Of a DNA stretch of 50,455 nucleotides, positions 1 through 50,455 are shown piece by piece. The notes below the pieces were generated by a model that saw only the letters and a list, made by a program, of their open reading frames with translations, did not search any database and had not been told where the DNA came from. The first letter of the stretch is position 1. Each line of letters starts with the position of its first letter. The position numbers and the translations under genes were made by a program. Origin of the DNA: Bacteroidales bacterium. Lineage in GTDB: Bacteria; Bacteroidota; Bacteroidia; Bacteroidales; UBA932. Location: contig JAFSJK010000077.1 in the NCBI GenBank assembly GCA_017439305.1, forward strand, positions 1 through 50,455, read 5' to 3'.

Positions 1-1
1 C

Positions 2-2137
2 TGGGGACGCGGCCGGGAGACGCCTGGCGAGGACCCGTACCTGACCTCGGTCATCGGCCTCCAGACCGTCCTGGGCATGCAGGAGAAGACCGGCAAATAT
101 TACAAGACCCACGCTTGTGCGAAGCATTACGCCGTACACAGCGGTCCGGAACCGCTTCGTCACAGCATGGATGTGTCCGTGTCGATGCGTGACCTCTGGG
201 AAACCTATCTCCCCGCCTTCAAGACGCTGGTGGTGGACGGCGACGTCCGGGAAGTGATGGGCGCCTATCAGCGGTACGAGGGAGTTCCCTGTACGATGAA
301 CGACCGCTTGCTGGTAGACATTCTCCGGGGCAAATGGGGATACGACGGACTCGTGGTCACAGACTGTGACGCCGTGAACAACTACTTCACGCCCGGTCAG
401 CACATGACCCATCCGGATCCCGTCCATGCCGCCGCCGACGCGATCAAGCACGGCACCGACCTCGAGTGCGGCCGCACCTTCCGCACCCTCGCCGATGCCC
501 TGGAACAGGGACTCATCACCGTGGACGACCTCGACCACGCCCTGGTTCCGGTTCTCCGCGGCCGCTTCGAACTCGGGATGTTCGACCCGGACGAAATGTC
601 CCCCTGGGCGAACCTGACCCCTGACGTGATTTCCAGCGAGAAGCATCACGCGCTGGCCGTGGAGGCCGCCCGCGAAGGAACGGTCCTGCTCAAGAACAAC
701 GGCATCCTGCCGCTCTCAAAAGACGTCAAGCGGATCGCTGTCGTAGGCCCGAACGCCGACGACGTGGACCTGCTGAACGGCAACTACGGCGGCACTCCCT
801 CCGAAGAACACAAGCAGTCCATCCTCGCGGGCATCCGCGCGGCATTCCCGAATGCGGAAATCGTGTACGACAAGGCCTGCGAACTGGTGGACGAATACAA
901 CACCATCGACCATACCGCCGACTTCAACGAAGGGAAAGGCCTGTATGTAGAGTTCTTCAACAACCGGGTCTTCAAGGGTGAGCCTGCCGCGTCAGGCTAT
1001 TACAAGGATTTGAATTTCAGCACCTTCGGCGGCTACGGCTTCGCCGACGGAGTCAACACCGACGAATTCTCGGCCCAGGCTTCCGGCCAGTGGACCGCCG
1101 ACTTCACCGGCAACCTCAAGTATTTCATCGCCGGTGACAACGGGGTCCGGTTCTATGTGAACGGCCGCCTGGTCGAAGAGCAGAAGGGTGCGGCTCCCTT
1201 CCGCTTCGGACGCCGGCAGGCTCCGCAGTACAAGGAGATCCCGGTCGTGGAGGGTAAGACCTACGACATCCAAATCGAATATGTCAAGGGACCTGCCCCG
1301 TTCGCGATGTTCAGGGCCCAGCTCTGCGAGCGCATCCTGCCTGACGTCGAAGCACTTACCGCCTCGCTCGGCGACGTGGACGCCTACATCATGGTAGGCG
1401 GTATCTCCGCCCAGCTCGAAGGAGAGGGCGGCGACAAGGCCGACATCGAATTCCCGGCCGTCCAGCAGCGCCTTCTGAAGGGCCTGCACGCGACCGGAAA
1501 GCCCGTCATCCTGGTGAACTGCTCCGGTTCCTGCCTGGCTTTCGCGCCCATCGAAGAAGACTGCGACGCCATCCTTCAGGCCTGGTACGGAGGAGAAGGC
1601 GGCGCCCAGGCCGTCGGCGAGATCCTGAACGGCGACTGCAACCCCTCCGGCAAGCTCCCGGTCACCTTCTACGCCTCCACGGACCAGCTGCCCGACTTCA
1701 TGGACTACAACATGGAAGGCCACACCTACCGCTACTTCCGCGGCACGCCCCTGTATCCCTTCGGCTTCGGTCTCAGTTACACGACCTTCGCCTATGGCCA
1801 GGGCAAGCTCTCCAAGACCTCCGTTCCGGCCGGCCAGGGTGTGAAAGTCACCGTCCCCGTCACCAATACCGGCGACCGTGCCGGCGACGAGGTCGTCCAG
1901 GTGTACGTGAAGGCCCTCGACAATCCCGATGCTCCCATCAAGAGCCTGAAGGGCTTCCAGCGCGTCTCCATCAAGCCCGGCGCCACGGCCAAGGTGACCA
2001 TCGCCCTGGGCCCGGATGCCTTCGAGTATTATGACGGAGAAGACGGCCTGGCTGTCAAGCCCGGCAAGTACCAGATTCTCTATGGCTCCTCCTCCGCCGA
2101 TGCGGATCTGAAGGCCCTGGACTTCGAGGTCAATTAG
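2..2137 (+). CDS. GH3 beta-glycosidase with PA14 insert (5' partial)
   Basis: Glycoside hydrolase family 3 enzyme, probably a beta-glucosidase or beta-xylosidase acting on plant oligosaccharides. The frame is open to the left edge, and the first visible residues (WGRGRETPGEDPYLTS) are a conserved internal GH3 block, so the ATG at 77 is internal and the N-terminus with any signal peptide lies outside. The likely nucleophile is the first Asp of VVTDCD (codon 362-364). The second GH3 domain follows (about 610-900 and 1330-1720), split by a PA14-like module at about 935-1320, as in PA14-containing beta-glucosidases. The end (about 1795-2120) is a fibronectin-III-like domain. The 3' end overlaps the convergent butyrate kinase gene by 8 bp. 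Family assignment is firm; substrate is inferred. Confidence 0.93.
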   Translation, partial: WGRGRETPGEDPYLTSVIGLQTVLGMQEKTGKYYKTHACAKHYAVHSGPEPLRHSMDVSVSMRDLWETYLPAFKTLVVDGDVREVMGAYQRYEGVPCTMNDRLLVDILRGKWGYDGLVVTDCDAVNNYFTPGQHMTHPDPVHAAADAIKHGTDLECGRTFRTLADALEQGLITVDDLDHALVPVLRGRFELGMFDPDEMSPWANLTPDVISSEKHHALAVEAAREGTVLLKNNGILPLSKDVKRIAVVGPNADDVDLLNGNYGGTPSEEHKQSILAGIRAAFPNAEIVYDKACELVDEYNTIDHTADFNEGKGLYVEFFNNRVFKGEPAASGYYKDLNFSTFGGYGFADGVNTDEFSAQASGQWTADFTGNLKYFIAGDNGVRFYVNGRLVEEQKGAAPFRFGRRQAPQYKEIPVVEGKTYDIQIEYVKGPAPFAMFRAQLCERILPDVEALTASLGDVDAYIMVGGISAQLEGEGGDKADIEFPAVQQRLLKGLHATGKPVILVNCSGSCLAFAPIEEDCDAILQAWYGGEGGAQAVGEILNGDCNPSGKLPVTFYASTDQLPDFMDYNMEGHTYRYFRGTPLYPFGFGLSYTTFAYGQGKLSKTSVPAGQGVKVTVPVTNTGDRAGDEVVQVYVKALDNPDAPIKSLKGFQRVSIKPGATAKVTIALGPDAFEYYDGEDGLAVKPGKYQILYGSSSADADLKALDFEVN

Positions 2138-3266
2138 GCAATTCTTCCTCCAGCAGCCGCTCCTTGTCGTAGCGGTGGACCTTCACCGTTCCTGCGAGGA
2201 TGAGATATCCGTTCTCGGCCAGGGAATCGAGTTCATTCTCACCCGGATAGACTTCGGTGGGTGCCACGAAGGCCGTGCGCCGGCGGATGTCGGAGACAAC
2301 ACGGCCGTCCCGGGCAATGCCGCCGGTGAGCAGGATGACATCGATGTGGCCGTCCACCGTGGCGGCCAGGGAGGCGATATACTTCGCGACATTCAGGCCA
2401 AAGGCATTGAGCCAGGTATCCACCTTGGGATCCTTGGCGGCGCGGGACTCCAACTCACGGAGATCATTAGTCCCGAAGTATGCGACGGCACCCCCCTGCC
2501 CTAACACGCGCCGCTTCACTTCCCGCTCGGACATACCGCTGCGGAAACACATCTCTATCAGCGGAAAAGCCGGACAGGAGCCGGCCCGTTCCGGAGTGAA
2601 AGGACCATCACCACCCAGGCCGTTGTTGGTGTCGATGACTTTCCCGTTCCGATGCAGGGTCACGGTGACGCCGCCGCCCATATGGGCTACGATCGCCGTG
2701 ACATCATTCGTAGGATGGCCATGCTCGCGGAGATACCGGCGCACGATGGCCCGGGAATTCAGGGCATGGAAGAAAGCCCGGCGCGGGAACTCCGGGAGGC
2801 CGCCCAAGCGGCATTCCGGGAGCATCTCATCCGCCATCGGCGGATCCGCGACATAGGCCATGCAGGCCCGGCCTCCGATGCCGCGCTCCCGGCGGAAGGC
2901 CGTCGCCTCGACGGCGATGTCGTCGGCAATCACGGCAGACAGGTTGCACGCATGGATACCGTCGCGGCCGGAAAGGAGCACCTCGCGCATATCGTCATTG
3001 ACAGCGTACACACCGGTCACGGCCGGGGCAAAGAGGCCCCCGCGCGCCATTACGATATCGATGTCGCCGAGCCCGACGCCCGCATCCCGGAGGAAATCCA
3101 TCACGATCCCCCGGCGGAGGTTTTCCTGCTCCAGCACACTGGAGAAGCGCAATACCTCCTGGGCACTGAGTTCCAGATCCCGGACCAGGACGGCTTTCCC
3201 GTCCACAAAATAGCCGACCTTGGTCGAGGTCGACCCCGTGTTGATGGCAAGAACCTTTCCTTTCAT
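2130..3266 (-). CDS. buk: Butyrate kinase
   Basis: Acyl kinase of the ASKHA fold, converting butyryl-phosphate (or branched acyl-phosphate) and ADP to the acid and ATP. The N-terminus LAINTGSTSTKVGYF is the phosphate-1 loop, followed by MARGG, AHMGGGVTV, NNGLGGDGPF and LTGGIARD, which separate Buk from acetate kinase. The frame runs on to 3383, but the ATG at 3266 gives the canonical MKGKVLAINTGS start, and a TATTTTTG -7 box at 3294-3301 lies between the two, so 3266 is chosen. At 378 aa it has normal length. It is monocistronic and divergent from carbonic anhydrase. Its usual partner ptb is 1.7 kb away, next to ackA. Confidence 0.93.
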   Translation of the reverse strand: MKGKVLAINTGSTSTKVGYFVDGKAVLVRDLELSAQEVLRFSSVLEQENLRRGIVMDFLRDAGVGLGDIDIVMARGGLFAPAVTGVYAVNDDMREVLLSGRDGIHACNLSAVIADDIAVEATAFRRERGIGGRACMAYVADPPMADEMLPECRLGGLPEFPRRAFFHALNSRAIVRRYLREHGHPTNDVTAIVAHMGGGVTVTLHRNGKVIDTNNGLGGDGPFTPERAGSCPAFPLIEMCFRSGMSEREVKRRVLGQGGAVAYFGTNDLRELESRAAKDPKVDTWLNAFGLNVAKYIASLAATVDGHIDVILLTGGIARDGRVVSDIRRRTAFVAPTEVYPGENELDSLAENGYLILAGTVKVHRYDKERLLEEELPN

Positions 3267-3293
3267 GTCTTCCGCTTCAGGTTTGGGTTTCCG

Positions 3294-3301
3294 CAAAAAT
3301 A
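3294..3301 (-). promoter_or_regulatory. Promoter -7 box of buk
   Basis: On the minus strand this reads TATTTTTG, an exact match to the Bacteroidales -7 consensus TAnnTTTG, 27 nt before the chosen buk ATG. No convincing -33 TTTG is seen at the usual 19-21 bp spacing. Confidence 0.55.
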
Positions 3302-3399
3302 CCCAAGCATGCCAGATCAACCATAAAAGAGTGGCGAACGAGGGGCATTTTGTGGCGAAAAAGGACAGAAAGGGGTGAATCATTCTCCCCGAAAAACCC

Positions 3400-3407
3400 T
3401 ACCTTTG
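3400..3407 (+). promoter_or_regulatory. Promoter -7 box of carbonic anhydrase
   Basis: TACCTTTG matches TAnnTTTG 15 nt before the ATG at 3423. It lies downstream of the alternative in-frame start at 3375 and therefore argues for 3423. The implied leader is only about 10 nt. Confidence 0.6.
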
Positions 3408-3422
3408 CAAAAACACGGAACC

Positions 3423-3959
3423 ATGATCGACCAAATCCTCGCATTCAATACCCGCTTCGTGGCGGAGAAAGGCTATGAGCCGTATGTGACCGACAAGTTC
3501 CCCGCCAAGAAACTGGCGGTACTCACGTGCATGGACACGCGCCTGACTGAACTGCTTCCGAAGGCTCTGGGCCTGCGGAACGGTGACGCCAAGATCATCA
3601 AGAACGCCGGCGGACTGGTGTTGTCGGAGACGGATTCGGCCATCCGGTCGCTCCTCGTGGGCATCTACGAACTAGGCGTGCAGGAAGTGATGGTCGTCCA
3701 TCACTCCACCTGCGGTGCCTGCCACATGAGCTACGGCGAATTCAAGCCGCATATGCTGGAACGCGGCATTCCGGCAGAAGTATTGGCTGATTGGGAAGCC
3801 AAGGGTGTCGCCACCTGGCTCGAAGGCTTCCACGACACGGAAGCCTCCGTCCGGAAGACGGTCGCAGCTATCGTGAACCACCCGCTTGTACCCAAAGACG
3901 TCGTCGTCCGTGGCTTCGTCATCGACTCTGTCACGGGCGCGCTTTCGGAGGTCTTCTAG
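3423..3959 (+). CDS. Beta-class carbonic anhydrase
   Basis: Cytoplasmic zinc enzyme interconverting CO2 and bicarbonate. The 178-aa product carries the beta-class signature: Cys36-x-Asp38-x-Arg40 (TCMDTRL) and His94-x2-Cys97 (HHSTCGAC). Cys36, His94 and Cys97 are the expected Zn ligands and Asp38/Arg40 the catalytic dyad. The length fits the small beta-CA group common in anaerobes. The start at 3423 is preferred to 3375 because the -7 box at 3400-3407 would fall inside the longer ORF. It stands between the fermentation genes buk and ackA-ptb as its own transcription unit. Confidence 0.93.
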   Translation: MIDQILAFNTRFVAEKGYEPYVTDKFPAKKLAVLTCMDTRLTELLPKALGLRNGDAKIIKNAGGLVLSETDSAIRSLLVGIYELGVQEVMVVHHSTCGACHMSYGEFKPHMLERGIPAEVLADWEAKGVATWLEGFHDTEASVRKTVAAIVNHPLVPKDVVVRGFVIDSVTGALSEVF

Positions 3960-3975
3960 ATAGTAACAGGAGTCC

Positions 3976-4920
3976 CTACCTCCTCGACAGCGCAGCCTCC
4001 ACTAACTGAAGGTTACCCTTTCCAGCTTGCCGAAATTCGGCCTTGGTATAGGCTCCCGGGCCACGATGATAATCGATTTCCCGCTCGCTATAGAGGGGGA
4101 GCCGCTGATAATCACCCAGTTTCCTCGCCGCCTGATTGATAGGAAGCGTCTCGGTAAAAACGGTACCGTTACCGAAGCCCTCATCTTCGCAGACCAACGT
4201 GAATTTGATCTCGTTGTTCTGCAGAATCCATGTGCCCTGCTGGCCTGCTACCTCCAGGTACCAATCGTACGTCCCGTTATTATAGATATTCAGGAACGCG
4301 TAATCACTGTTTTCACTGCCTTGCCAGACACCCTCCAGCCAGTTGACGTCGACACTGCCGGTATACGCGATGGTCGGCGTACCCTGCACATACTTGGAAG
4401 CAACATAGCCGACAATCCCGTTGACATCGATTTTCACCCATGTTCCCAGGTCCTCCAACAGGATCGCTCCTTCCGGACCGTTCTTGAACTGACCGACTTT
4501 CTCTGCGGAATAGGAGGGTTGCCGCCGCATGTTGACGAAACCGTCATACGCACATGAATAAACACGCGGAACAGCGGGCGCGACCGGAGCAGACGGCTCT
4601 TCCCTGACGGGTTGAGCCGTCGCCGCTACGGCCTTGGGCGGTTTTGCTGTCGGTTTCCGATTATGCAAGAGGATGAAGACCAGGGCAAGGACGGCAGCCA
4701 ACAGGCATCCTGCCAGGATCCCGACCCAAAGATTGGACTTGCTCTTTTTGGGACTGACCCGGGGGGCTTCCAGAACGACCGGTTCAGGCGATTCATTGGC
4801 ATCCAGGACTTTCTGTTTCTCCCTGTCGAACTCTGCCGCAGTCAAGGCGCCGGACTCAAGAAGCTCTTTCAACTCCTTCAGTCTCGCGATTTTGTCATCA
4901 AACGAATTGGTCTCCATCAT
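3976..4920 (-). CDS. SHOCT / bacterial SH3 membrane protein
   Basis: Unnamed 314-aa protein. Residues about 8-40 form a SHOCT-like helical hairpin (KELKELLESGALTAAEFDR), here at the N-terminus. A single transmembrane helix follows at about 64-86 after a Lys-rich stretch. A Pro/Ala linker leads to a bacterial SH3-like domain at about 118-180 (VNMRRQPSYSAEKVGQF...GYVASKYV), and the last 120 residues look like a small beta-barrel of unknown role. The topology suggests a cytoplasmic SHOCT part and a periplasmic SH3 sensing or binding part. It starts 19 bp after the ptb stop and may be the third gene of the ackA operon, though a metabolic link is not evident. Confidence 0.75.
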   Translation of the reverse strand: MMETNSFDDKIARLKELKELLESGALTAAEFDREKQKVLDANESPEPVVLEAPRVSPKKSKSNLWVGILAGCLLAAVLALVFILLHNRKPTAKPPKAVAATAQPVREEPSAPVAPAVPRVYSCAYDGFVNMRRQPSYSAEKVGQFKNGPEGAILLEDLGTWVKIDVNGIVGYVASKYVQGTPTIAYTGSVDVNWLEGVWQGSENSDYAFLNIYNNGTYDWYLEVAGQQGTWILQNNEIKFTLVCEDEGFGNGTVFTETLPINQAARKLGDYQRLPLYSEREIDYHRGPGAYTKAEFRQAGKGNLQLVEAALSRR

Positions 4921-4939
4921 CCAGAGGATTGTAAGTGGC

Positions 4940-5848
4940 TTACTTCACGCTCATCACCGCGGAGGCGATGGAGTTGAGCTTCACGTCCACGGAGTCGGCG
5001 CGGGAGGCAAGGACGCACGGGACCTTGGTGCCCACGAGGAAGCCGGCCTGGCGCACGCCGACGGCGAGCTTGGAGTTGGTCTTCCAGAAAACGTTGGCGG
5101 ACTCGATGTTCGGGAAGAGGAGGCAGTCGGCGTCGCCGGCGACAGGGCTGACGAGCTTCTTGATCTGCACGGACTCTTCGTCGATGGCGACATCCAGCGC
5201 GAGCGGACCGTCACCGATGCAGCCCTTGATCTGGCCGCGGTCGCACATCTTGGCGAGCATGGCGCCTTCGATGCAGGCGGGCATGGAGTCGAGCATCTGC
5301 TCGGAGGCGGCGATGAAGGCGATCTTCGGCTTCGCGATGCCGAAGGAGCGGGCGACGGTAGTCACATAGCCGGCGAGCTTCACCTTCTGGCGGAAGTCCG
5401 GAAGCGGAATCACGGCCATGTCGGTGAGGAAAATGAGCTTGTGGTAGTTCGGGTTTTCGATCACGCCCACGTGGCTCAGGACGCCCTTCGGAGGCAGGAG
5501 GCCGGTTTCCTTGTTCAGGATGGCGCGGAGGAACTTGTCGGTGGAGCAAAGGCCCTTCATCAGGACGTCACCCATACCGTCGTGAACCATCTTCACGGCT
5601 TCGGCGACCGCCTTCAGCTCATCCTTGACGTCCACGATTTCGAACTTGGCGACATCGATGTTGTTGTCGGCGCAGACCTTCTTGATGAGGTCCTCGTCGC
5701 CCACGAGGGTGCACTTCACAAAGCCCATGTCGGTAGCCAGGGAGGCTGCCTCGATCGTGTGCTCGTCGACGGCCCAGGCCGCCACCATCTTCTTGCAGAT
5801 GCCCTTCGCCTTGAGCTCGACGAAGAGGTCGTTGAAATTCTGGATCAT
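4940..5848 (-). CDS. ptb: Phosphate butyryl/acetyltransferase (Ptb family)
   Basis: Transfers an acyl group between CoA and phosphate to feed the acyl kinases. The 302-aa product has the Ptb/Pta catalytic fold throughout: an N-terminal AAWAVDEHTIEAA segment, KGLCSTDKFLRAIL, then SHVGVIENPNYHKLIFLTD and DADCLLFPNIESANVFWK. It is the short Ptb type rather than the long Pta with a DRTGG regulatory domain. The ORF extends to 5908, but the ATG at 5848 gives the family start MIQNFNDLF and avoids overlap with ackA. It follows ackA by 16 bp. Acyl specificity (acetyl, butyryl or branched) cannot be read from sequence. It is the only phosphotransacylase in the window, with two different kinases nearby. 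Confidence 0.88.
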   Translation of the reverse strand: MIQNFNDLFVELKAKGICKKMVAAWAVDEHTIEAASLATDMGFVKCTLVGDEDLIKKVCADNNIDVAKFEIVDVKDELKAVAEAVKMVHDGMGDVLMKGLCSTDKFLRAILNKETGLLPPKGVLSHVGVIENPNYHKLIFLTDMAVIPLPDFRQKVKLAGYVTTVARSFGIAKPKIAFIAASEQMLDSMPACIEGAMLAKMCDRGQIKGCIGDGPLALDVAIDEESVQIKKLVSPVAGDADCLLFPNIESANVFWKTNSKLAVGVRQAGFLVGTKVPCVLASRADSVDVKLNSIASAVMSVK

Positions 5849-5864
5849 ATTGAAATTACGTGAA

Positions 5865-7079
5865 TTAGTCTTGGTTGTCAAGCACAAGGTGCATCGTGTC
5901 GCGGGCAATCACCAGTTCCTCGTTCGTGCAGATGAGGGCGGCCTTGACCTTGGAATCCTCGGTCGTGATGAGGGCATCCTCGCCGAAGGCGGTGTTGGCT
6001 TCATAGTCCACCTTGAGGCCCAGGTAGGAGAAGTTTTCCAGGACGCGCCGGCGCAGACGGGAGTTGTGCTCGCCGATACCGCCGGTGAAGACGATGAGGT
6101 CCACGCCGTTCATCGCGGCAACATAGGAGCCGATGTTCTTGATGATATCGTAGGTATACTTCTTGAGGGCGAGCTTGGCTTTGGGGTCGCCGCTGTTCGC
6201 GCGGTCGTTCAGTTCACGGCAGTCGGAGCTGTATTCGGACACGCCCAGGAAGCCGGACTTGCGGTTCAGGATGGTGGACATCTCGTCCGGGGTGACACCC
6301 AGCTTGTTCTCCAGGTAAATGACGGCGTTCGCGTCGATGTTGCCAACGCGGGTACCCATGATCATGCCCTCCAGCGGGGAGAAGCCCATCGAGGTGTCCA
6401 CGCACTTGCCGTTCTGGATGGCACAGATGGAACTGCCGGCACCCAGGTGGCAGGTGATGATCTTGGACTCCGCGAGGTTCAGGCCGGCCAGCTTGGCACC
6501 GACACCGGCCACGAACTGGTGGCTCGTTCCGTGGGCACCGTACCGGCGGACGCGGTACTTCTCGTAATACTGGTAAGGAAGGCCGTACATATAGGCATAG
6601 GCCGGCATCGTCTGATGGAAAGCGGTGTCGAAGGTCACTACCTGCGGGACGGTGGGCAGCACCTCCTGCATGGCGTGGATGCCCAGCAGGTGAGCCGGAT
6701 TGTGGAGCGGGGCGAAATCGCTGCAGAAGGCGATCTTCTCCAGGACGTCGTCGTCCACGAGGACGGAACCGGAGAAGAAGTCGCCGCCCTGGACGATGCG
6801 GTGTCCCACGGCCTCGATGTCCTCCAGGGACTTCAGGACGCCCGTCTCAGGATCGGTGAGCGCCTTGAGGATGAGCTGCATGCCCACTTTGTGGTCGGGA
6901 ATCGGAAGGTCCAGGACGATCTTGTCGCGGCCGGCCGGGGCATACTGGAGGATGCCGACGGGAAGGCCGATCTTTTCGGCAATACCTTTGGCGATGACGT
7001 CGAACACGTCGTCGTTCTTCATGTCGAGCAACTGGTACTTGATGGAAGAACTACCACAATTGATAACAAGGATGATCAT
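5865..7079 (-). CDS. ackA: Acetate kinase
   Basis: Cytoplasmic kinase making ATP from acetyl-phosphate. The 404-aa length is typical. Motifs: LVINCGSSSIKYQL (ACETATE_KINASE_1), VGHRIVQGG, FDTAFHQTMP, RRYGAHGTSHQFV, ITCHLGAGSSICAI, SMGFSPLEGMIMGTR and FTGGIGEHNS, which together identify AckA and exclude Buk. It is the first gene of a leftward operon with ptb. The promoter sits in the 85-bp divergent region shared with comEC, where a TATCTTTG -7 box at 7117-7124 leaves a leader of about 30 nt. Confidence 0.97.
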   Translation of the reverse strand: MIILVINCGSSSIKYQLLDMKNDDVFDVIAKGIAEKIGLPVGILQYAPAGRDKIVLDLPIPDHKVGMQLILKALTDPETGVLKSLEDIEAVGHRIVQGGDFFSGSVLVDDDVLEKIAFCSDFAPLHNPAHLLGIHAMQEVLPTVPQVVTFDTAFHQTMPAYAYMYGLPYQYYEKYRVRRYGAHGTSHQFVAGVGAKLAGLNLAESKIITCHLGAGSSICAIQNGKCVDTSMGFSPLEGMIMGTRVGNIDANAVIYLENKLGVTPDEMSTILNRKSGFLGVSEYSSDCRELNDRANSGDPKAKLALKKYTYDIIKNIGSYVAAMNGVDLIVFTGGIGEHNSRLRRRVLENFSYLGLKVDYEANTAFGEDALITTEDSKVKAALICTNEELVIARDTMHLVLDNQD

Positions 7080-7112
7080 ATTGATAAAAACATTAATTAT
7101 TTGCGGTCAATC

Positions 7113-7150
7113 TTTGCAAAGATAGCAAATTAATTCAGTATTTTTGCAAA
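7113..7150. promoter_or_regulatory. Overlapping divergent promoters of ackA and comEC
   Basis: Leftward: -7 TATCTTTG at 7124-7117 and -33 TTTG at 7150-7147. Rightward: -33 TTTG at 7113-7116 and -7 TATTTTTG at 7139-7146. Both spacers are 22 bp. The palindrome TTTGCAAA (7113-7120) contains the rightward -33 and part of the leftward -7, and the same relation holds at the other end, so the two promoters occupy nearly the same DNA. Confidence 0.65.
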
Positions 7151-7164
7151 CAGAGTCAAAGGAA

Positions 7165-8235
7165 ATGGCGGAGCGGGAGAACATAGGGGCGCTGGCTATC
7201 CATTTCACGGCCGGAATCGCGGCCGGGATGCTTCTCCTGCGACTTTTCCCCCATCCTTATCTCCTCTCCTGCCTCTTTCTCGCCGTGCTTTCACCAGTCC
7301 TCCTCATTCCCTTGAGGACAGGGGACCCATGGCTGCTATTCCCTGTCTTCCTGCTGCTCGGAGCCTTCTGCGCCGTCAACGGTTCTTTCGCCGGGCCTGG
7401 CCTGGAAACCGCCCTGGAACGGTATGCCTCGGCCTGCGGCGACAGGCTAAGGATTTTCATCGACGGAATCCCCTTCCCGTCCGAAGGGACGGCTCCCCTA
7501 CTGAAAGCATTCCTGACCGGCGACCGCAGCGGTCTTTCCCGCAGCACCATCCAGATATTCCGGGACAGCGGTGCTTCGCACCTGCTCGCCCTTTCAGGCC
7601 TGCATATCGGCATCCTGTACCTCCTGCTTTCCCGCCTCCTCCAGCCACTCGGCAACAGCCTGGCTGCAAAGCGTTTCCGATACATCCTCACCCTCGGAGC
7701 CGCCGGATTCTTCACCTTGATGACCGGAGCCTCCCCCTCCATCGTCCGGGCCTTCCTGTTCATCCTGGTCAATGAAACGGCCCGGCTGACCGGGCGTCAA
7801 AGGAGTCCCCTCCGCACCCTGTCCATCGCCCTGCTGGCCCAGCTGGTGCTCAGCCCGTCATCCATCACCTCCGTCGGTTTCCAGCTGTCCTACCTGGCGA
7901 TGGCCGGCATCTTCCTCCTGTATCCGCGGATGGAAAAATGGTATCCGGAAAGCAGTCGCCTCGACCCGTTCCGGAAAATCTGGCAGGCCGCCGCCCTTTC
8001 CATCAGCTGCCAGGTCTTCACCGGTCCCCTCGCCTGGTACCGGTTCCATACCTTTCCCACGTACTTCCTGCTGACCAACCTCCTGGCCATGCCCCTCACC
8101 ACGCTCCTGATGGGGACGGCCGTGACGACCATCGCCCTCCAGGGCATCGGCTGCTGCCCCGGCATCCTGGTCCAGGCGACCGACCAACTCGCGACCGGGC
8201 TGGTCTGGATCCTGCAGGTTATTTCGTCAATGTGA
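7165..8235 (+). CDS. ComEC/Rec2-family membrane protein, short form
   Basis: Polytopic inner-membrane protein of the DNA-uptake channel family. The family block GASHLLALSGLHIGILYLLL is at about residues 135-155, followed by SPSIVRAFLF, a VGFQLSYLAMAGI motif and further hydrophobic helices. At 356 aa it holds only the central Competence domain: the N-terminal OB-fold (DUF4131) is lacking or vestigial, and the metallo-beta-lactamase tail is absent. The ATG at 7165 (after aaagga) is chosen over the TTG at 7144 because the -7 box occupies 7139-7146. The 3' end overlaps convergent apbE by 17 bp. No other competence genes are visible. Confidence 0.82.
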   Translation: MAERENIGALAIHFTAGIAAGMLLLRLFPHPYLLSCLFLAVLSPVLLIPLRTGDPWLLFPVFLLLGAFCAVNGSFAGPGLETALERYASACGDRLRIFIDGIPFPSEGTAPLLKAFLTGDRSGLSRSTIQIFRDSGASHLLALSGLHIGILYLLLSRLLQPLGNSLAAKRFRYILTLGAAGFFTLMTGASPSIVRAFLFILVNETARLTGRQRSPLRTLSIALLAQLVLSPSSITSVGFQLSYLAMAGIFLLYPRMEKWYPESSRLDPFRKIWQAAALSISCQVFTGPLAWYRFHTFPTYFLLTNLLAMPLTTLLMGTAVTTIALQGIGCCPGILVQATDQLATGLVWILQVISSM

Positions 8236-9274
8236 AACCCGGGGAGGCCCATTCCGTCATCGAGCCATCCTCTTCCGAGAAAATAAGATACCCTTCCACG
8301 CCGTCCAGGGAAAGGAGCAGCGCGCGTGCATCTTCCAGTCCCAGGACCATGCACCAAGTGGCCAGGGCATCGGCATCGGCCGCCCCATCAGGGCTTACCA
8401 CCGTGGCGCTCAACAGGTTATGCTGGACGGGATAGCCGGAACGGGGATCGATGGAATGGGCATACTTCCGGCCGTCCCGGACATAATATTTCCGGTAGTT
8501 CCCGGACGTAACGATCCCGCAGCCGGAGCCGTCGGAAGACCAGACACCGTCCAGGGAAGCGCCCAGCTCGTCCGTGCCGTCAGCCGGCCGGTCAAAAGGC
8601 CGGTCCACGCCGACACTCCAGGAGCGGCCGGAAGGGTTGTGTCCGTCGCACCAGATTTCGCCGATGTCCACCAGCATGTCCTTCGCGCCGATGGAATAAA
8701 GATAACAGGCCACCAGGTCGCAGCTGAAACCCTGGGCGATCGCGTTGTAGTTCAGGACGACCGGGGCGTTGGAACCATCCTGGCGGACGTCACGGACCGA
8801 CAGCGAACCATCCTCCCGAGGGGTCATCGACGGCTTCAGCAATCCCATTCCACAAGATGACCGGATCGCAGCCACGGCCTCGTCGGAAGGCATTTCGCCG
8901 GACTTGAACCCGAAACCCCAGGCATCGAACAAAGGTCCGGCCGCAAAGTCCAGGACGCCACCGGAACGCTCGTACCATCCGTATGCGATCCGGTACATCT
9001 CCAGGAACAACCCATTGGGGCGGATGGTCTCCCCGGCATTGAACCGGGACAGGAGGGAGCCTTTGTTGTAACCGGACAGGGTCGTGTCGATCCGGGTCAG
9101 GATCGCTTCCACCGAATCACGGACCTCCTCGGGAGCCACCCGGACTCCTTTCAGGTTCACTTTCACGGCGTAGACACCCCCCTGGGCGTGACCGGAAACC
9201 TGAATGAACCGGTCACGTTCCCTGCAGGCGCAGAGGAGCAGGAGGGAAAGGACGGCGAGGAGCGTTTTTTTCAT
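8219..9274 (-). CDS. apbE: FAD:protein FMN transferase (ApbE), lipoprotein
   Basis: Periplasmic flavin transferase that attaches FMN to Thr residues of proteins such as NqrB/C or RnfG/D. The 351-aa product starts with a lipoprotein signal (LLLLCAC, Cys near residue 15-17). ApbE motifs are SGYNKGSLLSRFN, GGVLDFAAGPLFDAWGFG, APVVLNYNAIAQGFSCD, DIGEIWCDG and the C-terminal SIDPRSGYPVQHNLLSATVV...ADALATWCMVLG, in order. Interestingly GAIAKGYA is replaced by NAIAQGFS and GEI stands for GGE, both tolerated in Bacteroidales. It is monocistronic, with only a weak -7-like TATCTTGC at 9293-9300. Confidence 0.9.
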   Translation of the reverse strand: MKKTLLAVLSLLLLCACRERDRFIQVSGHAQGGVYAVKVNLKGVRVAPEEVRDSVEAILTRIDTTLSGYNKGSLLSRFNAGETIRPNGLFLEMYRIAYGWYERSGGVLDFAAGPLFDAWGFGFKSGEMPSDEAVAAIRSSCGMGLLKPSMTPREDGSLSVRDVRQDGSNAPVVLNYNAIAQGFSCDLVACYLYSIGAKDMLVDIGEIWCDGHNPSGRSWSVGVDRPFDRPADGTDELGASLDGVWSSDGSGCGIVTSGNYRKYYVRDGRKYAHSIDPRSGYPVQHNLLSATVVSPDGAADADALATWCMVLGLEDARALLLSLDGVEGYLIFSEEDGSMTEWASPGFTLTK

Positions 9275-9357
9275 GATCGCAATCGGTTACGGCAAGATAG
9301 TTGCACAAAATTAAGATTATTTCACGATATTTGCAGAATGTATACAAGAAACCTTTT

Positions 9358-10311
9358 ATGAGAAGACATCTTTTGCTCTATACCGCCTTGGCCGTTTCCG
9401 TCCTTGCCACCCTTTCCTGCAAGAAGGATGAGGAAAAAGACGAAACCAAGCCTTACATCTACGGGGTGGACTTCAAACTGGTCACCTTCGCCCGCCCGGG
9501 CGAAACCTATACCCTGAAACCCTTCGGCGCCTACACGACCTCCGGAGACGGCGTGGAAAAATACGTCTACAAATGGCGGGTGAACAGCGGCGAATACCAG
9601 GAGGGCGACACCTTCACCCTCAAGCTGAACGAAGTGGGCAACTATACGGTGTATCTGCAGGCGACGGACCCGGATGAGAATTACTACGCATCCACGGCCA
9701 GCAGGACCGTCATCGTCATCGATCCCGCCCTGGGCGAAACCCTGACCGGAACCGGCATCACCTTCCGGTCCGTCCACATCTCCGACCCCCGCGACAAAAC
9801 CGGCGAGAACGAGTACTACTACACCCATATCGGCGACCTGGACTGGTTCCGCAACAACCTGGCCTGGACCGGCGACGGTTTGGCTTACGAGAACGCCGAG
9901 GTCACTTCCTATCCGCTCGGACGCTACTACACATGGGACGAGGCGATGACCGCCTGCCCGGACGGCTGGCGCCTGCCGACGGAGGAAGAATGGGCCTCCC
10001 TGGGCGATGAGGCCGGTCCCCTGATGTGCGACGCCTATCTGAACAGCAAGCGGATGTGGGAATACTGGCCGGACGTGGACAAAACCAACGAGAAAGAGAT
10101 GTCCATCATCCCCGCCGGTTACGCCCTTCCCGCCATTACGACGCCTTCCTTCAAGCGGCTGTACGACTACGCCGCTTTCTGGACGTCCACCGAATCCGCC
10201 AAGGACTCCCGGCTGGCCGCCTACCGCTATATCTACGTGGAGGAGAACGAAGTGCACACCACATACGCAGAAAAGGGCTCGCTGGCCCTTTCCGTACGTT
10301 GCGTGCGTTAA
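9358..10311 (+). CDS. FISUMP-domain surface lipoprotein
   Basis: Secreted 317-aa lipoprotein. The signal ends in VLATLSC (Cys21), followed by a Lys/Glu-rich spacer. Residues about 35-125 look like a PKD/Ig-type beta-sandwich (YKWRVNSGEYQEGD...YTVYLQATDPD). The C-terminal half is a Fibrobacter succinogenes major paralogous (FISUMP) domain with the hallmarks of that fold: CPDGWRLPTEEEWASLG, FWTSTES and the closing LSVRCVR. The function of such domains is unknown; cell-surface binding is assumed. The upstream in-frame TTG at 9301 is ignored because it adds residues ahead of a normal signal peptide. The stop overlaps convergent lolA by 4 bp. Confidence 0.82.
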   Translation: MRRHLLLYTALAVSVLATLSCKKDEEKDETKPYIYGVDFKLVTFARPGETYTLKPFGAYTTSGDGVEKYVYKWRVNSGEYQEGDTFTLKLNEVGNYTVYLQATDPDENYYASTASRTVIVIDPALGETLTGTGITFRSVHISDPRDKTGENEYYYTHIGDLDWFRNNLAWTGDGLAYENAEVTSYPLGRYYTWDEAMTACPDGWRLPTEEEWASLGDEAGPLMCDAYLNSKRMWEYWPDVDKTNEKEMSIIPAGYALPAITTPSFKRLYDYAAFWTSTESAKDSRLAAYRYIYVEENEVHTTYAEKGSLALSVRCVR

Positions 10312-10835
10312 CGCAAATCTGTGATTACATAGGATTCAGGAAGCGATTTCACGTCCAGCGGGAAATCGCTTTTCCCTTGTTTGTCCAGGAACTTGATGTC
10401 CTTCAGGACGAACCGGGCCGACGTGTCCTCATCCAGGGTCAACGTCACGTCCAGGGAATTCTGTGAAGAGGAATTCACCTTGATCTGGTCCATATAAGCC
10501 TTGTAGGAGCCGATGAAAAGGGCCGGATTCGTGAACAGGTCCTCCTTCTCCACTTTCTCGATGAGAACCTCCTCCGCCTCACGGTCGATGCTCCAGCGGG
10601 TAGTACCGTCGCTGCGGACTTCCAGGCCAAGGCCGGAAAGCTTGAAGGCGTTGTCTTCCACGGTGACGTCACCGTCCGTGACCTGGGTCATGGGCTTGCC
10701 GCCCTGGGAAAGGCTGTAGGTATAGTGGAACTGCACCCGATGGCCCGGAACGCGGTCCAGGATGGGGATGCTGCCCTGTGCAAAGGCGGACAGGGAAAGA
10801 AGGATGGTCAGCAGACCTGTTGCGATTCTTTTCAT
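10308..10835 (-). CDS. LolA-like outer-membrane lipoprotein carrier
   Basis: Periplasmic protein of the LolA/LolB superfamily, 175 aa, with a cleavable signal (MKRIATGLLTILLSLSAFAQ). The rest is an alternating beta-strand pattern suited to the open-barrel lipoprotein chaperone fold (VQFHYTYSLSQGGK..., FKLSGLGLEVRSDGTTRWSID, SARFVLKDIKFLDKQG). Its start overlaps the ftsK stop by ATGA, the common ftsK-lolA order in Bacteroidota, and this context supports the call more than any single residue. Bacteroidota LolA proteins are very diverged from that of E. coli, so substrate and partners are inferred. Confidence 0.78.
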   Translation of the reverse strand: MKRIATGLLTILLSLSAFAQGSIPILDRVPGHRVQFHYTYSLSQGGKPMTQVTDGDVTVEDNAFKLSGLGLEVRSDGTTRWSIDREAEEVLIEKVEKEDLFTNPALFIGSYKAYMDQIKVNSSSQNSLDVTLTLDEDTSARFVLKDIKFLDKQGKSDFPLDVKSLPESYVITDLR

Positions 10836-13258
10836 TGTTCTCCGTTCATAAAGTGGCTCAGGATCTGGTCCAGTTCGTTGAAGTCCTTCACCAGGACCTC
10901 GCGGGGCTTGGATCCGTTCTGCGGACCCACGATGCCGGCGGCTTCGAGCTGGTCCATCACCCTACCTGCCTTTGCATAACCCATGCCAAGCCGGCGCTGG
11001 AGGTCAGAAGTGGAGCCGCGCTGGCTGGTCACGATGAGGCGCGCCGCCTCTTCGAACCGCTCGTCCAGCTGCTTCATGTCCACCATGCCGCCGCCTCCTT
11101 CCTCGCTTTCATCGGTGGCGGGTTCGGGCAGGTAATACGGAGTATTGTAAGATTTCTGGTAACCGATCTGGTGCCCGACGGCATCTGTGAGCGCGCCGAT
11201 TTCGTCGTTGCCGATGAAGGCGCACTGGATGCGTTCCATCTCCACACCGCTGTACAGGAGCATGTCGCCCCGGCCGATGAGCTTGTCGGCGCCCGGCTGG
11301 TCCAGGATGGTGGAGGAGTCGATGCGGGAAGTGACACGGAAGGCGATACGCATCGGGAAGTTCGCCTTGATGAGGCCGGTGATCACGTCCACGGTCGGAC
11401 GCTGGGTCGCCAGGATCACATGCAGGCCCGCTGCACGGCCCTTCTGGGCCAGACGGATGACCGAGGTGGTAATGCTGCGGGCGATGGCCTTGGATTCCGG
11501 ACCGGCGCCCACGGACATCGTCAGGTCAGCGTACTCATCAATCACGACGACGATGTACGGGAGGAACCGGTGACCGTCGGTGGGAAGGAGATGACGGTCG
11601 CGGTACTTGTCGTTGTACAGCTTGATATTGTTTACCGTGGCCTTGTTGAGAAGGGCATACCGTTCATCCATCTCCACGCACAGGGACTGGAGGACGGCGG
11701 CGGCGCTCTTCGCATTCTTCACGATGGCCTGGTCCATCTCGTCCTGGGCGTCCGCCGCATTGGGGAGGACCGCCAGGTAATGGTTGATGAGCTTCGCATA
11801 GGCTGAGAACTCCACCATCTTCGGGTCGATGAAGACGAACTTGAGCTCCGACGGATGCTTCGCATACAGAAGCGAGGACACGATGACATTCAAGCCCACG
11901 GACTTACCCTGCTTCGTCGCACCGGCGACTAGCAGATGCGGGGCATCGGCAAGGTCGAACACCTTGACCTTCTGGGAAATCGTATAGCCGATGGCGACCG
12001 GAAGTTCCGCCTTGCTCGTGCGGAAGGACTCGTCATTGAGCAGCTGCTTGAGCGGGACGATGGAGGCCGTGTCGTTCGCCACCTCGATGCCCACGGAATC
12101 GGACAGGGTGACGATACGCACGCCCTTGGCATTCAAGGAGATGGCGATATCGTCCTGGAGGGTCTTGATGGACGCGATCTTCACGCCGGGAGCCGGATAG
12201 ACCTTGTACAGGGTGACGGTAGGGCCCACGATGGCCGTCACGTCACGCACCTGGATCTTGTAGCTGGCAAGGGTTGCGCGGATCTTGTTGTTGTTCCGGT
12301 TCAATTCGTCCTGGGACACCTCGTGGCGGGCATTGGCATAATCGCCGAGGATGTCCAGCGAAGGGAACTGGTATTTGGGCAGGTCGTCGCGGTTGTTGAT
12401 CCGTGGAAGCGGCTTCCGAACCTTCTGGGTGAGGGTATCGTCCGTTTCCACGGTGAAAGAACCTTCCTCCTCCCCGCCCTCGACAACATCTGCAGGCGGA
12501 ACGGGAGTCGCTGCCACCCGGGTGACCACAGGTGCCGGTTCCGGTTCAGGTTCGGGCTTCGGCTCCGGTTCGGGTTCCGGTTCGGGTTCCGGTTCAGGCC
12601 AGGGCTCCGTAACGGGGAAAGCCTCTTCTTCAGCAGGTTCCTCCCCGGGTTCCCCTTCAGCTTCTTCGGAGGAGCCGGAACGGGAAAGACCCTGGAAACC
12701 GTCGGTCACGAAATACAGCCACAGACCGGTAAGGGCCAGCAGCGCAACGGCCGTGACGATGAATCCGACCAGATTGACGGAAGCATTCACGAAAGCGGAA
12801 CCGGCATAACCGCCCAGTCCCCCGCCGAAAAGATTGTCCCACCCGGCCAGGCGGCTGACAAAGGCCAGGAGCCAGGAACCGAGGAAGGTGCCCGTGATGC
12901 CGGCGACGAACCAACGGCCCAGGCGGATCTTCAACTTGGGAACGGCCCGGCTGAGCGTCCAGGCCACCAGGAAAGCGATGAGGCCGAGGGCGGCGAGGCC
13001 GAAACTGCGGGTGACCAGGAAACGCCCCCAGCGGAAACCGAGCTTGGAACCGGCATTATGTGCCTGGACCTGGCTTTCCATCATCTGCGGATCGGACATC
13101 AGGCTGGCATCCTGCTTCCAAGAAAAGAAGTAGGAACTCACCGCAACGATGGTAAACAGGGTGAAGAGCCCGATCAGGACGGCAGCGACGATCCGGTACC
13201 CGGACCGCCGCTTCTCATCCATTTCAGCCCAATATGCGGAAGGAAGCTTCAGTTTCAT
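10832..13258 (-). CDS. ftsK: FtsK/SpoIIIE DNA translocase
   Basis: Septal DNA pump for chromosome segregation. The 808-aa product has four N-terminal transmembrane helices (about residues 20-190) and a Pro/Glu-rich linker. A RecA-like motor follows with Walker A GATKQGKS at residues 446-453, Walker B VVIDEYADL and RAAGLHVILATQRPTVDVITG. The C-terminal winged-helix gamma domain (QRRLGMGYAKAGRVMDQLE) would read polar KOPS-like sequences. The ATG at 13258, overlapping the DUF4290 stop by ATGA, is chosen over a GTG at 13291 that would sit inside the previous gene. It is the middle gene of DUF4290-ftsK-lolA. Confidence 0.96.
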   Translation of the reverse strand: MKLKLPSAYWAEMDEKRRSGYRIVAAVLIGLFTLFTIVAVSSYFFSWKQDASLMSDPQMMESQVQAHNAGSKLGFRWGRFLVTRSFGLAALGLIAFLVAWTLSRAVPKLKIRLGRWFVAGITGTFLGSWLLAFVSRLAGWDNLFGGGLGGYAGSAFVNASVNLVGFIVTAVALLALTGLWLYFVTDGFQGLSRSGSSEEAEGEPGEEPAEEEAFPVTEPWPEPEPEPEPEPEPKPEPEPEPAPVVTRVAATPVPPADVVEGGEEEGSFTVETDDTLTQKVRKPLPRINNRDDLPKYQFPSLDILGDYANARHEVSQDELNRNNNKIRATLASYKIQVRDVTAIVGPTVTLYKVYPAPGVKIASIKTLQDDIAISLNAKGVRIVTLSDSVGIEVANDTASIVPLKQLLNDESFRTSKAELPVAIGYTISQKVKVFDLADAPHLLVAGATKQGKSVGLNVIVSSLLYAKHPSELKFVFIDPKMVEFSAYAKLINHYLAVLPNAADAQDEMDQAIVKNAKSAAAVLQSLCVEMDERYALLNKATVNNIKLYNDKYRDRHLLPTDGHRFLPYIVVVIDEYADLTMSVGAGPESKAIARSITTSVIRLAQKGRAAGLHVILATQRPTVDVITGLIKANFPMRIAFRVTSRIDSSTILDQPGADKLIGRGDMLLYSGVEMERIQCAFIGNDEIGALTDAVGHQIGYQKSYNTPYYLPEPATDESEEGGGGMVDMKQLDERFEEAARLIVTSQRGSTSDLQRRLGMGYAKAGRVMDQLEAAGIVGPQNGSKPREVLVKDFNELDQILSHFMNGEQ
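12537..12600. repeat. Tandem Pro-Glu codon repeat within ftsK
   Basis: A 6-bp-period tandem repeat (ggttcg / ggttcc type) encodes a run of Glu-Pro dipeptides with one Lys-Pro in the FtsK linker. Such low-complexity tracts can change length by slippage in whole codons. The reading frame is intact here. Confidence 0.85.
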
Positions 13259-13926
13259 TTCTTCTTGCCGTTCTTCTTGTAGTTGACCCACTGTTTCTTA
13301 CCGTTGTTTCCGCGGTTGAAACCCATGTTCATCCCCGGTCGGGAGAAGTTCGCATTGCTGTCGATCTTGGTGAGTTCCAGCCCCTCGGGGACGGTCACCC
13401 GTCCTTCGGAGAGACGCTCGATGTCGGCGAAGATGGTCTGGTCGGCCACGGTGTCCTTGTTCCAGATCAGGTACTGCTGGCGCATGTAGATGGCCAGGGA
13501 CCGGATCATCGCGGTCTTCACTTCCCCTTCCGGCTCGGAGGCAATCAGGTCGATGATGCTCTCGATGTTGCGGCCGTAGTGGCGGGCCTTGATGGGCTTC
13601 GTGTTCAGGGGAATATTCTCCGGGCGGCTGTTGACGACCTCCGGCAGCGGGGCGGGATACGGGGAATCGATGTCCAGGTCGTAGCCGGCGATCATGTACA
13701 GGTGGTCCCAGAGTTTCTGGTCGAAGTTCTCCTGCTGGTGCACCTGGGGATTCAGGCTTTCCATCACTTTCACGATGGCGCGGGCCTGCTCCGACCGCTT
13801 CGCCCGGTCCGGAATCTCCTTCATCATCTCGACCATTTTCAGGACGTTCCGGCCGTATTCCGGCATCGCCAGTTTCTCCACTTCGGTATTATAGTACAGC
13901 TTGATGGTATTCTCGTTCGCTTCCAT
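13255..13926 (-). CDS. DUF4290 family protein
   Basis: Conserved Bacteroidota protein of unknown function, 223 aa. Family features visible are LYYNTEVEKLAMPEYGRNV near the start, YMIAGYDLDIDSPYPAP in the middle and HYGRNIESII. The last 35 residues are basic and low-complexity (MGFNRGNNGKKQWVNYKKNGKKK), suggesting nucleic-acid or membrane-surface contact. The ATG at 13926 fits the family start MEANENTIKLYYN; a longer in-frame version begins at 13953 inside the promoter. It leads the operon with ftsK and lolA, overlapping ftsK by ATGA, which hints at a role near division or segregation. Confidence 0.85.
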   Translation of the reverse strand: MEANENTIKLYYNTEVEKLAMPEYGRNVLKMVEMMKEIPDRAKRSEQARAIVKVMESLNPQVHQQENFDQKLWDHLYMIAGYDLDIDSPYPAPLPEVVNSRPENIPLNTKPIKARHYGRNIESIIDLIASEPEGEVKTAMIRSLAIYMRQQYLIWNKDTVADQTIFADIERLSEGRVTVPEGLELTKIDSNANFSRPGMNMGFNRGNNGKKQWVNYKKNGKKK

Positions 13927-13950
13927 TCTCAGACAATTACGTATAGCGTA

Positions 13951-13958
13951 CAAAGATA
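13951..13958 (-). promoter_or_regulatory. Promoter -7 box of the DUF4290-ftsK-lolA operon
   Basis: TATCTTTG on the minus strand, 24 nt before the ATG at 13926 and inside the 43-bp gap after the helicase gene. No clear -33 element is seen. Confidence 0.6.
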
Positions 13959-13969
13959 ATCAAAAATCG

Positions 13970-16900
13970 TCACACTTCCACCAATTCATCTTCTCCGTTT
14001 TCGCGGATGTACCAAAGGGTTCCGGTAACGGGCGCATGGCCCATCGCCCGGTAAAGGTCCATATAGGTCCGGACCTGGTCCACGTGCTTTTTCTCGCGGA
14101 GACCGAACTTGTAGTCGACGATGGCGGCGGATCCGTCAGGACGAAGGATGACGCGGTCAGGACGAAGGTCCACGCCACCGGGGCCGATGAGGGGAGATTC
14201 GTTCAGGACACGGATTCCTTCCTCTGCAAACCAGCCACGGGGCGCCACGGAGGCGATTTCCGCCTCCAGGAAACGGAGCGTGCGGTCGCGGTCGGCCTTC
14301 GGAAGTTCGCCGGTGGCGACGGCACGGTCCACGGCCCGGGGCAGGTCGCCGGGCACGGTGACGGAAGCGAGGATGTCGTGCAGGACAAGGCCGCGGAGAC
14401 GGTTGGAAGCATCAGGGCCCACCAACCCGTCCGGTCCGAAATAGTCAGCCGCGTCGCGGCTGACCTTCAACCGCCCACGCTCCCCTGCCGGGAAGGAAGG
14501 ATACCCCACCTCCAGCGGTTGCGCCGGGCCCGCTTTCCGCTTCAAAGTCCGGAAGTCATACATCGTCCCGGCGTGGTAATCCCCCTTCCCGACAAAGACG
14601 TACAGCAACTGGGACAGATTCTTCCAGTCAGGGTCCTTGCCGGTTCGCAAGGCATCCTGGAGCGTCTTGGAGGGGTGATCCGCAATGACCCTCAATCCGT
14701 ATTTCGCCCGGGTAAGGGCCACATAGAAGACATTGATGTTGTCAATGTACTGGAGCGTCCGCTCCCGATGATAATCCTTCGCAAAGAGGGTACCTTCCGA
14801 GGTTCCGCTCAGGTTTACATGATAGACCCCGTCCGCAATGCTTTCCAAGGGCGTATCCTCCACGGCAGGCCGGCACCAGTAGGACGATTTCTGGTACAGG
14901 GTGACCTCCTCCGCGAACGGAAGGATGACGTACGGGAACTCCAGCCCCTTGGATTTGTGGACGGTCATCACACGTACGGATGAACCGGATTCGGGCGAGG
15001 CAATCTTGGGATCGGCCTCGTTCCAGTCCCGCAGGAAAGCGGAAAGGTCATTGCCCCGGGCGGATGTCCAGTCCAGCAAATAGTCCATAAAGGACTGGAC
15101 ATAAGGGATTTCCGAATCAAAAACATCCGGATTGGCTTCCCGCAGGTCACGGAGGAGCGATTCGGCCAGGTCCACGAGCGAGAGGTAGTGGTCCGGAATC
15201 CGGATGGCCATCGACCGGGCCAGATAACCCGCCACCGAAACCGAATCCGCCGTCTCATGTGCATCCATCAGGGACAGCTGGGACACCAGACGGCGCACCG
15301 TCACCGAAGACTTGGTGAACAGGGAATCGTCGGAAACGACCGGGATGCCTTCGGAGACCAGACGGTTTGCGATGGCGGAGCCGTCGTCGTTGGCCCGCAC
15401 CAGGATGGCGATGTCGCCATAGAGACCTCCGGCGGCCTGGACCTCGCGGATGGCGGACACGATGGCGTCCATCTCCGCATCGGCGCCGTCGCAGAATTGG
15501 ACATCCACCGATCCCTCAGCCGGGTCCGGGAAGCGTACCTCCTGCGCGACATCCCTGTAAATCCGCTGGATATCGCTTCCTCCCAGCTGGCGGTCCAGTT
15601 CCTGCGCAGCATAGGTGAAGAAACGGTTGTTGAACTCCACGATGGTCCGGCAGGTACGGTAATTTCCGTCCAGGACCGTCTCGGAGCCGGGTTGCAGGTC
15701 GAAATCGCGCTGCAGGCCGGTGTCCAGCAGGTTCCAGTCCGACCCGCGCCAGCGATAGATGGACTGCTTGACATCGCCCACCACGAGATTGTCGAACCCG
15801 CCCGCCTCACTGTTCAGAAGCAACGGCCGGAAATTCTCCCACTGGATGGTGGAAGTGTCCTGGAATTCATCCAGGAGGAAGTCCTCGAAACGGACGCCCA
15901 GTTTCTCGTATACGAACGGAGCGTCGGACCCGTCGATGATGCCCTTGAGAATGGTGTTGGAGTCGTCGATCGAGATGACGTTCTTCTCGCGCTGCACCTC
16001 CTCGAAGGCCTTGCGCAATTCCCCGGCGATACCCAGTCCATAGACCTGCGCCCCGATGAGCCGGGCGGTCGAATAGACCTTATACGGCTGCTCAAACAAG
16101 TCGCAGAAAGCATTGAGAGGCCCTTCCAGGCTCCCTTCCAGTTCCAGGCGGAGCCGGTCCTTCGACTGGACGAACCACTTGGAGGAATCCCTCGCCCTTT
16201 CCAGGAATGCGGGCTTGAGCGGTGTAACCGCAGCGCGGCCGTCCAGGTCCAGATAGCCATACAATGCTTTGAAGAAGCCCCTGAAACTGTCCTCCGGAGC
16301 CACCTTGTGCTGCTCAAAGACGGCCAGGACAGCCCGCGCGGCCGCCTCCACCTGCTTCACGTAATCCCGGACCAGGGCCTCGCAGCCCTTCCGGACCTGC
16401 TTCAAGTGTTCCTTGGAATACGCCGCATCCTCGTCCACGTCATATTCGCGGACGGCCTCGGCGTGATCCGCCGACTTGAGGCTCCTGGCCATCGCCTTGA
16501 GGGGCGGCTCCAGATTGAAGCGGTCCCCCTTTTCCAAGCTGGCCTTCACGTTGTCCGTGAGCCAGTCCAGCAAGCCGTGGTCCTCCTCGGTCAAACCGTC
16601 CAGGATCCGGTCTACGCTCTCCTCCACCAGCGCATCCTTGTCCAACTCTACCTGGTAGGAGGAGAACTGGCCGATCTCGCGGGAGAACGCCCGAAGGGTC
16701 TGCTGGAAGAACTTGTCGATGGTGGACACGGCGAAGGAAGAGTAGTCGTGCAGGATGGCGCTTAACTGTCCTGCCGCCCGCTCCGAAAGGGCCTTGTCCG
16801 TAGGCAGAACCGAAGGGACAAAGTCCTTGTAATAAGGAGATTCCTTCGGATTCACCGCCAGGGTATGGAGTTCCTCCAGGATCCGGCGTTTCATCTCGTC

Positions 16901-17041
16901 AGTGGCCTTGTTGGTGAAGGTGACGGCCAGGACATGGCGATAGGCCTGCGGGTCTTTCCTCTCGAGCAGCAGGCGGATATATTCACGGGCCAGGTTATAG
17001 GTCTTACCCGAACCGGCCGAAGCTTTCAGGATCCGGATCAT
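13970..17041 (-). CDS. addA: UvrD/Rep-type helicase-nuclease, AddA/RecB-like
   Basis: 1023-aa superfamily 1 helicase with a C-terminal nuclease, the recombinational repair partner of the next gene. Walker A (ASAGSGKT) is at residues 7-14. VTFTNKATDEMK is motif Ia, DEFQDTS motif II, GDVKQSIYRWRG motif III and VMTVHKSKGLEFPYVI motif V. The end carries a PD-(D/E)xK nuclease core, RPDRVILRPDG...IVDYKFG. The ATG at 17041 overlaps the preceding stop by ATGA; the M at 17050 lies within the upstream gene. Together the pair forms an AddAB/RexAB-type complex for double-strand-break processing. Confidence 0.92.
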   Translation of the reverse strand: MIRILKASAGSGKTYNLAREYIRLLLERKDPQAYRHVLAVTFTNKATDEMKRRILEELHTLAVNPKESPYYKDFVPSVLPTDKALSERAAGQLSAILHDYSSFAVSTIDKFFQQTLRAFSREIGQFSSYQVELDKDALVEESVDRILDGLTEEDHGLLDWLTDNVKASLEKGDRFNLEPPLKAMARSLKSADHAEAVREYDVDEDAAYSKEHLKQVRKGCEALVRDYVKQVEAAARAVLAVFEQHKVAPEDSFRGFFKALYGYLDLDGRAAVTPLKPAFLERARDSSKWFVQSKDRLRLELEGSLEGPLNAFCDLFEQPYKVYSTARLIGAQVYGLGIAGELRKAFEEVQREKNVISIDDSNTILKGIIDGSDAPFVYEKLGVRFEDFLLDEFQDTSTIQWENFRPLLLNSEAGGFDNLVVGDVKQSIYRWRGSDWNLLDTGLQRDFDLQPGSETVLDGNYRTCRTIVEFNNRFFTYAAQELDRQLGGSDIQRIYRDVAQEVRFPDPAEGSVDVQFCDGADAEMDAIVSAIREVQAAGGLYGDIAILVRANDDGSAIANRLVSEGIPVVSDDSLFTKSSVTVRRLVSQLSLMDAHETADSVSVAGYLARSMAIRIPDHYLSLVDLAESLLRDLREANPDVFDSEIPYVQSFMDYLLDWTSARGNDLSAFLRDWNEADPKIASPESGSSVRVMTVHKSKGLEFPYVILPFAEEVTLYQKSSYWCRPAVEDTPLESIADGVYHVNLSGTSEGTLFAKDYHRERTLQYIDNINVFYVALTRAKYGLRVIADHPSKTLQDALRTGKDPDWKNLSQLLYVFVGKGDYHAGTMYDFRTLKRKAGPAQPLEVGYPSFPAGERGRLKVSRDAADYFGPDGLVGPDASNRLRGLVLHDILASVTVPGDLPRAVDRAVATGELPKADRDRTLRFLEAEIASVAPRGWFAEEGIRVLNESPLIGPGGVDLRPDRVILRPDGSAAIVDYKFGLREKKHVDQVRTYMDLYRAMGHAPVTGTLWYIRENGEDELVEV

Positions 17042-19890
17042 CTTCCACAAATCGTTTTAAAGTCACAATAACCGCAGGTAGCAGCCTCCTGCGTCCGGCG
17101 GAACGGGACGGAAGGGTCCACCATCTCGGCGAGCATGGTTTTCAGGCGCTCCCGCGTCAGGCGCGTGAACTCAGCGCTCTGGGGACGGTCCTCCAGCGGC
17201 TGGGTGAACAGGCGGGAGACCGCATAGATGGAATTCACCATCGGCCGGTCCTTCAGATCGGGATACGCGCCAGCGAGAAGGCCGTAGATGAACAGCTGGA
17301 GGGCGATTTTCGGACGGCCGGTGTTCGAAGCGCCGAACAGCTTGTCCACCACTGCGGCGGCATTGTCGTCCGTGATATTGATGTCTTCGTCCTCCACGCG
17401 GCCGGTCTTGTAGTCCACGATGCGGACCTCCCCGTCCAGATAACTGTCGATCCGGTCGGCGAAACCCTTGATGGTGAAGCCCTCGAACCGGCACTCCATC
17501 TTCTGCTCCATATACAGGATGTCGAAGCCCGGGGAGCCCGAGCGGACCAGCAGGTCCCGGTCGTGCTTCAGCGTCTGGAGAACATACTCCACGATCACCT
17601 CCTCCACGACCAGGTCGCGGCCGGTGACGTCGATGGTCTGCATCTCCTCCATGATGAGGCGGCGGACCAGGTCGCGCAGGCCCTTCTTGTCCTGCAGGAG
17701 CCCGTCCAGGACGGCCACCGTCACTTTCTTGCGTCCCTTGTACAAGGTCTGCATCGTCCGGTGATACACCCGGCCCAGGCTGCCGGAGTCAAGCGACTCG
17801 GCCACCTCGTCCTCCGTCTGGAGCCGTTCGACGAACTGGTAATAGAACTTGGCCGGACAGGCCAGATAGTTCTGCAGGGTGGAGGCGGACAGTTTCCCCT
17901 CCCGGATGGCCGCAATGGCCTCCGGGGTCTTCTCAATCACGTCTTCCGCAGGCGCAAGCTGCATGCCGGCCGTCACGACGAAACGTTCCATCGGCACCCC
18001 GAAATGATATTCGAGCTGCTTGATATACCGGCTTTCCTCCCCGGTCTTGAGCCCTTCGGTACGGCTGTCGTACAGGAGCCAGACATCGTCGGCACGCTGG
18101 ATCATCCGGTAGAAATAGTAGGCCCACACGCTGTCCTGATACTCGAACGTGGGAAGGCCGAAGCCCTTGCGGAGTTCCGGCGGGATGAAGGAGGTGCCGG
18201 ATCGGCGGCGCGGGAAGGTTCCCTCATTGGCGGAAAGGATGACGAGGTTCTTGAAATCCAGCGCGCGCGTTTCCAGAGGTCCCATCACCTGGAGTCCTTC
18301 CAGCGGTTCGCCCCGGAACGGGACGGATTCCCCGGAAAGCAGTTGGTCCAGCAGGTGCAGCCAAGTGGCGGGAAGCACCGCCAGGTCCATCTCGTCAAGC
18401 AGGTTCACTGACTGGAGAGACCGTTTGGCGAAATCCAGTTCCAGCAGCATCGACTCCACGCCACGGAGCTTCCAGCCCACATAGCTGATGATGTCGGCGA
18501 GCCAGGCGGCCAGCGTCCGGTTCTGGTCGGCCGAGGGATCCTTGGGCTGCAGGATGACCGGACGGAACACGAGATCCAGCATGGGCCCGCCCTGCAGGTC
18601 CTTCTGCGGGATGTAATACTTGGCCTGGTCCTTGACGGCCTTCACGACGGCTTCCTCTTCCGGGGTAAGGACGGCCCGGAACAGGCTGTTGGAGAAGATG
18701 GAACGCACGTCGCGATGATAGAAAAACCAGCCTCCCGCCTTCTCCCGCAGACGCTGCTGCATCGCCGCGACCGAGGAAATCAGGGAATAGACCGCACCGC
18801 CCGTAAGCGCACAACCCATTGTAACATTGATGCTTCCGTACTCGGGCGGGATAGCGTTCAAAAGCGGCATCAGGAGATTCTCGTCGGGAAGGACGAAGGC
18901 AGTTTCCACCGGATCGCCGGCCGGACAGCGTCGCAGGATCTCCGGCGCCACCTTGGCCTGGCCGGCCGAGGAAGGGACACTGACGATGTGGAAAGACGGA
19001 TGGCCGGCCCCCTCAATCGGGAAGGCGTTCGGGAAGGCCCGGACATTCTCCTCCATGAAGACGGAGGACTTGTTCCGGGGATCGCGGACCGCATCGGAAA
19101 CGTAATCCCAGCAGAACTCGGCGATGCCGGCGTCCCGCATCCGCCCGAGGACCGTCCGCTCGCATTCGTTCAAGGCATTGAGCCCGATGACGACGTAGCG
19201 GCGAACCTCCGGGAACACCCCCGACAGGATGTCCGTCACGGACTCCCCGCCTTTCAAGCGGGCGGCGAAGTTCCGATACACCATGCCTTCGTAGGCCATC
19301 CCCTTCTGCCCAAGGCGGTTCCGGAAATCGCGATAGAGCGGGAACAGGATGTTCCAGACCTGGAGGAAGCGGGCCTTGACCGTGGTGTCGTCGGTATCCA
19401 GATGGACGGTCAGACGGCCGTTGCGGTCCCGGAAATGGGCGACGAACCGGCGGACGGCTTCCCGCTGTACGTCGGACAGATGGCTGTAGTCGTCCTGGAT
19501 GTCCTTGAAGTCCGCCACGTCCGTGAACAGGCCTTCCGCGTCCACGAGGAACTTGTCCACATCGTCGAAGTCCGCCAGGATGACCTCGCCCCAGAAGATG
19601 AACTCGTCCAGGGGTTCGGCCTTGGGATAGACCGACTGGTAAGATTCGTACAAAGCCAGCAGGAGACGGATGCGGTCCGTCACCTCGCCGCCGTAAACCC
19701 TGTAAAAGAAGTCATTGATGGTCAAGGACATCGGTGCATGCATGGGCCTGTCGGAGCCCCCCTCCCGGAGCAAGTCGCCCAGGTACTTCCGGAAAAACAC
19801 GGAAGACCGGCGGTTCGGGAAAATGAAGCAGATGTCCTGTATGTCCGTCGCGAGATAATGGGCTGCGACCTGTTTCAAAAAAGGTGTCAT
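17038..19890 (-). CDS. addB: AddB-like PD-(D/E)xK exonuclease with Fe-S cysteines
   Basis: 950-aa partner subunit of AddA. The N-terminus (ICFIFPNRRSSVFFRKYL) matches AddB-like proteins of Bacteroidota and lacks a Walker A, so this subunit probably does not hydrolyse ATP. The C-terminus has the nuclease motif IKGFADRIDSYLDG...IVDYKTG. It also has a cysteine set that would hold an Fe-S cluster: CPAKFYYQF near residue 675 and CGYCDFKTIC at the very end. It leads the addB-addA operon. Two TATCTTTG boxes precede it; the nearer one ends only 4 nt before the ATG, so a leaderless transcript is possible. Confidence 0.88.
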   Translation of the reverse strand: MTPFLKQVAAHYLATDIQDICFIFPNRRSSVFFRKYLGDLLREGGSDRPMHAPMSLTINDFFYRVYGGEVTDRIRLLLALYESYQSVYPKAEPLDEFIFWGEVILADFDDVDKFLVDAEGLFTDVADFKDIQDDYSHLSDVQREAVRRFVAHFRDRNGRLTVHLDTDDTTVKARFLQVWNILFPLYRDFRNRLGQKGMAYEGMVYRNFAARLKGGESVTDILSGVFPEVRRYVVIGLNALNECERTVLGRMRDAGIAEFCWDYVSDAVRDPRNKSSVFMEENVRAFPNAFPIEGAGHPSFHIVSVPSSAGQAKVAPEILRRCPAGDPVETAFVLPDENLLMPLLNAIPPEYGSINVTMGCALTGGAVYSLISSVAAMQQRLREKAGGWFFYHRDVRSIFSNSLFRAVLTPEEEAVVKAVKDQAKYYIPQKDLQGGPMLDLVFRPVILQPKDPSADQNRTLAAWLADIISYVGWKLRGVESMLLELDFAKRSLQSVNLLDEMDLAVLPATWLHLLDQLLSGESVPFRGEPLEGLQVMGPLETRALDFKNLVILSANEGTFPRRRSGTSFIPPELRKGFGLPTFEYQDSVWAYYFYRMIQRADDVWLLYDSRTEGLKTGEESRYIKQLEYHFGVPMERFVVTAGMQLAPAEDVIEKTPEAIAAIREGKLSASTLQNYLACPAKFYYQFVERLQTEDEVAESLDSGSLGRVYHRTMQTLYKGRKKVTVAVLDGLLQDKKGLRDLVRRLIMEEMQTIDVTGRDLVVEEVIVEYVLQTLKHDRDLLVRSGSPGFDILYMEQKMECRFEGFTIKGFADRIDSYLDGEVRIVDYKTGRVEDEDINITDDNAAAVVDKLFGASNTGRPKIALQLFIYGLLAGAYPDLKDRPMVNSIYAVSRLFTQPLEDRPQSAEFTRLTRERLKTMLAEMVDPSVPFRRTQEAATCGYCDFKTICGR

Positions 19891-19894
19891 GCTA

Positions 19895-19902
19895 CAAAGA
19901 TA
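19895..19902 (-). promoter_or_regulatory. Proximal -7 box of addB (leaderless geometry)
   Basis: TATCTTTG followed by tagc and then the ATG at 19890. A start site 5-7 nt past the box would fall on the start codon itself. No -33 TTTG at normal spacing is seen. Confidence 0.45.
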
Positions 19903-19947
19903 TACCTACCTTTTGCCAAAACATTACACAATCAAAAGATCTTTTAT

Positions 19948-19979
19948 CAAAGATACATCTTTTCGGGCGCTGTTGCAAA
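19948..19979 (-). promoter_or_regulatory. Distal promoter of addB-addA
   Basis: On the minus strand, -33 TTTG at 19979-19976, a 20-bp spacer and -7 TATCTTTG at 19955-19948: a full consensus. The implied leader is about 50 nt. The -33 lies in TTGCAAA, shared with the divergent rubrerythrin promoter. Confidence 0.7.
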
Positions 19980-20003
19980 TGAACGGGAAATTGTTTATCT
20001 TTG
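19972..20003 (+). promoter_or_regulatory. Promoter of rubrerythrin
   Basis: -33 gTTG at 19972-19975, a 20-bp spacer, -7 TATCTTTG at 19996-20003, and a leader of about 33 nt. It shares its -33 region with the leftward addB promoter. Confidence 0.7.
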
Positions 20004-20042
20004 TAATTAGAATTATTCAAAACAACACAAAAGGAACCTGAT

Positions 20043-20597
20043 ATGAAGAAAAAATTCCGCTGCCTCGTATGCGGTTATGTGTACGAAGGTGAAAATCCGC
20101 CCGCAGAGTGCCCCGTATGCCACGTGAAGTCCGACAAGTTCGTCGAAGTCAAGGAAGAGGAAGGCAAGCCCATGTGGGCCTGCGAGCATGAACTCGGCGT
20201 CGCCAAGGGCTGCGACCCGGAAATCTGGGCCGGTCTCCAGGAACACTTCCACGGTGAATGCACGGAAGTAGGCATGTACCTCGCCATGAGCCGCCAGGCC
20301 GAACGCGAGGGCTATCCCGAGGTCGCCGACGCCTTCAAGCGCTACGCCTTCGAGGAGGCGGACCACGCCGCCCGCATCGCCGAACTCCTCGGCGAAGTCG
20401 TCTGGGACACCAAGACGAACCTCAAGAAGCGTTACGAAGCCGAAGCCGGCGCTTGCGAAGGCAAACTCGCCATCGCCAAGAAGGCAAAGGCGCTCGGCTA
20501 CGACGCCATCCATGACACCATCCACGAGATGGCCCGCGACGAAGCCCGTCACGGTGCCGGCTTCCTGGGCCTGTACAACCGCCTCTTCAAGAAGTAG
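20043..20597 (+). CDS. Reverse rubrerythrin (rubredoxin + ferritin-like)
   Basis: Peroxide-reducing di-iron protein protecting an anaerobe from oxidative stress. In this 184-aa protein the rubredoxin domain is N-terminal: Cys7-x2-Cys10 and Cys23-x2-Cys26 bind one iron. The order is therefore that of reverse rubrerythrins, also named NADH peroxidase. The four-helix ferritin-like domain follows from about residue 50, with the di-iron ligands in [25 protein letters not shown] and [10 protein letters not shown]. The gene is monocistronic and followed by a strong hairpin. The electron donor is not encoded nearby. Confidence 0.94.
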
Positions 20598-20636
20598 AGC
20601 GTAACGTACCAGGCTGATGATCAGCCGTTTAAACGA

Positions 20637-20673
20637 AGGTCTATGTCCTTTTTGGAACATAGACCTTTCTTTA
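20637..20673. terminator. Terminator after rubrerythrin
   Basis: Stem AGGTCTATGT (20638-20647) / ACATAGACCT (20658-20667) with a cctttttgga loop, followed by a T-rich stretch on the plus strand. It lies between two convergent genes and may serve both. Confidence 0.8.
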
Positions 20674-20685
20674 ATGCCTTGATAA

Positions 20686-21534
20686 TCAGTACAATTCCTT
20701 GAATCCCCGGTACAGGTAACCAACCAGGTCCGAGCTGGAATACCCCTCGGCCGTGCGCTCCTGCGTCAGGATGTCGCCGGTGCGGCCGTGGAGCCAGACG
20801 GCGAGGGCGGCGGCATCGGCCGATGCATAGCCACGCGCGAGGAGGCCGCCCAAGAGGCCGGTCAGCACGTCGCCGCTTCCTCCCTTTGCCAGCCCCGGAT
20901 TGCCGGTCGTATTGACCAGGCAGTCTCCGGCAGAAGTGAATACTTTCGTATGGAAGCCTTTCATTACCAGTGTACAACCGGTGGAAGTGCAAAGCGATTG
21001 AACCTGGCGATCCCGTTCTTCAACGTCGTTCCAGGGTAGCAGGCGCCTCAACTCCCCGAGATGCGGGGTAAGGACCGCACCCATCGGCAAATGATTCTGC
21101 CAGTCAGGGACCTCGGAAAGGATGTTCAGCGCGTCAGCATCGACAATCACGGGGAGATTCCGCTCCTGGGCCGCTTTCAACAGGGCAAGCAGCGCCTCCT
21201 TCGTCTCCGGACGCCGTCCCAGTCCCGGCCCCACAGCCACAGCAGTGTATCGGTCCATGGACACCGGCACGCGGCTGAAGCCCTCCCCCGGATCCTCCGA
21301 CAGCATCGCCGACGGATCCCTGACCACGACCGCCTGCAGCGCCCGTTCCGTGGAATGCAGCGTCACCAGCCCGCACCCGGACCGCAACGCCGCCCCAGTC
21401 GCCAACACAGCCGCCCCAGGCATCGTCTGGCACCCTGCCACGACAAGCAAGTGTCCATAATCACCTTTATGGCTCTCCTCCGCCCGCTGTAGCAGCCGAG
21501 GTCGGAGATAGGCGGAATCGATCGAAGTCATCAT
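20686..21534 (-). CDS. nnrD: ADP-dependent NAD(P)H-hydrate dehydratase
   Basis: Repairs hydrated NAD(P)H using ADP as the phosphate donor. The 282-aa product belongs to the ribokinase-like CARKD family: HKGDYGHLLVVAG near the start, AVGPGLGR, VIVDADALN, LTPHLGELRRLL, MKGFHTKVF and the signature GNPGLAKGGSGDVLTG with the catalytic Asp. It covers only the dehydratase half; the epimerase (NnrE) domain often fused in other bacteria is absent. The ATG at 21534 (or 21531) is chosen because the -7 box lies at 21555-21562, inside the longer ORF. Confidence 0.9.
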   Translation of the reverse strand: MMTSIDSAYLRPRLLQRAEESHKGDYGHLLVVAGCQTMPGAAVLATGAALRSGCGLVTLHSTERALQAVVVRDPSAMLSEDPGEGFSRVPVSMDRYTAVAVGPGLGRRPETKEALLALLKAAQERNLPVIVDADALNILSEVPDWQNHLPMGAVLTPHLGELRRLLPWNDVEERDRQVQSLCTSTGCTLVMKGFHTKVFTSAGDCLVNTTGNPGLAKGGSGDVLTGLLGGLLARGYASADAAALAVWLHGRTGDILTQERTAEGYSSSDLVGYLYRGFKELY

Positions 21535-21554
21535 ATCAAATCTTTTTGCGAACA

Positions 21555-21562
21555 CAAAGATA
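21555..21562 (-). promoter_or_regulatory. Promoter -7 box of nnrD
   Basis: TATCTTTG on the minus strand, 20 nt upstream of the ATG at 21534. It excludes the longer in-frame start at 21594. Confidence 0.6.
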
Positions 21563-21633
21563 GGAAGAATTCCGGGACTATTTGTTTCTTGCAAAATGTT
21601 TATTATCTTGCGAAAACATTAATAACCAATGTT

Positions 21634-21891
21634 ATGAACATTATTCTTACCCTGCTCTTCGGAGCCATCGCGGGCTGGCTGGCCGGCTTCTTCGTGGTCA
21701 AGGACAAAGGTGGCCTCATCTGGAACATCATCATCGGCCTCCTCGGCGGTCTGGTCGGCGGCTGGCTGTTGGGCAAGCTTGGCGCAAGCGGATCCTTCTG
21801 GTCCCAGTGGTATGGCCAGATCGTGTGCGCTCTCATCGGCGCCGTGGTCCTGCTGTGGGTCTGGAACCTGATCAAGAAATTGCTCAAGTAA
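21634..21891 (+). CDS. GlsB/YeaQ/YmgE-family small membrane protein
   Basis: 85-aa hydrophobic protein with three predicted transmembrane helices and the Gly-rich pattern of the transglycosylase-associated (GlsB/YeaQ) family: LLFGAIAGWLAGFFV, IWNIIIGLLGGLVGGWLLG and IVCALIGAVVLLWVW. Members are often linked to envelope or general stress, but the biochemical role is unknown. The ATG at 21634 gives the standard MNIILTLLFGAIAG start; an earlier ATG at 21589 adds 15 residues in the promoter region. It is followed by a terminator. Confidence 0.82.
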   Translation: MNIILTLLFGAIAGWLAGFFVVKDKGGLIWNIIIGLLGGLVGGWLLGKLGASGSFWSQWYGQIVCALIGAVVLLWVWNLIKKLLK

Positions 21892-21921
21892 GGCAATCTC
21901 TTCTTCTTTGAAACTTGCTGT

Positions 21922-21962
21922 CCGCATCCTGCCCTGAACGGGTCGGGATGCGGATGGTTTTT
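21922..21962 (+). terminator. Terminator between glsB-like gene and esterase
   Basis: Stem CCGCATCC (21922-21929) / GGATGCGG (21946-21953) with an inner CCC/GGG pair, followed by ggttttta. The T run touches the stop codon of the convergent esterase. Confidence 0.8.
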
Positions 21963-22896
21963 ACTGCAGACATTGATCCATGAACGCAATCATGCGGGCG
22001 TTGACCTCCTTCGATTCGGGGAGGGCCGGGGCGATTACGTTGTGGACATGCCCCACCTGGCGGTCGTCCGAAGGGATGTCAATGAACTCCACCGGACGGC
22101 TTAGGGAATCGCAGTCCGCCTTGATCTGGAGCGACTGACCCCGAATGAAATCGCGGGTGCAGGTGGACACCAGCAAAGGCCCATGGAAACCGCCGATATA
22201 GGTACGGGGTGACATCGAAGCCATCCACTCCCTGTTCCTGTATCGCGGGCCGATGAACCATGCCAGGGCACTCTTCGCGAAGGAGCCTGCCTCCCCGAAC
22301 GTCGCAAAATCATAGGCGGGACAGTTGATGAGGACCCCGCGCGAGGCGAAGACCTTCGGGCGGATGGGCATGGATGTATTCTCCACGCCTTCAGCCATAT
22401 ACAGGGCCAGATGCCCGCCAGCCGAATCGCCCGTCAGGAACATCCGGTCCTTGTTGAGCCCAAGCTCCCCGGCATGGACAGCCAGGTAGTCCAGCCCGGC
22501 GGCGCAGTCGGCCAGCTCGTCCGAAACATCCCGTTTTCCGTCGTTCAGCCGGTATTCGAGCAGGACGACATCGTAGCCCGCCTTCAGGAATTCGGACGCG
22601 AACTTTCGGTTGTTATCCCGCCTCCCGGCCACATAGAATCCCCCGTGTATGTCAATGAGGACGGCATCCTTCCGGACAGCCTTGTCCGCATAATAGATGT
22701 CAAGCACCTGGTTGGGATGCCCGCTCTCCACATAGGGAACGCCGATCCGCTTGTCGCACGAATCCGCATACGTGAGCTCCGTGGAAGCCTTATTGCTCCC
22801 CGACACCATCATCTTCAACATGGATTTGCTGATCTTGATCCCGCCGCAACCGGCCGCCAGGGTCAGCATAACCATCAATAGGACTGTCCGTTTCAT
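21961..22896 (-). CDS. Alpha/beta-hydrolase lipoprotein (HSL/BD-FAE-like esterase)
   Basis: 311-aa exported esterase with a lipobox LTLAAGC (Cys17). The fold is marked by the oxyanion motif HGG (His84-Gly85-Gly86 in DIHGGFYVAG), the nucleophile elbow GDSAGG with Ser158, and a C-terminal GHVHNVI carrying the likely catalytic His. The arrangement is that of carboxylesterases and feruloyl/acetyl esterases of the hormone-sensitive-lipase type. The long N-terminal extension of the open frame (to 23133) runs through the palindrome array and is not coding; the -7 box at 22920-22927 supports the ATG at 22896. Substrate unknown. Confidence 0.85.
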   Translation of the reverse strand: MKRTVLLMVMLTLAAGCGGIKISKSMLKMMVSGSNKASTELTYADSCDKRIGVPYVESGHPNQVLDIYYADKAVRKDAVLIDIHGGFYVAGRRDNNRKFASEFLKAGYDVVLLEYRLNDGKRDVSDELADCAAGLDYLAVHAGELGLNKDRMFLTGDSAGGHLALYMAEGVENTSMPIRPKVFASRGVLINCPAYDFATFGEAGSFAKSALAWFIGPRYRNREWMASMSPRTYIGGFHGPLLVSTCTRDFIRGQSLQIKADCDSLSRPVEFIDIPSDDRQVGHVHNVIAPALPESKEVNARMIAFMDQCLQ

Positions 22897-22919
22897 ATGT
22901 CGATCTCGTTTGTTTACGC

Positions 22920-22927
22920 CAAAGATA
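22920..22927 (-). promoter_or_regulatory. Promoter -7 box of the lipoprotein esterase
   Basis: TATCTTTG on the minus strand, 23 nt before the ATG at 22896. Confidence 0.6.
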
Positions 22928-23006
22928 GCAATCTTTCGGCATTCGGGGAAATGTCTGGTCCGTCCACAGGGCCCGGGGCGGTCCCGCTCCGTGCGGACAG
23001 ACCAAA

Positions 23007-23137
23007 AACTGTGTAAAACGGGTCGTTTTGCACAGTTTTCTGCATTTTTGGCCAATAATTGTGTAAAACAGGCCGTTCTACACAGTTTTCCGTGTTTTTG
23101 GCGAGTAATTGTGCAAATACGGCGTTCCTGCACAATT
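23007..23137. repeat. Three palindromes at an exact 50-bp period
   Basis: Three 31-bp imperfect palindromes begin at 23007, 23057 and 23107. Outer arms are AACTGTG/CACAGTT, AATTGTG/CACAGTT and AATTGTG/CACAATT around a 3-5-nt centre. The two 19-bp spacers are alike (TTCtGcaTTTTTGGCcAaT). Arm changes are paired: position 3/29 is C-G, T-G and T-A in the three units, and position 8/24 is T-G, T-A and C-G. The last arm overlaps the TAA of the acyltransferase, so the array lies in that gene's 3' UTR. Confidence 0.85.
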
Positions 23138-23987
23138 ATTCACTGCTGGGGATGGCTGGCCAAGGGTTGTTTTGGATTCCGGCCATCTTTTCCATTTGCG
23201 TGTGGAGTTTGAGGCGCATGCCGTCCACTTCTTGCTTCCGGGTGTGGGTTCTGTCCGGCAGCAAGGGCTCGCCTACGATCAGGGTCATCAGGGGTTCGGA
23301 GGGTTTGCCGAACAGTTTGTACAGGCCTTTTCGCTCGCGATAGGTGATTACGAAAGGGATGATGGGCACGTTGTATTTGTAGGCCATTGTGAAAGCACCC
23401 TTGCGGAAGGGGCGGATGGGCTTGTAGTAATTCCAGCGCACTTCCTCCGGGAACACCAGGATCCAATCCCCGCGGCGGTGGAACTCGTCAAAAGCCTCGT
23501 TGAACTTGCGCATGCCCGCCACGGTCTCGGCCACAGGGATGCCGCCCATATAGCGGAGCACCCAGCCGAAGATCCCATTGAAGTGCTTGGCATACATCGG
23601 AATCCACATACGGCGGAACCACCGCACGGCGCGGCAAACAGACAGCGCATCGAAGATATACACATGGTTGCAGATGCAGACCGCCCCGCCCTTCAACTGC
23701 TCCTTATACGGCTTGAGGACCTCCTTCCCCTTGATTCGGAGCCCATACTTGATCCGGTTCCACGGCGAAACCAGGAGCCATTTGGCCAACGCATTCACCC
23801 AGCTGTTCCATTTGAAGCGGAAGGAATCGTCCAGATAGGGATACGTCTCGTCGAAGGCATACGTATCCGCGGCTCCGGCCGATTTCTCCACCTTCACCAG
23901 GTGGGCATAGGGATCCTCCTGCGGATAATCGATCACCTGCGGCGGAATGTACACACCTTCATTAACTTTCAGGTCGGGATGATGCAT
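23136..23987 (-). CDS. 1-acyl-glycerol-3-phosphate acyltransferase-like protein
   Basis: 283-aa PlsC-family acyltransferase, probably acting at the inner membrane in phospholipid or ornithine-lipid synthesis. The HX4D motif is NHVYIFDA (His108, Asp113). The second motif reads VFPEEVRW where most relatives have FPEG, and PIRPFRKGAF plus VPIIPFVITY complete motifs III and IV. About 60 N-terminal residues precede the catalytic fold. The ATG at 23987 is used; the in-frame TTG at 24011 is unlikely. No consensus -7 box is seen; TATCTTTTG just upstream has one extra base. Acyl acceptor unknown. Confidence 0.8.
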   Translation of the reverse strand: MHHPDLKVNEGVYIPPQVIDYPQEDPYAHLVKVEKSAGAADTYAFDETYPYLDDSFRFKWNSWVNALAKWLLVSPWNRIKYGLRIKGKEVLKPYKEQLKGGAVCICNHVYIFDALSVCRAVRWFRRMWIPMYAKHFNGIFGWVLRYMGGIPVAETVAGMRKFNEAFDEFHRRGDWILVFPEEVRWNYYKPIRPFRKGAFTMAYKYNVPIIPFVITYRERKGLYKLFGKPSEPLMTLIVGEPLLPDRTHTRKQEVDGMRLKLHTQMEKMAGIQNNPWPAIPSSE

Positions 23988-24054
23988 GGCAAGGGCGGTT
24001 AATGGAGGCAAAAGATAGTGAAATTAATCGGGAAATGGAACCGCGATGATTGCC

Positions 24055-24140
24055 CTCGACGACAAAATGGGCGGGATTTGTATTCGAGCCGTCGAAAATG
24101 GCCGTCTCGACGACGTTTTCAGGAGGTAGTTGTCGTCGAG
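24055..24140. repeat. Long inverted repeat upstream of the acyltransferase
   Basis: CTCGACGACAA (24055-24065) pairs perfectly with TTGTCGTCGAG (24130-24140). Inside, TCGAG / CTCGA and further CGTCGA/TCGACG segments allow a branched fold. It lies between the divergent-looking ends of the acyltransferase and the frameshifted gene and contains no ORF. Confidence 0.7.
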
Positions 24141-24154
24141 AGGGGTGAGAGTCA

Positions 24155-24449
24155 TCACTTTATTTCATCGGCCCTCGGCAGGTATTCGTCAATGGTATTG
24201 GCAATGGACAGGATTGTCTGATAGAAAAGGATATTGGAACTCTTCAGAGGCCTCCAACGCTCCTCGGACGCCTTGCCGCGAAGGAACTTATCGGTCGAAC
24301 ACCAAAGCCTTGATGTCCGGCTTCTCCAAGTCATTGTTCGGCGTATTGACAAACCCACCGGCATCCCTGATGATGTCCCGTATGGCATCATGGATTGCAT
24401 TGCCAGCCTCCAGATAGGTATTGGATAGATCAATGAGTTTCCTCTGCAT
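24155..24449 (-). pseudogene. Frameshifted small gene, unknown family
   Basis: An ATG at 24449 opens 53 codons of protein-like sequence (LIDLSNTYLEAGNAIHDAIR...IRDAGGFVNT) ending at TAA 24288-24290. A second frame takes over near 24290 and runs to 24155 with ERWRPLKSSNILFYQTILSI and NTIDEYLPRADEI. Both parts resemble the two ends of small uncharacterised Bacteroidales proteins (helical start; a closing segment with TILSIA(N/E)(T/S)I(D/E)EYL), so I infer one gene of about 98 codons broken by an indel, possibly with some middle sequence lost. A TATCTTTG box lies upstream at 24510-24517. A programmed frameshift is not excluded. Confidence 0.5.
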
Positions 24450-24509
24450 GATTCTTTTCGTTCATACTTGACCAATTCCCGCAGCGAGAATTATATCTCA
24501 TTCAACTGT

Positions 24510-24517
24510 CAAAGATA
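24510..24517 (-). promoter_or_regulatory. Promoter -7 box of the frameshifted gene
   Basis: TATCTTTG on the minus strand, 60 nt upstream of the ATG at 24449. It is intact although the gene is broken. Confidence 0.5.
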
Positions 24518-24749
24518 CGGAACCTCTCGGGAAAATGGTGATTAACTTGTATCGGGAAAAGAATAAGCGCGCACAACCGGGTTTAAACGCGTCTATTGCA
24601 GAGTAATCCGCTTATTAATTACATAATCTGAACAATCCTTAAATTGCAGACCCTACTCCAGACACACGGGATGGAACGCTACCCCTTCTTCGGAGGCTTC
24701 CGTACTTCTGAGGCTTACACTAAGAGTTAATCACCGCTACCATAATTAT

Positions 24750-24786
24750 TGCCGCCACAATCAGGATCCAACCCGAAGTGGCGGCA
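24750..24786 (-). terminator. Hairpin downstream of the 992-aa lipoprotein gene
   Basis: Perfect 9-bp arms TGCCGCCAC (24750-24758) and GTGGCGGCA (24778-24786), 31 bp after the lipoprotein stop. No U-tract follows on the minus strand, so it may be an mRNA 3' stabiliser rather than an intrinsic terminator. Confidence 0.5.
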
Positions 24787-24816
24787 AATGCCATTTACGT
24801 TATTCAGTGGGAAATA

Positions 24817-27795
24817 CTAGTTCGTTGCAGAACCCACTAATAAAGTCAAGTCATCAATACATCTAACAGCAGTAGAGCCTTCATAATAAACTCTAATAAA
24901 AACATTCTTATAAGAAGAAAGAATGGCTGTTAACTTTACCCATTCACCTTTACCCATGGATGCACCATCAACAGATGCCACCTCTGTCCAGGTATTACCA
25001 TCGGTTGAAACGTCAACGGCCCAAGAAGAAGCTTTAGTATTTGTCGATTTCTTTGAGACAAAGCATGTTAGTGATTGAGGATTAGATATTTTGTTTTTAG
25101 TAACAATACTGGCTGTTGAAGTCCCTGCCGTAACACCAAAATAAGTGCCTTCATGAGGGGAAAAACCAGAATCGGTTTGTTTGCCATTGATATTTGTAAA
25201 AGTCCAATCAGAATAATCAGAAACGGCAGACTCAAAATCAATAGTGTAAGAAATCCCCGAAACTATCTCAACGGAAAGTGACGCACTAGCAGTAATATCT
25301 CCCTCTGTATAGCTAATCGTAATCGATTGACTAGAAACAGCCACACTCGAGCTAAATCCGCTCACAACAACGTCGTCAATCGTCAGATTCCTCTTACTGT
25401 TATCAGAGTAGACAGCCTTTACTGTACCATCACCAAAAGAGAAAGATTCTCCAACACTAAATGTCGTCTTAAGATTATTAACTTCTAGATTAGTAGTAAG
25501 TGTCGGCCGAGCATTGACGGAAATAGAAACAGTTGCGGTTTTCGTAACTCCTCCTTCTGTGTAGCTAATCGTAACTGAATTATCAGACGTACTAAGCGCA
25601 CCGTTCGGAGAATAGGTATAATCCGTCACTTCAGCAGATTTCGTATGTGCCGAATCATTTGCATCAACATATGTAGCCGTAACTACCATACCAGAGGGAT
25701 CAAATAACTCTCCAACATAATATGTCTGTTTGGGATTAGAAGTAACAGAAATACTCTCTAGATTCCAAGCTATATTCTCTTGAATAGTATAAATGGAAAC
25801 AGGAGTTTGATCAGTAGAATAGCAAGCAAAAATATCACTGCCACCATTGTACTGAAGTTTATTTCTAGAATTGTTTCCTTGAGCAATGATGGATGCAGTA
25901 TTGTTCGAAATAGAAATACTAAATACACCATTGTCGCCAACGGTAGTCTTTGTGCTCGTTTTCAGATGATTACTTGAGTTACTAGCTGCATAAAGATATG
26001 CGTTCTCACCAACATTAAGATACCAATTACTACCACTCTTTTCAAGAGTAATAATCTGAACATCAGAATTAATAGCAATACCACCTGTCGTTTCAGAAAC
26101 ATCTACTGCAGCACGGTTATTTGTATTCTGAGTAGAACCAAGTGCCTTCGAGCCATCAGCATTAGTAATTACAATTTGCTTTCCATCTTCCAAATCAGAA
26201 GCCTTCGTAACTAACGTCCAGACTTCAGTACTCGGAACAACATAGATAACGGCTGCACCAGCAACATCGCTGTTGTTGTAGCCTTCAGCAACAGCGATTG
26301 CCTTTACATAAGAATCAGCAGTAATCGTCGGTTTGTTGGAGACATCATAAAGAGCACTCGACGTAGTAGGATCATTGGTAGCGGCTTCTGTAGCACCAAT
26401 TTCATAGTAAATCGAAGCTCCGTCCGTACTACTCGTAATGGTAATGACATTATTAGAGCAAGCAATTGTCGGAGTAGCACAAGTCGGTGTTTCAATAACG
26501 GCATCGGACCATTTATAGAGCATAACATTGGAACCCGCAAGGCCTTGGGTGTTTACTGCATAACATGCGAAAACAGGGCCGTTATTTGTCTGATTGAATC
26601 TAAGGATGTTGCGACTGGTTGACTTTGACGCTATGATCGAAAAGCCTCCTTCACCATCTTCAGTGATTTCCCAATAATAATTGGCAGAATGCTCAGTATC
26701 AATACTAGCACTTGCTTTCAAATAGTTATTACTCGTACCGCCCGCAGCATAAAGATACTGGTTCTTATCATCCTGAATTGTATACATGCCTTGATAGGTT
26801 CCTTCAGTAACAAGAGTGAACGTTTTCTTGATGGAAGCATCACTAGCGGTTACAACGTCATTCTCAATCGTAATATCAGTTCCCTTAATGTTATTTCCAG
26901 AAACGTAAGAGAGAGCAGCAATATAGCTACCTTCATTCTCGCCCACCATAATCCACTCTCCAGCATAAGATGGAGTATCACTCGGCCAATCCAACGTCGG
27001 AGCCACAATGATAGCGTTACGCTCCACGCCAAGGGTAATGCCGGTGGTCTTAGTTGCGACACCTTCGACGTCAGAACGGTTCGCCGTCATGAAACTCAGT
27101 TCAAAACCTTCGTAGGTGCCAGTAGGAAGCGGAATATAGAAAACCATACTAGACTTCCGCTGGCCGGTAAAGTCCATAGTAATGTAACTGGAACCTTCCT
27201 GAGGAATAGCACTAATCTTACCATCGGAGACTATAAAACTATTGTCCGAGATACACATATCATTGACGGAGAACTGGAACATGGCCGCATCTTCCGGAAT
27301 ATTGTTAATGGTCAGTTTAAGGACACCACCAACAGATTTGAAAGAAATGCCATCCGAAGAAATGGTGCCTAACATCGGCATGTTTGTGGCACCCTCGACG
27401 TAATTATACTCGCTATTTAATCCAAATTCAATTTCCTCTTCGCTGGAAATACCGCAACCCTCTGCGGCCGGATAAAAGGCATAATCACCAAGAGTTTCAC
27501 CTTCCTCAAGCTCAACATCAAAACTTGCAGTCGTTCCGGTATTCTCAGTTGTTCCATTCTCCCAACTATCTTCGCCCCCCAACTTTGTCAGTACAACAAT
27601 CTTGTCTCCAGCCTGCCAGGAGAAGTTTCCCTCAGCGTCAGCAGAGACTTTTGTATCAGCATTATCAATCGTTGCCTTCAACGTAACAATGTGCTTTCCA
27701 TTCTCGGGAACAACAACTTCATTCTCGACTTTTCCACACCCAACCAGCATAAGGGCGGCACCGAAAAGAATTAGTATGATCTTTTTCATAATCAT
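24817..27795 (-). CDS. Large multi-domain surface lipoprotein
   Basis: 992-aa lipoprotein, lipobox LMLVGC (Cys20 counted from the ATG at 27795; a second ATG at 27789 gives the more usual MKK start). The first 270 residues resemble fimbrillin-like N-terminal domains (KATIDNADTKVSADAEGNFSW...DYAFYPA). Residues about 290-435 and 540-690 are two copies of one domain (YLYAAggtSNNYLKAS / YLYAASNSSNHLKTS, then ...NILRFN..FACY / NKLQYN..FACY). Between them is a chitobiase C-terminal-like segment (TPTIACSNNVITITSSTDGA). Two Big_3-like Ig domains follow, then a carbohydrate-binding-like jelly roll. Codon use is much AT-richer than its neighbours. Adhesion or glycan binding is inferred. Confidence 0.8.
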   Translation of the reverse strand: MIMKKIILILFGAALMLVGCGKVENEVVVPENGKHIVTLKATIDNADTKVSADAEGNFSWQAGDKIVVLTKLGGEDSWENGTTENTGTTASFDVELEEGETLGDYAFYPAAEGCGISSEEEIEFGLNSEYNYVEGATNMPMLGTISSDGISFKSVGGVLKLTINNIPEDAAMFQFSVNDMCISDNSFIVSDGKISAIPQEGSSYITMDFTGQRKSSMVFYIPLPTGTYEGFELSFMTANRSDVEGVATKTTGITLGVERNAIIVAPTLDWPSDTPSYAGEWIMVGENEGSYIAALSYVSGNNIKGTDITIENDVVTASDASIKKTFTLVTEGTYQGMYTIQDDKNQYLYAAGGTSNNYLKASASIDTEHSANYYWEITEDGEGGFSIIASKSTSRNILRFNQTNNGPVFACYAVNTQGLAGSNVMLYKWSDAVIETPTCATPTIACSNNVITITSSTDGASIYYEIGATEAATNDPTTSSALYDVSNKPTITADSYVKAIAVAEGYNNSDVAGAAVIYVVPSTEVWTLVTKASDLEDGKQIVITNADGSKALGSTQNTNNRAAVDVSETTGGIAINSDVQIITLEKSGSNWYLNVGENAYLYAASNSSNHLKTSTKTTVGDNGVFSISISNNTASIIAQGNNSRNKLQYNGGSDIFACYSTDQTPVSIYTIQENIAWNLESISVTSNPKQTYYVGELFDPSGMVVTATYVDANDSAHTKSAEVTDYTYSPNGALSTSDNSVTISYTEGGVTKTATVSISVNARPTLTTNLEVNNLKTTFSVGESFSFGDGTVKAVYSDNSKRNLTIDDVVVSGFSSSVAVSSQSITISYTEGDITASASLSVEIVSGISYTIDFESAVSDYSDWTFTNINGKQTDSGFSPHEGTYFGVTAGTSTASIVTKNKISNPQSLTCFVSKKSTNTKASSWAVDVSTDGNTWTEVASVDGASMGKGEWVKLTAILSSYKNVFIRVYYEGSTAVRCIDDLTLLVGSATN

Positions 27796-27814
27796 TTAGT
27801 TCAAAAATTAAAGA

Positions 27815-27964
27815 TTACCACCAATTAGTTTCGGTAGACCGGTCTTGCATGTAAGCTTTTTCCTCAAATGAAGAGTTCTCTGCCGGGCTCGCGCAGAAAT
27901 TCCCCTCGAATTTCACGAGGATCAGCTCCGTCTCGGGAGCTTCATAAAGGTGTTTTTTGTTCAT
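27815..27964 (-). CDS. Short Bacteroidales peptide (49 aa)
   Basis: A 49-codon ORF, 19 bp upstream of the large lipoprotein gene on the same strand. It starts MNKKHLYEAPETELILVKF and ends in an acidic/polar tail with Trp-Trp. The start matches the small Bacteroidales proteins of the type M-K-K-x-Y-x-x-P-E-x-E, which commonly precede genes for fimbrillin-like or other surface lipoproteins; that family knowledge and the spacing are the support. It has no signal peptide and no known function. It could be a co-expressed peptide or a leader controlling the next gene. No consensus -7 box was found upstream. Confidence 0.6.
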   Translation of the reverse strand: MNKKHLYEAPETELILVKFEGNFCASPAENSSFEEKAYMQDRSTETNWW

Positions 27965-28131
27965 AACGTTATGTTTATATTTTGTATCTATTCGTTTGAT
28001 ATAGAGTCACTTCATGCCCGTCCGTACGGAACGGAGGGGGCAAATCGTGTCTTATATGTGGCGATTTTCTTCATTTCAAGACCGCAAATTTACGGATAAT
28101 CGCCCGGTTTTCCAACAAAGAAGATATAAAA

Positions 28132-28151
28132 CGCGCGTAATTCTACGCGCG
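28132..28151 (-). repeat. Perfect 8-bp hairpin
   Basis: CGCGCGTA / TACGCGCG with a 4-nt loop. On the minus strand TTTTATATCTTC follows, a terminator-like arrangement, although no minus-strand gene lies upstream. It could insulate the divergent units or serve as an operator. Confidence 0.6.
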
Positions 28152-28253
28152 AGAAGGGTGACGATGGCTCCGGGGAGAAACATTATATACAAGATTGGGG
28201 GCATAGACAAGACCGGCTTCCATCAATGGAATGCCATTTTTTCAAATTATTGC

Positions 28254-28261
28254 TATTTTTG
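28254..28261 (+). promoter_or_regulatory. Promoter -7 box of the S8-like protease gene
   Basis: TATTTTTG, 20 nt before the ATG at 28282. No clear -33 TTTG. Confidence 0.55.
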
Positions 28262-28281
28262 CATAAACCGAAGTTGCTAGA

Positions 28282-30624
28282 ATGTATTCTCTCATCGTTA
28301 AACATTTGCCTGCTTATTTGATGCGGCTGTTGTCCGCATTTACAGTTCTCTTGTTTTTTACCGTTTGTACGCCTGAGGAAAATCAAGGTGGGAAAAATGA
28401 GCCCAAAGACGAAGATCCGAAGGAAAATCCCGGCAATGAGACGACGGAAGATGTTTGGAAACAATTCACGGAACAAGACATCACCTTCCAGGGCAACTTG
28501 CCCGACACCGAGTTGATGTCTTTCACCGGCATCGACGGCTCCCCGCTATATGTAGTCGGTTATCCCGGGCTGCTATCAGTCTCCTTTACTCCGGCCACTC
28601 CCGTAAAGACTGTTTGGGAGCACGTAATCAATGCTTCCGGAAAGGTCGTCGGGCAGTATCCAGAGCTCGGATATTACGTCGTTTCGGTGAAGGCCGGTAA
28701 AGAGAATGATTTTGTTGCCAGGATGAAGGATGCATCTGGAATCAGAAGCATTTACCCCGAGTTCGAAATCGGTGATGATGCCTGTTTTGTTATTGACAAA
28801 GGTCAACATGGAAGAAATGTTGAGAACCAGTTGAATAAATGGGATGATTACGTTTGGACTGAGTTCGTGGACATTTCCAATGGTCAGGATGCTAGCCAAA
28901 GTATTCCCTTCGAAACCATAAAGCATCCGCTTTTTTCCTGCCTGAAAAGAGGCGATTGTGAAATTGTAAATCTTTCCTACGGAACCCCTTATGGAATTAA
29001 AGGGAAGAAATATGGTTCTAATCAAAAACAGGATAGTGCTTACGTAAATAATCGGGCTGACTATATCGACTGGATCTGCGACATAGTTATTCAAAGCGGA
29101 AACACGACTACTCCCGTTATTCTCTCAGCAGGCAACGATGGCATGCATGAACTGGAGAAAATAATCGGAAAAACCAATGATAATAGCCGGTCTCTTCTTG
29201 GCAAGCAGGTTATTCTCGTTGGCGCTGAAGACAAAGGGCATACGTATTCGAACAAGATGAAGAATCGGGAAACGAAATCCCCCGTTATCAACCCCATCGT
29301 GAACATCACCGATATCAGAGATGTCGATGATCCGGATCTACTCATCCACGGGACTTCCTTCGCAGCTCCGAATTATGTCCGGTACCTGCGGGCGGTGGCC
29401 GTTTATTTCGAGCTGACACTTATGGAAGCCGTTGAATTACTGAGCGATGAATGGTTCAACCGGGGAATAACCGCCTGGGATGATGATCAAATACTGAGAC
29501 TGCTCCTCGGCACTCCTTCGACCGACATCCTGCTTGAACAGATTCCGCAGAAGGTGCCGCCCCATGGAGGGTCATTCCAGATTGATGTCGAGATTTCCGC
29601 GGAGAACTGGATGGTTGCGGATTCCACACCCTGGACGATATCTGCCGATTGCGACTGGATCCATTTTAATCAGACAACCGGAACCGGCAATGAAAGAGTC
29701 ACAATGACTGTTGATGGGAATGTCACCGGCAGGTCCCGGAGTGCAACGGTTTTCGCAGAGATTGACGATGCACAGGATGGCGATCAGAAAAAACGTTTCA
29801 AAGCAACCATCGAACAAGCCGAAGCAAAAGTGTTTGCCCCCAATCACGACGTCTACTATGTGCTTCCCGGAGTTGAGTCTTCCGCGGTTTATTACGGGGA
29901 TGGCTGGTCCAGCAGTTTTTCCGACTTGGAATTCAGCATCGACTTCAAGACGAATTACAAGGTTACGGAATGTTTCCTGGAGGATGATACCATCGAACAC
30001 ACACTGAATGGATATTATGGCAGTTATCCCGACGAGAATGGCTATTACGACAATTCCGTCATTATTTATTTCTCTCCGCAAACGCCGATACAGAACAACT
30101 GTGGCACCAATTGGAGGGAAATGGGACTTCGGCCCGAATCTCCGATTCCATCCCGCAGTACCTATCTGAAAGTCCGTCTTCCCGAGTCGCCCGACAAGTC
30201 CTATGTCGCAACACTTGCAAAGGTTGTCCAGGTGGGGCTGCCTTGCATTACCATGAAACAGTGCCATCTCAATGACGTTTCGATCCCGTCCGGCGTGGAC
30301 ATGGAAGGCCAGTTCGTCCTTGATTTTGAAGTGACTTACCCGGACGAATTGACCAAATCCGCTTGCAAGGGGCTAGGCTTTCAATGGTCCAGCAAAGAAA
30401 AGTACATCCTCCAAAACGAAGACATGGGAATTCAGATGCAGGGATACGGCGGGACGATAAGCATCCCTATTTCTCAGTCCTCGTTGACACTATCGTTCAT
30501 GCAATTTCCTCTGTCTTCCCGGACATTCGACTGGACCATGGACATGTATGTGGAAATGTATGGTCCCGATACAACCGAGAGAATCTATGCCCCGGCGCCT
30601 ATAAGCATCAGCAAGACATTCTGA
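28282..30624 (+). CDS. Divergent S8 (subtilase) lipoprotein with BACON domain
   Basis: 780-aa secreted protein. A hydrophobic signal (LLSAFTVLLFFTVC) ends at Cys29 in a poor lipobox, then an acidic linker. Residues about 85-162 look like a subtilase propeptide (YYVVSVKAGKENDFVARMK...IRSIYPEFEI). The peptidase core has VNLSYG, LSAGND (oxyanion Asn285) and HGTSFAAP (Ser359). The other catalytic residues are less clear: VIDKGQHGRNV (Asp172, His176) may be a compressed DTG...HGT pair, which is unusual. Residues about 415-505 form a BACON-like domain, and the rest is beta-rich and unrecognised. It precedes the MazG/GIY-YIG pair, which has its own promoter. Activity is uncertain. Confidence 0.75.
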   Translation: MYSLIVKHLPAYLMRLLSAFTVLLFFTVCTPEENQGGKNEPKDEDPKENPGNETTEDVWKQFTEQDITFQGNLPDTELMSFTGIDGSPLYVVGYPGLLSVSFTPATPVKTVWEHVINASGKVVGQYPELGYYVVSVKAGKENDFVARMKDASGIRSIYPEFEIGDDACFVIDKGQHGRNVENQLNKWDDYVWTEFVDISNGQDASQSIPFETIKHPLFSCLKRGDCEIVNLSYGTPYGIKGKKYGSNQKQDSAYVNNRADYIDWICDIVIQSGNTTTPVILSAGNDGMHELEKIIGKTNDNSRSLLGKQVILVGAEDKGHTYSNKMKNRETKSPVINPIVNITDIRDVDDPDLLIHGTSFAAPNYVRYLRAVAVYFELTLMEAVELLSDEWFNRGITAWDDDQILRLLLGTPSTDILLEQIPQKVPPHGGSFQIDVEISAENWMVADSTPWTISADCDWIHFNQTTGTGNERVTMTVDGNVTGRSRSATVFAEIDDAQDGDQKKRFKATIEQAEAKVFAPNHDVYYVLPGVESSAVYYGDGWSSSFSDLEFSIDFKTNYKVTECFLEDDTIEHTLNGYYGSYPDENGYYDNSVIIYFSPQTPIQNNCGTNWREMGLRPESPIPSRSTYLKVRLPESPDKSYVATLAKVVQVGLPCITMKQCHLNDVSIPSGVDMEGQFVLDFEVTYPDELTKSACKGLGFQWSSKEKYILQNEDMGIQMQGYGGTISIPISQSSLTLSFMQFPLSSRTFDWTMDMYVEMYGPDTTERIYAPAPISISKTF

Positions 30625-30641
30625 ATATCCACCGGGTTTTT

Positions 30642-30649
30642 TATATTTG
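30642..30649 (+). promoter_or_regulatory. Promoter -7 box of the MazG-like / GIY-YIG operon
   Basis: TATATTTG, 25 nt before the ATG at 30675 and 17 nt after the protease stop codon. It marks the pair as its own transcription unit. Confidence 0.55.
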
Positions 30650-30674
30650 TGTATTAATCAGCATCAATACAACC

Positions 30675-31004
30675 ATGACCGACATTGAGACCATCCAGGC
30701 CGAACTCCGCAAGTTCAACCGGGAACGGGACTGGGACCAGTTCCACAATGGGAAAGACCTCGCCGTAGCCATTTCCATCGAGGCCGGCGAGTTACTGGAA
30801 GCCTTCCTTTGGAAGTCTCCCGAGGATGCCAAAGTCGAGAAGGTCCGGGAGGAACTGGCGGATGTCCTCAACTATGCTTTCCAGATGGCGGACCGCTATG
30901 GTTTGGACGTCAAGGAAATCATGCTGGAAAAGATGCGGAAGAACGCTGAAAAGTATCCTGTCGCCAAGGCAAAGGGGTCCGCGAAAAAGTATAATGAAAT
31001 CTAA
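30675..31004 (+). CDS. MazG-like nucleotide pyrophosphohydrolase
   Basis: 109-aa all-alpha NTP pyrophosphatase of the MazG/dCTPase-like superfamily. The metal-binding motif is EAGELLEAFLW...KVREELADVLNYAFQMAD, the EExxE-x12-28-ExxD arrangement. A short helical C-terminus (EIMLEKMRKNAEKYPVAKAKG) follows, as in phage and bacterial single-domain members. Such enzymes hydrolyse (d)NTPs to monophosphates. Its stop is 5 bp from the next ATG, so the two proteins are clearly co-expressed. The start at 30675 fits the -7 box; the open frame upstream overlaps the protease gene and is not coding. Substrate unknown. Confidence 0.87.
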   Translation: MTDIETIQAELRKFNRERDWDQFHNGKDLAVAISIEAGELLEAFLWKSPEDAKVEKVREELADVLNYAFQMADRYGLDVKEIMLEKMRKNAEKYPVAKAKGSAKKYNEI

Positions 31005-31009
31005 GGCCG

Positions 31010-32842
31010 ATGATCCCCTCTCCCGTTTTCTTTACAACCGCTGAAGACGCCGGCTTTCTTCAGGATTTCCAAAACAGGATCCTCACTGATTCACGGGTCA
31101 AGGATCCTGAGACTTTCTTGAATTATCCCATCGTCTATATCCATTACTGGCCTTCACAAACCATCACTTATGTCGAAAAGAAGAGTGGCCAGGAGAAGTC
31201 GTTTACCAAGTACGACGTCTATGTCGGCGAAAGCATTGACCTGCTGGGAAGGACAAACCAGCACTTCGACACAGGGAAAAAGGCGGAGTCAGCGGAAGAT
31301 GCGTGGCAATACAGCCTCGTAAACTTCAAGAACAACAATGAGATCCCCTATATCATCGTAATCGGCCAGGCGCATTTCAACAAGTCCTTTACGCTCGACG
31401 TCGAGAACCGGCTTATCGAGTATGTCACCTCCATGCAGGAGAGTGTCCGCTGCTCCCATAATGGAAGAGGAAATCCGCAGGGAGACTATTACCCTTCTGA
31501 AGAGTTTGACAAGGTCTTCAGCAAGATCTGGACAGGGCTCAGGAGGATCAAGCCGGACCTGTTCCTTTCTGAAACCAGGATCAAGGATTCCGCGATTTTC
31601 AAAGCCTCGCCGCTCAAGAAGCTCAAGCCCGAACAGATTCAGGCCAAGGAATTAATTATCAGGAAAGTATGTGATGCTTATGAAAGCGGTAAGGAGGGGC
31701 AGCTGATCTTCGTCCAAGGAGAAGCCGGAACGGGAAAAACGGTTTTGACCACATCGACTTTCTATGAATTGATCAAAAGAGGAGAGGAGACGCCCCCGCC
31801 CGGTCAGCCCCGGTTCCCCAAAATGAAATGCCATCTGATGGTCAACCATGACCAGCAGGCTCATGTGTATGAACAGATGGCCAAGAGGTTGAACCTTGGA
31901 GAAGATACCGTCAGCAAGCCGACCGCCTTTATCAACCGATACAGCAAGGATAACAAAGTGGATGTCGCTTTTATCGATGAAGGGCATCTGCTCTGGACAC
32001 AGAAAAAACAGGCTTATGCCTCTGATGCCGCGAATCAATTGACAGACATCATCGAACGGGCCCGTGTCACGGTCATCATGTTCGACGAGTATCAGGTACT
32101 GACCACCGAAGAGTATTGGGAACCGGCCATTTTGGAGAAGTTCAAACAATTGTCCATCAGCCAGAACAACTATATCACGCTGAGCAACCAACTGCGAATG
32201 GAGTGCTCTCCTTCGACGATGGAGTGGATAAGCAACTTCGTACTGAACAAAAAGATTGGCCTGTTCCAGCCCGACAGCCAGTACGAGGTAAAGTCCTTCG
32301 ATTCTCCCAAACACCTTCACCAAGCCATCACGAAACTCGCATCGAAAGAAGAAAGCAAACTCTCCAGATTAGTAGCCACATATGACTGGGATTACAATCA
32401 GAAGTCGGTACCGGAAGACGGTGGATTCTGGAAGGTCCAGATCGACGACTGGAGCCTTCCCTGGAATTATGAGCGCGAGCGCCATATGACCCGGAAAGAG
32501 AAAAGGAGGATCAGTTCCCTCGCCTGGGCGGAACAGAACCAGACCATTGATGAAGTGGGCTCTACCTTCACGATCCAAGGATTTGACCTCTCCTATGTCG
32601 GAGTAATTTTAGGGCCCTCCGTGCAGTACAGGGACGGTCATGTCGTGTTTTGTCCCGAATACAGCAAGAATGAAAAAGCTACCAGAAACAGGACACTGAC
32701 CGACGGCACCAAAGCCCAATTCGGTGAGATCTTTCTCCGCAACGAAGTCAAAGTCCTCCTGACACGCGGCGTAAAAGGTCTCTACATCTACGCCTGCGAC
32801 CCCGCCCTCCGTCAAGCCCTCAAGGACATCGCCAAGATCTAG
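31010..32842 (+). CDS. GIY-YIG nuclease fused to DUF2075 P-loop ATPase
   Basis: 610-aa two-domain protein. Residues about 40-155 form a GIY-YIG-type nuclease: YDVYVGESIDLLGR gives the Tyr/Gly strand and Arg81, DVENRLIEY the catalytic Glu132, and HNGRGN the terminal Asn region. From about residue 205 a DUF2075-type SF1-like ATPase starts with Walker A GEAGTGKT (237-244), Walker B VAFIDEGHLLW (Asp323, Glu324) and MFDEYQVL, and closes with STFTIQGFDLSYVGVILGPS and KVLLTRGVKGLYIY. The arrangement suggests an ATP-driven motor that places a nuclease on DNA or RNA. Its immediate partner is the MazG-like enzyme; a structured repeat starts 8 bp after its stop. A defence role is inferred. Confidence 0.83.
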   Translation: MIPSPVFFTTAEDAGFLQDFQNRILTDSRVKDPETFLNYPIVYIHYWPSQTITYVEKKSGQEKSFTKYDVYVGESIDLLGRTNQHFDTGKKAESAEDAWQYSLVNFKNNNEIPYIIVIGQAHFNKSFTLDVENRLIEYVTSMQESVRCSHNGRGNPQGDYYPSEEFDKVFSKIWTGLRRIKPDLFLSETRIKDSAIFKASPLKKLKPEQIQAKELIIRKVCDAYESGKEGQLIFVQGEAGTGKTVLTTSTFYELIKRGEETPPPGQPRFPKMKCHLMVNHDQQAHVYEQMAKRLNLGEDTVSKPTAFINRYSKDNKVDVAFIDEGHLLWTQKKQAYASDAANQLTDIIERARVTVIMFDEYQVLTTEEYWEPAILEKFKQLSISQNNYITLSNQLRMECSPSTMEWISNFVLNKKIGLFQPDSQYEVKSFDSPKHLHQAITKLASKEESKLSRLVATYDWDYNQKSVPEDGGFWKVQIDDWSLPWNYERERHMTRKEKRRISSLAWAEQNQTIDEVGSTFTIQGFDLSYVGVILGPSVQYRDGHVVFCPEYSKNEKATRNRTLTDGTKAQFGEIFLRNEVKVLLTRGVKGLYIYACDPALRQALKDIAKI

Positions 32843-32849
32843 TATGCCT

Positions 32850-32984
32850 CGCCGAAAGGCGTCCCCTCAACTACCTGACAGACAGCTACTTACGCATAAT
32901 TCCCTGGTCATTTTTACCCAGGGAATAATCCATAACACATTAGTAGCCAATCACTTCAGCGCACCCGGATTCAGCCAGGACACC
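32850..32984 (+). repeat. Structured repeat, copy R1
   Basis: 135 bp. It starts with a GAAA-tetraloop hairpin CGCC-GAAA-GGCG (32850-32861), then CTTACGCATAATT, a hairpin ATTCCCTGG / CCAGGGAAT (32899-32907, 32918-32926), then ATTAGTA, TCACTTC and a GCGCACCCGGAT...CCAGGACACC end. The same blocks occur in order at 34001-34140. Confidence 0.85.
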
Positions 32985-33202
32985 GCTGGTGCAGGCGGAA
33001 TTACAGCTTTCAGCACTGGACGAGCAGGCGGGAAGGCGCGGTCCCGGAACGGGATGACGGAGTTTGTTTGAGGACGTTACAGGCCCGGCTTGCCGGGGCT
33101 GTAAAAGGACGAGTTCGACGTCAAGCGCCTTCCCGTCTGCGCGAGCCGCTGAAAGTTGTCATGGAGCCTGCGCTAGCGGTGTCCCGACAGATTCCGGGCG
33201 TC
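32959..33202. repeat. Large imperfect palindrome with nested hairpins
   Basis: The left arm, from GGACACCGCTGGTGCAGGC at 32978 to GGCGGGAAGGCGC ending at 33039, pairs with the inverted right arm 33125-33184 (GGACACCGCTAGCGCAGGC...GACGGGAAGGCGC read on the minus strand). Similarity extends outward into the end of R1 and 33185-33202. Inside are hairpins TCCCG/CGGGA (33042-33054) and TACAGGCCCGG/CCGGGGCTGTA (33078-33103). The whole could fold as a branched RNA or extrude as single-stranded DNA of over 200 nt. Confidence 0.8.
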
Positions 33203-33266
33203 ATCACGATTTGTCAAACCGGCATATAATCCTTTCGACAAAACCTCGATTTCCAATCGAAATCAT

Positions 33267-33274
33267 TATCTTTG
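33267..33274 (+). promoter_or_regulatory. Candidate -7 box for the orphan ORF
   Basis: TATCTTTG on the plus strand. The first ATG of the downstream ORF is 158 nt away, so a long leader would be made. Confidence 0.45.
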
Positions 33275-33432
33275 TTTTGTATGTATCTTGGTCGTGAAAT
33301 CGGCCGGTAATGAAATCAGGAGCCTCAAGTCTTTCCCATTCTGGAAAGCCGCTCTCTTCACAAAGGACTAGCAGCAGCCCATTATCTTGATTATTGGTTA
33401 CTGTTAATGATAATTACCAAACGAATGATTCC

Positions 33433-33840
33433 ATGGAGATTCCAAAGGGAAAAACGCGTCCTGAAATAAAGGTGCGTGAGCAAATAATCAAAGAATTCTA
33501 CGCCAGATGGATTGCTGAGAACCCATCCAAATCAGTGTGGAATAAGTCCTTGAAGGCTGAAATAAAGATCAAGGGTTTGTCGTACAATGAGACAATTGAA
33601 CACGCAGCTCGCTCATATGAATCAACCTTGGCTGTATTTCAATTGACAGATATTCTTTCAAAAGCAGTAAAGGAGTCTTCCAAACCCAAGAAACAAAATG
33701 ACAGAAACCAGAAATCCTTTTCTCGAGTTATCATTATGCGATATAAGCAAATCAGGCTCGTTGTCGGATTCCAGAAATCGAAAAATGAATATGTCCAATA
33801 TTCCATCTCTGCAAAACCTGCCAACGAAAACAAAAAATAA
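33433..33840 (+). CDS. Orphan 135-aa protein of unknown function
   Basis: Not recognised. The product is basic and starts MEIPKGKTRPEIKVREQIIK, with a helical region (FYARWIAENPSKSVWNKSLKAEI), a middle GLSYNETIEHAARSYESTLAV and a C-terminal beta-like part (IIMRYKQIRLVVGFQKSKNEYV). The pattern looks like a compact folded protein, and I have an impression of similar uncharacterised Bacteroidales proteins, without a name. The start at 33433 (ATG) is preferred to a TTG at 33394. It is the only ORF between repeats R1 and R2, and a minus-strand RNA terminates against its 3' end. Nucleic-acid binding is a guess from charge only. Confidence 0.6.
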   Translation: MEIPKGKTRPEIKVREQIIKEFYARWIAENPSKSVWNKSLKAEIKIKGLSYNETIEHAARSYESTLAVFQLTDILSKAVKESSKPKKQNDRNQKSFSRVIIMRYKQIRLVVGFQKSKNEYVQYSISAKPANENKK

Positions 33841-33856
33841 AAGCCGCCCAGGCAGC
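33832..33856 (-). terminator. Intrinsic terminator of the minus-strand RNA
   Basis: On the minus strand, stem GCTGCC / GGCGGC (one G-U pair) is followed directly by TTTTATTTTTTG. The T run lies over the 3' end of the 135-aa ORF. Confidence 0.7.
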
Positions 33857-33934
33857 GACTTTCAGAGGGGCTCGAATCAAGCTATTGGCTCAAAAGGGTT
33901 GTCAACCCTTCAGCGAAATCCCCGTGACGATTCC
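33835..33934 (-). ncRNA. Probable small RNA, about 100 nt
   Basis: A full Bacteroidales promoter (TTTG, 19 bp, TATCTTTG at 33970-33940) points left, and an intrinsic terminator lies about 100 nt further on with no start-to-stop reading frame between. The transcript would contain a tight palindrome AAGGGTTG-a-CAACCCTT (33894-33910) and G-rich and C-rich segments (GGGG near 33920, CCCC near 33870) able to close around it. It converges on and slightly overlaps the end of the 135-aa ORF, so it may regulate that gene or be the functional product of the segment. Not recognised as 6S, tmRNA or a tRNA. Confidence 0.5.
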
Positions 33935-33939
33935 AATTG

Positions 33940-33970
33940 CAAAGATAACTCTTTTTCGTCAACCAACAAA
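33940..33970 (-). promoter_or_regulatory. Promoter of the minus-strand small RNA
   Basis: -33 TTTG at 33970-33967, a 19-bp spacer, -7 TATCTTTG at 33947-33940, both exact consensus. One of the best promoters in the window, yet no ORF follows it. Confidence 0.7.
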
Positions 33971-34000
33971 AAATGCTATATCTTTTACCCGTCCCCTACC

Positions 34001-34140
34001 CGCCGAAAGGCGTCGAATGTAACCGCCTTACAGACAACGCCTTACGCATAATTACCTGGTCAAAAATGACCGGGTAATTTTCAATAACAAATTAGTAATC
34101 AGTCACTTCCATTCGACGCACCCAGATCTGCCGGGACACC
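34001..34140 (+). repeat. Structured repeat, copy R2
   Basis: 140 bp, collinear with R1: CGCC-GAAA-GGCG (34001-34012), ACAGACA, CTTACGCATAATT, hairpin ATTACCTGGTCA / TGACCGGGTAAT (34051-34062, 34067-34078), ATTAGTA, TCACTTC, GACGCACCCAGAT and CCGGGACACC. Relative to R1 the stem changes C-G to A-T on both arms, a compensated difference. Confidence 0.85.
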
Positions 34141-34142
34141 AA

Positions 34143-34403
34143 CTAGAACGGCAACTCCCTCGTACCATGGACAACGTCCAGGCCCAACGCCAGGGCCTCC
34201 TCCAGGGAGAGTTCCTGGAAACGGGGAATGCTTTTCCCGTCCCGGACAACTTCGCCGAAGAACATCTCCTTGGGCCGGATCCACATCTGGCCGTCCCCAT
34301 ACATAGCTTGATACACAACCATTTCCTCCAAGGTTTCGCTGTCCTTGGCGATACCGACGAGCCGGTAGATGTTTCCTTTAAAGTGCCGATAGAACGTTTC
34401 CAT
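34143..34403 (-). CDS. DUF1653 protein
   Basis: 86-aa cytoplasmic protein of the DUF1653 family, function unknown. Family signature: YRHFKGNIYRLVGIAKDSE, then EEMVVYQAMYGDGQMWIRP and MFFGEVV. The ORF can be extended to an ATG at 34445, but relatives begin close to the YRHFKGN block, and a TATCTTTG box at 34409-34416 sits inside the longer version, so METFYRHFKG at 34403 is chosen. Only 5 nt separate box and ATG, which implies leaderless translation. Repeat R2 ends next to its stop codon. Confidence 0.82.
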   Translation of the reverse strand: METFYRHFKGNIYRLVGIAKDSETLEEMVVYQAMYGDGQMWIRPKEMFFGEVVRDGKSIPRFQELSLEEALALGLDVVHGTRELPF

Positions 34404-34408
34404 GGGCT

Positions 34409-34416
34409 CAAAGATA
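34409..34416 (-). promoter_or_regulatory. -7 box of the DUF1653 gene (leaderless geometry)
   Basis: TATCTTTG, then agccc, then ATG on the minus strand. Transcription would begin at or within a few nt of the start codon. Confidence 0.5.
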
Positions 34417-34494
34417 CGCATTCTTGCCGGGCCCACCACCTCCATCCAGGAATAATTCGTATATTTAGCTTCTGAACCTTTATCCCCTTCTGTT

Positions 34495-34683
34495 ATGGCA
34501 ACTTATCCTTGTGAGAACTGCAAGTTCAGGGCGCACTACGACAAGAATCCCAAATCGGTCCTCGGCCGGTTGTGGCGGTGGCACATCAATTTCTGCCCGG
34601 GCTTCAAGGCCTATTTCACCCATCAGGACGATGCGGTCAAGGCGGCGCTCCGGGAGAAGTATGACTTCAAGAAGTATCAGTAG
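34495..34683 (+). CDS. Small Cys/His-rich protein (62 aa)
   Basis: Conserved-looking small protein with Cys6-x2-Cys9 (PCENCKFR), His14, then RLWRWHINFCPGFKAYF with another His and Cys34, a possible zinc-binding knuckle. The remainder is a basic/acidic helix (DDAVKAALREKYDFKKY). The codon bias resembles the housekeeping neighbours. No named family is recognised; similar short proteins occur in Bacteroidales by my recollection. It ends 2 bp from a convergent short ORF. Upstream, TATATTTA is only a partial -7 match. Confidence 0.62.
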   Translation: MATYPCENCKFRAHYDKNPKSVLGRLWRWHINFCPGFKAYFTHQDDAVKAALREKYDFKKYQ

Positions 34684-34685
34684 AC

Positions 34686-34802
34686 CTACAGGAAATCCTC
34701 CGTCTTAACCTCGACGGCCGGATTCACTTTCCAAATCCGGGCCTCGATTGACGACCACTTCACGAGCTTGGGATGGGTAGAGTTGGAATAAACTGTTCTC
34801 AT
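34686..34802 (-). CDS. Short ORF coupled to ccsBA (38 aa)
   Basis: Its ATG overlaps the TGA of ccsBA (ATGA), so it would be translated by coupling. The product (TVYSNSTHPKLVKWSSIEAR, then IWKVNPAVEVKTEDFL) looks protein-like. The R-I-x-x-x-N-P-x-x-E-V pattern faintly recalls ThiF/TcdA-type E1 enzymes, which would make it a remnant, but this is weak. It could also be a fortuitous frame: it exactly fills the space before the convergent 62-aa gene. Confidence 0.35.
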   Translation of the reverse strand: MRTVYSNSTHPKLVKWSSIEARIWKVNPAVEVKTEDFL

Positions 34803-36715
34803 GAGCCATATGAATGCATCCCGCCCAGCAGGAGGTTGACGCCGAAATAGGTGATGAGCACGCAGAGGAAGGCGGCGATGGTGAACCAGTGGAAGAAGCG
34901 CGCGTTCCGGAAAGGCTTCAGCGCGCCGCCGTGCAGGGTGAAAGAGTAGACCAGCATGGTCACGAGCGCCCAGGTTTCCTTCGGGTCCCAGGCCCAGTAG
35001 CTGCCCCAGGAGATGTTGGCCCATACGGCACCGAGGAAAGTGCCGAAGGTCAACAGGAACACCGCCGGATACATCACCACCAGACTGACGGAACGCAAGT
35101 CCTCCCGTGCCTCGGCCGAAGGGACGGCGACGCCCATGATGCCGTTGAAGGCCACCAGGCCGAACAGCGTGTAGGACATCATCATCGACAGCACGTGGAT
35201 GGACAGCAGGGGCGACTGGAGTACCGGCATCAGCGGCATAATCTGGGGGCTCACGCCCTCCCGGCTCGCCAGCAGCATCGTGAAACCGGCCAGCAGGAAG
35301 CCCAGCGGCTCAATCAGCGGGAAACGCTTGTACAGCAGCAGGATAGCCAGCGTGGCGAACCACGCCATGAGCATCATCACATTATACCGGCCCACGTACG
35401 GACCTGTGCCGGAGACATACCACCTCAACCCGATCACCAGCGACAGGTACAGCCAGATCAACAGCGCAATCACGGCTCCGGCAATCAGTACCCAGGACGG
35501 GAACTTCTTCTTCCGCGTAATCAGCACGCCGCCCAGAACGAACAGGACGATGCCCAGCGCCAGGCACAGCATAAACTGCGCCTTCGGCCGCGCGATGCGG
35601 ATGTAGGTCCGCTCGGCCTTCACCTTCCGCGGCGACGGAATGACGGAGGAAGCCGTCTTTTCCTGATAGGCCTTGATGCCATTCAGGACCTGCAGGACAC
35701 CGGCCTCGTCGCCGGAAGAAACGCTTTCCTTCACCAGTTCCGGAGATTTCCGGATAAAGGTCCAAAGATCCTGGTCTTCATAGACGGATTCGGGAAGATC
35801 GTCGGCCGCGGCGTACCAGGAGACCTTTCCGGTGGAGTCGGCCAGCGGGAACAGTTTCATCTTGTCCAGGCTTTCCACGGCCGCATCCAACCCCTTCTCC
35901 TGCAGGTATGTATCGAACGGACACACCCGGTGCCCATAATAGACATACATCTCGCCGAGGGCCTTCTTCACGTCCCGGGTCGAGGCGGAAGCCGACACCG
36001 AAGGAACGAGCACCAGGAAAGCCACCGCCGCCGTCATCGTCGCAACCCGGCGGAGAGCCTGCCGGAAAACCGTGTCTTTCTGGAAGAAAAACCCAATCAT
36101 CGACAGGAGCAGCAGGAGATAACCCGCATAGGTGATTCCCACGCCCCAGGGGTCGTGGCTTACCGCCAGGATGCTGCCCTTTCCATCTTCGTCATAATCA
36201 GCCTGATAGAACCGGTAGCCGCGATACTTGGCGATGTTGTTCATGGAAATCCGCACGGCGGTCCCTTCGGGGAGGAAAGTGATGTCGGACCGATAGTCGG
36301 AAGGCATCCGGGAGCCGTGATGGTAGTCGATGGCGAATGCATCCAGGCGGATGCTGAAGGGAAGCGTGGCCGGAGACTCATCTTCCAGTTCGAAGGAGGC
36401 CAGGGTCTCCCCTTCCCGCAGATGGATCTCGCCGCTTTCCCCGAACAGATGGGTGACAAGGGCTCCGGCCAGGATGACGGCCAGGCCCAGGTGAAGGCCC
36501 ATCGTGAACAAACGCTTCGGCGTTCCCGCCATCACCAGGTAAACCAACCCGGCCACGGCAGCGACAGCCCACAGAATGAGGAACAGCGGACTGTGGTAAA
36601 ACCACTGGAAAGCCACCGGCGTCCCGTGGAGTTTTTCGACGACGGTGGCGGCCATCATCATCACGATGAGGACCGCCGCCGCGCCGTAAGAGAGATACTT
36701 GCAAGTTCGTTTCAT
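34799..36715 (-). CDS. ccsBA: CcsBA-type cytochrome c synthase (ResB-CcsA fusion)
   Basis: 638-aa membrane protein that exports haem and ligates it to CxxCH apocytochromes in the system II pathway. The N-terminal half is ResB-like: a first helix, GSMAVALL-like topology and a periplasmic domain (LASFELEDESPATLPFSIRLDAFAIDY..). After a linker the C-terminal half is CcsA with multiple helices and the WWD motif WANISWGSYWAWDPKETWAL, plus conserved His (LSIHVLSMMMSYTLF; LHGG). Full length for a Bacteroidales fusion. It lies downstream of, and in the same direction as, a di-haem cytochrome gene, its probable client. A -7 box ends 4 nt before the ATG. Confidence 0.9.
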   Translation of the reverse strand: MKRTCKYLSYGAAAVLIVMMMAATVVEKLHGTPVAFQWFYHSPLFLILWAVAAVAGLVYLVMAGTPKRLFTMGLHLGLAVILAGALVTHLFGESGEIHLREGETLASFELEDESPATLPFSIRLDAFAIDYHHGSRMPSDYRSDITFLPEGTAVRISMNNIAKYRGYRFYQADYDEDGKGSILAVSHDPWGVGITYAGYLLLLLSMIGFFFQKDTVFRQALRRVATMTAAVAFLVLVPSVSASASTRDVKKALGEMYVYYGHRVCPFDTYLQEKGLDAAVESLDKMKLFPLADSTGKVSWYAAADDLPESVYEDQDLWTFIRKSPELVKESVSSGDEAGVLQVLNGIKAYQEKTASSVIPSPRKVKAERTYIRIARPKAQFMLCLALGIVLFVLGGVLITRKKKFPSWVLIAGAVIALLIWLYLSLVIGLRWYVSGTGPYVGRYNVMMLMAWFATLAILLLYKRFPLIEPLGFLLAGFTMLLASREGVSPQIMPLMPVLQSPLLSIHVLSMMMSYTLFGLVAFNGIMGVAVPSAEAREDLRSVSLVVMYPAVFLLTFGTFLGAVWANISWGSYWAWDPKETWALVTMLVYSFTLHGGALKPFRNARFFHWFTIAAFLCVLITYFGVNLLLGGMHSYGS

Positions 36716-36719
36716 TCAG

Positions 36720-36727
36720 CAAAGATA
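36720..36727 (-). promoter_or_regulatory. -7 box of ccsBA (leaderless geometry)
   Basis: TATCTTTG, ctga, ATG on the minus strand. It also shows that ccsBA can be transcribed independently of the di-haem operon upstream. Confidence 0.5.
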
Positions 36728-36752
36728 CGGAAAAATCCGTTGTATCAAACAG

Positions 36753-38528
36753 TTAGATAGACTCGATGAATTTCACCACCGCGTCGCGGTCCTCCTTGGA
36801 AAGGTTGTAGAACTTCTCGGCGGAAGTATAGCTGTCGCTCTTCTTGGAATAGGCGTGCCACATGATGGCTTCCACGACATTCCGGGCGCGGCAGTCGTGC
36901 AGACGGTCGGAGGCGCCAGTGTTCATGGTGGACAGGCCACGGCCCCAGAGCGGCGTGGTACGGCACCAGGTTCCGTGGATGTCGTTCTTCATGTACAGGC
37001 GGTGCTGGATGAAGTCGGAGTACGGCCAGATGGTCTGGTTGGCGTAACGCGGCAACGGTTTTCCTTCGTTCATCGCCGGGGACCAGTAATTGTCGTCCCC
37101 CGTCTTCCAGGACGGTTTGTGACAGGACGCACAGCCCATGGACGTAAACAGTTCCTTACCGCGCTGGACATCCTTCTCATGCAAGTTGCGGGCACGCGGG
37201 ATGGAAAGACCGCGGTGCCAGACCATGAAGTCATAGAAATCGTCGGCCGACATCTCCGGGGTGAAGTTGTGGTACGGGTTGTCGAACTGATTCGTGGAAG
37301 GGCTCAGGAGGGCGAGGACAGCCTCGGAAATCTCCGCGTCGGTCACCGTACCATCCTGATCCACATCGACATAGTAGGGAGAGGACGCCCCTTCTTCGCG
37401 GATGGCCTTGATGACGGAGGGCGTCTCCGACATCTTCCGGGCCCAGGCGACGGTGGTGTACAGATACGGACGGTCCGGACGGGACACGTTGGTGATGTTC
37501 CAGATGGCGTTGGCTCCGGCGCCATCCTGCAGGGTACCGCGGGTCATCGCGTACGTAAAGCGCTTGACGGGTGCATAGGTACCACGGGCGACAAAAGTGC
37601 CGTCGGCGAGATAACCGTCACCCAGGGAACCCTTCTGCCAGTTGCCGTAGAAGGCAGATGCCGCGAAATCATTGGCGGCCTTGTCCCAGAAAGCCGGATT
37701 CAGTTCCACGTAAGGAGCCTCGGCACGATACTGCTCCCGGATGGCATCCTCCGGAATGGCATCAATCAGGCCCGAGCCGATTACGCCGATGGTGGATTCC
37801 AGGCGGAAGCCCATTGTCAAGCCTTTCTCGGTGGCCGTATCGTAGGGATTCGGATTCGTGTTGAAGGCACTCTTGTCAATGGTAAGTTCCGGATACTGAA
37901 GGGAATACTCCTCGCCGTCGGGGAACTTCATCGGCAAGCCGCTCTCCATCGCGGAGACCGGAATCCAGCTCAGGTGGATGCCTTTTTCGTCGATGGGCGG
38001 AAGGAACGGCTCGGCCGCCATCGTCTGCGGCATACCGGTCACTTCGGACACATAGGCGCCGTCATTGCTGCCGGGTTCGTTGGCATAATAGACCACCAGC
38101 AGATAGCCGTTGCCAAAGGCGCGGGACGTATTGGCTTCGTACACGCTTTGCCATTTTCCGTGTCCGTAGGCCGGGTGGCAGTCCAGGCAGGACTTGCGCA
38201 CGCTGGCCGGGCCCAGGCCACGGAACGGGGCGGTATTCAGCGTGAAGTTGCGCTCGAAGAACATCTCGCCATGGTTGAAAGCGGTCTCGAGGCCTTGCTG
38301 CGTAACGGCAGGGGCTTCATCCTCGTAGCAGCCTTCCGTCACGTTATCGGTTGTTCCAAGAAGACCGCCGGGGTACCACTCTTCAGCCGAGAAGTTTCCC
38401 ACAGCCTGTCCCACGTACTTCGCATCGGACTCGTGGGCGGGCACCGGCTCCGTGCCGTTATGCTGGCAGGCCGTCAGGGAAAATGTGACAGCCACGCCAG
38501 CAAGGATTGTTCTGAACAAGTATCTCAT
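36753..38528 (-). CDS. Di-haem thiol-oxidoreductase-like cytochrome lipoprotein
   Basis: 591-aa exported lipoprotein (LTAC, Cys21) of the di-haem oxidoreductase (DUF1111/DHOR) family. Two haem-binding motifs are visible, CLDCH (114-118) and CASCH (466-470). DHOR-type blocks include GLGPASVRKSCLDCHPAYG, FRLESTIGVIGSGL and MWHRGLSIPRARN. An EF-hand-like loop, DVDQDGTVTDAE at about 388-399, lies between the two haem sites and is uncommon. Its start is 6 bp from the imelysin stop, so it is the third gene of porin-imelysin-cytochrome. Maturation needs CcsBA, encoded next. A redox step in iron or copper acquisition is inferred. Confidence 0.87.
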   Translation of the reverse strand: MRYLFRTILAGVAVTFSLTACQHNGTEPVPAHESDAKYVGQAVGNFSAEEWYPGGLLGTTDNVTEGCYEDEAPAVTQQGLETAFNHGEMFFERNFTLNTAPFRGLGPASVRKSCLDCHPAYGHGKWQSVYEANTSRAFGNGYLLVVYYANEPGSNDGAYVSEVTGMPQTMAAEPFLPPIDEKGIHLSWIPVSAMESGLPMKFPDGEEYSLQYPELTIDKSAFNTNPNPYDTATEKGLTMGFRLESTIGVIGSGLIDAIPEDAIREQYRAEAPYVELNPAFWDKAANDFAASAFYGNWQKGSLGDGYLADGTFVARGTYAPVKRFTYAMTRGTLQDGAGANAIWNITNVSRPDRPYLYTTVAWARKMSETPSVIKAIREEGASSPYYVDVDQDGTVTDAEISEAVLALLSPSTNQFDNPYHNFTPEMSADDFYDFMVWHRGLSIPRARNLHEKDVQRGKELFTSMGCASCHKPSWKTGDDNYWSPAMNEGKPLPRYANQTIWPYSDFIQHRLYMKNDIHGTWCRTTPLWGRGLSTMNTGASDRLHDCRARNVVEAIMWHAYSKKSDSYTSAEKFYNLSKEDRDAVVKFIESI

Positions 38529-38534
38529 AGTCAG

Positions 38535-39755
38535 TTAGAGTTTGGAAATCCAGTCCGCCGCTTCGTTCAGGAGGGCGTCCAGGGCATTGATCTTCACGAT
38601 GGCGGTTTCGGCCACGGCGGCAGCCGGGTCGTCCACGAAGGCCTTTCCACTGGCCAGGCAGGCGTCCAAGGAGGCAACCGCGGCCTTGAGGGCGGATTCC
38701 ATCTCGGCGGCCTTCGCCCATCCGTTATCCTTGAGGAACTGCATCACGGAAGCGGAAGCGGCCGAATCCAGGCCCTGACCGCCGTACAGGCTGTACTGGA
38801 TGGACAGGATGTTGTCTTTGAAATCCTGGTAGGACTTCTTGGAATACGGGGACTCGATATAATCGGGATCGTAATCCTGGCTGTTCACATAGTGGGCAGT
38901 ACCGATCTTGGTATTGGCCACTTCGTTGCAGATGTTGGAACAACCGGCGACCAGGATGCTCGAGACCGCCTCGGGCCAGCTCCGGTAGGTGCTGCCGGCT
39001 TTTCCGGTCTGGAGCAGGTTTTCGCCATAGGTCAGGCCGGAATCCATCAAGGTATTCAATTCCAGTTCATCCTCGACCAGTTTCACGCGGTCCGCCGGGC
39101 AGGCGGGATCCCACGCGGCCTGCAGTTCGAAGCAGTAGTTGCGGAGGTCTTCGGCCACGGCGGTGGCGAAAATCACTTCGCTCTTGCCGGTGACGTTGCG
39201 TCCGGCGAAAGCCTCGTCGTCCTCGACACCGTTGAGTGCAGAGGCCTTCCGGTTGGCTCCGTTGCGGAAAATGATGAACTCGATCCCGTGGAAACCCAGG
39301 GATGCGGCGCCCACCTCATCCACGGCACCAGCGCCTTCGGCATCCAGGTCAGCGATGGTTTCGGCATTGGAGAGGCTCTTCACAAGCTTGTCCTTGTCCA
39401 GCGGCCAGGAATCGATATGAGGATCGATGCCGTATGCCGTCGCAGCACCGTACAGGAAAGCTTCGCTCTGCTCCCACCATTTGCGGGCGGAAAGGAATGT
39501 CGCACAGATCTTGGCGATATCGGCCTGCGCATAGGTATCCTTTTCCTTGAGGGCAGAGAGTTGATTATAAAGCGTTTCGGTTTCGTCGGCCAGGTTGCCG
39601 TAGATCTTGTAAATCACATTCGGGACATAAGACTCCACCGCAGCCTTGAGGGCTTTCTCCTGGGATGTCAGGCCCGCATCGGCCTTGGGATCCTTGTTGC
39701 AGGAAACGAGCGCCAGGACGGAGAGTGCCAGGACGCCAAGAAGTTTCTTTTTCAT
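38535..39755 (-). CDS. Imelysin-family periplasmic lipoprotein
   Basis: 406-aa lipoprotein (LALVSC, Cys19) of the imelysin / insulin-cleaving peptidase (ICMP) family. The GxHxxE signature is GFHGIEFIIFR (154-164), and WWEQSEAFLYG earlier matches the family. Internal symmetry (helical-bundle repeats) is typical. Homologues such as IrpA and EfeO take part in iron uptake, and peptidase activity is doubtful in most. Flanked 18 bp upstream by a porin-like gene and 6 bp downstream by the di-haem cytochrome, an association known from iron-regulated loci. No metal-dependent regulator is visible. Confidence 0.9.
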   Translation of the reverse strand: MKKKLLGVLALSVLALVSCNKDPKADAGLTSQEKALKAAVESYVPNVIYKIYGNLADETETLYNQLSALKEKDTYAQADIAKICATFLSARKWWEQSEAFLYGAATAYGIDPHIDSWPLDKDKLVKSLSNAETIADLDAEGAGAVDEVGAASLGFHGIEFIIFRNGANRKASALNGVEDDEAFAGRNVTGKSEVIFATAVAEDLRNYCFELQAAWDPACPADRVKLVEDELELNTLMDSGLTYGENLLQTGKAGSTYRSWPEAVSSILVAGCSNICNEVANTKIGTAHYVNSQDYDPDYIESPYSKKSYQDFKDNILSIQYSLYGGQGLDSAASASVMQFLKDNGWAKAAEMESALKAAVASLDACLASGKAFVDDPAAAVAETAIVKINALDALLNEAADWISKL

Positions 39756-39773
39756 AATTTACACGTTTTAAGA

Positions 39774-41030
39774 TTATTTACGGTTGAAAAAAGCCATGTA
39801 GCAGATGCCCAGGCTGACCGAAGGCTCGGGGTTGTAGCCGGCTTTCAGGAAACGGTGGGAATACTCCGCTTTCACGGCGATTTGGGGAATCGGGAAATAA
39901 TTGAGGCCCACGGCGATGCGGTTTTTGACCGTCCATTCGGCCGGTTCCTCGCCCGCATCGGGGATGAAAGGATTGTAGTATTCGTAGCGGCCGAAAACGA
40001 AGAGCTGCTGCTCTCCCCGGTGGAACCAGGGCAGGATGTCGTAGCCGGCTTCGACGCCGAAGGCCATCGCACCCTTTCCCACGGCGGATTTCTTGTACGG
40101 AGCGTTGTTGGCGGAACGGTTCCGCTTCATGTAACTGATGGTCGCCGCATCCCCCACATAGCCGTAATCGGCATTGCCGCGGGCGACCAGGCGCCGGCCC
40201 TTGTACTCGAAGTCGAAGGCCCCCACCGCCGTACGGCCAATCACGCCGGCATAGCGGGAGGACTCGGCAATCACCTCATAGGGATAGGTATTGTTGAAGG
40301 CGCGGCCGTAGAAGCCGCTCAGGGACAGGCGCAAATCCTTCACCGAGTAATTGTCCAGACGGGCGGCGAGGCCCAGCTGGTTGGCCGCCTTGAACTCGAA
40401 GGGAGACCCGGCGCCGTTCTTGATGAAGTTCTCGGTATTGAACAGATAGGCGTCCAGGCCGGCGATGACCATCGCTTCGTAGCGCCAGTGGGCCGTCCGG
40501 CCCCAGAGGCTTACGCCGGTATCATGCCAGGTAGAGGGCAGGATCGTACTCTCCCCTTCCGGCCGGTAGACGGTGAAGAAGTTCAGCGGCTCGTGGGCAT
40601 TGTTCAGGCCGCCCACAGGGACGACCAAGTGTCCCATCCGCAGGTTCAGTTCCGGCCGGAAACTCTTCTGGATCCAGAACTGCTCCAATTCCACTTCGCC
40701 GCCTTTCTCCACCTCGGTCTCCCATTCGCCGGCCTCTTCGAATTCCTTCTCAGAAGCGGTGCCGGTACCGGTATGCTCGAACTCGATTTCCGTCTGCATG
40801 GACCATCCTTTCCCGAAGTCGTATCCCACATAGATGACGGCATGGGGAATATCGAAACGGCCGTGCTGCTCGCCTTGGTGCGAGGCGGCGGAAGAATAGC
40901 GGTAGACATTGTCACTGTAGAAGTTGCGGGTCATCGCGACCTCGCCGTAACCTCCGACGGTAAGCCGTTGGGCGGCGGCGGGAACAAGGGCCGCCATCCC
41001 GAAGGCAAGGATGACAAGGATTCTTTTCAT
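39774..41030 (-). CDS. Outer-membrane porin-like beta-barrel
   Basis: 418-aa exported protein with signal MKRILVILAFGMAALVPAAAQ and strongly alternating aromatic strands: LTVGGYGEVAMTRNFY, FDIPHAVIYVGYDFGKGW, LNLRMGHLVVPVGGLNN and the C-terminal VSLGICYMAFFNRK. The pattern is that of the phosphate-selective porin O/P type barrels of Bacteroidota. As first gene of the imelysin operon it probably lets a metal chelate or small anion cross the outer membrane. The ATG at 41030 follows the -7 box at 41054-41061; the ORF extends to 41084 across that promoter. Confidence 0.8.
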   Translation of the reverse strand: MKRILVILAFGMAALVPAAAQRLTVGGYGEVAMTRNFYSDNVYRYSSAASHQGEQHGRFDIPHAVIYVGYDFGKGWSMQTEIEFEHTGTGTASEKEFEEAGEWETEVEKGGEVELEQFWIQKSFRPELNLRMGHLVVPVGGLNNAHEPLNFFTVYRPEGESTILPSTWHDTGVSLWGRTAHWRYEAMVIAGLDAYLFNTENFIKNGAGSPFEFKAANQLGLAARLDNYSVKDLRLSLSGFYGRAFNNTYPYEVIAESSRYAGVIGRTAVGAFDFEYKGRRLVARGNADYGYVGDAATISYMKRNRSANNAPYKKSAVGKGAMAFGVEAGYDILPWFHRGEQQLFVFGRYEYYNPFIPDAGEEPAEWTVKNRIAVGLNYFPIPQIAVKAEYSHRFLKAGYNPEPSVSLGICYMAFFNRK

Positions 41031-41053
41031 TGCATCTCGTTTTTTTCGCGATG

Positions 41054-41084
41054 CAAAGATAGAATCCGCGGAAGTGTCCGTCAA
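41054..41084 (-). promoter_or_regulatory. Promoter of the porin-imelysin-cytochrome operon
   Basis: -33 TTG at 41084-41082, a 20-bp spacer, -7 TATCTTTG at 41061-41054, leader of about 17 nt. The -33 TTG abuts the inverted repeat at 41083-41102. Confidence 0.65.
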
Positions 41085-41102
41085 TCCCCAAAAATGGGGA
41101 TT
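41083..41102. promoter_or_regulatory. Perfect palindrome at the -33 of the imelysin operon
   Basis: AATCCCCA-aaaa-TGGGGATT, 8-bp perfect arms, overlapping the -33 of the leftward promoter. It could be an operator for a dimeric regulator. On the plus strand TTTT follows, but no plus gene lies upstream, so a terminator role there is unlikely. Confidence 0.4.
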
Positions 41103-41109
41103 TTCCCGG

Positions 41110-41193
41110 CTACAGGTACTCCCAATAGCGTTTCACGTCCTGCCAGTGGTAAAAGGGAGGACAGTCCGGTTTTACGGTATCAAGATACAACAT
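41110..41193 (-). CDS. Candidate 27-aa peptide ORF
   Basis: ATG 41193 to TAG 41110 encodes MLYLDTVKPDCPPFYHWQD and then VKRYWEYL, rich in aromatic residues and protein-like rather than random. It lies 32 bp after the S4-domain gene on the same strand and ends just before the palindrome at 41083-41102. No clear ribosome or promoter signal. It may be the remnant of a longer C-terminus or a small operon-tail peptide. Confidence 0.25.
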   Translation of the reverse strand: MLYLDTVKPDCPPFYHWQDVKRYWEYL

Positions 41194-41225
41194 GGGAGAC
41201 GGGCATGGGATTCTCGACAGCAGGG

Positions 41226-41672
41226 TCAGAGTTGGTCGATGTCCTCGTCGGTCAGTCCGAACCGGGCGGCCACGTCGTCCGGGATATCATTGAAATCGAT
41301 GGCGTCCCAGGCCTCCTCCATCTCGCGCCGGTCTTTCTTGGTAGGACGGCCGGCCCCGCGGTCGCGGGTGACGAAGAAGGTTTCCACCGGTGCGCGGAGT
41401 TTCTGCAGTTCAGCCTCCGGGGTCAGGTTCTGGGCATACTCCGGAACCAGTTTCGCACCCACGCGGCGCTCCAGCGGCTGCAGGACCTTGTAGGTAAAGG
41501 TAACGGTCCCCTTCCGGACCTGCACCACGTCACCGGGCTTCACTTCCTTGGAAGGCTTGGCGTTGGCCCCGGCGACCTTCACCCGCCCGCCCTTGCAGGC
41601 GTCCGTGGCATCCGTCCGGGTCTTGAATGCCCGGATGGCCCACAGGTATTTGTCAATGCGTGCGTCTGCCAT
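41226..41672 (-). CDS. S4-domain RNA-binding protein (HslR/Hsp15-like)
   Basis: 148-aa cytoplasmic protein. The N-terminal S4 domain (ARIDKYLWAIRAFKTRTDATDACKGGRV as two halves, then VKPGDVVQVRKG) is of the Hsp15 type, which rescues stalled 50S subunits. The C-terminus is a basic linker (DRGAGRPTKKDRREMEE) and an acidic tail (DAIDFNDIPDDVAARFG). The ATG at 41672 is one base after the manA stop, giving the family start MADARIDKYL; the frame continues into manA and is not used. Third gene of sppA-manA-S4. Confidence 0.88.
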   Translation of the reverse strand: MADARIDKYLWAIRAFKTRTDATDACKGGRVKVAGANAKPSKEVKPGDVVQVRKGTVTFTYKVLQPLERRVGAKLVPEYAQNLTPEAELQKLRAPVETFFVTRDRGAGRPTKKDRREMEEAWDAIDFNDIPDDVAARFGLTDEDIDQL

Positions 41673-41673
41673 G

Positions 41674-42696
41674 TCAGTCCAGTTCCGGGTCAGGGAGCTC
41701 GTCCCCTTCCAGTCCCTCATATTCCTCCCCTTTCAGGAAAGGTTCGGCTTCGGGGTTGATGTACTCATCCTTGTCGCGCCGGGGTTCCAGCAGCGCCTCG
41801 AGAAGAAGGGTGTCACGGTCGGTGGGAGCCAGGATGAAGTCCTTCAATTCGGCCGGCACCAGCACGGCATCACCCTCCCGGAAACGAAGACTGTCTTTCC
41901 CTTCAACCTGCACGGAACCAGCGCCTTTCACGCACGCATAGAGCCGGAAACTGCCGCCCTGGTCCGTGATGCGGACCGCGTCCTTCAGCCGGATTTCGTT
42001 CACGGAGAACTGCGGCGTGACAGCTATGCTTTCCGTTACTGCCTCCGGATTTCCCTGGGTTTTCGGAACCCGGTAGGCCTTGAGGTCGATCAGGTCGAAA
42101 GCCTCTTCCAGGTGCAGTTCGGCCTCCCGGTCTTCCCAGGCATGCAGGCGGAACCAGAGTTCGGAGGATTCGGCCACTTCCAACAAGCGGACGTCCTGCG
42201 CGGCATGGACCATGCCCGGAGTGACGAGGTAGTGCTCCCCTACCTTAGGTTTGATGACGTTCAGGAGTTCCTCCACCGTACCGTCCAGGCATTTCTCATA
42301 GAATTCGGCGGCGGTCACGTCGCGCTTGAAGCCCAGGAACAGTTTCGCATCGGGACCGGCGGCGGCCACGTACCAGAGCGCCGTCTTGCCGAAAGCGTCG
42401 TAACGCTGCTCGGCCGCTTCGTCGTCCGGATTCACATGGAGCGAGGTACGGCCCTTGATATCCAGCCACTTGACCATCACAGGGAACTGCGTGCCGTAGT
42501 ATTCGAACGGGATTTCCCCGGCGATGCGCTCCAGGTAGGTCTGCATGATGTCGCTGATGGAATTGCCGGAAAGCCAGCCGTCGATGGCCACCGAATCGAT
42601 GTAGCCAAGGTCGGCGATCCGGTACTCCGCGACACCCCACTTGCGCTCGACCCTTTCGGGGCCGAAACGCATCGGGGTCAGTTTCTTCTCGTCCAT
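41674..42696 (-). CDS. manA: Class I mannose-6-phosphate isomerase
   Basis: 340-aa cupin-fold zinc isomerase converting mannose-6-P and fructose-6-P. Visible blocks: KWGVAEYRIADLG near the N-terminus, FPVMVKWLDIKGRTSLHVNPDDE (metal-site region, in which LHVNP replaces the usual QVHP), KLFLGFKRDV, YLVTPGMVHAAQDVRLLEV with the other ligands and, at the C-terminus, FREGDAVLVPAELKDF. An acidic tail ends the protein. It lies 3 bp after sppA. The altered metal motif is common in short Bacteroidota members, but activity is inferred. Confidence 0.83.
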   Translation of the reverse strand: MDEKKLTPMRFGPERVERKWGVAEYRIADLGYIDSVAIDGWLSGNSISDIMQTYLERIAGEIPFEYYGTQFPVMVKWLDIKGRTSLHVNPDDEAAEQRYDAFGKTALWYVAAAGPDAKLFLGFKRDVTAAEFYEKCLDGTVEELLNVIKPKVGEHYLVTPGMVHAAQDVRLLEVAESSELWFRLHAWEDREAELHLEEAFDLIDLKAYRVPKTQGNPEAVTESIAVTPQFSVNEIRLKDAVRITDQGGSFRLYACVKGAGSVQVEGKDSLRFREGDAVLVPAELKDFILAPTDRDTLLLEALLEPRRDKDEYINPEAEPFLKGEEYEGLEGDELPDPELD

Positions 42697-42699
42697 CGC

Positions 42700-44481
42700 C
42701 TAGCGGATTACGATGTCGTACGGAAGACGGGCATAAGCCTGACCGGGACGGCCCTCGCGGATGCCGTCAAGGCTCCGGCCGAGTGCCTCGAACGGCGTGT
42801 CGGCCAGGATGGACGGCGCCTCTTTCTCGCCGCCGATCATCATCATGATCTGCTCCATGGACGAAAGCGTCGCCGGACGGCTGATCACATGATAATCGCC
42901 CTTGGAAACGTATCCGGCCAGGGAGGCGGCGTAATCCACGGCCTCGCGGAGACCGCCGATCTCATCGACCAGTCCGATTCCGATGGCATCGGTGCCCACC
43001 CATACACGGCCCTGGGCGAGCTCGTCCACACGTGCTTCCTCCAGGGAGCGGCCTTCGGCCACCAGGCCGACGAAACGGCCGTAGATATCCTCGATATAAG
43101 CCTGCATGTTGGCCGTCTCCTCCGCATCGAACGGACGCATCAGGGAATACATGTCACTGTGCTTGTTGGAGCTGATGGAGACGAAGTTCACGCCCACCTT
43201 GTCCGTAACCTTGGAGAACTCGGGAATCATGGAGAATACGCCGATGGAACCGGTGAGGCAGGTCGCATCGGAATAGATCTTCTGGGTGCCGGCGGAGATC
43301 CAGTAGCCACCCGAAGCGGCGTAGTTGCCGTAGGAGGCGACGACGGGCTTCTCGGCCATCAGGAGCTTCAGCGCGGTGCGGATCTTCTCGGAAGCGACGA
43401 CGCTGCCGCCCGGGGAATTGACGCGGAGGACCACTGACTTGACAGTCTTGTCCTTGCGGAGTTTGTCGATCTCGGCGACAAAACGGTCGGCAGCGATGTT
43501 GGAATAATCCTTCCCGTCGACGATCTCACCGTCGGCGAAGAGGATGGCGACATTCTCCTTCCCGCCCTGGTTCGTCACCTTCGCGGAGACATAGTCCATC
43601 AGGGAGACCAGGTGGAGATCCTCCACTTTCTCGACCTGTGCGAGGGTGCAAAGTTTGGAAACAAGGCCCTCATGGTCAAGGAGTTCATCCACGAGTCCAT
43701 ACTGCAGGAAATCTTCCGGGAAGTTGAGTTTGAGGTTGTCCACCAGGTCATTCAGTTCCTCTTCGGAAAGGTCGCGGGCCGCGGCGATGGTGGAGGAAAC
43801 GGTCTTCCACAGGGAATTGACCATCACCTGGTACTGCTCGCGGTTCTCGGCGGAAGGCGCGTTCTTGATGTACATTTCGCCCGCCGACTTGTACTTGCCA
43901 TGGCGGATGAGCTGGACATTCACGCCCACCTTGTCCAGCAGGTCCTTCAGGAAGGTCATCTGGCTGGACAGGCCCACCATCTGGGCCGTTCCCCCGTGAT
44001 AGGAAGTCATATAGATCTTGTCGGCGACGGAAGCCAGATAATAGGATCCGTTACCGGGGTTCTCCGTATAGGCGACCACGGCCTTGCCACTCTTGCGGAA
44101 TTCGGCGAGGGCGGTGCGCAGTTCTTCCAGGGAAGATACGCCGCCGGAAGCCATGTCCGGACGGAGCAGGACATACTTGATGGACGGGTCGGCCGCCGCA
44201 GCCTCCAGGGCCTGGATGGCATCCCACAGGCCGATGGAAGGAGTCGGGGTGGACACGCCGCCCAGCAGGGAAACCGACGGGGAGAAGGACTCCTCCTGCG
44301 TCTGCTCGGCCAGCGTGAACTGGGCCATATCAATATCCAGGACGCCCTCCCGGGGCAGCACGGTCTTGCTGCCCCCGAGGCTCATGGCTCCGACCATGAC
44401 GAACAACATGAAGAACCCGACCATCTGCATCACGAGGAACGCGCAGATCACGGCCAGCATCATTTTGACAAAATCTTTCAT
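42700..44481 (-). CDS. sppA: Signal peptide peptidase SppA, 67K type
   Basis: 593-aa membrane-anchored serine protease that degrades cleaved signal peptides. One N-terminal transmembrane helix (about 8-34) precedes two tandem S49 domains. The Ser/Lys dyad is split between them as in E. coli: Lys198 in RHGKYKSAGE and Ser390 in YAASGGYWIS. Other conserved blocks are LRVNSPGGSVVASE and LTGSIGVFSMIPEF. Full length for the long SppA class. It leads sppA-manA-S4, 23 bp after the upstream esterase, and no separate -7 box was seen, so read-through from the YncE operon is possible. Confidence 0.93.
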   Translation of the reverse strand: MKDFVKMMLAVICAFLVMQMVGFFMLFVMVGAMSLGGSKTVLPREGVLDIDMAQFTLAEQTQEESFSPSVSLLGGVSTPTPSIGLWDAIQALEAAAADPSIKYVLLRPDMASGGVSSLEELRTALAEFRKSGKAVVAYTENPGNGSYYLASVADKIYMTSYHGGTAQMVGLSSQMTFLKDLLDKVGVNVQLIRHGKYKSAGEMYIKNAPSAENREQYQVMVNSLWKTVSSTIAAARDLSEEELNDLVDNLKLNFPEDFLQYGLVDELLDHEGLVSKLCTLAQVEKVEDLHLVSLMDYVSAKVTNQGGKENVAILFADGEIVDGKDYSNIAADRFVAEIDKLRKDKTVKSVVLRVNSPGGSVVASEKIRTALKLLMAEKPVVASYGNYAASGGYWISAGTQKIYSDATCLTGSIGVFSMIPEFSKVTDKVGVNFVSISSNKHSDMYSLMRPFDAEETANMQAYIEDIYGRFVGLVAEGRSLEEARVDELAQGRVWVGTDAIGIGLVDEIGGLREAVDYAASLAGYVSKGDYHVISRPATLSSMEQIMMMIGGEKEAPSILADTPFEALGRSLDGIREGRPGQAYARLPYDIVIR

Positions 44482-44504
44482 CTTATCACGTATTAAGATC
44501 GTTT

Positions 44505-45317
44505 CTATTTCTTAGGCAAGGTAATCGGAAGCCGGCCCTGGGGCGATTTCAGCCCCATATAGGCCTGGTTCAGGTCGGTGGGGGAAATGTCGTAATCCCG
44601 GTTGCAGGGGCGCATCGGCGTGGTCAGCCGGTGTTCGAACAGCCACTGGTACGGTTCTTTCAGCTGGAAAGCCCGGGCCAGGATGGAATGGTTGCAACCC
44701 GAGAGCCAGGTATACTGGAGACGGTCCGCCTTGCCGGTCGCGACCATCTTCTTCACGATGCTGGAAGAGCAGGAGAACGGGGTGACATCGTCGTTCGTCC
44801 CGTGGATGATCCATAAGGGAACAGCCGTCAGGGGCTCCACGTTTCCGGTATAGCCGCCGCACATCGCGATGGCGGCCGCAATCCGGTCCGGATAGGCCGC
44901 GGCGACCTTGAACGCGCCCCAGCCGCCCATGCTCATTCCGAAAACATAGATCCGGTTCAGGTCGACCCGATACCGCTTGGCCACAAAGTCCACGGTGTTC
45001 ATCACATTCTTCTCGATCCAGCCGACCTTGCTGGTCTGGGGAGCGATGACGATGGCATTGAGATCCAGGCCGCGGCGCAAGGCGTCGATCGTCCCGTACC
45101 GGGTGACCATGTTCAGGTCCGTCCCGGTCAGGCTCTTGCCGTGCAGAAAGACGACTACCGGTAATGCGGCTTCCGTTTCGTGATACTGCTCAGGCACATA
45201 CAGCAGGAAATTATAGCCCTGCTCGACCGAATCCCGGTACGCAAGAAGTTCCTGCGCCAAGGCTTCGGGGACAGCCAGTGCCAGCAGCAAAAGGGCAATG
45301 GATACGATTTTTCTCAT
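44505..45317 (-). CDS. Secreted alpha/beta-hydrolase (PHB-depolymerase/feruloyl-esterase-like)
   Basis: 270-aa exported hydrolase with a Sec signal (IVSIALLLLALAVPEALAQ). The fold is shown by LPVVVFLHGKSLTGTD, nucleophile GMSMGGWG (Ser129), acid GTNDD (Asp176/177) and GCNHS (His210). It resembles the esterase domain often attached to carbohydrate esterase CE1. The ATG at 45317 overlaps the NlpC/P60 stop by ATGA; the longer frame is not coding. Third gene of a YncE-NlpC/P60-esterase operon. Its substrate could be a cell-wall or polysaccharide ester. Confidence 0.85.
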   Translation of the reverse strand: MRKIVSIALLLLALAVPEALAQELLAYRDSVEQGYNFLLYVPEQYHETEAALPVVVFLHGKSLTGTDLNMVTRYGTIDALRRGLDLNAIVIAPQTSKVGWIEKNVMNTVDFVAKRYRVDLNRIYVFGMSMGGWGAFKVAAAYPDRIAAAIAMCGGYTGNVEPLTAVPLWIIHGTNDDVTPFSCSSSIVKKMVATGKADRLQYTWLSGCNHSILARAFQLKEPYQWLFEHRLTTPMRPCNRDYDISPTDLNQAYMGLKSPQGRLPITLPKK

Positions 45318-46285
45318 TTTACGCGAATCTTTTTTCCGATCTTGAGGACCGTATTCTGGTTGATTCCGTTCAAGCTGCACAAGGCCTTGACGGAAGTGTG
45401 GTATCTGGCGGCAATCTTGGAGAGCGTGTCCCCACTTCGAATGGTGTGGTACTGCTTCTCCGTCGATGTCTGGGTGGATGACCGGGAAGCGGAGGAACGA
45501 ACCTGCGTATCGGAAGGGGATTCCTCTTTCTGCAAAGTAGGAATCTTCACGGTGCTGGTTGCCGGAGCCGTATGCCAACGGCCATCGGCAAACAGATAAA
45601 CCGGATCCGTACCGGAAGGCAGATGCATTGACCCGTCATCATAGACCTCGACCCAGGTCCCGTTCGCAAAAAGGACAATCCGCTTGTCACCGACGGCCAG
45701 CCGGAGTGTGTCGGGCGGCAGGATGGTATTCTCCGGAATGAACAGGTCAACAGCGGAGGTATCCTCCTGGACCGGGCTGAAATCCGGAAGGATCCGGACG
45801 GCGCCCAAAAAGCGGTCATGGTAGTAGGTCTCCTTCAGTTCCGTGATGATAACCCCTCTCCGGGCGGCATGGATGAAGGTGAAATTATCCTCCTTCGGAT
45901 CCATCTCGATGAAGATGGCGGCATGGCCGGGCGCTTTTTTGTTGAGCCGACCGCCGAAAATCAGGATGTCCCCTTTCTGGAGCGCATCGAATCCGCCCTC
46001 GACGGGCCGCCCGTCCGAGACCTGGCCGGGCACCGTCCGGCTCAACCGGATCCCGAACTTGGCAAAGACATACTTGGTGAAACCGGTACAGTCAAACCGG
46101 TCCGGGCCGTTCGCCGCCCACTGGTAGGGCCGGCCGAGATAATGCTTCGCCTCCTCCACGATGGCGTCGGCCACCGCCGCTGCATCCATGCTGACGCTGT
46201 CGGCCGATGCGGACGGGGCCGGTTGGGCGAACGAGGGTATGATAACGGATGCGAAAAGGATGCACCCGATCAGTATCTTCTTCAT
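45314..46285 (-). CDS. NlpC/P60 endopeptidase with C-terminal LysM
   Basis: 323-aa exported peptidoglycan hydrolase (signal MKKILIGCILFASVIIPSFA). NlpC/P60 catalytic domain at about 38-165: Cys66 in DRFDCTGF, His121 in APGHAAIF and the third residue His139 in FIHAARRG. A spacer of about 110 residues with Ser/Thr-rich end leads to one LysM at about 279-322 (HTIRSGDTLSKIAARYHTSV). The domain order (catalytic first, LysM last) is inverse to many relatives. Overlaps both neighbours by ATGA, so the three products are tightly coupled. Confidence 0.9.
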   Translation of the reverse strand: MKKILIGCILFASVIIPSFAQPAPSASADSVSMDAAAVADAIVEEAKHYLGRPYQWAANGPDRFDCTGFTKYVFAKFGIRLSRTVPGQVSDGRPVEGGFDALQKGDILIFGGRLNKKAPGHAAIFIEMDPKEDNFTFIHAARRGVIITELKETYYHDRFLGAVRILPDFSPVQEDTSAVDLFIPENTILPPDTLRLAVGDKRIVLFANGTWVEVYDDGSMHLPSGTDPVYLFADGRWHTAPATSTVKIPTLQKEESPSDTQVRSSASRSSTQTSTEKQYHTIRSGDTLSKIAARYHTSVKALCSLNGINQNTVLKIGKKIRVK

Positions 46286-47622
46286 TGATAAGTCACTTCA
46301 AAAATATTTACGGCGTTACCGCCGCCCGTGGTCCGTCCCTGGGAAGTCATAAACACGTACCGGCCATCCAGGGACACATCCAAACCAACGGGGTACGAGT
46401 CTGCAGGAATCGTGCCGAGCAGTTTCATCGACACGGCATCCACGACCGCCAGGCAGCTGGAGAAATTGCAGGCGGCGAAGATGAAATGGTTGTCCGGGGA
46501 AAGGTCGATGGTCCTTGCTCCGGCCGGGACTTTGCAGGACACCCAACCGTCCACCTTGACTTTCTTGACGGTATTTCCATCCAGGGTGGAGCAGGCCGCC
46601 AGGAACTTGGCCAGGGGGATCCGCTGGACATAGCCGGCCGAATTGATGCTCGCATACAGGAATCCGTTCCGGATCACCAGATGGCGAAGATTGGACATCG
46701 CGCCCATGACGCGGCCCAGATAGGTATTGTTCTCCAGATCGATGACGGCGATTCCTCCTCCGCTGCCCATGCAGCCCACGAACAGGAACCGGTTGTCCGG
46801 CGTAAACACCGTCCCGCGCAGGCAGTAGCCGCTGTCGACATCCCGGTCCACCTTATTCGTGAGGCTGTAGTTGAGATTGAGTTGATAGTCGACGATGAGG
46901 TTCACCATGTAGTACCAGTCCTCCGGCCGGTCGGAAGAGATGTCCATCAGCCCGACCGTATTGTTCCCCCAATGGGTGACGGCCAGCCTTTTTCCGTCCG
47001 GAGAGGTGGCAACCATCTTGGGAAGCGGTCCCGTCTCGAAAAGACGCACGATCTCGTCCCGTTCCGTATCAATCACCGCCATGGCCGAAGGATCCTGTGC
47101 GTTCAGGTCGAAGCTTCTCCGGTAATAGGGTACCCACAGATACCTTCCCCCATGGGAGAACGTGCTCTCGACAGGTTTCCCTGTGAAAGTCTCCGTATGC
47201 TCGTGGTAGTGGCGGAAAGCATAGAAGCCGGACGGAGGGGCCCAGAGGGAGAGGTCCTCCTCGCTGAACTGGTGGCTGATGACCTTCAACTTTTCGCCCG
47301 TCTGGAAATCATAGACCACCGTCTTTCCCCCTTCCAGGGAATTGACGTAGTATTTCTCACCGGAAGGATGGATGTTCACCGACTTCGGCGACTGGATGTC
47401 CACGTCGTAGGTGGCCTTGTCTTCCGCCGAGAAATGCTGTTTCCGGCCTACGAAGGTAACCCGGATCCGCTCGGTGGACAGTCCGGCCCCCACCGTGGGA
47501 TGGACGACCCGGGGCCCCCGTTTCAGGGAGTCCGTCCTGGGAGACTCCGCGGAAGCGAGGGGGGACAGGCCGAGAATGAACGCCAGTATGAGGACGCCGA
47601 ATCTGCTTGCTCCTTTCGTCAT
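46282..47622 (-). CDS. YncE-like beta-propeller protein, exported
   Basis: 446-aa protein with a signal peptide (VLILAFILGLSPLASA) and repeated blades of the YVTN/YncE kind: VNIHPSGEKYYVNSLEGG, MVATSPDGKRLAVTHWGNNTVGLMDI, GTVFTPDNRFLFVGCMGSGGGIAVIDL, TIDLSPDNHFIFAACNFSS and GLDVSLDGRYVFMTSQG. Seven blades are plausible, which gives a binding platform rather than an enzyme. It is first in the operon with the NlpC/P60 hydrolase and esterase, so it may organise wall-related enzymes; that is inference. The promoter and a 5' hairpin are at 47654-47684. Confidence 0.82.
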   Translation of the reverse strand: MTKGASRFGVLILAFILGLSPLASAESPRTDSLKRGPRVVHPTVGAGLSTERIRVTFVGRKQHFSAEDKATYDVDIQSPKSVNIHPSGEKYYVNSLEGGKTVVYDFQTGEKLKVISHQFSEEDLSLWAPPSGFYAFRHYHEHTETFTGKPVESTFSHGGRYLWVPYYRRSFDLNAQDPSAMAVIDTERDEIVRLFETGPLPKMVATSPDGKRLAVTHWGNNTVGLMDISSDRPEDWYYMVNLIVDYQLNLNYSLTNKVDRDVDSGYCLRGTVFTPDNRFLFVGCMGSGGGIAVIDLENNTYLGRVMGAMSNLRHLVIRNGFLYASINSAGYVQRIPLAKFLAACSTLDGNTVKKVKVDGWVSCKVPAGARTIDLSPDNHFIFAACNFSSCLAVVDAVSMKLLGTIPADSYPVGLDVSLDGRYVFMTSQGRTTGGGNAVNIFEVTYQ

Positions 47623-47653
47623 GTAAAACTCTAGTATAATGCCGTTTTGACCT

Positions 47654-47684
47654 CCCCTTTTTCAAAGGGGAAAATGCAAAGATA
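47654..47684 (-). promoter_or_regulatory. -7 box and 5' leader hairpin of the YncE operon
   Basis: TATCTTTG at 47684-47677, then a perfect hairpin CCCCTTT-gaa-AAAGGGG at 47670-47654 that would begin at the predicted mRNA 5' end. It may protect the transcript from 5' decay. The ATG follows 31 nt later. Confidence 0.55.
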
Positions 47685-47757
47685 CGCAAAAAATCCCGAT
47701 AATATGAAAATGCCACGGATAACCCGGTTTAAAGAGGCTAATTGCCAGAAAAAAACG

Positions 47758-47765
47758 TATATTTG
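47758..47765 (+). promoter_or_regulatory. Promoter -7 box of hisS
   Basis: TATATTTG, 21 nt before the ATG at 47787. An AACCCGGTTTAAA...ATTGC motif lies just upstream at 47721-47745. Confidence 0.6.
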
Positions 47766-47786
47766 TAATTCCTATTTTTAAAAGCT

Positions 47787-49127
47787 ATGGCACAGAAACC
47801 GTCCATCCCCAAGGGGACCCGTGACTTCGGCCAGCGCGAGATGGCCGAGCGCAACTATATCTTCGACACCATCCGGAGCGTGTTCCGGACCTATGGATAC
47901 CAGCAGATTGAAACGCCGGCGATGGAGAACCTCTCCACCCTGCTCGGCAAATACGGCGACGAGGGCGACAAGCTCCTGTTCCGCATCCAGAACAGCGGTG
48001 AGAAAGCGGCCCTGGCACCTGAAAAAGGCCTCCGCTACGACCTGACGGTTCCCTTCGCCCGCTACGTGGTCCAGCACCAGAACGAGATCTCCTTCCCGTT
48101 CAAGCGCTACCAGATCCAGCCGGTCTGGCGCGCGGACCGTCCGCAGAAGGGCCGCTACCGCGAGTTCTACCAGTGCGACGTGGATGTCATCGGCTCCAAG
48201 TCCCAGGTCAATGAACTGGAGCTGGTCCAGATCGTGGACCGGGTGTTCAGCCTCCTGGGCGTGAATGTACTCCTCAAGATCAATAACCGCAAGGTCCTCA
48301 CCGGCCTCGCGGAAATCTGCGGCTTCCCCGAGCGGGTGGTGGACATCACCGTCGCCATCGACAAGCTGGACAAGATCGGCCTCGAAAGCGTCGAAGCGGA
48401 GATGATGGAAAAGGGCCTGACGGCAGATGCCATCGCCGTGCTGCGCCCGGTCCTGCTCCTCTCCGGGACCACGGCGGAAAAACTGGCCACCATGCGGGGG
48501 CTGTTCAACGGCGGATCCGCTTCCGGCCTGATTTCCGAAACCGGCCTCAAGGGCCTGGACGAGCTGGATGAGCTGTTCGGCCTCATCGAGGCGGTCGGCG
48601 TCTCGCACCCCGTGGAGATCGACCTTTCCCTCGCACGCGGACTCAACTACTATACCGGTGCCATCTTCGAGGTGAAGGCCCTGGACTTCCCTATCGGCAG
48701 CATCTGCGGCGGTGGCCGCTACGACAACCTCACCGGCATCTTCGGCCTTCCGGACGTCTCCGGCGTGGGTATCTCCTTCGGCGCCGACCGCATCTACGAC
48801 GTCCTCAAGGGCCTGGACAAGTTCCCTGCCGACCTGGGCAGCTCGACTCGGCTCCTTTTCGCCGTCATGGGCGCGGCGGAACTCCGGTACGTCCTCCCCC
48901 TGGCGAAGCGTCTCCGGGAAGCGGGCATCTCCGTGGAAGTCTACCCCGAGGCCGGCAAGCTCAAGAAACAGTTCGATTACGCCGCCAAGAAGGAAATCCC
49001 GTTCATCTCCATCAACGGCTCCTCCGAAATCGAGGCTGGCACCGTGAACCTGAAGAACCTCGAGACCGGCGAGCAAAAGGCTTTCCAGGCCACTGAAATG
49101 GACAAAATCCTGGAATTCCTCAAATAA
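47787..49127 (+). CDS. hisS: Histidyl-tRNA synthetase
   Basis: 446-aa class II synthetase charging tRNA-His. N-terminal GTRDFGQ, motif 2 region [22 protein letters not shown], HisA-type [22 protein letters not shown] and motif 3 [15 protein letters not shown], followed by an anticodon-binding domain from about residue 350 ([21 protein letters not shown]). Length and order are standard. The start ATG gives the usual [14 protein letters not shown]. The codon bias is strongly GC-ending, as expected of a highly expressed core gene. Confidence 0.98.
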
Positions 49128-49129
49128 AT

Positions 49130-49160
49130 TTTGGAATTCCGAAAAAAGTCCTTATCTTTG
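49130..49160 (+). promoter_or_regulatory. Promoter of the initiator tRNA
   Basis: -33 TTTG at 49130-49133, a 19-bp spacer, -7 TATCTTTG at 49153-49160: full consensus, 10 nt before the mature tRNA 5' end. Confidence 0.75.
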
Positions 49161-49170
49161 CATTCCACAT

Positions 49171-49233
<63 letters not shown>

Positions 49234-49243
<10 letters not shown>

Positions 49244-49292
49244 CTAAACAGGCCAGCCTTAGGGCTGGCTTTTTCTGTTTAGTAGCGGAGGC
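49234..49292. repeat. 18-bp inverted copy of the tRNA 3' end
   Basis: GCCTCCGCTACTAAACAG (49234-49251) and its perfect reverse complement (49275-49292) enclose the terminator hairpin. Together they make one long hairpin whose 5' arm includes most of the tRNA acceptor 3' strand. Confidence 0.85.
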
Positions 49293-49775
49293 TTCGCCTC
49301 TTTCGCCCCCACCGCTACGCGGCTGCCTCGAGGGGCACGGGGGAAAGGATTCCCCCGCAGGGCTTCGCCCTCCCCCTTCGGTCGGCCTGCGGCCTCCGAG
49401 TTAGGTCAGGTGCTTGTACCGGTCCATGTGATGATGCCTTTTCACCGAAGATTCCGGCAGTCTAGCGAAGGTTGGAATCCATCTTTCTCCAATCATTTGA
49501 TAATCAAGTAGTTAAAAAGTCCTCGGTTCCGAACCTCTTCTATTTATGGCGGGGTTGGAACCAACATTCTCGTAACTACTTAAATATAAGCCGCTTATAA
49601 ATCGGCAGGTGCCAACCCTTCTGTATCGTCCTGAAATAGGTTCACCCGGGGTCTGCTGGGAGTCGTTTTGTAAGTCGTTGATGATGATGCTTTTATAAAT
49701 CAGTCATCCGCAGACCCACCGAAAAAGCATAGGGCCTGCAGACGAGTTGGATTGAATCAATTAAAAATCAAGTCG
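49244..49775. other. Gene-free spacer with hairpins and decayed repeats
   Basis: After the terminator come four compact hairpins: GAGGC-ttc-GCCTC (49288-49300), GGGGGAA-agga-TTCCCCC (49339-49356), AGGGC-ttc-GCCCT (49359-49371) and GGCC-tgc-GGCC (49384-49394). From about 49420 the sequence is AT-richer and carries degenerate copies of motifs found at the 3' end of the Fic gene (GGTCTGCGG...; AACGACTT / AACTACTT on the minus strand). No gene is supported. Confidence 0.65.
49252..49275 (+). terminator. Terminator of the initiator tRNA
   Basis: GCCAGCC-ttag-GGCTGGC followed by TTTTT, an intrinsic terminator 9 nt after the mature tRNA 3' end. Confidence 0.88.
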
Positions 49776-50455
49776 TTACAATTGATCACCCCGCAGACCA
49801 CATAGAACTATCCAAGAGCCGCCTTTGTCCGGGCCCTCTCTTTTGATGACACCTTCGGCTTTCAGTTTGGCAAGGTGCTTTTCGATGGCCTTGGGGGTTA
49901 TGCCGATGATTTCGGCGAGTTTCCGGGCGGAATAGTTGGGATGATCTTTGAGCAGTTGGAGGATTTTCTCCCTACTTTTTGGCTTCTTCTCCCCTATTGG
50001 CCGGGTTTTCTCCCCACCGTCATCCATCGACCTAAGGAATGCGTCGATGTCTGAAGACAATGTCTTGATCATTTCGCCCGTCATGAAATCCAGGAAAACG
50101 GACATATCATCAGTTTCCCGGGTTGTGATGAGGGCATTGATATAATCTCCCTTGTCTTCTTTGAGTACCTTCGACGGAATCATGCCGAATTCGAATTGGA
50201 TGTGGTTCATGACAAGGCGGGCCATGCGTCCGTTCCCATCGACCCAGGGGTGGATGGTCACCAGGCGATAATGGGCCTCGAAACTCAAGTCATACCGTTC
50301 CGGCAGAGACATTGGACGCTTGCGTTGCACATTGAGCCAGTCGCAGAACTCCTGCAACCTGGCTGGGACTTTCTGAAAACTCAGGTAGGACCTGCCTCCG
50401 ACTCCAGCCGTGACATTGACCAATCGCAGGTCGCCGTTGGCGGAGGAGAAGTCGC
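49776..50455 (-). CDS. Fic-family protein with C-terminal HTH (5' partial)
   Basis: The frame is open to the right edge (visible start ...DFSSANGDLRLVNV), so the TTG at 50423 is not the true start. The Fic motif is HPWVDGNGRMAR, matching HPFx[D/E]GNGRxxR, which transfers AMP (or another nucleotide) to target proteins. The flap segment GRSYLSFQKVP precedes it. The C-terminal 70 residues form a winged helix (SREKILQLLKDHPNYSARKLAEIIG) after a basic linker, as in Fic proteins that bind DNA or act as toxin-antitoxin-like regulators. An inhibitory (S/T)xxxE(G/N) helix, if present, would lie outside the window. Targets unknown. Confidence 0.88.
   Translation of the reverse strand, partial: DFSSANGDLRLVNVTAGVGGRSYLSFQKVPARLQEFCDWLNVQRKRPMSLPERYDLSFEAHYRLVTIHPWVDGNGRMARLVMNHIQFEFGMIPSKVLKEDKGDYINALITTRETDDMSVFLDFMTGEMIKTLSSDIDAFLRSMDDGGEKTRPIGEKKPKSREKILQLLKDHPNYSARKLAEIIGITPKAIEKHLAKLKAEGVIKREGPDKGGSWIVLCGLRGDQL

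Follow-up and report, generated by a model that had tools for sequence, protein, structure and literature searches.

The window, by which we mean the whole 50,455-nt stretch of DNA analysed here, carries a MazG-like gene and an SLFN-g3 (DUF2075) helicase gene followed by a segment of about 1.3 kb that is bounded by two copies, R1 and R2, of a repeat that we call R (Table 1). Between the two copies lie a giant palindrome (PAL), which starts 122 nt downstream of the helicase gene end, and a gene for an LPD3-domain protein. A reading made earlier from the sequence alone (the sequence-only reading) had described everything between R1 and R2 as unlike its flanks in composition. The segment is AT-rich, with a GC content of 0.39-0.40 at 33199-33840 and 0.59 at 34150-45000, but the neighbouring 24000-32840 is low in GC as well (0.46), so that the segment is not an isolated odd piece but forms the right-hand margin of a longer stretch of low GC. 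Searching the window against Rfam returned a tRNA alone at the gathering level and nothing for R, PAL, or the LPD3 flanks, and at E<=5 the five sub-threshold matches over 32700-34600 included no family fitting any of these three.

Table 1. Features of the R1/R2 locus and its surroundings (positions in the window).
Feature	Position	Strand	Remarks
MazG-like gene before the helicase	30675..31004	+	Named by eye; 75% identical to the homologue in L036
SLFN-g3 (DUF2075) helicase	31010..32842	+	PF09848, E 2.3e-86; N-terminal part GIY-YIG-like by eye
GAAA-loop hairpin CGCCGAAAGGCGTC, 5' side of R1	32850..32863	+	Overlaps the dyad foot; 14/14 identical to 34001-34014
R1, imperfect dyad of ~106 bp	32860..32965	+	Limits from gap-free alignment; model match 32874-32959, E 2.8e-10
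PAL, giant palindrome	32964..33198	+	Dispersed family; conserved core, copy-specific matched arms
Putative structured RNA leader of the LPD3 gene	33280..33432	+	Similar stretch upstream of the G003 homologue (L044)
LPD3-domain protein gene	33433..33840	+	135 aa with the ATG start, 148 aa with a TTG start at 33394
Putative convergent RNA that ends at the LPD3 stop codon	33838..33962	-	Similar stretches in G003 (L044) and G032 (L045)
GAAA-loop hairpin CGCCGAAAGGCGTC, 5' side of R2	34001..34014	+	14/14 identical to 32850-32863
R2, imperfect dyad of ~106 bp	34012..34117	+	Model match 34026-34111, E 7.2e-12
R2 tail	34118..34140	+	Like the 5' outer arm of PAL, without the remainder of PAL
Third R copy in the window	20605..20690	-	Covariance model match, E 2.7e-8

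R1 (32850-32984) and R2 (34001-34140) are diverged, collinear copies of one repeat in direct orientation, as had been described by eye, and are 73% identical over 141 nt. Specifically, the GAAA-loop hairpin is the same in both, the 89 nt that follow it align without a gap at 75% identity, and the two copies share a GCACCC..GGACACC tail. Their local alignment score of 64 stands against a mean of 9.8 and a maximum of 19 in dinucleotide shuffles (n=500), which refutes a chance likeness. A simple local duplication would agree with the distance of 1.15 kb between R1 and R2 and with the GAAA prefix and tail, neither of which was seen by eye at the other listed copies of R, but 31 further copies lie elsewhere in the genome, and we regard chance or duplication as a very improbable source of the likeness, although the pair may have come from the duplication of one member of the family. 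The two-sided change reported for the second hairpin is present (ATTCCC/GGGAAT in R1, ATTACC/GGTAAT in R2). It had been read as selection on structure; the structure is indeed kept, but such paired changes fit self-correction of a palindrome as well as they fit selection.

The search with a covariance model that had been proposed as a check found R at 31 places besides R1 and R2. The model was built from 11 copies, all from the genome of the window and R1 and R2 among them, and gave 63 matches at E<=1 in that genome; since R is close to a perfect palindrome, many places were matched twice, once per strand, and the matches collapse to 33 places (one further place, with an E of 0.56, was left out). 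Apart from two copies of other length, which were left out of the alignment, all copies (31 of 33) align without a gap over 130 nt as one dyad of about 106 bp, every part of which is equidistant from a single centre. These parts are the outer feet, a set of TTA/TAA steps, and an inner stem. The outer feet (columns 9-16 with 107-114) are 61-84% paired and form two subfamilies, one GTCGAATG-like and one GGTTCGCC-like. The inner stem (columns 45-58) is 65-100% paired and covaries, with many two-sided changes, its pairing being partly selected by the model itself. The feet lie outside the search model, and their pairing is therefore independent evidence for the dyad. Over 50 column pairs, mean pairing was 0.66 at the true centre compared with 0.31-0.41 at centres shifted by 1-6 columns. 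No conserved GT[AG]G columns were present at the feet of the 31 aligned copies. R also avoids genes: in a test that took in 24 of the 33 copies, one lay inside an ORF of >=120 aa, compared with 72% of windows placed in the same loci. R thus has what characterizes a REPIN, namely two inverted halves that form one hairpin and a location outside genes.

The copies of R are physically linked to genes for RAYT-like transposases. On contig C80 of the same genome, a pair of R copies encloses an ORF of 307 aa, and each of three RAYT-like genes (C80:13668-14588, C89:4656-5567, and C28:6883-7788) is flanked on both sides by R at a distance of no more than 150 nt; the other two R-flanked proteins are 49% and 66% identical to the C80 protein. 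No R was found beside a fourth, more distant gene of this genome (C13:50391, 34%, with one stop). Among the RAYT loci of the genus, 30 were examined for R, some of them truncated by a contig end and one (L135) being the source of two of the 11 sequences in the model; R was present at both ends in 16, at one end in 7, and at neither end in 7 (E<=0.05). As a control we used 29 of the 30 loci of another fetched set, leaving out the window's own locus, and found R in one of them, where it lies beside a PAL (G003). Genes flanked by palindromic repeats that are also dispersed elsewhere, the arrangement expected of RAYTs, are therefore found here, with both ends occupied in more than half of the loci and 33 places in the genome of the window. 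RAYT homologues, some of them weak, were found in 26 of the 41 genomes of the genus. R and RAYT occurred together in 21 genomes, R only in 4, RAYT only in 5, and neither in 11 (Fisher p = 0.001, with counts that ignore the relatedness of the genomes); under a stricter filter, five RAYT genomes had no R at E<=0.001. In one genome (G030), 79 matches to R were obtained over the two strands and none to RAYT, which counts against a strict dependence of R on RAYT. Taken together, the dispersed copies, the dyad, and the linkage to RAYT-like genes indicate that R1 and R2 are most likely non-autonomous, RAYT-linked palindromic repeats, so that the term 'non-autonomous element', which had been offered for the segment, applies to R1 and R2 themselves. 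As no pair of occupied and empty sites was seen for R, we infer its mobility from these features.

The transposase itself is divergent. The C80 protein matches the NCBIfam family of REP-associated tyrosine transposases (NF047646) with an E of 8.3e-8 and 32.2 bits, below the cut-off of 80, and searches of Pfam (E<=0.01) and of PDB chains (E<=1) gave no match. Across 16 aligned RAYT sequences, H58, H60, Y118, N121, and N122 are invariant, and the HUH motif and the tyrosine expected of such proteins are thus present in all 16. The C80 protein has DHIH and YVGNNP with 58 residues from H60 to Y118; the aligned sequences mostly have DH.H, and three of the 16 have NH.H. Judging from its place in the Y..NN motif, Y118 is probably the catalytic tyrosine.

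The ORF that had been noticed between the repeats is a gene with an LPD3 domain (PF18798, E 4e-8, in the frame from 33394). LPD3 is among the domains found in the polyvalent proteins that phages and conjugative elements encode, and its precise function has been called elusive (PMC5512222). The gene occurs in 7 of 61 genomes, including that of the window, where it is present once. Among the loci of the six other genomes, for which about 1.5 kb was fetched per side (less at contig ends), R lies 442 nt away in one (L044, in G003) and gave no match at E<=0.05 in the remaining five. A search for PAL found none in five of these six genomes, and in G003 it lies on other contigs. The DNA around the gene can be aligned to that of G003 over 744 nt at 61%. 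Promoter-like motifs were seen by eye, namely TATCTTTG at the leader and TAnnTTTG boxes at both the leader and the convergent stretch. The convergent stretch aligns weakly across seven loci, with a mean column identity of 45%, and we therefore claim no structure for it; the small RNA that had been placed in this segment is plausible as a putative feature. The LPD3 gene looks like an accessory module of its own, one found elsewhere without the architecture seen in the window.

PAL, the second component of the segment, has arms of 51 nt with 78% complementarity and an inner helix of 19 nt, and the stretch 32840-33200, which includes R1, folds with a z of -9.0 relative to shuffles. The partial, inverted copy of the repeat end that had been seen to close the palindrome is present as the 3' arm of PAL; R2 runs into a tail that resembles the 5' arm, with no PAL behind it. 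PAL is found at 8 places in this genome (the window and 7 others) and in 4 of 61 searched genomes, this one included, all of one genus. A pattern of its core matched 25 stretches of a genome collection, all titled Bacteroidales or Bacteroidia and uncultured or MAG, some of them coming from the genomes G003 and G017; a ruminant organ appears in 10 of the titles, and 13 stretches carry RUG names, which we take to denote rumen genomes. The exact pattern of the core had no match in viral contigs. With the terms used, an open full-text literature search whose records gave the title and the start of the abstract returned no description of such palindromes in Bacteroidales.

The arms of PAL differ from copy to copy and match each other within a copy. 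In seven copies of this genome (the eighth, cut by a contig end, was left out), the core has a mean identity of 0.83 and the 20-nt arms one of 0.59-0.61, and an arm has 91% complementarity to the partner within its own copy, compared with 60% to the partners in other copies. PAL thus lacks the conserved terminal inverted repeats of a MITE. The four closest copies have 92% identity in the core and 69-72% in the arms, so that some relatedness remains among their arms. At 4 of the 8 places (the window, C28, C1:758, and C27), a copy of R stands immediately 5' of PAL and on the same strand, and R is present on both sides of PAL at C28 and C1.

These observations bear on the proposal that the segment is a cassette moved by recombination at the repeats. 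A search of the genome with the whole 1.3 kb found no second copy of its middle, and the three components occur separately: R at 31 other places, PAL at 7 other places, and the LPD3 gene once in this genome and mostly without R in others. With R this widespread, the refutation that had been set out for the cassette, which required the repeat to be absent elsewhere, does not apply. The idea of a unit that is excised or moved by recombination, or by a RAYT acting on the outer copies of R, draws on the direct orientation of R1 and R2, which is that of the R pair around the C80 RAYT gene, and on the recurrence of the order R-PAL-R at C28, C1, and L099. It is opposed by the other R-R intervals, which have no LPD3 gene, by the LPD3 genes of five of six other genomes, which have no R nearby at E<=0.05, and by the divergence of R1 and R2, which at just 73% likeness are no recent pair. 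We consider such a cassette improbable. At six orthologous ResB-CcsA loci, one genome per species, we found no PAL, no LPD3 gene, and none of eight other genes of the window, so that these loci offer no true empty site for the segment; in one of them (L195), R lies about 7 kb away.

We propose instead, as the likely origin of the segment, that it is a mosaic of successive insertions, in which R is a dispersed, fixed-length, REP/REPIN-like repeat of about 106 bp and PAL and the LPD3 gene are separate components. R, being non-autonomous, would fold in single-stranded DNA and depend for its movement on a RAYT-like HUH/tyrosine transposase supplied in trans from elsewhere in the genome, and PAL would be a separate dispersed hairpin element that came to lie between R1 and R2. 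The insertions would have followed one another into a single intergenic space, at the right edge of the low-GC stretch and beside the MazG-like and helicase pair.

The position of PAL next to the helicase gene suggests another boundary for the mobile unit. Outward-facing inverted pairs of PAL enclose SLFN-g3 genes in L036, L037, and L038 (two in G003 and one in G017) and other genes in L087 and L094, and in another genome a UPF1-like gene (by eye) is enclosed. The window could accordingly be the right end of a PAL-bounded composite that carries the MazG-like gene and the nuclease-helicase as a module, with R-PAL as its right terminus and the left PAL lost. In L036, as in the window, R stands immediately 5' of the right PAL, and by eye the right-end PAL arms in L037 resemble those in the window. 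Of 18 full SLFN-g3 genes, 6 have palindromes within 1 kb, with 8 in 35.6 kb of flank and 0.6 expected (P 2.5e-7; the 8 include the palindrome of the window, which was known beforehand, and the genes are not mutually independent). The control for this enrichment had 3 palindromes in 177 kb at 49 loci, two of the three belonging to the PAL2 family described below. However, a PAL was looked for upstream of the MazG-like gene of the window and not found, 12 of the 18 SLFN-g3 genes have no palindrome by this criterion (one of the 12, in L038, has a PAL by sequence match, 38 nt away), many copies of PAL are unpaired in the stretches that were fetched and neighbour other genes, and the arm sequences are not conserved, unlike the ends of transposons. 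We therefore think the composite unlikely, although less so than the cassette. Two strong folds were set aside in this analysis, one beside the SLFN-g3 gene in L059, which lies inside a repetitive ORF, and one in L051, which lies beside an apparent tRNA (by eye). Two further palindromes of comparable strength occur elsewhere in the window.

When helicase loci without PAL were scanned for palindromes, a sister family, PAL2, came up. It is commoner than PAL, having been matched in 102 of the 151 genomes that represent the genus, and its copy numbers are lower bounds, as few candidates were scored per genome. In G011, two palindromes with the same arms flank an SLFN-g3 gene, one with the PAL2 core and one without it. 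We compared copies at 20 fetched places, together with six copies from G064, using those that share one core within a genome. In G007 (4 of 4 copies) and G082 (4 of 5), the core is 99% identical and the 22-nt arms are 56-60% alike, where random 22-mers are 51% alike (sd 8%), yet each arm is complementary to its own partner at 98% in G007 and 85% in G082. The six G064 copies have a core identity of 93%, arms that are 55-56% alike, and an own-partner complementarity of 84%. G089 shows the opposite (5 of 6 copies), with arms conserved at 95-97% as in an ordinary repeat. A nearly identical core with near-random arms that match themselves fits a renewal of the arms better than slow compensatory change. 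Some inner arm positions look common among the copies of G007 and G064 by eye, and we therefore do not claim that each arm is completely new.

Two other sources of the arms were considered. At an orthologous site before an mrp-like gene (named by eye), 13 of 30 intergenic spaces are 0-11 nt long, and in four genomes other than G007 a different palindrome or different arms are present there (by eye and folding energy); the short spaces and differing palindromes indicate that the arms at this site are not old hairpins that received a core. Capture from elsewhere in the genome was rejected for two arms, one from G007 and one from G000: searched at up to 3 mismatches, each was found at its own two arms alone.

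The variable occupation of this site also bears on the reading of R and PAL as immobile, cis-acting RNA or DNA structures, such as terminators or mRNA stabilizers, selected at gene ends. The strong folding, the paired changes, the location of R outside genes, and the frequent location of PAL after gene ends would all agree with it. Such a role leaves unexplained the variable occupation of one orthologous site by PAL2, as it does the presence of R at the ends of RAYT genes and of the same core at unrelated loci, and we give it little credence. What we put forward for the palindromes, tentatively and as a possibility that may well prove wrong, is that PAL and PAL2 are distinct mobile hairpins of uncultured gut Bacteroidales. 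A core of 70-170 nt would spread, and arms of 20-45 nt would be remade as matched inverted copies at or soon after insertion, giving each copy its own near-perfect stem. These hairpins often border nuclease-helicase modules; they may contribute to the movement of such modules or be substrates of the enzymes encoded there. We suggest that the matched arms could arise through inverted copying by template switching. If this is true, PAL and PAL2 raise the questions of how a mobile hairpin renews its stem and why such hairpins are concentrated near nuclease-helicase genes. What is newest in our analysis is that these giant palindromes have arms that are specific to each copy and matched to each other within it.

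In MITEs, and in composite elements made of two inverted MITEs, the conserved part is the ends of the MITE. PAL resembles them in being small, intergenic, and sometimes arranged in inverted pairs around genes, but its outer arms differ between copies where MITE ends are conserved. For R, the closest likeness is to the REPtrons and REPINs of RAYT (TnpA_REP) systems, in which dispersed extragenic palindromes flank an HUH/Y1 transposase gene, inverted halves form one hairpin, and a genome holds several repeat subfamilies (PMC3116915, PMC6006769, PMC3733652). R differs in that it has no GT[AG]G foot, occupies about 33 places, and is one fixed dyad of about 106 bp, whereas 20-40 bp is given for the units of REPs (PMC3733652); its linked protein, of about 307 aa, falls below the curated family cut-off. 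TIRYTs are described in the same source as relatives of RAYTs flanked by longer inverted sequences, which can also form dispersed families (PMC3733652), but in these the terminal inverted repeats flank the gene, whereas in the R system a complete palindrome stands at each gene end. The best-described neighbour of the R-linked transposase is TnpA_Y1 subclass 2.6, which shares its phylum, Bacteroidetes, and for which the motifs NH[LIV]H and YIH[QN]NP and a median HUH-Y distance of 82 aa are given (PMC6006769). The R-linked proteins mostly have DH.H and Y..NN, and the C80 protein, with its 58 aa, falls outside the subclass by both motif and spacing. R1 and R2 are thus RAYT-linked, REPIN-like repeats of a variant without GTAG. 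This ties an otherwise unexplained pair of repeats to a divergent lineage of Y1 transposases and gives atypical repeats of Bacteroidales a clear anatomy, a dyad of fixed length without GTAG, whose recognition can be tested directly.

PAL2, the sister family of the giant palindrome PAL and the commoner of the two in the genus, was matched in 102 of the 151 genomes of the genus. Its copies have near-alike cores, and arms that are unlike between copies yet matched inside each copy; this pattern was observed in L267-L270 (G007), L263-L266 (G082), and L065, L226 and L271-L274 (G064). We also observed that one short intergenic space, lying before an mrp-like gene, holds different palindromes depending on the species (L276-L305). 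By eye, palindromes occupy it in 5 of these 30 loci, and in 13 of the 30 the space is 0-11 nt long.

At four loci (L036, L037, L038 and L220), paired giant palindromes flank nuclease-helicase modules in which the nuclease part varies, being either PD-(D/E)XK or GIY-YIG as judged by eye. A homologue (84% identical) of a 62-aa ORF in the window adjoins the left PAL of G017 (L037), and in L085 a homologue of the DUF1653 gene next to this ORF likewise lies close to a PAL. Inspection by eye also revealed a third hairpin, about CGTAGGTCCA..TGGACCTACGG, 3' of PAL in four copies from the genome to which the window belongs (L012, L013, L014 and L016); it is absent 3' of the window PAL.

Features of the window outside the palindrome PAL
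Feature	Position	Strand
Strong inverted repeat	23005-23089	
Candidate convergent RNA	33838-33962	-
62-aa ORF	34495-34683	+
Strong inverted repeat	49234-49292	

For the dispersed repeat R, G030 contained 79 matches, and a search of this genome for the RAYT-like transposase gene gave no match, although R is abundant there. Finally, the candidate RNA convergent to the gene for the LPD3-domain protein has possible counterparts in L044-L049, with a terminator-like end towards that gene in several genomes; the RNA and the LPD3 protein possibly form an RNA-protein pair.
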